DNA from: a virus | Strand: one strand, 5' to 3' | DNA: 26,860 bases | Virus record (IMG/VR): IMGVR_UViG_3300032309_000851 | Coordinates: 1 to 26,860 of that record | Shown: positions 1-26,860 of the stretch, piece by piece | How the letters are laid out: every line of letters begins with the position of its first letter | Position numbering within the stretch: the stretch's first letter is position 1 | Translations under genes and position numbers: made by a program | The notes under the pieces: model-generated | The model's database searches: none | What the model saw: the letters and a program-made list of their open reading frames with translations, nothing else | What the model was told of the DNA's origin: nothing

Positions 1-356
1 ATAATATTTTTATTTAACACCTCTGCAGTTGTATAGAAATTTTCTCTATGAGCAACTTGCAAAATTTCATTACCAGTTAGGCTTTTTAAACTAAGGGCTT
101 CTTGTATAAAATAGTTTGGCAATGCCGAAAAGAATAGTCCTGTAAAGTTTGCATTGGTTGATGTTTTAACATCATCCAAAACCGTTTTATTTGTGGTTCT
201 GCCAACGGTGGATAAGTCAAAAGGAATCTCAGGTTTAGGAGCCATACCAGGTTTATACGGTGCTCTCCAGTACTTATCTTTTGGGTCTATTTTTTTTGAT
301 GACGGCAGTTGTCGTCCAGGAAAAAATGGTTTTGAGTTGCTATCTTTTTCACTCAT
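1..356 (-). CDS. Next tail-region gene, partial (runs off the left edge)
   Basis: An open frame of 118 codons starts at ATG 356 and continues uninterrupted to the window edge. It overlaps the stop of the tail-tip gene as TAATG, with GAGG nine bases upstream, the same junction type as three other genes here. The N-terminus is polar, Pro/Lys-rich and probably disordered (KPFFPGRQLPSSKKIDPKDK, then WRAPYKPGMAPKPEIPFDL). It is followed by a more ordered part (FTGLFFSALPNYFIQEALSL, LTGNEILQVAHRENFYTTAE). I do not recognise the family. By position it should be another tail-tip or receptor-region protein. The C-terminus is not in the window. Confidence 0.85.
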   Translation of the reverse strand, partial: MSEKDSNSKPFFPGRQLPSSKKIDPKDKYWRAPYKPGMAPKPEIPFDLSTVGRTTNKTVLDDVKTSTNANFTGLFFSALPNYFIQEALSLKSLTGNEILQVAHRENFYTTAEVLNKNI

Positions 357-3300
357 TACGCAACCTCACTTAAATATAGAATTGTTGAAGGACCTGCCTC
401 TGAAACATCTTGCTCAATGCCATAAACAACAAAGTTATTATCAGTAACAGTGTTTGGCAATACTGAGTTAGTATCATATGAAAATTTAACCAAGTCTCCC
501 AATTGAATAATAGGCATACCAAATACCTGAACACCAACTGCTTTCCTGGGCTTAGAAACTTTATTAATTATATATTCCATTAACTCTGTTGCAGTTTCTT
601 CACTTTGAATGTATGGAGACTCAATGGCAAATGCTTTGTTTCCATAACTAAGTCTGCTGTTTTTAATATCTATATATTTATTTTTATACATTTGAGAACT
701 ATAGTCGCTATTTGTAGAAAAATCACTACGTTTATTATAGAATCCATCTACCGTCAATTCTCTAGCAACTTCTTCTGTATATCCAATTCCGACAATATTA
801 AGAATTGTGGAATAGTCATCACCATCTCCTAAACCTACAGTAAAATCTGAAGTGTTGAAAACTAAAAATTCTGCACGATATGGTGTGCTAGAGTATCCAG
901 TAACTAAATATTGGGCAACCGATGCTACCTGTGGAGGAATTTTAGAACGCAACGCTGGATAAACTTTGTCAAATTTTACGTCAAGGTATGCACACTCTCT
1001 CATAATTGTTCCAAACTCCTCATAATAAATATTGTTTTCTGGAACTTCGGATGGGGACAAGTTTGATAAAAAGCCTGTTGCCACAAGTGAACTTAAAGAA
1101 TATTTGTTATAACTTAAATTTGAAGTTTTGTTTCCATTAAATATTTCTGACGATGCGGAGACCTCTATGGCTGCTGGCTTTTTTGTCATAGTCTTTATAG
1201 CGTACACGTCATTAAACATTACCTGAGAAGAGCCTCTGGTAAACAAAGATATGTTCTGAGATATTCTGCTTCTAACTGGGTTTGTATCTTGAACGGTAGT
1301 TAATAATTTTCCATTAAAATAAACAGAAATTCTCCAATCTTTGTCATTTATTTTATTTACTTTAAGTGCTATATCGTAAATAGAATCTTCAACAGAATCT
1401 TGTAAACCTTTTACTTTTGAAGCAAATTTTCCAGAATCTACAAGAATATTTTGAAATGTTTTAAAAAGAACTGTTGGTTTTAAAATGCCGTTTTCAAGAT
1501 TAAGCCTATAAAAAATTAAAGTATCTGTATCAATAGAGTTTTGTCTAATAAAGTTGTTAGAGCCATCAGCATTTTTAGAGTTTACATAATTTAATGCAAC
1601 TATTTCGTAATAGTATCCTTCACCATCTGAATTAGTCAAAATTCCAATGCCACCAGATTCTCCGTTTACCTGAGAGTCCAAATTCTTTGAAGTATATAGC
1701 GGATAACTTCCAGCAAGTTTTTGAGTGTTGTCAGTCTTCTTTTCTTGCTGAGTTCCAAGTAGTCTTATCCTTGCTCCAAAAGTATCATAGGCTACTGAAT
1801 TTTTTAAATCTTTTTTTACATAGTTCATAGAAGGACCGTTATTTGTTTTTACAGAAAAGGTTGGACCAGAAAGGATTAGGGCAGAGGCTTGAATTGACTC
1901 ACGATACTCATATTTTTTAGTTGTTAAATTATACTTTGGCATACCTAAAAAGTTTTTAATAGTTGTTGTTGGTGGCTTCATTTCAGCCTTTAATAAGTTT
2001 GACTTATTGTTTATTACTGATGTTGTAAATGTAGTTGACGGAGTATTTTTAAATAAATATTGAGAGTTTGTAACTAAAGGCTCTTGAGGTGTTTTCCACG
2101 CTTTATCTAATTCTTTTTCTGTAGCAAAATGACTTGTTACGGTTGTTCCAAATTGCCCACGACCATGTTTTGCAATTGTATTTTCTACATATGTTCCATC
2201 AGCGTTGTATTTTGGTTCTGCATATATCCTAACTATTCCAGTAGGATACATTTTTTGTCCAAAAGATACTTCAGAAAAATATTTTACATAGTCGTTTTCA
2301 CTAGTTACCCAAACTTTTTGGCTTCCTGCCATATATTGAATAGCATCATATTTAATAATTTCTCCATTTGCATAAAAATATCCACTTGGTCTTGCCAACC
2401 AGTAAACATTGTCTCCAAAATCAATTTCATTATTAATAATTATTTGATTTACAACTTTAGGTAGTTCCTTTGACAAACCTTTTGCCAAAGCCATTGCAGA
2501 AAGAGCATAACCAGAAACGCTTTCATTTTCTTCATTTTTTGTTTGAGTTTTTGTTTCTTGCCTATCATTAATTGACCATAAGACCTGCTGTTCATAAGAT
2601 AAAAATTTATTTTTATCTAACAGTTTTTCTCTAGTTATTTCGTTTGACTTTTTTTGTATGTAACGATTATAGTAGGTAATCTTTCCATCCGTATAAATGT
2701 CGTTTGACTGTGAAGATATGTTTAGGATATTTGCCTTTTTACTTGCTACCTTTTTATTTGGCAATGACTCTGCATTCTCAACAAGAACATCTGAACCATA
2801 AAGCATGATGTCAAAGTTTCTTTCTTCTGTGCTGTCTGGAACTAAATACTTTTTACTCATAACAACAAAATTATTCATTTCGTCAAAGAACATTGCTGTC
2901 TGTGTAGCAATCGCTAAATCTTGTAACACTTGCATAATAGTTTTGTTTGGAGAAATAAAAAAGTTTGGAATAACCGTGTCTTGCTCTCCTGGAAGCCTTC
3001 TAAATTCATAGTTAGAGAATCCAATTGAATCTAATAGTGTAGCAATAATATAACTTGTTGATGCGTTTGTTAAAAATATTTCTGGTGCTATTTGTGATTC
3101 AAGATAAAAAGCAAAATCTCTAAGGTTCATATTTAAATTTCTATTTGAATCATCATACTGAGGAAAGCCATCTGCATACATTGTTTTTAATGGTATGTAG
3201 TAGTCTCTGTATGTATCATCATTTTGCTTTACCCTGGAAATAATTTCGTAAAATTTTAACTGAAGATTTTTATCAATAAAACTAAATTGAAGTGAATTTC

Positions 3301-4762
3301 CTGTATATACGTTTACTAAACTATCCCTGTTGTTTGAATTAAACACCTGATTATAGTCAATAATAGAAAGGCTTCCAGTAGAAACAAGAAGTTGTCCTAC
3401 TGGTAAAGAACTTACACCCAAGTCTGACGCATACTTTTTTAAAGAAAATCCAGTTGTGATGTCTGTAATGTCTACTGTTAATCTTGGAGAAAGTTCTATT
3501 AAGTCAAATGTTGTTCTTTGATTTGTCATTCTGTTTACAACAATACGAAGACCACGAATGTATTCAAACTCTCTATATGTTTTAGTTGTTACTCCGTAAG
3601 ATGGTGCATTAAGTTTATTTAATTCTGTCACAAATAGTTGAGAATTTGTAACGGACTCTTGGCTTCTGTACCAACCATACACTGGCGTAATTGCAGCGGT
3701 ATAGTTGTTTAGTGTTGTAGAACTTGTTCCACCATTATGAATATAAAGAGCACCCACTTCTGTGTCTGATGTTTTTACCAAGTATGCTTGTCCAGCAAAC
3801 TCTTCTCCTACAATATTTGGCAAACCAAACAGTGATGAAAGAGTTCCTACTAGTAAAAAGTTTTCCTTATATGTTGTAAGAACTTCACTATTAGTTAGTC
3901 CATAAGATAACTGAAAATAACCATCCCATCCAGCATCTGCTGTAAACTGGTCTGAAGTAGCAGAGTAAATGTCTTCCCATTTATTTTCAGAGTTTAGTTT
4001 TTGAATCTTCCAGTGCAAAGGAGTAGACTTATAATTTAAGTTAGAGCCAATAAAAAAGGGGTCCTTATTTGCTGGAGAATTTTTATCAATTAATGCACCC
4101 TTATCAATCTTGCTAACATTTGTTTGAATTTTCATAACAATTTTATTTGTTGGAATACTATTTTTATACACTACAAAAGGTGCAGCATCTTGAATTAAAT
4201 ATGGTGAGTTTCCTAATTGTGAAATTCCAAAACCAGTTCCACTAGTTCTATATGATGACCAATACTTAAACTTATCGTTTTTACCTGCTGGATAATATCT
4301 TGGTCTAGCAAAAATATCGCCAGAATAAACTGGCAACATAGCCACTCCAATATCTTTTAATCTTAGTTTATTAATTCCAGAACGTGGTCTAAACTTTTTA
4401 AAACAATCCTCTAGCGACATTAAAGATTTTTGTCTTTCATTGGATGACTGAAAAGTTACTGGTGTTAAGTTTTCATCTGTAAAGCCACCGTCAATAACTG
4501 TATCATAGTCTGTAGAACCATACCAAGTTCTGTTTGCCTCTAAGGTGTTTTCATCTTCCATAACCCAATCCTCTGCTGCAGTGTCTGCTGTATTAGATGT
4601 TGTAGGTCTATTCTTGTAATTACCAATAGCCTCAATGTTTTCAAAGATATTAAGATTCCATTCAGCAAGTACCCTGCTTTTTGTTTCAATTGCTGAAGAT
4701 TCTTGAAGATAATTTGTAAGAGTTGGGTCAATATTATTATTGATATCTTTAATAATATACAT
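356..4762 (-). CDS. Large tail-tip / minor tail protein with concanavalin-like domain
   Basis: A 1468-residue protein following the Dit-like gene, where tail-associated hub (Tal-type) proteins lie. The N-terminal part has the conserved WYGSTDYDTVIDGGF and EDCFKKFRPRSGINKL segments and RPRYYPAGKNDKFKYWSSYR, which I recall from minor tail proteins of actinobacterial phages. A hub-like middle contains TIMQVLQDLAIATQTAMFFD. About residues 960-1190 look like a LamG/concanavalin-type sugar-binding sandwich (GEGYYYEIVALNY, DIALKVNKIND, WRISVYFNGKLLTTVQDT, NDVYAI). The end (about 1290-1468) is beta-rich (GMPIIQLGDLVKFSYDT). The true start is ATG 4762: it overlaps the preceding stop as TAATG and has GGAAGAGG upstream, whereas the GTG at 4795 has neither. 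Base composition is clearly more AT-rich than that of the capsid genes. It probably contributes to host-surface recognition. Confidence 0.9.
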   Translation of the reverse strand: MYIIKDINNNIDPTLTNYLQESSAIETKSRVLAEWNLNIFENIEAIGNYKNRPTTSNTADTAAEDWVMEDENTLEANRTWYGSTDYDTVIDGGFTDENLTPVTFQSSNERQKSLMSLEDCFKKFRPRSGINKLRLKDIGVAMLPVYSGDIFARPRYYPAGKNDKFKYWSSYRTSGTGFGISQLGNSPYLIQDAAPFVVYKNSIPTNKIVMKIQTNVSKIDKGALIDKNSPANKDPFFIGSNLNYKSTPLHWKIQKLNSENKWEDIYSATSDQFTADAGWDGYFQLSYGLTNSEVLTTYKENFLLVGTLSSLFGLPNIVGEEFAGQAYLVKTSDTEVGALYIHNGGTSSTTLNNYTAAITPVYGWYRSQESVTNSQLFVTELNKLNAPSYGVTTKTYREFEYIRGLRIVVNRMTNQRTTFDLIELSPRLTVDITDITTGFSLKKYASDLGVSSLPVGQLLVSTGSLSIIDYNQVFNSNNRDSLVNVYTGNSLQFSFIDKNLQLKFYEIISRVKQNDDTYRDYYIPLKTMYADGFPQYDDSNRNLNMNLRDFAFYLESQIAPEIFLTNASTSYIIATLLDSIGFSNYEFRRLPGEQDTVIPNFFISPNKTIMQVLQDLAIATQTAMFFDEMNNFVVMSKKYLVPDSTEERNFDIMLYGSDVLVENAESLPNKKVASKKANILNISSQSNDIYTDGKITYYNRYIQKKSNEITREKLLDKNKFLSYEQQVLWSINDRQETKTQTKNEENESVSGYALSAMALAKGLSKELPKVVNQIIINNEIDFGDNVYWLARPSGYFYANGEIIKYDAIQYMAGSQKVWVTSENDYVKYFSEVSFGQKMYPTGIVRIYAEPKYNADGTYVENTIAKHGRGQFGTTVTSHFATEKELDKAWKTPQEPLVTNSQYLFKNTPSTTFTTSVINNKSNLLKAEMKPPTTTIKNFLGMPKYNLTTKKYEYRESIQASALILSGPTFSVKTNNGPSMNYVKKDLKNSVAYDTFGARIRLLGTQQEKKTDNTQKLAGSYPLYTSKNLDSQVNGESGGIGILTNSDGEGYYYEIVALNYVNSKNADGSNNFIRQNSIDTDTLIFYRLNLENGILKPTVLFKTFQNILVDSGKFASKVKGLQDSVEDSIYDIALKVNKINDKDWRISVYFNGKLLTTVQDTNPVRSRISQNISLFTRGSSQVMFNDVYAIKTMTKKPAAIEVSASSEIFNGNKTSNLSYNKYSLSSLVATGFLSNLSPSEVPENNIYYEEFGTIMRECAYLDVKFDKVYPALRSKIPPQVASVAQYLVTGYSSTPYRAEFLVFNTSDFTVGLGDGDDYSTILNIVGIGYTEEVARELTVDGFYNKRSDFSTNSDYSSQMYKNKYIDIKNSRLSYGNKAFAIESPYIQSEETATELMEYIINKVSKPRKAVGVQVFGMPIIQLGDLVKFSYDTNSVLPNTVTDNNFVVYGIEQDVSEAGPSTILYLSEVA

Positions 4763-5373
4763 TATGCCTCTTCCAGTGAAATAGACACGTCCCACATGTC
4801 GTAATTAGTTCCACCACGTTTTTCAACATTCCAAGAAAAATCTGTAATATACATCTCCAAAACTTCTGCGTACTGCCCTAGTTTTGCGTATTGCTCATCG
4901 CCATTATTGACATCAAGTTTGTCATAGGCAACAAACACATAAAAAGTCCCATTATGATTTTCATACCAGTCTAAAAGTTCTGCACCACCAGCACCGCCAT
5001 CAACAGTATATTCTGTACCTGTTCCAACTGGTATACCTGTAGATGAGTCAAAATTTGGTTCTCTTGAAAATGAACGTGACGGAAGCATAGTCCAAGATAC
5101 ATTAAGAACTCTTTTGTCCGCTATCCAGTATGAACGCATACGACCATTAACGGTTCTTTGACGATTCTCAATTCTTTGAAAACCAAAATCTAAAGAGCCT
5201 CTGTTGTGGTCAGAAAGAATAATAAAATCTTCTCCAACGCTGTTGTGAGTAGAGACCTCATTCCCATCTGGAACAAATTTCCCATCCACAATAGTTCCAG
5301 GGTTTTCAGAGAACAGCAACGCCTGTGGTCTAGCATAGTTTTTTCTACCTGCCATATAACTTGAATTAGCCAT
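4762..5373 (-). CDS. Distal tail (Dit-like) / minor tail protein
   Basis: A 203-residue protein right after the tape measure, the standard place of the distal tail protein that joins the tube to the tip. Visible segments are ILSDHNRGSLDFGFQRIENR (about 50-70), RMRSYWIADKRVLNVSWTML (about 78-98), GGAGGAELLDWYENHNGTFY (about 127-147) and a beta-rich end VLEMYITDFSWNVEKRG. The repeated Trp/Tyr/Phe strand pattern is what I associate with minor tail proteins at this position in actinobacterial phages. I chose ATG 5373 because AGAGGAAG lies eight bases upstream; the GTG at 5382 is too close to that site. It overlaps the tape measure stop by eight bases (ATGGCTAA). Its own stop forms TAATG with the next gene. 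Confidence 0.88.
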   Translation of the reverse strand: MANSSYMAGRKNYARPQALLFSENPGTIVDGKFVPDGNEVSTHNSVGEDFIILSDHNRGSLDFGFQRIENRQRTVNGRMRSYWIADKRVLNVSWTMLPSRSFSREPNFDSSTGIPVGTGTEYTVDGGAGGAELLDWYENHNGTFYVFVAYDKLDVNNGDEQYAKLGQYAEVLEMYITDFSWNVEKRGGTNYDMWDVSISLEEA

Positions 5374-8300
5374 TAAACGCACTTCCTCTTACTCGCTTAT
5401 TGTCAATCTGTCTAATTTTACTCATTACCGCATTTGCTATCTGGTCAGGATTTGAGTTAGAACTTACATTGACATTTATTTCATATGTATTACTATTATA
5501 CACTGAATCTCCTGCTACCGCTGAGGCTCCACCTACAAGTCCACCTTCTGCATATCTATTAATCTTATTAAGAGTAGAGGTTCCAATTCTATCTACCGCT
5601 GACTTCTTAATTACAAATTCTCCTGGGGTAAGCATAGCAGGAACCGTATCTGTTCCCATAGCATAGCCACCCATAGCAAATTTTGAAGGGACTATGCCGC
5701 CATTGGCAAATGCACCAAGCAACTTTCCATTTATAATCATTCCACCTGTAGCCGCCTTAACCATTCCGCCATTAGCAAACTGTGGAGGTACAGGTTCTGG
5801 TCTAGGCATTACAAAACCACCAAGAGCATATCTACGAACCATACCACCATTAGCAAAATTGGCAATAGCGTCTTGCTCATCTCTTTGTCTAATTCTTTCT
5901 TTTCTAGCGTTTTTTATTGTTTCTAGAAAATCTTGTACTACTGGTTTTTTATTATACATTCTGACTGGTATCTTTAATCCTAGTTCTTTGACAACAGCCC
6001 TTAACTGTTTAAGGTGTTCTTTATTTTGTACATAAAGTGACTCAATATCTTCTCTTGGAGAGTATCTAAGGAATTGTGCTTCCATATATTCTGGCAGTCT
6101 GTCAATCGTTCTGCTTGCCTGTAATGGGTCAAATGGGCTGGCTGTTTCTTTACCTTTGAATGGAACAGGAACAGTCGTTCCTAATGCAAGATAAGTATTT
6201 AAACTGTCTCCTTTGGTAATGCTGGCACCCCTTAGTGATGAGTTTTTCATAACAATTCCAACAGGTCCATAGTGTGCAGTCATCTGTGAGAATGGGTTGT
6301 AGAAGTCAGTTCCACCATCAACCTTTATAGGCTTTTGTGGTTTTAGTAGTGGTCTCTTTAACAATCCCTTTTGAACTAGATATCCATAGATAAGCCCCTC
6401 TGATTCTGGACCCATGCCTAGGTATTCATTTTCAAGTTGTTTTCTCATCAGTATGTCATCTGAACCTCTACTGTGTCCAGTATCAAACAACGTTTTTGTT
6501 TTGTTAGTTCTTAGCATATTTATTACAGAGTCAACACTTCTTCTTGTCATAATTGCTGGATTCTTAATAACTTTGTTAAAGCCTTGCTGTCTAGCGAGTT
6601 CTGACTGAACACCAGGAAGTAGTCTCATCGATTTTATTTCTTCTGGTGTAAACTCTCTACCACGTTCTTTTTCCATTCTTTTTACTACTTCATTAAATAC
6701 ACTTTCTACTTTTCTGTTTTCTGTTACTTGTTTTGCTGCTTTAATTTTTTCTACCATGTTTTTTGGCAATGACCCTATAGAATTTATAGCCTTGCTGCCT
6801 ATTGCTCCAATAGTCTTTGGAAATGCAGATACAGAGCCAGCAAAAACATCTATAGTTTTTCTAAGTTTTTGACCTCCTTGAAGTTCTTTAACACCCTGCC
6901 AGTTAGAGCCTCTCATAATAAGTTCTCCCAATGAAGTGGTATTTGTATTTACGTTTCCTCCTCTAACAGCAACAGGATGAGTAATAAGAGTAATTTGTTT
7001 TAATAGTTCTTCTTCTGAAAAATATTTTCTCCAAGGTGTTTTTAAACCTAAAATTTCTTTTGGCATTGGTAAGTCTTTAACGTCTGCTGTTTTTAGTCTA
7101 TCTAAAAGTTCAAGGAATTTCTTGTCACCAACAATGCCTTTTAGTTTTTCCATTCTTTGTATAAGTCCTTCTGGTCTACCATCAAACTTAAATCCAGCCC
7201 TAGCCCAAGCATATCCACCATCAGTAAGTCCAGCGTTCATCTTTACATTTCTAACACCAGCATTTTTAAGTAACGCCATCATCTGAGTTGTGGCTCTTTG
7301 TGCTATGTTCTTGCCCCTATACTGTTTCTCTAGTTCTATGTAAATATCTTGCATAGAGAACCATTCATCTCTTTTAAAATTATCTTTAACTGATGAAGTG
7401 CTGGCAGATTCTTTCATAAGAACTCCACTGAAATTTCCTACTTGGCTATCTTTGTAAAGTTTAGCATTGGTGTTTACAAAAACACCTTTTAATCCCGCCC
7501 ACATCTCATCTGGGACATATCCATCATCGAAAGAGAACATGTCTGCAATTTCTTCTGGCTCAGTTACTCCCTTTATGTTAAGAGATATTCCTTTTCCAAG
7601 TTTCATATTTGGAACTCTGGTTGCTAATCTTCCTAATTGAGCATCTAACTCTTTCCAAGGAACATCAACTGACGCAACGTTTCTTGTTTGCATATCAAAT
7701 CTCTTTGCATCAATCAATGTAGAAGCATCTCTTACAGTCTTCTTTATAGACTTTGAAATATTTAAATTTGAAAGTTTTGATGCTTTATCTTTTGCCAAGT
7801 TTTTTATAGTTTCTAAGAAGTTTGGCTTTGGCTCTGGTGGAGGTGGTGGTTTTCTTCTAGATTTTGTTGGAGGATTTAAATAAAGTGTTGGAGTGTTTTC
7901 TCCATATACCGCTCTCATCATGTTGGTTCCTGCAACATCAACTCTACGCCTTGGTTGGATTGGCAGTGGCTGAACAAACTGTGTAGAATCTAAATTATTT
8001 GTATTTAAAGCACCCATGCTAGACTTCATAAAACTTGGTAAATATGTTGCAGCAGACTTTGAACCTTGTTCTATTCCTACCGTGCCAAGTCTAAAGGCTG
8101 TTCTCATTGCTGCATTGCTTGCAGCCTGGACTGCTGGTGTTGCAATCTTAATTAATGGCTTGGCTACTGCTGCTACTGGCTTCATCAAAGCACCAAAGAA
8201 TTTTTGTACAGGCTTTAATGTTCCTAGCAATGGACCAAATATTCCAGCAGGAGCCATTGCTGCATTTAGAATACCTCCTGCTACATCACCCTTGCCAAAA

Positions 8301-11300
8301 GCGGTAGCAGAATCTCCAGCGAGTAAACCTGCACCAACACCTGGAAGAGCGTACCCTACATACTTTCCAGCATCAACAATTTCTTTGCTTCCAGGTTGTG
8401 ACATAGCCCAATACTGTTTTCTAGTTTGGTAGTCATTAAACTTTTTAAAATCTCCTTGGTTCCATGGAGCAGATGGGTCTTTCAAATCCCAAGACTTTAC
8501 TTTTCCACCATCTTTATAACCTACAAGCCCACCCTTAGCAAATTTTTGAATTGGGTCATTAGATGCATCCTTGAGTCTAAAGAACATCTCTCTTAATCCG
8601 CCAGTCATCCCAGACTCTAAATCTTCAGTTTTTGATGTTAGGTTCATCCATTTTGCTAGTTCTGGATTATTTTTAATCATATCTGCAATAAAAGGATTTG
8701 ACTTAGCCTTAATTGCAGCAACGTTTACAGGGTCTGATATATCTTTCTTTAAATCAAAACCTAGCATCTTTGATATTTTATTTATTTGTGGTGTAAGACT
8801 CTTTTTGTATTGTGCATTTTTTGTAAAGTTAGACAAACCTGTTGCTCCCGCTCCAAGAAAACTTACATACCTAAAGTCCTCTCTACTTATTTCAGAAAGC
8901 CCATTCTTTTTAAGAATATCGTTTGTTTGACGTAAATTAAATCCAGAACTTTTCATTCCGTCTACAAGATATCTTGTTCTTCTTGCAACTTCATCTGCAA
9001 ATAGGTATGCTGGAGAGTCTGGTGATTCAGTTGTTAATGCTGTAACTCCTAAATCAATATTTTCAAATCTTTTTGTTTTTTTGTTAAACAAAATATTCAT
9101 TCCATGAGTATCGCTATTTCCCAAAAGTGCGTTTGTTGGTAGTGCTTCGTCAATATATTTTCTTGTTGCTTTAGCAAGAGTGTTAGCAGCGTCAACCTTG
9201 TTTGGTGCTTTCTCCATATACTGTCTTAAAAACCCTGGGGAAGAAGGAATCAGGTCTGGAATAATCTTACTTGCAAGAGTTGTTTTACTAAGCATTTGAA
9301 GTTTTGGTCCACCCAAACCTAACTTAGCCCAAAGTGTTGAACCAATCAACTCTCCTGTTGTTTCAACAGTGGTATCTGGTCTTTTAACATAATACTCTGC
9401 TCCATTGATTGTTCTGAATGCCCCAGGTGTTGCACCTGCTGCCTCATCTTCTAAATGTGTTGGAGTTATCCTTAAACCCTTTTTTGGTGCTTGTAATACT
9501 AGAGGGAAGCCAAATACATCTGCTGCTTTCTTTGCTATCGTTTTTGCTGGCTTTAATCCAGGAAGTGCGGCAAGACCATAATCTACTGGGTCTGCTGGGT
9601 CAAAAACAAAATCTTTATAGCCCTGTATTGTATTCTTTGCACCAGTCTTTATCATGTCTGATGCTGTAGCATTTAGAGCGGCACTTGGATTACCACCAGA
9701 ACCAAACATGCTACTTATAACATTATTAAACCAATTCTGTGTATTACCAAATAAACTTTCGACAATACCACCATCTTTATATTTGCGGACCATACCTCCC
9801 ATAGCATAGCCCTTTGAGCAGCCTGGACATCCTGGGGTACCACAAGGACAGCCAACCATGCCACCCTTAGCAAAACCGTTATATCCTCCTAGCCTGTTAT
9901 ATGTTCCAAGTTTTGGGTTAAGCATAAATGAATTTGGAGAACCCTTAAACCAATCCAGTCTGCCTCTCTTGCCACCTTCATAGTCATTTGTCATATAGTT
10001 ATATGCGTACTGATATATAGGACTATCTTTTGGAATACTTCCTGAAATACCCAAATAATTTTCTGCATAATTTAGTTTTGCAGATGGACCCTTTGGTGGA
10101 TTAATAAGTCTGTCATATCTTTTACCAAACCCTAGTTTGCCAATCATGCCCTTTGTGACTTGTGGACCAAACTCAGAGTGCATTGCATCTACAAGGTTTT
10201 TAAATTCTTTAGGGTCAAGACCGTCCCAACCTGGAATCATTTTGCTTGTTTTTCCTAGTTGAATTAATGCCCTTGCTTTTTCTAAGTCTTGACCACCAGT
10301 GCTATCTGTGTAGATACCTCTATTAGAAAATGCTTTAGCATATGTAGCAATAGTATAAAGAATTGGATTCTTTGATGTCATCAATGTTGTGTCTTTGTTT
10401 AAGTCTGGAAGGTAAACATTTTCGGCTAGTCTCTTTCTTCCTTCCAACATCTTTTTGTATGCCTCAATAATATCTAGTGGGTTTTGATTAGCAGCAGGAT
10501 TTGGGAATGCAGTTCCATTATCATTAAACATTTTTTTGTTAGTGTTTTTATTATTTAACGGATTATATAGTTGGAAAGGACTATCAGCCCATGTATATGC
10601 AGATGGACCAGTTTTGACTTTGCCAAAAGACCCACCAACAGCAGAAGGTGCTGTCCACTGGTAGTATCCTGGATAGTTGAAAGTGTCATCAAATGGTGAC
10701 TGCTTTCCACCAGTCCAGTCAAACCATGTAGGGTCTTCTTTTCTAGGAGTTGGCTTAAATAGTTTAGCAATTCTGTTTCTATATGCCGCAACTGATTTAG
10801 GGTCAAATGGGTCTACGTTTGGGTACTGGTCTTTTCTTGGTGGCTTTTTACCTGTCATAGCATTTACAATACCGCCAGCAGCAAAGCCTAATCTGTCTGC
10901 TTGGTTCAATTTGTCGAGGGTATTTACACCAATCTTTTTTACAGCATTTGCTCTAATAACATATTCTCCATTAGAAAGCATTGCTGGAATATCATCGCTA
11001 GTTCCACTACCTGGACCTCTAATAAAACCACCGTTAGCGTTTGTTTGTGGCTCTGGGGTTTGCATTCTTTGTTCAACTAGTCTTCCATCTTGTGTAACTG
11101 CTGTTCCTGGTGGCAACAATTCTTTAAGCATTCCTTTAAGAAATCCTGATGGACCTTCTCTAAACAATGTTAATAGTGCCGTGATAGGAAATGCTGCTAA
11201 GTTTCCACCATAGTTCAAATAGCCAAGAGCATCATTTCCTTGCTGACTTTGAAGTAAAGGTCCAGTCTCTCCTTCTGGATTTTTTACTACAACTCCCTTA

Positions 11301-14300
11301 GTACTCAGGTCATTCATTTCTTTTGTTAGTTTATCAACTGCTGCTGTGTTAGCGGTCTGAGCATTTTTGAGTGGTTCTAGTTCTGCTTGTCTTGCCTCTT
11401 CAAGACCAGTCTTTTGATTGTCTAGAGATGCTTGAATATCATTATTTTGAATATCTACTGCAGCACGAGCAGCAGCAGCAATATCACCCTTATTAAGGGC
11501 TTCTGCTAATGTGAGTTGTCCCTGCTGTGATTTTGCAAGTTGGTCATTAAGTGTCTTAATTTTTTCTAGTTGCTCAATACGCTTGTTATATTTGTCATTA
11601 ATCTTTTGTTCCGTATTTGCAAGACCAGTAGAAGAACTGCTTATGTTGTCAATCTGTTTTTTAAGTTTTTGTTCTTTAGCACGGTCTAACTCAAGTTGCA
11701 CTCGTGCTTCTTCAAAGTTTTTTGTGTATGCATCTACAATTTCTTTGCCTCCATAGGCTGCGGCATCCAACGCTTCTTTTGTAGGGGAAACACCTGCTAT
11801 AATTGCTTTTTGCCAAATAGGGAAATTCAAATCATCAAGACCCTTTATTGCATGACCTATCTCAGCATTAAGAGAAATCATTGCTGCTTTCATTGCCTCA
11901 AGTCCAGAAGTTCCTGGCTGTTGTTTCGATATTGATATAAGTTTTGAATATTCTATATTAAATTCTTTTGCAGATATTTCTCCACTAGTAAACTGTCCAG
12001 ACAACGCACTCATGTAAGAAGCAATTTGTTCAGTTCCTGCTTTAATTTTTGCTATAGACTCAGGGTCAACTGGAGTAAGGTAAGTGTTATCAAATGCTCC
12101 AGTTGCTGCCTCTAGTGTTCTGCCTGTTGGATTAAGAGTACCCTCTGGACTTACGCCTTTTGCTCCTTCTGAAACTTGTGCAAAGATTTTCTTTAGATTT
12201 TTCTGCATTAATGCTTTTGTTTCTGGATTTGCTATAGAAAAAAGTTCTGGAGCAATACTGACTCTAGTCTTTTTTGCTTCTCTGGCAATGGCATCTATAA
12301 TTGCTGTAACACCTTCTGCTTCCATGCCCTGACCAAATAAGTCTGCAGACATTGCTTGCATTGCTGTCCTAAATTGAGCATCTGTAAGTTTTTGCATTTC
12401 TCTAGCAGACTCTTGATAAATATCTTTAAATTCTTGGCTTTGCTGGAATTGCTGGGCAATACTTGCCTCTTGTTTTGTTTGGTCTCCGCTTGCAATTACT
12501 GTACTTCTAACACCAGTAAGTTTTAAATCTGTTCCAAAGAAGTTATTAATCTTATCTAGTTTATTTTGAGTAATAGACAATGTTTCTACAATTGCTTCAT
12601 ATGCCTTAGAATTCTTTTTAATTAAAGGCATAATAAAACTATCAAATGCTTCAAATGCTGCTATTGCTGTACCAACATATGGAGCAAACTTTAGAAACTT
12701 TAGTCCTAACCCAATAGTTTCTTTGCTAAGTGACTTCATTCCTTTTGCAACTGCTCCAGCACCCATACCACCAAAACTTGTAAGCATTGAAGCCATACCC
12801 ATCATTTGTCCCATTTGTCCTGGAGCAAACATAGAGCCTACCGCTAATGCACCTGATGCACCAAAACTCTTATTTCTTATACTTCCTGTAAGGTCATTTA
12901 CATTTGTTCTTTGAATTCTATTTGCAATATAGTTTGGATTGGAAAGCATTTGCATTCTTTCCTTAAATGACAACTTTCTGCCAGTCATCATTTCAGATGG
13001 GCTTGTAACAGCATTTTCCATGCCTGGCTTGACAGGTTGTTGAGGGATGTTAGGATTAATAACAACCATGTTTTCTGGAAGAAAACTTTCACCTTGTGAT
13101 GCTACTCTTCTGCCTCTAGTTCTTTCAACTTGTTGTGCCTGTGATTCTCCTGGGGTAATGAAAGGACCTTGACTTGTTACTCTTCTGTTACGTTTAGTTG
13201 CAGCCTTGGCTTCTTCTTTTACTATTGCATCTGTACGAGCCTGACTATACGCTACCCCATCATCTCTACCGTCAATTGGGGCTTGGCTATGTGGACTGTT
13301 TCTTCTTGCACCATCTCTAGAAAGCATGGCAGGGTCATTCTGTGGCTTTTCTAGCACCTTCTTATGAGCACCTAAGAATGCTTCTGCCGAAACAGTTCCT
13401 TCTTTTCTAAATCTATCAGCAATTATTAAAGAAGCAAAATCATCAGCCCTTTGATGAGCACCAACCATGAGTGGAATACTTCTGTATGGAGTTACGTCAG
13501 GCGATATAGTTTGAAGTCCGTTAGCGGATTTTCCTCTTCCAGATGTTGGAACATTCATTCGTGCTGTTGGAGTTCCAGGAATAGTATATTGCATGGTACT
13601 GACTTTTCTTGCTTCGTCAAATACTTTTCTTACTCCCTGAGTTACATTTTTCCCTACCGCATCAATTTCTTGACTTATTGCTGTAGAAATAATTTGTGCA
13701 AATTTAGTATCATCGATAACTTCAGAACCTGCTTTTTCCATTTGTCGTGCAACATTGTTAGCAAATGCTTTTGCTTCTGGACTATTGGTGTCCAAACCTT
13801 GTCCAGCAAGTTGTGACATGAAGTCATCGTAAAAACTATCGACAAAACTTGCCCCTTCTAATCCAGTTAACTGACCCTTGTTAAATGATGCTGGCATACC
13901 AAAAGTAAGATTGTTCATGGCATTTATTTTAGAGGCTTGACCTAAAAGAACATTTTGTCCAGGTTCCATAAATGAAGCAACGTCTTGTGCTGAAACTTCT
14001 CGTGTTAAAGTTCCATGTGCCTTGACCATTCCCTGACTACCAGTGCTTCTTCCCTGTTTAGCAGCAGTCATGGAACTTAGTAGTTCAAACTGTGGAGAAT
14101 AAAGAACTTTATCAATATTTTTTTGTGTAAAACTAGTAATATTGTTTAAAGATTGACTTAATCCACCTAAAACTTCTTCACTAACTGCTTTGGCTGCATC
14201 TAATGCTTCTTTAATTCTTTTTGCATTTTTCTGAGTAATTCTTTCTGGCATTTCAAAACCAAATGATTCGGAATTGTTTTCTGCATAGCCAGGAAGAACA

Positions 14301-17158
14301 ATCTTCTTGCCAGCAAACAATGCACCAATAATTCTAGGATTTTTTCTAGTTGTTTCAGCATCAATGACTGCTTCGCCATTAGAAAGGTTTGCTGGAACTA
14401 GGTCATCTTTTGGACCACCAGGACCTCTGACCATGCCACCAAAAGCAAACTTTCTACCCTTGCCAGCAGCAAACAAACTTTTAAAGATTTCGTCTTTTGT
14501 TGACTTAGACATTCCAGATGCAAGTAGTGACTCAAACATTCCAAAGTTACCGCTTGCAGCGGCTGCTCGTGTCATAGTTCCAGATGTAGAACCTGCTGGT
14601 CTAGGAATACCAGTCTTTGTAATAGTAATACCGAATTCTTTTGCGGCTGCTTCCCAAACTGGAGACTTCATTCTATCTTCGCCAAGAAGAATGTTTACAT
14701 CTTTAATACCAGCCTTAGAAAGCATAGCCATTAGTTCAAATGGGTTTTTAGCAAATTCAGGGTTTCTGCCAATAGCCTCAGAAATCATTCTAGATTTTAG
14801 GTCATCACTAAGAACAGAACGCTTTGCTTTACCTTGGTTAGATGTAAACTGGAAGAATGGAATTCCAGACTGTTCTGCCATAGACATTCCCATTTGTGCA
14901 ATTCCCTGATGTGCTGTAGTAAAAGGTTGGTGTGCTCCATAAGCAATAACTGCACTAGTGCCTCTTACCTGCTGCATTAAAGATTCTGAAGGAGTTCCAA
15001 TAATACCGCCAGTAGCAAACCTAGGAAGACTATTATTGATTAGGGATTGAACTAGGTCTCTATTTTTTGAAACAGATTTTGCTGGAATAACTGCTTCACC
15101 ATTTGATAACATTGCAGGAATAGAGTCGCTAGTACCTGTTCCAGGACCAGACACAAATCCACCAGTGGCAAGTTTTTTAACTGGTCCTCTAGGTGTAACA
15201 GGAACAGCAAAAGCACTTTGTGCGGCTATAGAACGCTGATAGGCTGCTGTCAACATATCTACTGCTGCTGCTTCTGAGGTAAATGTCTGTTTTAGTTTGG
15301 AGTGAACTTGGTCAAGAGATGATGCAATAGCCGCAGCCTGAATCTGTTCTTGAGTCATATAGTTTACTTGTTCGCCAAGGCTTAGAGATGACTTTCCAGT
15401 TTTATTAAATATATCTTTCATTAGGGCAAAGCCCTTGATTACGTTTGCAACAGCGTTAGCAATAAGACCAAATGACATTAGCAGCACTGGACCAATTACA
15501 CCAGCAACAGCAACAAACTTAACAATAAAACCTTTTACACCTTCTCCAAGATTGTTAAAGTTTTTAAGAACATCTGTTCCAAAATTAATGATTGGAGTAA
15601 CAGCCTTCATAAACTGCTCTCCAACTGGGGCTAGTTGTGCTTGAAAATCAGCAATTGACTTTTGAAACTTGTATAATGGTGAAGACTCAATCTTTCCCAA
15701 TTCTCGTTGTGCCAACATGGAGAGTTCTAGGCTACTTGTTGATGCTAGTTTTAAAACTTCTGATGCTTGGCTACCCTGCTCAATTACGTTCTTGAACAAG
15801 GTTGACATACGAGCAAACTGGAATTTACCGAACAACTGTTCGATTGCCTTTGCTCTGTTTAGTGGGTCTAGTTTGTCTAGGGCTTGAGCAAAGTCTACAA
15901 CTGTTTTCTTTACGTCACCTTTGTTACCTTGAACAATTTCACGAAGGTTAATACCAAACCCTTGAAGCATCTTACTTGCAGTGTTTGTTGGATTAATCAA
16001 AGATGCAAGACCAGACTTTAGTGCGTTAGCACTTTCAGATGCGTTAATTCCACCTTCCTTCATTGCTGTAAGGAAAAATGCTAAGTCCTTTACATCTCCA
16101 CCAAGTTGCTGAATAACAGGAGCAGCCTTTGGAATTGCAATGGTCATATCCTCAATGCTTAGAACTGTTTGGTTTTCTACAGCGTTCAGGAAGTTGATGT
16201 CTTTAGAAAGTTGTTTAGTGGAAACACCAAAGGCATCTGTTAGTGAGATTGTTGTTTTTAGAGCCATCTGCTGGTCTACCCCACCAAGTACAGCAAGTCT
16301 TGCAGATGAAGCAACTTGTGCTAAAAGGTCTGCACCCTTTTTACCAGTTGCTGCTGCTGTTGCAGCCATATCCATGCTATCTTTAACAGCAACACCATAC
16401 TTCGTGTATTCTTGTGCAAGGAGTTGGATATCCTTGACCATTTTTTCGGTTTCCATGTTTGTGGTGCCAAGGTCTCCGTACACACGCTTAAGTCTAATTG
16501 CTGCTTCTTCAATTTCTTTGTAGGCTTTCATTGCTGCTCCACCCATAATTGAAAGCGGAATAGTAAAACCAACCATCAACTGTCGACCAGCCCACTGCGT
16601 GTTTTTACCAAAGTTTAGAAGATTAGTTGAGCCTTGTTTTAGCAACTGGTTTAAAAGTTGTTGTTTTTGTGCTGCAATCTGTGTTTTTGTTGCAAGGTTG
16701 TCCATGTCAAGGCTAAGGGGTCTAACCTTAATTGCTTGCATTGCACCATTGGCATCACGACCAAGTTTAATATATTGGCTTTGTAAGTCTTTTACTCTTT
16801 CACGAGCAACTTTATTTATTGTTTCAAATTCAGCCTGGAATAGTTTTCCAAAAGTTTTAGATGCACCGCCAGCATATCTAAAATACTCTCCCATCGAGAG
16901 TTTGTTTCTTTCAAGTGATGAGGTAAATTGTTCTGCAGTTGTTTTGACCTTAGTCATATTTGCAGTAAATGCACCAGTAGAGTTAATCGAGTTGATTAAA
17001 TTTTGTTGCATGTTTCTGGAGTCAGCAACATTGGCTGCCCCCATTTTAGCCATTTGTGTATGGAAGGCTGAGATTTGATTTTGAAGTAATCTGATGCTGT
17101 CCATTGCGGAAGCAGTATCAACATTAATTCTAATATTGGACTGAATATCGTCAGCCAT
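5366..17158 (-). CDS. Giant tape measure protein with embedded enzyme-like domains
   Basis: A 3930-residue tape measure protein that sets tail length, fills the tube and exits ahead of the DNA. Start ATG 17158 has AAAGAGG nine bases upstream. Layout by residue: helical N-terminus (1-190); TP901-type core (about 195-580), with a hydrophobic segment at 537-577; repeat R1 (663-708); nucleotidyltransferase-like domain (735-903); R2 (904-951); unrecognised region (950-1430); hydrophobic segments (1430-1510); coiled coil (1818-1950); R3 (2042-2086); unrecognised block (2095-2428); cysteine cluster (2437-2447); kinase-like domain (2575-2760); FAKGG motif (2873); hydrophobic stretch (2933-2990); GNAT-like domain (3195-3345); conserved phage domain (3537-3745); dense GG repeats (3768-3825); R4 (3827-3873); C-terminal SKIRQIDNKRVRG, typical of actinobacterial phage tape measures. 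It far exceeds the usual 700-2000 residues. The stop overlaps the next gene by 8 bases. Confidence 0.96.
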   Translation of the reverse strand: MADDIQSNIRINVDTASAMDSIRLLQNQISAFHTQMAKMGAANVADSRNMQQNLINSINSTGAFTANMTKVKTTAEQFTSSLERNKLSMGEYFRYAGGASKTFGKLFQAEFETINKVARERVKDLQSQYIKLGRDANGAMQAIKVRPLSLDMDNLATKTQIAAQKQQLLNQLLKQGSTNLLNFGKNTQWAGRQLMVGFTIPLSIMGGAAMKAYKEIEEAAIRLKRVYGDLGTTNMETEKMVKDIQLLAQEYTKYGVAVKDSMDMAATAAATGKKGADLLAQVASSARLAVLGGVDQQMALKTTISLTDAFGVSTKQLSKDINFLNAVENQTVLSIEDMTIAIPKAAPVIQQLGGDVKDLAFFLTAMKEGGINASESANALKSGLASLINPTNTASKMLQGFGINLREIVQGNKGDVKKTVVDFAQALDKLDPLNRAKAIEQLFGKFQFARMSTLFKNVIEQGSQASEVLKLASTSSLELSMLAQRELGKIESSPLYKFQKSIADFQAQLAPVGEQFMKAVTPIINFGTDVLKNFNNLGEGVKGFIVKFVAVAGVIGPVLLMSFGLIANAVANVIKGFALMKDIFNKTGKSSLSLGEQVNYMTQEQIQAAAIASSLDQVHSKLKQTFTSEAAAVDMLTAAYQRSIAAQSAFAVPVTPRGPVKKLATGGFVSGPGTGTSDSIPAMLSNGEAVIPAKSVSKNRDLVQSLINNSLPRFATGGIIGTPSESLMQQVRGTSAVIAYGAHQPFTTAHQGIAQMGMSMAEQSGIPFFQFTSNQGKAKRSVLSDDLKSRMISEAIGRNPEFAKNPFELMAMLSKAGIKDVNILLGEDRMKSPVWEAAAKEFGITITKTGIPRPAGSTSGTMTRAAAASGNFGMFESLLASGMSKSTKDEIFKSLFAAGKGRKFAFGGMVRGPGGPKDDLVPANLSNGEAVIDAETTRKNPRIIGALFAGKKIVLPGYAENNSESFGFEMPERITQKNAKRIKEALDAAKAVSEEVLGGLSQSLNNITSFTQKNIDKVLYSPQFELLSSMTAAKQGRSTGSQGMVKAHGTLTREVSAQDVASFMEPGQNVLLGQASKINAMNNLTFGMPASFNKGQLTGLEGASFVDSFYDDFMSQLAGQGLDTNSPEAKAFANNVARQMEKAGSEVIDDTKFAQIISTAISQEIDAVGKNVTQGVRKVFDEARKVSTMQYTIPGTPTARMNVPTSGRGKSANGLQTISPDVTPYRSIPLMVGAHQRADDFASLIIADRFRKEGTVSAEAFLGAHKKVLEKPQNDPAMLSRDGARRNSPHSQAPIDGRDDGVAYSQARTDAIVKEEAKAATKRNRRVTSQGPFITPGESQAQQVERTRGRRVASQGESFLPENMVVINPNIPQQPVKPGMENAVTSPSEMMTGRKLSFKERMQMLSNPNYIANRIQRTNVNDLTGSIRNKSFGASGALAVGSMFAPGQMGQMMGMASMLTSFGGMGAGAVAKGMKSLSKETIGLGLKFLKFAPYVGTAIAAFEAFDSFIMPLIKKNSKAYEAIVETLSITQNKLDKINNFFGTDLKLTGVRSTVIASGDQTKQEASIAQQFQQSQEFKDIYQESAREMQKLTDAQFRTAMQAMSADLFGQGMEAEGVTAIIDAIAREAKKTRVSIAPELFSIANPETKALMQKNLKKIFAQVSEGAKGVSPEGTLNPTGRTLEAATGAFDNTYLTPVDPESIAKIKAGTEQIASYMSALSGQFTSGEISAKEFNIEYSKLISISKQQPGTSGLEAMKAAMISLNAEIGHAIKGLDDLNFPIWQKAIIAGVSPTKEALDAAAYGGKEIVDAYTKNFEEARVQLELDRAKEQKLKKQIDNISSSSTGLANTEQKINDKYNKRIEQLEKIKTLNDQLAKSQQGQLTLAEALNKGDIAAAARAAVDIQNNDIQASLDNQKTGLEEARQAELEPLKNAQTANTAAVDKLTKEMNDLSTKGVVVKNPEGETGPLLQSQQGNDALGYLNYGGNLAAFPITALLTLFREGPSGFLKGMLKELLPPGTAVTQDGRLVEQRMQTPEPQTNANGGFIRGPGSGTSDDIPAMLSNGEYVIRANAVKKIGVNTLDKLNQADRLGFAAGGIVNAMTGKKPPRKDQYPNVDPFDPKSVAAYRNRIAKLFKPTPRKEDPTWFDWTGGKQSPFDDTFNYPGYYQWTAPSAVGGSFGKVKTGPSAYTWADSPFQLYNPLNNKNTNKKMFNDNGTAFPNPAANQNPLDIIEAYKKMLEGRKRLAENVYLPDLNKDTTLMTSKNPILYTIATYAKAFSNRGIYTDSTGGQDLEKARALIQLGKTSKMIPGWDGLDPKEFKNLVDAMHSEFGPQVTKGMIGKLGFGKRYDRLINPPKGPSAKLNYAENYLGISGSIPKDSPIYQYAYNYMTNDYEGGKRGRLDWFKGSPNSFMLNPKLGTYNRLGGYNGFAKGGMVGCPCGTPGCPGCSKGYAMGGMVRKYKDGGIVESLFGNTQNWFNNVISSMFGSGGNPSAALNATASDMIKTGAKNTIQGYKDFVFDPADPVDYGLAALPGLKPAKTIAKKAADVFGFPLVLQAPKKGLRITPTHLEDEAAGATPGAFRTINGAEYYVKRPDTTVETTGELIGSTLWAKLGLGGPKLQMLSKTTLASKIIPDLIPSSPGFLRQYMEKAPNKVDAANTLAKATRKYIDEALPTNALLGNSDTHGMNILFNKKTKRFENIDLGVTALTTESPDSPAYLFADEVARRTRYLVDGMKSSGFNLRQTNDILKKNGLSEISREDFRYVSFLGAGATGLSNFTKNAQYKKSLTPQINKISKMLGFDLKKDISDPVNVAAIKAKSNPFIADMIKNNPELAKWMNLTSKTEDLESGMTGGLREMFFRLKDASNDPIQKFAKGGLVGYKDGGKVKSWDLKDPSAPWNQGDFKKFNDYQTRKQYWAMSQPGSKEIVDAGKYVGYALPGVGAGLLAGDSATAFGKGDVAGGILNAAMAPAGIFGPLLGTLKPVQKFFGALMKPVAAVAKPLIKIATPAVQAASNAAMRTAFRLGTVGIEQGSKSAATYLPSFMKSSMGALNTNNLDSTQFVQPLPIQPRRRVDVAGTNMMRAVYGENTPTLYLNPPTKSRRKPPPPPEPKPNFLETIKNLAKDKASKLSNLNISKSIKKTVRDASTLIDAKRFDMQTRNVASVDVPWKELDAQLGRLATRVPNMKLGKGISLNIKGVTEPEEIADMFSFDDGYVPDEMWAGLKGVFVNTNAKLYKDSQVGNFSGVLMKESASTSSVKDNFKRDEWFSMQDIYIELEKQYRGKNIAQRATTQMMALLKNAGVRNVKMNAGLTDGGYAWARAGFKFDGRPEGLIQRMEKLKGIVGDKKFLELLDRLKTADVKDLPMPKEILGLKTPWRKYFSEEELLKQITLITHPVAVRGGNVNTNTTSLGELIMRGSNWQGVKELQGGQKLRKTIDVFAGSVSAFPKTIGAIGSKAINSIGSLPKNMVEKIKAAKQVTENRKVESVFNEVVKRMEKERGREFTPEEIKSMRLLPGVQSELARQQGFNKVIKNPAIMTRRSVDSVINMLRTNKTKTLFDTGHSRGSDDILMRKQLENEYLGMGPESEGLIYGYLVQKGLLKRPLLKPQKPIKVDGGTDFYNPFSQMTAHYGPVGIVMKNSSLRGASITKGDSLNTYLALGTTVPVPFKGKETASPFDPLQASRTIDRLPEYMEAQFLRYSPREDIESLYVQNKEHLKQLRAVVKELGLKIPVRMYNKKPVVQDFLETIKNARKERIRQRDEQDAIANFANGGMVRRYALGGFVMPRPEPVPPQFANGGMVKAATGGMIINGKLLGAFANGGIVPSKFAMGGYAMGTDTVPAMLTPGEFVIKKSAVDRIGTSTLNKINRYAEGGLVGGASAVAGDSVYNSNTYEINVNVSSNSNPDQIANAVMSKIRQIDNKRVRGSAFNG
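5540..5680 (-). repeat. Tape measure repeat R4 (FAMGGYAMGTDTVPAMLTPGE)
   Basis: Residues 3827-3873: FAMGGYAMGTDT then VPAMLTPGEFVIKKSAVDRIG and a helix TSTLNKINRYAEGG. It is the fourth copy of the unit, preceded by a dense run of short repeats (FANGGMV, YALGGFV, FANGGMV, ATGGMI, FANGGIV) from residue 3768. Confidence 0.85.
5924..6550 (-). other. Conserved phage domain of unknown function near the tape measure C-terminus
   Basis: Residues about 3537-3745. Features are LFDTGHSRGSDD, R-x-x-x-E, LIYGYL, YGPVGIVMKNSSLRG, then KGDSL (Gly3650), and YMEAQFLRY (Glu3693, Gln3695) with a DIESLYV strand. From memory this combination resembles a domain found in phage structural and polymorphic-toxin-like proteins, perhaps with an ADP-ribosyltransferase-type fold. 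I cannot confirm that and make no enzymatic claim. Confidence 0.5.
7124..7576 (-). other. GNAT acetyltransferase-like domain within the tape measure protein
   Basis: Residues about 3195-3345. The strand IYIELEKQYRGKNIAQRATT carries a Q-x-x-G-x-(G/A)-like acetyl-CoA loop (Gln3279, Gly3282, Ala3286) leading into a helix. It is followed by the strand NVKMNAGLTDG and GYAWARAGFKFDG (from Gly3315), the Y/W-A-x-x-G-F ending common in this fold and in phage-encoded GNAT-like inserts. The second glycine of the loop is Asn3284, so cofactor binding is uncertain. Confidence 0.6.
8879..9436 (-). other. HipA/PI4-kinase-like domain within the tape measure protein
   Basis: Residues about 2575-2760. A beta-strand Lys (Lys2592 in YYVKRP) is followed by a candidate helix-C Glu (Glu2599 or Glu2603), LWAKLGLGGPKLQML, then LLGNSDTHGMNILFN with the D-x-H-x-x-N catalytic loop (Asp2683, His2685, Asn2688), and ENIDLG with a candidate metal-binding Asp2702. 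This order and spacing are those of HipA-type Ser/Thr kinases and PI3/4-kinase-like enzymes. All residues expected for catalysis appear present. Substrate unknown. Confidence 0.7.
9818..9850 (-). other. Cysteine cluster CPCGTPGCPGC in the tape measure protein
   Basis: Residues 2437-2447 contain four cysteines spaced C-x-C-x4-C-x-x-C, set between FAKGGMV (2429) and YAMGGMV motifs. This is compatible with a small metal site or disulfides. Cysteine is otherwise very rare in this protein, which makes the cluster stand out. Confidence 0.6.
10901..11035 (-). repeat. Tape measure repeat R3 (NGGFIRGPG...MLSNGEYVI)
   Basis: Residues 2042-2086: NGGFIRGPGSGTSDD then IPAMLSNGEYVIRANAVKK and a helix IGVNTLDKLNQ. 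It is followed by FAAGGIV (2092), which opens the unrecognised block 2095-2428. Confidence 0.85.
14306..14449 (-). repeat. Tape measure repeat R2 (FAFGGMVRGPG...NLSNGE)
   Basis: Residues 904-951: FAFGGMVRGPGGPKDD then LVPANLSNGEAVIDAETT. It is a divergent copy of R1 that starts exactly where the nucleotidyltransferase-like domain ends, so R1 and R2 bracket that domain. Confidence 0.85.
14450..14956 (-). other. Nucleotidyltransferase-like domain within the tape measure protein
   Basis: Residues about 735-903. GAHQPFTTAHQ (741-751) aligns position by position with the GTFDPxTNGH signature of CoaD/NadD-type cytidylyl/adenylyltransferases: Gly741, Pro745, Thr747 and His750 are kept, but the Gly before His is Ala749. 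About 110 residues later SGTMTR (859-864) matches the second signature, (I)SxTxxR, followed by a helix AAAASGNFGMFESLL as in that superfamily. Both spacing and order fit the Rossmann-like nucleotidyltransferase fold. The substrate is unknown. Catalytic ability is plausible but uncertain because of the Gly-to-Ala change. Confidence 0.72.
15035..15172 (-). repeat. Tape measure repeat R1 (GGFVSGPG...IPAMLSNGE)
   Basis: Residues 663-708: LATGGFVSGPGTGTSD then SIPAMLSNGEAVIPAKSV. This is the first of four divergent copies of a roughly 45-residue unit known from many tape measure proteins. A further RFATGGIIG at residue 714 leads straight into the nucleotidyltransferase-like domain. Confidence 0.85.
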
Positions 17159-17188
17159 CCATAAACACCTCTTTAGTTATTTTTGTTA

Positions 17189-17506
17189 CTAGAGCAGACC
17201 ACCGAGGGCGGAATCTCCTAGTTTGATGCCAGATGCTTCTTCCACAATCTTATAAACAGTTGGAAGGTCTAGAAGGTCTTCTAGTGCTTTCAGGTCTGTT
17301 GCGATTTCTGGCTTGTACTGCTTTAGAGCAATTTGTACACACTCCATCAACAAGTTCATCGACTTGTCGTTGTCATCTGCAACCTTTGAAATCTCATCAA
17401 ATTTCTTCATAAAATCACGAAGCAATGAAATTTTCAATGGTCTAATGGTAACTGTAGTTCCATCAATAAGAGTAATATTCTTCTCTTCATTAATAGTTGT
17501 TGTCAT
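17189..17506 (-). CDS. Second tail assembly chaperone, G-only paralogue
   Basis: A 105-residue protein that aligns over nearly its whole length with residues 8-94 of the preceding chaperone. Shared blocks include PLKI...R-(D/E)-F-M-x-K-F-D, E-C-x-x-I-A-(L/M)-K-Q-x-x-P-E, and D-L-x-T-x-Y-K-(I/V)-x-E-x-A-x-G-I-K. It stops right after this domain (LGDSALGGLL) and has no T-like part in any nearby frame. It is therefore equivalent to the short, abundant gpG-type product that is normally made from the same start as the fusion. It has a strong AAGGAGGA eight bases upstream and its own promoter-like TGCTATAAT. Both are stronger initiation signals than those of the fusion gene, which would fit an excess of G over G-T. 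The tape measure gene begins 30 bases downstream. Confidence 0.9.
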   Translation of the reverse strand: MTTTINEEKNITLIDGTTVTIRPLKISLLRDFMKKFDEISKVADDNDKSMNLLMECVQIALKQYKPEIATDLKALEDLLDLPTVYKIVEEASGIKLGDSALGGLL

Positions 17507-17513
17507 TTGTCCT

Positions 17514-17523
17514 CCTTATAAGG
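17514..17523 (-). other. Perfect 10-base palindrome overlapping the ribosome-binding site
   Basis: CCTTATAAGG is a perfect palindrome whose right arm forms the first half of the AAGGAGG Shine-Dalgarno of the second chaperone gene. It could be a protein-binding site or chance. As a hairpin it would have no loop, so an RNA structure role is unlikely. Confidence 0.25.
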
Positions 17524-17533
17524 TCATAGATAA

Positions 17534-17542
17534 ATTATAGCA
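17534..17542 (-). promoter_or_regulatory. Extended -10 promoter-like element TGCTATAAT
   Basis: TGCTATAAT is located between the two chaperone genes, 27 bases before the ATG of the second. It leaves a leader of about 20 bases that carries the AAGGAGGA ribosome-binding site. It is identical in sequence to the element before the first chaperone and could give the G-only chaperone its own message. Confidence 0.5.
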
Positions 17543-17545
17543 TAA

Positions 17546-18268
17546 TTAGGCTTTATCGTTTAGAACTTGGTAGTCTAAGCCATTACCAATTCCAAATCCT
17601 GCCTGTTGTGCCCTTATTCCTTGCAATGAAGTAATGTCGTTAGGATTACCATTACCAATACCACTAGTCTTAGCGGCTACCCTGGCTTTCATGGCTTCCC
17701 AAGGGTCTTCTTCTTGTTTTCCAGATGCTTCATCCAGGTCAATGCCTTTTAGTGATGCTGTAAATTTTTTGTCTTGATAATCCATCTCTCTTTTTTGCTC
17801 TAAGATAGACATTAGTTCTGCCAAACATATTGAAGATTCCAACTCATCATAGTTTTTCCAAATACCCAAAAGAAATGCCTCTGATTCTAATTTATTTAAA
17901 TCTAAATCTTCCCATCCAGACTTAGATGAACTTTCTTCTTGTTTTGATATATCTTGTACTTCTTCTTTTTCTTCTACTTCAGTATCCATCTTAATACCGC
18001 CAGCATGTTCAATAACCTTGTACATTGTCTTTAAATCAAAATTGTCTTCAAACTTTTCTACCGTGTCTACTTCTGGATAGAACTGTTTCATTGCTATAGT
18101 CGCACACTCCGTAAGTATTTCAATAATCTCGTCTTCGTCTTGTGCCGTTTTTACGGAATCAAACTTAGTCATAAACTCCCTCATATGCTTAATCTTTAGT
18201 GGAGAAACTTCTATCTTTTTTCCATAAATTGTTTTGACATAGGCTATATCGTATATTTTTGTAGGCAT
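17546..18268 (-). CDS. Tail assembly chaperone, G-T type encoded in one frame
   Basis: A 240-residue cytoplasmic chaperone that should bind the tape measure and recruit tail-tube subunits. Residues 8-94 are a G-like domain (SPLKIKHMREFMTKFD, ECATIAMKQFYPEVD, DLKTMYKVIEHAGGIKM). A Glu/Ser/Lys-rich linker (95-117) leads to a T-like domain (118-198: LESEAFLLGIWKNYDELESS, CLAELMSILEQKREMDYQDK, EDPWEAMKARV). The Gly/Asn-rich tail (199-240) is probably flexible. In most siphoviruses the T part is reached by a -1 ribosomal frameshift; here both parts are in one uninterrupted frame, and I see no convincing slippery heptamer at the junction. ATG 18268 has no ribosome-binding site and a -10 element 6 bases upstream. 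A paralogue of the G domain follows 39 bases later. Confidence 0.9.
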   Translation of the reverse strand: MPTKIYDIAYVKTIYGKKIEVSPLKIKHMREFMTKFDSVKTAQDEDEIIEILTECATIAMKQFYPEVDTVEKFEDNFDLKTMYKVIEHAGGIKMDTEVEEKEEVQDISKQEESSSKSGWEDLDLNKLESEAFLLGIWKNYDELESSICLAELMSILEQKREMDYQDKKFTASLKGIDLDEASGKQEEDPWEAMKARVAAKTSGIGNGNPNDITSLQGIRAQQAGFGIGNGLDYQVLNDKA

Positions 18269-18274
18269 ACATAT

Positions 18275-18283
18275 ATTATAGCA
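18275..18283 (-). promoter_or_regulatory. Extended -10 element TGCTATAAT, leaderless-type promoter
   Basis: TGCTATAAT starts 6 bases after the terminator stem. The TATAAT ends exactly 6 bases before the chaperone ATG at 18268, so the expected transcription start coincides with the A of ATG. No Shine-Dalgarno lies between them. This is the spacing seen for leaderless genes in actinobacteria. Confidence 0.6.
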
Positions 18284-18289
18284 AAAGAA

Positions 18290-18315
18290 ACTGCCCCAGG
18301 AATCCCTAGGGCAGT
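18290..18315 (-). terminator. Strong hairpin terminator after the major tail gene
   Basis: ACTGCCCTAGG and CCTGGGGCAGT pair over 11 positions (one T-G) around a GATT tetraloop and are followed on the minus strand by TTCTTTTGC. This is a textbook factor-independent terminator. It would limit transcription from the abundant tail-tube message into the chaperone and tape measure genes. Confidence 0.85.
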
Positions 18316-18343
18316 CTCATCAATATTCAGTTATTATTTAGTT

Positions 18344-19063
18344 TTAGAATGAACGGTCGATAATCTTACCGTACGCACCCTGAGCATCAGGAAGCAAACG
18401 GAATTCTACATCGAACATTGTTGCTGTATCACGCTTTGCGGACAAAGTTACGTTCTGTACAGAAACTGCACGGTAAGCAACATAGATACGCTCTTCGTTT
18501 GGGTTAGTCGTTGCTCCAAGGCTTGGACCAACAGCAACCAAGCCACGCTCGACTGGGTAGTCACCTAGTTCTCCTGAAAGGATATCTACATAACCACTTG
18601 ATGCGTTTGCTGCTGCAGTAATTGTTGTAGTTGCAGTTCCAGTTGTAGTTCCTGTGTCTGAGTAACTTGAAATAGTTAAACCCAAAACACCACCAGTAGA
18701 TACTGTTGCTGCCTTCTGAGCAATTGCTAGAAGCAGGTTTTCCAGAGTTGCCTCTGCAAGACTTGTTCTTAGAGTAACTGTCATTCCAGACTTGAACAGA
18801 CGTGCTGTGTCTAGAAGTTGGTCAACTTGAACGTCTCCAAATGTTGGAGTGAATGTTAGGTCTAGACCATTGCTTGTATATCCAACGTTTGTAACCTTTG
18901 CACCCCATCTGTCTGTTAGAGTAGTCTTGTAAGATTCTCCAGCAACTGTACCTGGTAGGCTTGTTGGAGTCAAAGAGTCTCCAATTGTCTGACCAGTTTT
19001 TGATACGAATAGTGCCGCTGCACCAACAATAATGTTAGTGGCGGTTCCTCTTGTATATGCCAT
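18344..19063 (-). CDS. Major tail (tube) protein
   Basis: A 239-residue protein expected to polymerise into the non-contractile tail tube. The evidence is its position just before the chaperones and tape measure, its size, and its beta-rich sequence with the tail-tube pattern GLDLTFTPTFGDVQVDQLLD (about 65-85) followed by MTVTLRTSLAEATLENLLLA. The C-terminal NVTLSAKRDTATMFDVEFRL strand is the kind of edge strand that contacts the next ring. A Thr/Ala/Gly-rich stretch (about 125-165) could be a surface loop. The ATG at 19063 has only a weak site upstream (GATGGTG), so a different feature of the roughly 50-base leader may aid translation. A hairpin terminator follows. No contractile sheath gene is present, which supports siphovirus morphology. 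Confidence 0.93.
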   Translation of the reverse strand: MAYTRGTATNIIVGAAALFVSKTGQTIGDSLTPTSLPGTVAGESYKTTLTDRWGAKVTNVGYTSNGLDLTFTPTFGDVQVDQLLDTARLFKSGMTVTLRTSLAEATLENLLLAIAQKAATVSTGGVLGLTISSYSDTGTTTGTATTTITAAANASSGYVDILSGELGDYPVERGLVAVGPSLGATTNPNEERIYVAYRAVSVQNVTLSAKRDTATMFDVEFRLLPDAQGAYGKIIDRSF

Positions 19064-19118
19064 ATTTTTTTCACCATCTTTCGTTTATGAATTTGTGGTT
19101 CGGTGTTTCCTCTATATA

Positions 19119-19127
19119 AGTATAACA
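19119..19127 (-). promoter_or_regulatory. Extended -10 promoter-like element TGTTATACT
   Basis: TGTTATACT (one mismatch from TGnTATAAT) lies 56 bases before the major tail ATG and overlaps the hairpin at 19124-19143. It would provide a separate transcript with a leader of about 50 bases for the major tail protein. Confidence 0.4.
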
Positions 19128-19143
19128 GCCTTTTAAGACTGTT
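19124..19143 (-). terminator. Weak hairpin at the end of the tail-terminator-type gene
   Basis: AACAGTC and GGCTGTT form a 7-pair stem (one G-T) around a TTAAAA loop. The hairpin overlaps the stop codon at 19133. It lacks a T-tract, so it may be an attenuator, an mRNA-stability stem before the highly expressed tail gene, or chance. Confidence 0.3.
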
Positions 19144-19654
19144 GCATGATGTAGTCGTAATAAATGATTATCTTGTTACCAGCATAAGTTCTGGCTGTAC
19201 CAAAGTTAACGATGTCTCTGGTTTCTTGTAATTGAAATACTTTAAAATTTATAAATCTAAAATTAGGTTCAATTGTTTCTCCTTCAACAACAATAGAACC
19301 TTTAAGCCTACACCAGTTATTTAGTTCTTCTGCTGTCTCATCTTCTCTGTCCATAAGTCTAAGTGTTTGTTCTGTTATCTTTACCATGTTAATTACTGAA
19401 TTCTCTGCTGTAGCATAAAAATAGTATAAGAGTTGTTCACACTTAATGTGTGGAAAAGGACTTCTACGCATTCTAATCATGCGGTCGTACGTTGCCATTA
19501 CTCCACTTGTTGGAAAAGACTCAGTTAGGTCGTTTAGGGTAGATGGCACAGATGGGAAAAATGGCATACTGTCAAAACCTAAACCTTCTAGTTTTTCTTG
19601 TAGATATGCGTTTACCCACAATACTGGGGTATTTAAAATTGATGTTTTAGACAC
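19133..19654 (-). CDS. Tail terminator-type protein
   Basis: A 173-residue protein directly before the major tail gene, the usual site of the tail terminator that caps the tube and joins it to the head. Its centre, FPHIKCEQLLYYFYATAENS followed by a helix INMVKITEQTLRLMDREDE, and its C-terminal beta strands (FINFKVFQLQETRDIVNFG) fit such a protein. The start is a GTG at 19654, supported by AGGTGA five bases upstream. It overlaps the preceding stop by eight bases (GTGTCTAA), and no upstream ATG is available. Functional name is by synteny and sequence impression; it might instead be another neck component. Confidence 0.85.
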   Translation of the reverse strand: MSKTSILNTPVLWVNAYLQEKLEGLGFDSMPFFPSVPSTLNDLTESFPTSGVMATYDRMIRMRRSPFPHIKCEQLLYYFYATAENSVINMVKITEQTLRLMDREDETAEELNNWCRLKGSIVVEGETIEPNFRFINFKVFQLQETRDIVNFGTARTYAGNKIIIYYDYIMQQS

Positions 19655-20327
19655 TTAAGTCACCTGCCTTTGTAATCCAATTATACCCTACTTCTATACC
19701 CTTTGTTTTTCCTCCAAGTTTGGCAGACTTAAGGTTGTCTTTATATGCTTGTGGCTTGCTTAAGTATTTTGTTATGCCAGTCATATCTAAAACAGACTGC
19801 CTGAAATGCTGCTTAAAAAATATGTCAAATATTCTTTCAAATGAACCCATGACATGTGTACCTCCAGGATTTTCTATTGTTACTTCATTTGGAGTAAAAA
19901 CTTGCTCACCATCTATATTGAATGTAAGAACACTTGCATTGACTGGTCTAATTGTTATTGGAATACCCCTTTCCATAATCTCTGCCTTATTGTAGAATGG
20001 TGTGTTAGAATTTCTGCTAACACTTCTAGATTGTGAAAATGTTCCATTAAAAGAAATACCGCCATCTGTAACTTTATAGTCTATATCAAACAAACGTGCT
20101 TCTGGATTGCCTTCTAGGTACCATTCATATATGTGGTGGTAAAGTTTTCGGTCTGCTCTTGCATTCTGGTCAACAAAGTCTTTAAATATTTCTATTGCGT
20201 TTTTTGCAATTGATGCTGAAAACTTTTCTTTACCTAGTTCTGCACCTAAAAGAAAGCCCTCTGAATATCCTAGAAAATTGGAAATATCTTTAAAAAAAAC
20301 TTTGTCATCAAAACTTACAGATATCAT
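19647..20327 (-). CDS. Neck / tail-completion protein
   Basis: A 226-residue protein between the stopper-type gene and the tail-terminator-type gene, the place of HK97 gp10-like neck proteins. The N-terminal half is helical (KNAIEIFKDFVDQNARADRK) and contains LYHHIYEWYLEGNPEARLFD, a His/Trp/Tyr-rich segment I recall from neck proteins of actinobacterial phages. The middle is beta-rich (GIPITIRPVNASVLTFNIDG) and the C-terminus is basic (KSAKLGGKTKG). No enzyme motif or membrane segment is present. The start overlaps the previous gene as ATGA. The stop lies inside the first codons of the next gene, giving an 8-base overlap. Exact molecular role is inferred from order only. Confidence 0.85.
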   Translation of the reverse strand: MISVSFDDKVFFKDISNFLGYSEGFLLGAELGKEKFSASIAKNAIEIFKDFVDQNARADRKLYHHIYEWYLEGNPEARLFDIDYKVTDGGISFNGTFSQSRSVSRNSNTPFYNKAEIMERGIPITIRPVNASVLTFNIDGEQVFTPNEVTIENPGGTHVMGSFERIFDIFFKQHFRQSVLDMTGITKYLSKPQAYKDNLKSAKLGGKTKGIEVGYNWITKAGDLSV

Positions 20328-20767
20328 AGGTCTGCCGCCTGGTTCTCAGAACGTCTAATTAATACCTTGTAGTATTCAATTGTTCCAAAAGGTCCTACTA
20401 CAGGATTCAGTGCCGCTATCTCAAAAATTGTAGAGTTGTCTTTTCTTAATCCAGCAGATTCTTTGTAAATAAAGTTTCCTGTTTTATCTCTAATGTTAGC
20501 AATAATTATGTTTGTCAAAGAATATGAATCGTTGGAACTTTCTGCTAGATTGTTTCTAACTCTACCAATAACAAGAGTATCTAGTTCTAATTTGTTTTCT
20601 GAGTTAACATCTTCTTTTGTTTTTCTACCTGCTGGATTAAAGAAACATGATACTGTTCTATCCAACACCCAAGTCTTTTTAGAATTACCATAAGCACCAG
20701 TCTCAACTATTGGATAATATATATCGGCAAGTAGAGGATACATAAAATCTGTGGTTTCGCATATCAT
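20324..20767 (-). CDS. Head-closure (stopper)-type protein
   Basis: A 147-residue protein whose position, size and beta-rich composition fit the head-completion 'stopper' class (SPP1 gp16-like) that seals the portal channel after packaging. Visible features are IYYPIVETGAYGNSKKTW, the R-T-V-S-C-F-F-N-P-A-G strand, a GRVRNNLAESS loop, and a C-terminal GPFGTIEYYKVLIRRSENQ strand that resembles the last beta strand of such proteins. The ATG at 20767 overlaps the preceding TAA (TAATG). The TGA overlaps the next ATG by four bases (ATGA), so it is part of a coupled connector operon. The assignment rests on order and fold impression rather than on a diagnostic motif. Confidence 0.85.
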   Translation of the reverse strand: MICETTDFMYPLLADIYYPIVETGAYGNSKKTWVLDRTVSCFFNPAGRKTKEDVNSENKLELDTLVIGRVRNNLAESSNDSYSLTNIIIANIRDKTGNFIYKESAGLRKDNSTIFEIAALNPVVGPFGTIEYYKVLIRRSENQAADL

Positions 20768-21909
20768 TATAGTATTGCTGGCTTGAATGTACTGCCCTTA
20801 TAGTTGTTAAGAATCTTATCAACGAGCATGTTGCCAGTACCTTCCAAAAACTGTGGTGCAAACTTAATATCGAACTGGTCTGTGCTGTATTGTGTAACAA
20901 ATCTTTTATAGTAATCATTTGAGCCACACTTTAATTCTTCGACAAGTATTTTTGCAGCCTTTTCTATATCTGCTGGAATTGTTTTATATCCTGCATCTAA
21001 AACAAAAGTAAAGTCGCTTCCTTCCGCAAATGCGACATAGCCATTTCTTTGTCCAGCATGTACTGCTAGGTCTCCAGAACCAGATGGAAGCCTTAGTGGA
21101 GTAGACTCATTCCTGTTATATATTCCATTTGCTTCTACCCTAGCGATAGCAGAATTATCTAGCAATGTCTTGTACTCATACTCCCATACTCTAAGAACCG
21201 TACCAGTAGTAGATATATTTCCTGTTGTTGAGTTTGCAAAACTAAAAGATGTGGTTGTTGGAACTGCTGTAACTACAAATGTTCCACGGTATCCTGTTGG
21301 AACAACTGCAGAGATAGTAACTACATCTCCTACCTCATATCCATGAGCAGTAGCAGTTGTCAGGGTTACAGTTCCAGATGATATTGTTGGAGTCTGTGTT
21401 GCAAGGGTTATGGCAACATCTTCTCCATTATAAATAAGAACGTTATTTTCATAGACCTTTAGAACCTTGTTAACGTTGTGCCAGATTGGAAAATAGTCCC
21501 CACCCTGACCTTCTTTTACAATAACAAGTTTATGATTATAGAAATCGCTTTTGTCCAGATAATTGTCCATAATAGACCTAGCAATTATTTCCCAACTTTT
21601 ATATTCGGAAATTTCATCTGCTGTGGTTGCTAAAGTATTTGGATTAACATATGGTCTATAAATTGTTAAATTCTCATCTACAACAATTTCTCCAGCAGAA
21701 TCCTTTACCTGAAACAAAAAGTCTCTGTCAAACTGAACTTTGCTTCTTGGCAAAATATATGATATTTGTTTGTTTGCATCTGACGTAAGAGTAGATGTTT
21801 CGGATGAGTGGTCCACCAAATCCTGTACATAAACAGAATATGCAGTATTTGCTGCTGGCACATCCCATTTAGTTGTAATTGGATAAGGTGGAACTCTCAA
21901 GACCTCCAT
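20767..21909 (-). CDS. Head-to-tail connector (adaptor) with inserted beta domain
   Basis: A 380-residue protein in the adaptor position (first connector after the capsid genes). The outer parts (residues 1-160 and 245-380) include an NYLDKSDFYNHKLVIVKEG segment, a Trp/Tyr-rich WEYEYKTLLDN strand and a C-terminal helical stretch DIEKAAKILVEELKCGSNDY resembling connector proteins. About residues 165-243 are different: Thr/Ser-rich with AHGYEVGDVVTISAV...GTFVVTAVPTTTSFSFA. I know this pattern as a small beta-sandwich/barrel insert that recurs in many unrelated phage virion proteins. A normal adaptor is much shorter, so the insert and extra N-terminal part explain the length. The start abuts the previous stop. 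The stop overlaps the next ATG as TAATG. Confidence 0.85.
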   Translation of the reverse strand: MEVLRVPPYPITTKWDVPAANTAYSVYVQDLVDHSSETSTLTSDANKQISYILPRSKVQFDRDFLFQVKDSAGEIVVDENLTIYRPYVNPNTLATTADEISEYKSWEIIARSIMDNYLDKSDFYNHKLVIVKEGQGGDYFPIWHNVNKVLKVYENNVLIYNGEDVAITLATQTPTISSGTVTLTTATAHGYEVGDVVTISAVVPTGYRGTFVVTAVPTTTSFSFANSTTGNISTTGTVLRVWEYEYKTLLDNSAIARVEANGIYNRNESTPLRLPSGSGDLAVHAGQRNGYVAFAEGSDFTFVLDAGYKTIPADIEKAAKILVEELKCGSNDYYKRFVTQYSTDQFDIKFAPQFLEGTGNMLVDKILNNYKGSTFKPAIL

Positions 21910-22293
21910 TTAGGCAAATGCCTCCGCTACTTCTTCTGGAGTGCATAGGCGAACGCCTTTTTGTGCCACCCAAAAGTCTACATACTTTTTTGGAACAATG
22001 TTGTAGCCAACATTAATTTTTCCAAAACCGTCTGCATAAACATTGCGTGTTGAGAATAGTGCAACTTTGTTAATTGCTGGGTCTACTACAACCTGTTCCT
22101 TCTCTACCTTTGCTTTTCCAGCATTTGTAGTTGTTGAACCAATTACGCCATCTGCATTGTGTCCCAATGTAGGAACGTCTCTTGTTGGTTCTGGTGTTAC
22201 GATAACCTTTTCTTCAACTACTTCTGCTACTGTTTCTGCAACTGCATCTTCAACAACAGGCTTTGAGATAGGTGTCTTTTTTTCTTCAGCCAT
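21910..22293 (-). CDS. Head-associated protein of unknown function
   Basis: A 127-residue protein with two halves. The N-terminal 60 or so residues are low-complexity (Glu, Val, Pro, Lys, Thr) and look disordered. The C-terminal half is compact (VALFSTRNVYADGFGKINVGYNIV, here split at about residues 78-101, then a KKYVDFWVAQKGVRLCTPEEVAEAF helix-rich end). I do not recognise a named family, though small genes of this kind are common between capsid and connector genes in actinobacterial phages. It starts at ATG 22293 with an excellent AAGGAGGA six bases upstream. Its stop abuts the next start directly (TAA ATG). It has its own promoter-like element behind the capsid terminator. A head decoration or vertex role is possible but not shown. 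Confidence 0.88.
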   Translation of the reverse strand: MAEEKKTPISKPVVEDAVAETVAEVVEEKVIVTPEPTRDVPTLGHNADGVIGSTTTNAGKAKVEKEQVVVDPAINKVALFSTRNVYADGFGKINVGYNIVPKKYVDFWVAQKGVRLCTPEEVAEAFA

Positions 22294-22319
22294 GATAAAT
22301 CCTCCTTAGATTTATTTTA

Positions 22320-22328
22320 ATTATACCA
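22320..22328 (-). promoter_or_regulatory. Extended -10 promoter-like element TGGTATAAT
   Basis: TGGTATAAT lies just after the capsid terminator and 26 bases before the next ATG (22293). It leaves room for a short leader holding the strong AAGGAGGA ribosome-binding site. Its sequence is identical to the element in the portal-protease gap. No clear -35 is seen. Confidence 0.5.
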
Positions 22329-22342
22329 GATAAATGTAGAAA

Positions 22343-22370
22343 GGGGGTAGAGAACTTAATCCCTACCCCC
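22343..22370 (-). terminator. Hairpin terminator after the major capsid gene
   Basis: Downstream of the capsid stop the minus strand has GGGGGTAG and CTACCCCC as stem arms. The stem can extend inward by a G-T, a G-C and an A-T pair to about 11 pairs with a six-base loop, followed by TTTCTACATTT. The stem is strong and the T-tract imperfect, so termination may be partial and let some transcription reach the connector genes. Confidence 0.7.
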
Positions 22371-22395
22371 ATTCAAGGGTAACGCTAAACAAAGA

Positions 22396-23559
22396 TTAGT
22401 CTGTTGTTGCGTCTGCGAATGCTACTGCATCCAGTTCTTCCCATGCGATACCGAAACGAACGAATACTGTATATTCTACAGTGTCCTTCTTTGGTACATA
22501 GAAACGGTTTACAGTGATATCTCTCTGGAAGCCCCAAATACGGTTCTGTGGGAACGTTAGGTCAACGAATCCTGCAGGGTAGTAAGGAACTTCAAGAACA
22601 GGTACACCTAGAACACGAGTCTGACGTGCTTCACCGAAAGTCTGGTTTGCACCACCTAGGAACTCTCCACGAGAACCTTCAGTAGAACCGATGTTAGCAA
22701 TAATAGTACCATTGTTCTTTACGATGTTGGCAAATGTGTCTGTACCAGCATAGAACTTTAGTCCATTAGTGATAGCACGGTATCTACGAGGCATAGCCAA
22801 GATAAGTGCTTGCATTCTATCGGTTGTCCAATCAGTAAACGCTACGTTAGACCCAACTAGAGTTGAGTTGATAACTTCGTGTGCACTTCCAAGGTTTGAC
22901 GAACCAGTTACGTTTGGATTAGTCTTTTCCAAGTTAATGAATCCATTCATAATGCTTAGGAACGAACCTGTTGAACCATCACCGTTAATGGCTAGGTCTT
23001 CGATATCGTTACCGAAAGCATTGGTCATCAAACGAACCAAGTGGTCTTCCAAAGCGGCACCCTCGATGTTATCTTCGAGTGTCTCTGCAGAAACTTCCCA
23101 GTCTAGACGAATCTTCTTGGTAGTTAGTTCAACCTTTGAGAAGGTTGCACCAGTGTTAGTGTATGTTGAAACACCCTGGTTTGCAGCACGAATAACACGG
23201 TCTCCCACGTTAATCTTCTCCAACTCCATTGTGTTTGCTCTCATAGTAACTCTACGTCCGTCCTTTGCAAGTGTGGTTGCGTCCCAAACATAGTCGATAA
23301 ATCGTCTTGCCTGTTCAGGGCGTAGGATACCAGTACCTGGATAGTTGTTGTTGGAAGTAGACGATGGGTTAACACCATTCTGTCCTGTTGTTACACCAAA
23401 GTTAGCAGTCGGGCTGTTGCCTAGGAAAGTTCCGTTTTCTGAGAACGCTCCTGTGCCGCTCGACACGCTGTCTGATGTACCGAAAGCACCTTCAGCGTTA
23501 GGGTATCCAGAAACTGGAGACGCACCTGAAGGCATATTTTTGATAATTTCTTCTGACAT
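22396..23559 (-). CDS. Major capsid protein (HK97 fold)
   Basis: A 387-residue major capsid protein forming the icosahedral shell. Supporting features are the position directly after protease/scaffold, the size, and HK97-type segments: a flexible Gly/Ser/Asn-rich N-terminal arm (about 1-70), YPGTGILRPEQARRFIDYVW beginning the folded part, an E-loop/spine-helix region (LDWEVSAETLEDNIEGAALEDHLVRLM split over about 150-180), an A-domain RYRAITNGLKFYAGTD, and a C-terminal VEYTVFVRFGIAWEELDAVAF strand typical of these proteins. I chose ATG 23559, since AGGAGG lies 11 bases upstream; the GTG at 23571 overlaps that Shine-Dalgarno and cannot use it. Codon and base use are visibly more GC-rich than in the tail genes, in keeping with high expression. 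A hairpin terminator follows the stop. Confidence 0.95.
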   Translation of the reverse strand: MSEEIIKNMPSGASPVSGYPNAEGAFGTSDSVSSGTGAFSENGTFLGNSPTANFGVTTGQNGVNPSSTSNNNYPGTGILRPEQARRFIDYVWDATTLAKDGRRVTMRANTMELEKINVGDRVIRAANQGVSTYTNTGATFSKVELTTKKIRLDWEVSAETLEDNIEGAALEDHLVRLMTNAFGNDIEDLAINGDGSTGSFLSIMNGFINLEKTNPNVTGSSNLGSAHEVINSTLVGSNVAFTDWTTDRMQALILAMPRRYRAITNGLKFYAGTDTFANIVKNNGTIIANIGSTEGSRGEFLGGANQTFGEARQTRVLGVPVLEVPYYPAGFVDLTFPQNRIWGFQRDITVNRFYVPKKDTVEYTVFVRFGIAWEELDAVAFADATTD

Positions 23560-23583
23560 TTTATTTTTCACCTCCTAGTGAAT

Positions 23584-24072
23584 TTATTTTAGTAAATCGG
23601 ATGTTGTGAGGAAACTTCCGCCCCATACTGATTTTTCCACCAGTACTGGTTCCTGAATGACCTCACCGAGGTCACCAGACTTACGGAAAGCGGTGTCTGC
23701 TTCGACAGCATCGATACGCTTTCCAAGATTGTTAAAGTCTGACTCTGCATCTGTAACCTTTGAGGTAACAAATCCAATAGACTTCTTTAGTTCAGCAACT
23801 TCATTAACTAGTGATGCATTTGCATCTGCTAGAGACTTGATGATTGCTGTAATGTCGCTAAAGGCTGTTGTAACTGTTGAGCCTAGTTCTGAAACTGCCT
23901 TGGCAATTTCTTCCTCTGAACCTGGAACAACTTCTTCTACAACTTCTTCTACATGTGTTGGTTCGACTACTGGAGTCTCTTCAACAACTTCTTCTGTAGC
24001 AGGAGCGTCAACTACAACTTCTGCCTCTGGAGCGACTTCAACTGATTCAACGTTTACGTTTTCTTCGGTCAT
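23584..24072 (-). CDS. Nested scaffold protein (internal in-frame start)
   Basis: Inside the protease gene, in the same frame, the minus strand reads AAAAAGGAGAATGATAACATG. This is a near-perfect Shine-Dalgarno (AAGGAGA) 9 bases before Met255 of the long protein. Translation from here yields 162 residues: an acidic region rich in Glu, Val and Pro, then a predicted coiled coil with heptad-like LVNEVAELKKSIG, and a short C-terminal tail ending in TSDLLK. This is the composition expected of a capsid scaffolding protein that assembles the prohead and is then removed. Producing scaffold from an internal start of the protease gene is known for lambda C/Nu3. The strength of this internal site, compared with no good site at the outer start, suggests that free scaffold is the more abundant product. 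The boundary is seen directly; independent expression is inferred. Confidence 0.72.
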   Translation of the reverse strand: MTEENVNVESVEVAPEAEVVVDAPATEEVVEETPVVEPTHVEEVVEEVVPGSEEEIAKAVSELGSTVTTAFSDITAIIKSLADANASLVNEVAELKKSIGFVTSKVTDAESDFNNLGKRIDAVEADTAFRKSGDLGEVIQEPVLVEKSVWGGSFLTTSDLLK

Positions 24073-24834
24073 GTTATCATTCTCCTTTTTAATAGTCTTA
24101 GAAGTATTAATGCCTTTAGCACTATCTACTAAGAACTTTACTATGTCAAGTTTGTCAGCATCTGACTTCTCGACAAAACCTATGTTTTGCATACTTGCAC
24201 CAGTAATTGGGCTTGTTGCAGATTCCTCTTCTGAGATTGTTACTAGTCCAGATTCTTTGTCCCAGAATACATTTTCTAGAACTGTTTCTGTACCCTCACC
24301 TGTGATGGTATCAACACCGTCTACCTTTTCAACAGATAGTATATTGGCAAACTGATTTGCTGGACTATCAACCAATGATAGTTCAACCAAATCGTAATCT
24401 TTGATAATCCTAATAGCAGTGTCGCTCTTCTCGTCATAACCGTCATCCCATTTATTCATCTTGCCACCGATTGAAAAACCAGTGTATGTTCCATCAATAA
24501 CTTTTTCCCATGCATCCTGAGCACCCTTTGAAACGTATGCTGATACATAGATACCCTGATAGAACTTCTTTGTCTCTGGGTCAAAATATTTGTCTTCTTT
24601 AAATGCTACCATTTTGCCAATTGCTTTTGGTTGGTGCATTTCACGAATGTTACCACGGAACTTTGAAAAGGCTGATAGGGATGCTTCTGGGGTAACGATG
24701 TCATTCTGCTTGTCAATGTTATCAAGCGTAGCAAATCCAGATACTATTCTGCGTTCTACGTCTACTTTTGTGAGAGGCATAGAGATACGGACATTATTTC
24801 CGTCAATGTCAAAATGTGCTTTCTGAATACTCAT
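23584..24834 (-). CDS. Prohead protease (XkdF-like) fused to scaffold region
   Basis: A 416-residue protein with two parts. Residues 1-165 match the phage serine prohead protease fold (XkdF/HK97 protease group, herpes-assemblin-like): GFATLDNIDKQNDIV (33-47), a candidate catalytic His67 in REMHQP, a candidate nucleophile Ser121 in TGFSIGG, and the conserved ELSLVDSPAN (151-160). Such proteases cleave scaffold and capsid arms during maturation. After a linker, residues 255-416 form a scaffold-type region: an acidic Glu/Val/Pro-rich stretch (about 259-310), then a coiled coil (about 315-395). ATG 24834 is chosen because the conserved domain starts soon after it. It has no close ribosome-binding site but a TATAAT 7 bases upstream, so the message may be leaderless. 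An internal start at codon 255 probably gives free scaffold. The capsid gene follows after 24 bases. Confidence 0.93.
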   Translation of the reverse strand: MSIQKAHFDIDGNNVRISMPLTKVDVERRIVSGFATLDNIDKQNDIVTPEASLSAFSKFRGNIREMHQPKAIGKMVAFKEDKYFDPETKKFYQGIYVSAYVSKGAQDAWEKVIDGTYTGFSIGGKMNKWDDGYDEKSDTAIRIIKDYDLVELSLVDSPANQFANILSVEKVDGVDTITGEGTETVLENVFWDKESGLVTISEEESATSPITGASMQNIGFVEKSDADKLDIVKFLVDSAKGINTSKTIKKENDNMTEENVNVESVEVAPEAEVVVDAPATEEVVEETPVVEPTHVEEVVEEVVPGSEEEIAKAVSELGSTVTTAFSDITAIIKSLADANASLVNEVAELKKSIGFVTSKVTDAESDFNNLGKRIDAVEADTAFRKSGDLGEVIQEPVLVEKSVWGGSFLTTSDLLK

Positions 24835-24841
24835 AGTATTA

Positions 24842-24847
24842 ATTATA
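24842..24847 (-). promoter_or_regulatory. TATAAT element 7 bases before the protease ATG
   Basis: The minus strand reads GGCTATAATTAATACTATG. A perfect TATAAT lies 7 bases from the start codon at 24834, placing the expected transcription start at or next to the ATG. A hexamer ATAACA (4 of 6 matches to TTGACA) sits 17 bases upstream. The only Shine-Dalgarno-like run (GGGG) is 14 bases from the ATG and would lie outside such a transcript. This layout is the one known for leaderless genes in actinobacteria. Confidence 0.5.
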
Positions 24848-24859
24848 GCCCCTTTTTGT

Positions 24860-24893
24860 AAAAGTGTTATAGAAATGTTATTATACCACTTTT
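24860..24893 (-). other. Inverted repeat in the portal-protease gap
   Basis: AAAAGTG and CACTTTT form 7 pairs and, after one mismatch, TATA/TATA adds four more around a 10-base loop. The arm contains the TGGTATAAT element. It could be a weak terminator of portal transcription (the 3' arm ends in TTTT) or an operator-like palindrome. The stem is mostly A-T, so stability is doubtful. Confidence 0.3.
24880..24888 (-). promoter_or_regulatory. Extended -10 promoter-like element TGGTATAAT
   Basis: In the portal-protease gap the minus strand reads TGGTATAAT, a full TATAAT hexamer with the TGn extension. No good -35 hexamer lies 17 bases upstream, which is compatible with extended -10 promoters. It would start transcripts about 40 bases before the protease gene. 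The same TGnTATAAT pattern recurs in four other gaps of this module. Confidence 0.5.
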
Positions 24894-26492
24894 TTAAGAG
24901 GAGCGTCTCCCCTCGCCTTGAGCATTCCTACCTGCAGTTGTTGCTGTGTTATCAGCCTGTGCCTGTTGGCGTTGGGCATCACGCTCTCTATTCCCTGCAT
25001 TGTTAGCGTTTGAGTCTGCTGCTTGGCGAGCGGTAGGCTGAATCATTGAGTCACTTTCTTCACGCTCTGGAAGATTAAGAAGTTCACGAGCCTCATTAGG
25101 AACCATAATCTGGTTCTTAACATAGTTAGTAAGAATCTGTGACTGAGCCAATTCATCAGTAAGTGTAAGTTCGTTAAACTTGAATTCTAAGACATCTGTC
25201 TTTTCACGAATAATCTTATTAAGAATCTTTTCAAGATTGCGTTGTGCTGGTCTTGCTACATGCTCTTTAAATGTTCTGTCTTGTGCTAGTGAGTCAGCGA
25301 TTGATGATGAACTGCTACCGCCAAGTTTTGAAAGTGGCACTTGGTGAGCAACAAGAATGTCATCACGATTCTGGTCACGATACTTCGAGAATGAGCCATC
25401 TTGAATACCGTTCTCGATTGGCTCCATTTTGAACTCTACCTTGTTAGAGTCTGAGTCTCCTGGCAATGGAATGTAAAGAGTTCTGTGTGACTGACCCTTT
25501 AGACCAGTCTGCAAGAAACGGAATAGTTTGTCTTCTGCTTCCTGTGTAAGTTGAGCACCCTTAAGAGTTACGATATAGCGAGGAACAGCCTTATTGTTGA
25601 AGTAGTCAATATTGTATTGTGACGCAAGCATGTCTCCCAATAGAGATGGCATAGCAGCCATGATGTCTGGAACACCATAGAAAGTGTTTAGTGGAGAGTA
25701 TTCCTTGATGTGGATAATCTCGTTTGGTCTTGGGTCATCTGTAATGTAGTTTATGTTCTTTGCACCGAAGTTACGGAAATAGACCACCTTGTTTGATATG
25801 ATTTGAACATAGCCATCACGCAATCTACGAACACGCATTGTTGAAGCAGGGATGTGACCAATGTATCCAATGTCTCCGCTAGTTGTTCTTCCAACTTCAA
25901 TATATCCATTACCCATTGCGTGTACGTCAGTAAATACTTTTTCTAGAACTGAAGAAAAAGACTCGTCCTGATTTAGCCCCTCTACCCAGTCTCTAAGTTG
26001 AACTTTAAGTCTTTCAATTCTATTCCTAGCACGAGCCATTTGGTCTGCTGAGGCAGCCTCTAACTTAAGATTAGTTTTGTCAGATACGATAAAGTCGTAG
26101 CCAAGACCAACTGTATTCTCTACCTTAGCGTCAATAGCGGCATGGTTAGCAAATGAAGTGTCGTAGTAATTTGCAAGTTCGTAAAGGTTATATGGTGGGG
26201 TAATTACATCAAAGAGTGAGTATGCGTTACGAAAGACTATTCCAGGATTAATAGCATTTGAACGAGCACCATTAGTACCCATCTGAATTGCATTAGCAGA
26301 CTCCAAGTAAGCATCGTCTCCAATTGCTTTAGACATTCTAGAACTTCTACGCTTAAAGTTAGTTTGCATACCAGAAAGACCTTTTAGGTCATCCCATGAT
26401 TTTGTAAATGGGTCCATAGATGCAAATTCGTTTACAGCCTCTTGAGCCTCATCTAGTCTTGCAGGAGTGTTAGCATATTCATAATAACTCAT
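24894..26492 (-). CDS. Phage portal protein (HK97/PBSX-type)
   Basis: A 532-residue portal protein, expected to form the dodecameric ring at the capsid vertex through which DNA is packaged and the tail attaches. Length and layout fit the Phage_portal family: a hydrophilic N-terminus, a mid-protein Y-x-x-NA...Y-E-L-A-N-Y-Y segment, FYGVPDIMAAMPSLLGD (the conserved G-x-P-D/W helix start of the family), NIDYFNNKAVPRYIVTLKG, and DDILVAHQVPLSKLG followed by a serine run, the typical stem and crown part. The last 48 or so residues are rich in Ala, Gln, Asn and Arg and probably disordered. The ATG at 26492 overlaps the upstream stop as TAATG, with GGAAG about 10 bases before it. A promoter-containing gap of 59 bases separates it from the protease. 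I am confident in the identification. Confidence 0.95.
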   Translation of the reverse strand: MSYYEYANTPARLDEAQEAVNEFASMDPFTKSWDDLKGLSGMQTNFKRRSSRMSKAIGDDAYLESANAIQMGTNGARSNAINPGIVFRNAYSLFDVITPPYNLYELANYYDTSFANHAAIDAKVENTVGLGYDFIVSDKTNLKLEAASADQMARARNRIERLKVQLRDWVEGLNQDESFSSVLEKVFTDVHAMGNGYIEVGRTTSGDIGYIGHIPASTMRVRRLRDGYVQIISNKVVYFRNFGAKNINYITDDPRPNEIIHIKEYSPLNTFYGVPDIMAAMPSLLGDMLASQYNIDYFNNKAVPRYIVTLKGAQLTQEAEDKLFRFLQTGLKGQSHRTLYIPLPGDSDSNKVEFKMEPIENGIQDGSFSKYRDQNRDDILVAHQVPLSKLGGSSSSSIADSLAQDRTFKEHVARPAQRNLEKILNKIIREKTDVLEFKFNELTLTDELAQSQILTNYVKNQIMVPNEARELLNLPEREESDSMIQPTARQAADSNANNAGNRERDAQRQQAQADNTATTAGRNAQGEGRRSS

Positions 26493-26851
26493 TAATCGTC
26501 ACTTCCAAATTGGTCAAAGGTTTTCTTTGCATCAACGAGGGCACCTAGGTCTGTTTCTGATGGGATATATCCTTGAGACATGCGGTCAACCTGTTCGCTA
26601 TACTCTTCATCGGATACCTTGCGAACATTTGCATAAAACAAAGGCTGACCATCTGGGAATCCTAACCATCTTGCTTCATTGCGAAGTAGCGTAATTCTAG
26701 ATTCATCGCCCTTCATTGAGTCAATGCTTAGGGCATTTCCGTGGTCATCTGTTAAAACCTTGCCAGAACGTAACTGCCAAACATAGATTCCATAGTCTGA
26801 GAAAGGTTCTTCTACGATAGAAACCTTTGTTTTGCCAATCTGATTGGGCAT
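26492..26851 (-). CDS. Small protein of unknown function upstream of portal
   Basis: A 119-residue soluble protein with no signal peptide or membrane segment. I do not recognise a named family. The sequence has an N-terminal beta-rich part (KVSIVEEPFSDYGIYVWQ), a central LGFPDGQPLFYANV segment, and an acidic C-terminus ending in SDD. It sits where terminase-to-portal linker genes of actinobacterial phages lie, and its TAA overlaps the portal ATG as TAATG, so the two are probably translationally coupled. The ATG at 26851 is the first in the window, but the frame stays open through the last nine bases to the window edge (GGT CAA GTC). The true start could therefore be further right, and no clear ribosome-binding site is visible in those nine bases. 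A role in packaging or the portal vertex is only suggested by position. Confidence 0.85.
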   Translation of the reverse strand: MPNQIGKTKVSIVEEPFSDYGIYVWQLRSGKVLTDDHGNALSIDSMKGDESRITLLRNEARWLGFPDGQPLFYANVRKVSDEEYSEQVDRMSQGYIPSETDLGALVDAKKTFDQFGSDD

Positions 26852-26860
26852 GACTTGACC

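Follow-up and report, generated by a model that had tools for sequence, protein, structure and literature searches.

The tape measure gene and its neighbours

The window analysed here is the whole of IMG/VR virus record IMGVR_UViG_3300032309_000851, 26,860 nucleotides long and with a GC content of 37.8 per cent. Because this virus contig measures 26.9 kb, it probably holds an incomplete phage genome. Its largest gene (5366..17158, minus strand) encodes a tape measure protein (TMP) and is a single open reading frame (ORF) with an ATG start and 3930 codons without interruption. The N-terminal ~650 residues of the product match both Pfam PhageMin_Tail (E = 1.1e-24; 87.9 bits, cut-off 33.2) and the PHROGs TMP family phrog_10030 (E = 4.4e-98). 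Tail-chaperone-like genes lie upstream and minor tail genes downstream, and the morphogenesis module around the TMP is of the standard type, running from portal through head maturation protease and head protein to an Ig-domain/major-tail-like protein, then the two chaperone-like genes, the TMP, and the minor tail proteins. The two small chaperone-like genes (17189..18268, minus strand; individually 17189-17506 and 17546-18268) both match phrog_10504, so the pair has the look of tandem paralogues, unlike the frameshift arrangement that is usual. On the other side of the TMP gene is a tail gene of 206 aa (4762..5382, minus strand) with an equivalent position in the related loci L002 and L004; no additional gene lies between it and the TMP gene in the window, L002, or L004.

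Three parts of the TMP recur among its relatives. The first is an N-terminal rod (aa 1-700; 15059..17158, minus strand) with a hydrophobic segment at aa 537-566, which shows ~60-94 per cent identity among the relatives fetched. The second is another rod segment, R2 (aa 1432-2040; 11039..12865, minus strand), with one hydrophobic segment at aa 1495-1513, and the third is a C-terminal segment (aa 3815-3930; 5369..5716, minus strand) that contains the linker-like sequence GTDTVPAMLTPGEFVI. The closest isolate TMPs, at ~30 per cent identity, belong to Streptomyces phages of the genus Samistivirus, and a scan of cellular genomes returned one TMP, with 35 per cent identity, in a metagenome-assembled genome labelled as cyanobacterial. 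We also considered whether the long ORF might be a frameshift or chimeric assembly joining unrelated genes. This was rejected: relatives from independent samples carry the same kind of single ORF.

Enzyme-like domains within the protein

A preliminary description of this DNA had proposed that the one 3930-residue TMP holds several enzyme-like domains, and we independently found four of these at near-identical coordinates. None of the four reaches the Pfam gathering cut-offs in the window. We take them to be more than chance resemblances: other TMPs contain each of them, and dN/dS values of 0.09-0.33 show purifying selection on all the cargo tested. The TMP is thus predicted to be a carrier of multiple enzyme-like domains, with support from sequence and structure models that is good for a nucleotidyltransferase and moderate for the three others.

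The nucleotidyltransferase (aa 728-905, previously placed at 735-903; 14444..14977, minus strand) is the best supported of the four assignments. It matches the cytidyltransferase family phrog_3041 (E = 4.7e-10) as well as phrog_395 (E = 7.6e-5), and scores 18.2 bits with Pfam CTP_transf_like (PF01467), under the cut-off of 21; a PDB sequence search gave no meaningful match. The HxGH-like, GxDR, and STxxR motifs of HIGH-type nucleotidyltransferases are all present. In an alignment with the cytidyltransferase of cyanophage S-MbCM6 they pair as GAHQPFTTAH/GRFNPPTVGH, GEDR/GGDR, and SGTMTR/SASKLR, and in both proteins the first H of the HxGH-like motif is replaced by T. The phrog_3041 match and the motifs bear out the nucleotidyltransferase signature that had been reported.

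The second domain (aa 2555-2770, previously 2575-2760; 8849..9496, minus strand) carries the HipA-like motifs YYVK, ETTGE, GNSDTHGMN, and IDLG. Across six sequences of this domain, which are 20-76 per cent identical to that of the window, the catalytic residues K43, D134, N139, D153, and G155 are invariant. They correspond to the Lys of YYVK, D-x-H-G-x-N, and D-x-G, the pattern expected of a phosphotransferase core. Scans of the block alone with Pfam and NCBIfam found nothing convincing, and a PDB sequence search gave no meaningful match. An AlphaFold model of the domain is of low confidence (mean pLDDT 46), and Foldseek matches of this model to the PDB are weak (best E = 0.004), yet nearly all of the best 20 are kinase-fold enzymes, including PI3K, Bud32/PRPK, RIO1, aminoglycoside and macrolide phosphotransferases, CtkA, and LicA. 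Membership of the HipA_C family was rejected, as Pfam HipA_C matched none of eight records at E <= 10. Given the unmatched HipA_C profile, the invariant catalytic core, and the kinase-fold matches, our wording, at moderate confidence, is that the domain works like a kinase-fold phosphotransferase and not that it is HipA. The HipA/PI4-kinase-like assignment first suggested for it holds as to motifs and, more tentatively, as to fold.

The domain nearest the C-terminus (ART1; aa 3535-3735, previously 3537-3745; 5954..6556, minus strand) had been described as a conserved phage domain. It does recur in TMPs, and is more properly called ADP-ribosyltransferase-like, with resemblance to DarT and DUF3626. 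R35, Y54, G55, Y93, G94, D114, and E156 are invariant across 12 ART1 sequences. A structure model built from these 12 sequences (pLDDT 60) has DarT (eight) and a tRNA 2'-phosphotransferase (one) as its best nine Foldseek matches in the PDB, with E values of 0.005-0.46 and probabilities of up to 0.97 (Thermus DarT), but 0.35 for the top row. Nine viral models (BFVD) match below 0.001, with a best E of 1.7e-8; they include a DUF3626 protein (E = 1.2e-4) and a protein of 1045 aa whose annotation lists a NAT_SF domain. A profile search found PDB 7dn8, which we take to be an ADP-ribosyltransferase effector, with a match (E = 0.001) that covers most of the domain. The Pfam DUF3626 profile (PF12294) matches three TMP relatives (best 1.1e-4) and gave no match on the window domain. 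Together these results point, with moderate confidence, to the ADP-ribosyltransferase superfamily. When the ART and kinase-like domains, and a relative's copy of each, were searched with tblastn against 50,697 phage genomes, there were zero matches; at this sensitivity neither cargo family appears to occur in those isolates.

The remaining domain (aa 3185-3343, previously 3195-3345; 7130..7606, minus strand) contains YRGKNIA and DGGYAWARAGF, and Pfam and NCBIfam scans of the block gave no convincing match. A five-member profile found N-alpha-acetyltransferase 30 (NAA30) in the PDB (E = 0.0016) over the stretch of the acetyl-CoA motif only, while tblastn matched a capsid protease of a Microbacterium phage (E = 9e-4) and, in a Gordonia phage, a protein annotated as acetyltransferase (E = 5e-3). 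The NAA30 match sustains the GNAT-like fold proposed earlier, and we assign the domain to GNAT with moderate confidence. Its acetyl-CoA motif (Q/R-x-x-G-x-G/A) reads RGKNIA, with N for G, where relatives have RGKGIA, QGKGIA, or QKMGIG, which makes activity of the window copy less certain. Ahead of this domain (aa 2790-3130; 7769-8791, minus strand) runs a Gly/Ala-rich hydrophobic leader beginning ALPGVGAGLLAGDSATAFGKGD. A related leader precedes ART in L002 and L005, with 74 per cent identity to L005 across aa 2873-2976; it recalls pre-toxin segments, and family scans gave no match.

Two large blocks had been left unrecognised. Each is a module conserved in other TMPs, and scans with Pfam, NCBIfam, and PHROGs found no match for either. 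B1 (aa 942-1270; 13349..14335, minus strand) occurs in at most 6 of the 69 TMPs surveyed below, a figure that counts the window's own clade, and B4 (aa 2110-2440; 9839..10831, minus strand) in 3 of the 69. Behind B4 is a Cys-rich stretch containing CPCGTPGCPGC (GCPCGTPGCPGC; aa ~2429-2456, ~9790-9875, minus strand) that is also found in L004 and takes the form ACPCGRPGCPGC in L018. It is possibly a metal-binding or disulfide element.

A constant backbone with varying cargo

To place the TMP among relatives, its N-terminal rod was aligned against IMG/VR, and of at least 565 confirmed loci the 80 most similar were taken; scans of IMG/VR with single-domain peptide patterns had given few relatives. 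After removal of redundancy, these 80 and earlier loci yielded 69 TMPs with a minimum length of 1000 aa. The N-terminal rod is present in all 69, and R2 and the C-terminal segment were detected in nearly all of the complete ones. On this constant backbone, cargo domains appear, vanish, and shift position between relatives. Iterated profiles found a second kinase-like family in 29 TMPs, ART1 in 12, B1 in 6, GNAT and the HipA-like domain in 5 each, and the nucleotidyltransferase, a second ART-like domain, a C-terminal domain (Cx), and B4 in 3 each; as the loci are the 80 most similar, these are not population frequencies. TMP length ranges from ~1700 to ~4000 aa on related rods, and in the smallest TMPs, of ~1700 aa, the cargo profiles recognise nothing. 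ART1 illustrates the shifts in position: near the C-terminus in the window, it follows the first rod in L033, L055, L057, L086, and others.

The most frequent cargo, the second kinase-like family, is absent from the window's TMP. K, E, D-x(4)-N, and D-x-G are conserved in it, and we call it kinase-like from these motifs alone; a PDB search with its profile brought no match. The second ART-like domain, in L005 (L005:16600-17100), L040, and L051, was assigned by motif only, from an FQSEG(L/V)LPP stretch. Library scans of the relatives brought up further classes. Four carry a HAD phosphatase in slot 1 (Pfam Acid_phosphat_B, 1e-16; polynucleotide-kinase phrog_415, 5e-16) and three have a weak match to phosphoheptose isomerase (phrog_1238) in the same slot; one has an OmpA domain (E = 1.1e-16) in later slots, and there were ParB-like matches too. 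The TMP of L020 (L020:6066-9920) combines the second kinase-like family in slot 1, a block with the zincin-like motif HEFGH in slot 2, GNAT, and the Cx domain.

The preliminary description had read the domains as enzymes that act on small molecules or proteins, in contrast to the wall hydrolases mainly known from TMPs, and the set found (kinase, ART, GNAT, and nucleotidyltransferase) fits this: no wall-hydrolase family is among the matches listed in the Pfam and library scans of the TMPs of the window and its relatives. Nine cargo profiles run against ORFs outside the TMPs gave no match in the metagenomic loci, mostly 10-20 kb each, and their sole non-TMP match is in L102, a cyanophage record taken for comparison.

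Linkers and the exchange of cassettes

Several of the domains closely follow glycine-rich linkers of the type GG-x-GPGTGTSDSIPAMLSNGEAVI. There are three of these in the window, all on the minus strand: linker 1 (aa 661-711; 15026..15178), which begins GGFVSGPGTGTSDSIPAMLSNGEAVI, linker 2 (aa 902-950; 14309..14455), and linker 3 (aa 2038-2100; 10859..11047). The nucleotidyltransferase begins 47 residues past one linker and ends 17 short of the next, and the linker boundaries of the HipA-like and GNAT domains are less tight.

L019 has no nucleotidyltransferase, and a single linker occupies the site. The left half of this linker matches window linker 1 at 26/31 aa and linker 2 at 19/31, while its right half matches linker 2 at 29/34 and linker 1 at 7/34; nucleotide counts for the two halves go in the same direction. 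A chimeric linker of this kind is the expected product of recombination between two linkers, which could have run in either direction. In a second case, comparison with L081, whose rod is 91 per cent identical, shows one more linker in L086 together with an ART cassette. The second linker of L086 matches L081's only, first linker at 50/70 and the first linker of L086 matches it at 35/69. L019 and L086 are thus two cases of linker-bounded insertion or loss.

Divergence is also mosaic within single protein pairs. Between the window and L002, the rod has a dS of 0.91 and the kinase cassette one of 0.42; between the window and L004, the values are 0.53 for the rod, 0.31 for B4, and 1.36 for GNAT. 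L005 and L040 are 80 per cent identical in the second ART-like domain and 69 per cent in the rods, and L053 and L067 have N-termini that are 98 per cent identical and later parts that differ.

Discussion

The window TMP is probably a ruler that doubles as an enzyme load for the newly infected cell. We propose that it has two parts, a backbone that measures the tail and exchangeable enzyme cassettes that are ejected with it and modify the host at entry, and put the probability of this reading at roughly 0.6. The constant backbone (N-terminal rod, second rod, and C-terminal segment) would set tail length and leave the virion before the DNA, as siphophage TMPs are thought to do when they are ejected into the envelope and form a conduit for DNA (PMC10770324, PMC6116005). 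Folded enzyme cassettes behind glycine-rich linkers, occupying a few slots of the backbone, would travel along. The narrowness of the tail tube, ~4 nm (PMC9022992), counts against this, for folded domains of 20-25 kDa could pass it only if closely packed or unfolded on the way. At infection the TMP would go into the envelope and part of it would get to the cytoplasm, where the kinase-fold, ADP-ribosyltransferase, acetyltransferase, and nucleotidyltransferase domains may act on host molecules ahead of the first phage gene expression. Candidates for these molecules are transcription or translation factors, or defence signals. Homologous recombination at the repeated linkers would add, remove, and swap cassettes, giving each phage its own enzyme set. 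Catalytic activity, ejection of the TMP with entry into the cytoplasm, and the host targets are the elements of this reading that we infer.

ATP, NAD+, acetyl-CoA, and NTPs are cytosolic cosubstrates. Cargo of this kind should therefore work either in the cytoplasm of a newly infected host, once delivered there, or in the producing cell ahead of assembly. Delivery at entry is favoured because fusion to an ejected protein makes sense mainly for delivery, and because there are precedents in the TMP-fused enzyme of P23-45 and in T4 Alt and the polyvalent proteins, which offer the same enzyme classes to the same end. Action in the producing cell would mean that the TMP, late, abundant, and cytoplasmic before it is sheathed by the tube, works there on late host or phage proteins (e.g. 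tail or head proteins at assembly) or excludes competing phages, with trapping in the virion incidental. The cosubstrates are available there too, and until the tube polymerises the TMP lies exposed under a coat of chaperones (PMC9022992). We nevertheless think this unlikely: a free-standing gene would be the simpler route, and the confinement of the profiles to TMPs in the loci examined points to a need for the virion location.

Another reading places the work of the cargo in the cell envelope at entry, where it might alter envelope proteins or assist the TMP pore in the manner of muralytic inserts. The TMP inserts of T5 and TM4 do act on the wall (PMC6116005), and the OmpA domain of one relative and the HEFGH motif of L020 would suit such a role. 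The transferase and kinase domains, however, require cosubstrates from the cytosol, and with wall hydrolases missing from the scan matches listed we regard an envelope role as quite improbable. Least probable is that the domains are catalytically dead folds, bulk or spacers that tune tail length or tube packing; the spread of TMP lengths on related rods and the deviating acetyl-CoA motif of the window GNAT are in keeping with it, but the kinase-like K, D, N, and D-x-G and the ART R, YG, D, and E are among the few invariants at low identity, and globular enzymes are ill-suited to lengthening a helical ruler.

Wall hydrolases and one RNA polymerase were already known in TMPs, as were the polyvalent proteins. 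The idea that non-hydrolase enzymes are unusual in a TMP accordingly needs qualifying: known TMP enzymes are mainly wall hydrolases, but the TMP-fused RNA polymerase of P23-45 is a precedent (PMC10770324). Like the window TMP, gp96 of this Thermus phage is a giant TMP with an enzyme that is not muralytic and for which a role at DNA entry has been proposed (PMC10770324). The enzyme of gp96 is large, single, and N-terminal, a virion RNA polymerase, whereas the window TMP has several small transferases, each of another class, in slots that allow exchange. T5 pb2 and the TMPs of mycobacteriophage TM4 and phiIPLA35 also contain a catalytic domain, in their case a cell-wall hydrolase working outside the membrane (PMC6116005). 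Samistivirus TMPs such as LilMartin gp56 share a homologous N-terminal rod (~30 per cent identity) and a similar gene order with the window, but gp56 has 2105 aa and none of the cargo profiles match it. DarT DNA ADP-ribosyltransferases and DUF3626 phage proteins resemble the window's ART domain in fold, at a sequence identity of ~10-20 per cent.

Polyvalent proteins of phages and conjugative elements are likewise large and multidomain, with ARTs, kinases, GNATs, and nucleotidyltransferases (PMC5512222). They include peptidases too, often join GNAT and ART in one polypeptide, and have been proposed to be injected with the DNA (PMC5512222); T4 Alt is a precedent for an ART packaged in the head (PMC7824862, PMC5512222). 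The TMP family fits their definition as large polypeptides with several ART, kinase, GNAT, or nucleotidyltransferase domains. Polyvalent proteins are not TMPs, however (the main text of PMC5512222 does not contain 'tape measure'), whereas the window cargo sits in one, and their nucleotidyltransferases are of the Pol-beta type where the window's is of the HIGH type. We propose that the window family be read as a tail-borne counterpart of the head-packaged polyvalent proteins. Within the clade, the TMP might further be a general effector-delivery chassis, its slots accepting many enzyme classes through linker recombination and the tail acting as a loaded syringe, an extension that we consider evenly balanced. 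Such a chassis would be an analogue of the polymorphic toxins, which have a variable C-terminal toxin and an immunity gene next to it; the window cargo differs in being internal, with the same tail genes directly downstream.

The open-licence papers searched describe no TMP family with multiple transferase cassettes that can be exchanged, which, given that scope, is weak evidence of absence. A study of mosaicism in phage proteins could confirm no genuine recent case in TMPs (PMC10684548), and the window TMP family supplies clear candidates, with a crossover product visible. The passage of folded enzymes through a 4-nm tail tube also becomes a testable question. If the cargo is delivered, a swappable enzyme set would let phages reprogramme the host before they transcribe a single gene of their own, and uncultured aquatic phages would offer, in their TMPs, a source of host-modifying and counter-defence enzymes.

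Follow-up and report, generated by a model that had tools for sequence, protein, structure and literature searches.

Two tail assembly chaperones from two genes: apparent replacement of a programmed frameshift in uncultured freshwater-type phages

How are the short and long forms of a tail assembly chaperone supplied by a phage in which the G-like and T-like domains are encoded in a single reading frame, and in which a second gene encodes a G-like domain by itself? Few recoding events in tailed phages are as conserved as the frameshift of the tail chaperone genes, and the ratio of its two products is thought to be essential. For phage lambda, the molar ratio of G to GT is given as about 30:1 in PMC5009743, where the frameshift is also described as widely conserved. 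An earlier interpretation of the present locus (hereafter, the sequence-only reading) proposed that gene duplication takes the place of the frameshift, and that the ratio could be set by the strength of the promoters and ribosome-binding sites. This proposal was analyzed further, within the context of related loci.

Gene organization and homology of the two chaperones

The window (the whole stretch of DNA analyzed, a 26.9-kb virus record) carries on its minus strand a virion module with portal, capsid and additional head/neck genes, followed by the gene for the major tail protein. Two genes, designated gene 1 and gene 2, are located between the major tail protein and tape measure genes, as tail assembly chaperone genes are, and the start of the tape measure gene lies ~30 nt past the end of gene 2. 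The corresponding features are as follows.

18344..19063, minus strand: major tail protein gene, the upstream neighbour
17546..18268, minus strand: gene 1, long-form tail assembly chaperone of 240 aa with G and T fused in one frame
17975..18268, minus strand: G-like domain at the N-terminus of the gene 1 product, residues 1-98
17549..17935, minus strand: T-like domain at the C-terminus of the gene 1 product, about residues 112-240, homologue of the -1-frame T ORF of the frameshift-type relatives
17189..17506, minus strand: gene 2, short form of 105 aa, a paralogue consisting of G only, nearest to the ancestral G of the frameshift-type relatives
5366..17158, minus strand: tape measure protein gene, 3930 aa, the downstream neighbour and expected client of the chaperones

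The sequence-only reading had described a G-like and a T-like domain within one frame of gene 1, and a paralogue of the G-like domain alone in gene 2. The positions of both open reading frames, both domain labels and the paralogy were borne out: residues 1-96 of gene 1 and gene 2 share 43% identity over 96 aa (E 2e-24). In a comparison of gene 1 with phage sequences, 130 records were matched, of which 127 were those of Streptomyces phages. In the latter, the first and last parts of gene 1 map to two adjacent genes, annotated either as tail assembly chaperone or as hypothetical. The T-like label is right, since gene 1 shows homology in its C-terminal part to the T frame of the Streptomyces phages, the products of which are annotated there as tail assembly chaperones. 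Gene 2 also matches Streptomyces phage proteins with this annotation.

Three Streptomyces phages of the Stanwilliamsviridae (Coruscant, Braelyn and Gilson) carry homologous G and T in the same gene order, with about 41-44% identity. In contrast to the window, their T is in the -1 frame, and they possess one G only. No X_XXY_YYZ heptamer occurs in the G/T overlap of Coruscant and Braelyn (loci L001 and L002), where the homologous position is occupied by CCCGGAA; in both phages, T is annotated as a separate gene, with no frameshift join.

No Pfam family was detected for either chaperone, and a profile search against the sequences of the PDB found no chaperone. In PHROGs, the strong matches were to unnamed families only, and gene 2 has weak matches to tail chaperones. 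For the structural model of gene 2 (pLDDT 74), the HK97 chaperone 2ob9 was second in the list of matches (Z 4.4, 88 residues, rmsd 5.3), with a Z-score so low that it can arise by chance, and the lactococcal p2 ORF12 was listed below it, too weakly for proof. In the model of the fused gene 1 product, the G part reached a pLDDT of about 90. A Foldseek search of this model against the PDB gave nothing meaningful; against a library of viral folds, its matches included entries named tail assembly chaperone and, weakly, the GT protein of N15.

Two states of the locus among relatives

Related loci were pooled from six IMG/VR scans, together with the records of three Streptomyces phages and a single contig from a metagenome assembly, for a total of 402 redundant and 243 distinct loci, each database scan contributing at most its best 80. 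The loci were scored by profile HMMs of G and T, for the frame that T occupies with respect to the G upstream of it and for the presence or absence of a second G downstream. This search of relatives for the same two-gene arrangement, which the sequence-only reading had suggested, revealed two states among the 243 distinct loci (best 80 per scan). In 192 of them, G and T form one ORF and a second G gene is present; in 41, T is in the -1 frame and there is never a second G; and 10 are cut by the end of the contig. Within the same set, no intermediates were found: fused loci without a second G, where the contig was long enough, and frameshift loci with a second G both numbered zero. Because a single change is enough for the tree described below, these counts lack phylogenetic independence, and no weight as evidence is given to the Fisher value. 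The two-gene chaperone system belongs to a large group of uncultured freshwater-type phages.

As the window is a metagenomic virus contig, an assembly artefact or a local indel might have mimicked an in-frame fusion. However, the same arrangement occurs in about 190 distinct loci, which form one clade on the tree, and this explanation retains next to no credibility.

The scan of genome contigs yielded a single relative, a frameshift-type locus (L209:3689-4294). Its contig of 110 kb had been assigned to the MAG of an uncultured cyanobacterium, and may be phage DNA that ended up in the bin. In another locus (L263:3422-3800), the second G gene was matched as two pieces in different ORFs, which may point to an indel or a sequencing error.

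The two states were further compared for frameshift signals. Among the frameshift-type loci (95% clusters), an in-frame X_XXY_YYZ heptamer was present in the short G/T overlap in 27 out of 30, where about 5 would be expected. These heptamers are mostly CCCAAAC or CCCAAAT and occur at the same place, in DPN(L) codons just after the G domain. In the fused loci, the DPN(L) slippery codons are gone, and an in-frame X_XXY_YYZ at the G/T junction was found in 23 of 166 loci, mostly as A-runs, versus 34 expected from codon shuffles. Whereas a lambda-type frameshift combines T in the -1 frame with an X_XXY_YYZ heptamer, the fused loci have T in frame 0 and no enriched heptamer. The end of gene 2 bears a slippery heptamer in only 3 of 158 loci and shows no T-like extension, the alternative frames past its stop being short (median 4-7 codons in 158 loci). 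Two findings would have contradicted the sequence-only reading by its own account, namely a working frameshift in gene 1 and a T-like extension of gene 2, and neither was seen in the sequences.

It might nevertheless be supposed that gene 1 still gives a G-only protein, by means of a hidden frameshift, internal termination or proteolysis, and that gene 2 is an accessory extra. The 23 fused loci with a heptamer near the junction could be cited in its favour, and proteolysis would be invisible in sequence. However, these 23 fall below the codon-shuffle expectation, as opposed to the excess in the frameshift relatives, and the slippery codons of the latter have disappeared. Moreover, gene 2 is kept in every fused locus with room for it, and is the better conserved copy. 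A hidden G-only product of gene 1 is consequently considered very unlikely.

In a tree of T and tape measure sequences combined (46 rows, rooted on Streptomyces phages), the fused loci form one clade (support 100/99) within a grade of frameshift-type loci, such that one change suffices. One change is likewise needed for T alone and for the tape measure alone (196 and 176 rows, respectively). The major tail protein tree alone needs three, and a single fused clade is not rejected in this case (AU p 0.39). By these phylogenies, the gene pair appears to have replaced the programmed frameshift once.

In the tree of the G domains, all of those from gene 2 (G2) form one clade nested among the frameshift-type G, the nearest of which are L279, L303, L081 and L040/L041. 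All of those from gene 1 (G1) are placed in a separate, long-branched and fast clade. Since a single clade of G1 and G2 is neither supported nor rejected (p 0.46), the timing of the duplication is uncertain. In 1436 of 1500 pairs, conservation is higher for G2 than for G1 (median identity 69% vs 50.5%), and the dN/dS values are 0.12 for G2 and 0.17 for G1. Given the nested position and the slower change of G2, gene 2 is a conserved G of the ancestral type, descended from the ancestral G, and gene 1 is the changed, diverged copy. The sequence-only reading is refined in this respect.

The same trees bear on the possibility that gene 2 has another job, for example as an accessory tail or tape-measure factor, the fused protein being the sole chaperone. 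In its favour, the two G domains, now at 43% identity, have long been separate; however, gene 2 is the slow copy within the frameshift-type G, and it was gene 1 that did the changing. In phage TP901-1, a forced permanent G-T fusion (gpGfsT) results in particles that look intact but do not infect (PMC4493119), which also argues against a fused protein acting alone. Gene 1 shares the permanent fusion with gpGfsT. In contrast, the latter is a laboratory mutant without a separate G, which is supplied here by gene 2. The non-infectious outcome in TP901-1 would explain the occurrence of the fused gene only together with a second G. Another job for gene 2 is hardly probable on this evidence, and gene 2 is treated below as the short chaperone.

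Upstream elements and start signals

The elements detected upstream of the two genes in the window are as follows.

18287..18318, minus strand: intrinsic terminator hairpin, downstream of the major tail protein gene and ahead of gene 1
18275..18280, minus strand: extended -10 element (TGCTATAAT) of gene 1, TATAAT, 6 nt before the ATG
17534..17539, minus strand: extended -10 element (TGCTATAAT) of gene 2, TATAAT, 27 nt before the ATG
17510..17517, minus strand: Shine-Dalgarno (SD) sequence of gene 2, AAGGAGGA

Both TATAAT elements and AAGGAGGA are conserved in relatives. Gene 2 keeps the ancestral layout, consisting of TGnTATAAT, a leader of ~27 nt and AGGAGG. A perfect TATAAT, usually preceded by TG, is present in 153 of 160 gene 2 loci and in 29 of 30 frameshift-type G, and the distance from the -10 to the start is 26-27 nt in both. 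The sequence-only reading had opposed a weak or leaderless start of gene 1 to a strong SD at gene 2, and this contrast proved to be conserved: the SD core was found in 154/160 of gene 2 and in 29/30 of the frameshift-type G, versus 0/164 of gene 1. Pairing with the anti-SD is weaker at gene 1 than at gene 2 in 157 of 158 loci. For the starts of the tape measure and major tail protein genes, the use of the leftmost start made the SD counts unreliable, and these were left out.

In gene 1, a perfect TATAAT is present in only 41 of 164 loci, and the median distance between the -10 and the start is 6 nt. A TANNNT ending 5-9 nt before the start was observed in 161 of 164 loci, compared with 1-20 at other offsets, and the commonest hexamer six nt ahead of the start is TATACT. 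The start codon of gene 1 is thus located at the expected transcription start, and a leaderless transcript is predicted. Neither chaperone promoter has a recognizable -35, and a sigma-70 scan requiring a -35 listed neither of the -10 elements. With regard to start codons, TTG is used in 17 of 30 frameshift-type G, and ATG in nearly all of the fused loci (152 of 160 for gene 2, 160 of 164 for gene 1).

A terminator hairpin is present just upstream of gene 1 in all of the fused loci (164/164) and of the frameshift-type G in all of theirs (30/30), but upstream of gene 2 in only 19/157. Consequently, gene 2 would be transcribable from both promoters, and gene 1 mainly from its own.

From the upstream signals we infer a protein ratio in which the short form would exceed the long, and initiation strength is a well-supported candidate for the factor that sets it. 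Alternatively, the two genes may be present as described, with their ratio set otherwise, i.e., by mRNA decay, protein stability or timing, or with equal expression. Leaderless mRNAs are translated well in some bacteria. Since their efficiency depends on the host, the "weak" start of gene 1 is not guaranteed. However, the presence or absence of the SD, the strength of the -10 and its spacing have all been kept across very diverged loci, and a ratio set by other means is rather unlikely. Initiation strength is thus retained as the probable determinant in the scheme below.

Proposed mechanism and comparison with known systems

As a whole, the observations are best explained by a locus that very probably makes two tail assembly chaperones from two genes, a pair that replaced the frameshift. 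Gene 1 would give rise to the scarce long form (G joined to T), and gene 2 to the abundant short form (G). If lambda is a guide, the tape measure protein would be coated by many G subunits, and the major tail protein brought in via T by a few G-T subunits. The ancestor would have possessed one gene, from which both forms were produced by a -1 frameshift at a slippery site of the CCCAAAY type. In one lineage, the promoter-G unit would have been duplicated, T fused in frame to the upstream copy, and the slippery site lost, although this exact order of duplication and fusion is one that we infer. The downstream copy would have retained the ancestral promoter, leader and Shine-Dalgarno sequence, and the upstream copy would have gained a weaker promoter, placed for a probably leaderless transcript. 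It is further proposed, with moderate confidence, that this widespread clade swapped recoding for initiation control: tandem promoters, one leaderless and weakened and the other with the ancestral leader and SD, would set the ratio, and the separated copies would let the long-form G specialize for the start of tail assembly.

The proposed pair resembles the lambda-type G/GT system in its place between the major tail protein and tape measure genes, in the roles expected of the proteins, and in the N-terminal domain common to short G and long G+T. In contrast to lambda, the long form here is one continuous ORF, and the short form is a separate paralogue with its own start signals.

The two-gene chaperones of T4-like phages are presumably those of T4 genes 26 and 51, the products of which (gp26 and gp51) gave an alignment at E 2e-6 when compared as one pair. 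It is reported in PMC10274946, citing Vladimirov 2022, that some T4-like phages have a short gene plus a separate fused long gene. In light of that report, the present locus would not be the first two-gene case, which again refines the sequence-only reading. As in the window, the short and long genes are separate and complete, the long one carries the domain of the short one, and there is no frameshift. Unlike T4, in which genes 26 and 51 are on opposite strands, the genes described here form a tandem pair shortly ahead of the tape measure gene. Moreover, the T4-like phages are an unrelated group, whereas here close relatives keep the frameshift, and leaderless and SD starts are set against each other. 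The nesting of the fused clade within frameshift-type relatives suggests an origin independent of the T4 arrangement.

The principle is therefore known in kind. The new aspects are a case in another phage group, with the switch visible within one locus family, and the conserved leaderless-versus-SD pattern, which may offer a means of setting the ratio. In the literature searched, no earlier report was found of the replacement of a frameshift by a gene pair in a siphovirus-type phage. Since both states persist in close relatives, the switch can be compared and rebuilt, and the conserved contrast of leaderless and SD starts is open to measurement. The property under selection would be the supply of both products in a given ratio, rather than the frameshift as such. 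For annotators, the absence of a slippery site need not mean the absence of a chaperone.

The product of the tape measure gene, the presumed client of both proteins, matches the Pfam family PhageMin_Tail (PF10145, E 1e-24), which alone was recognized by Pfam in this 3930-aa protein. By eye, kinase-like 'GNSDTHGMNILF', nucleotidyltransferase-like 'FTTAHQG' and GNAT-like 'QYRGKNIAQRATTQMM' stretches are apparent, and these enzyme-like stretches lie between repeated motifs such as 'GPGTGTSDSIPAMLSNGEAVIPA'.
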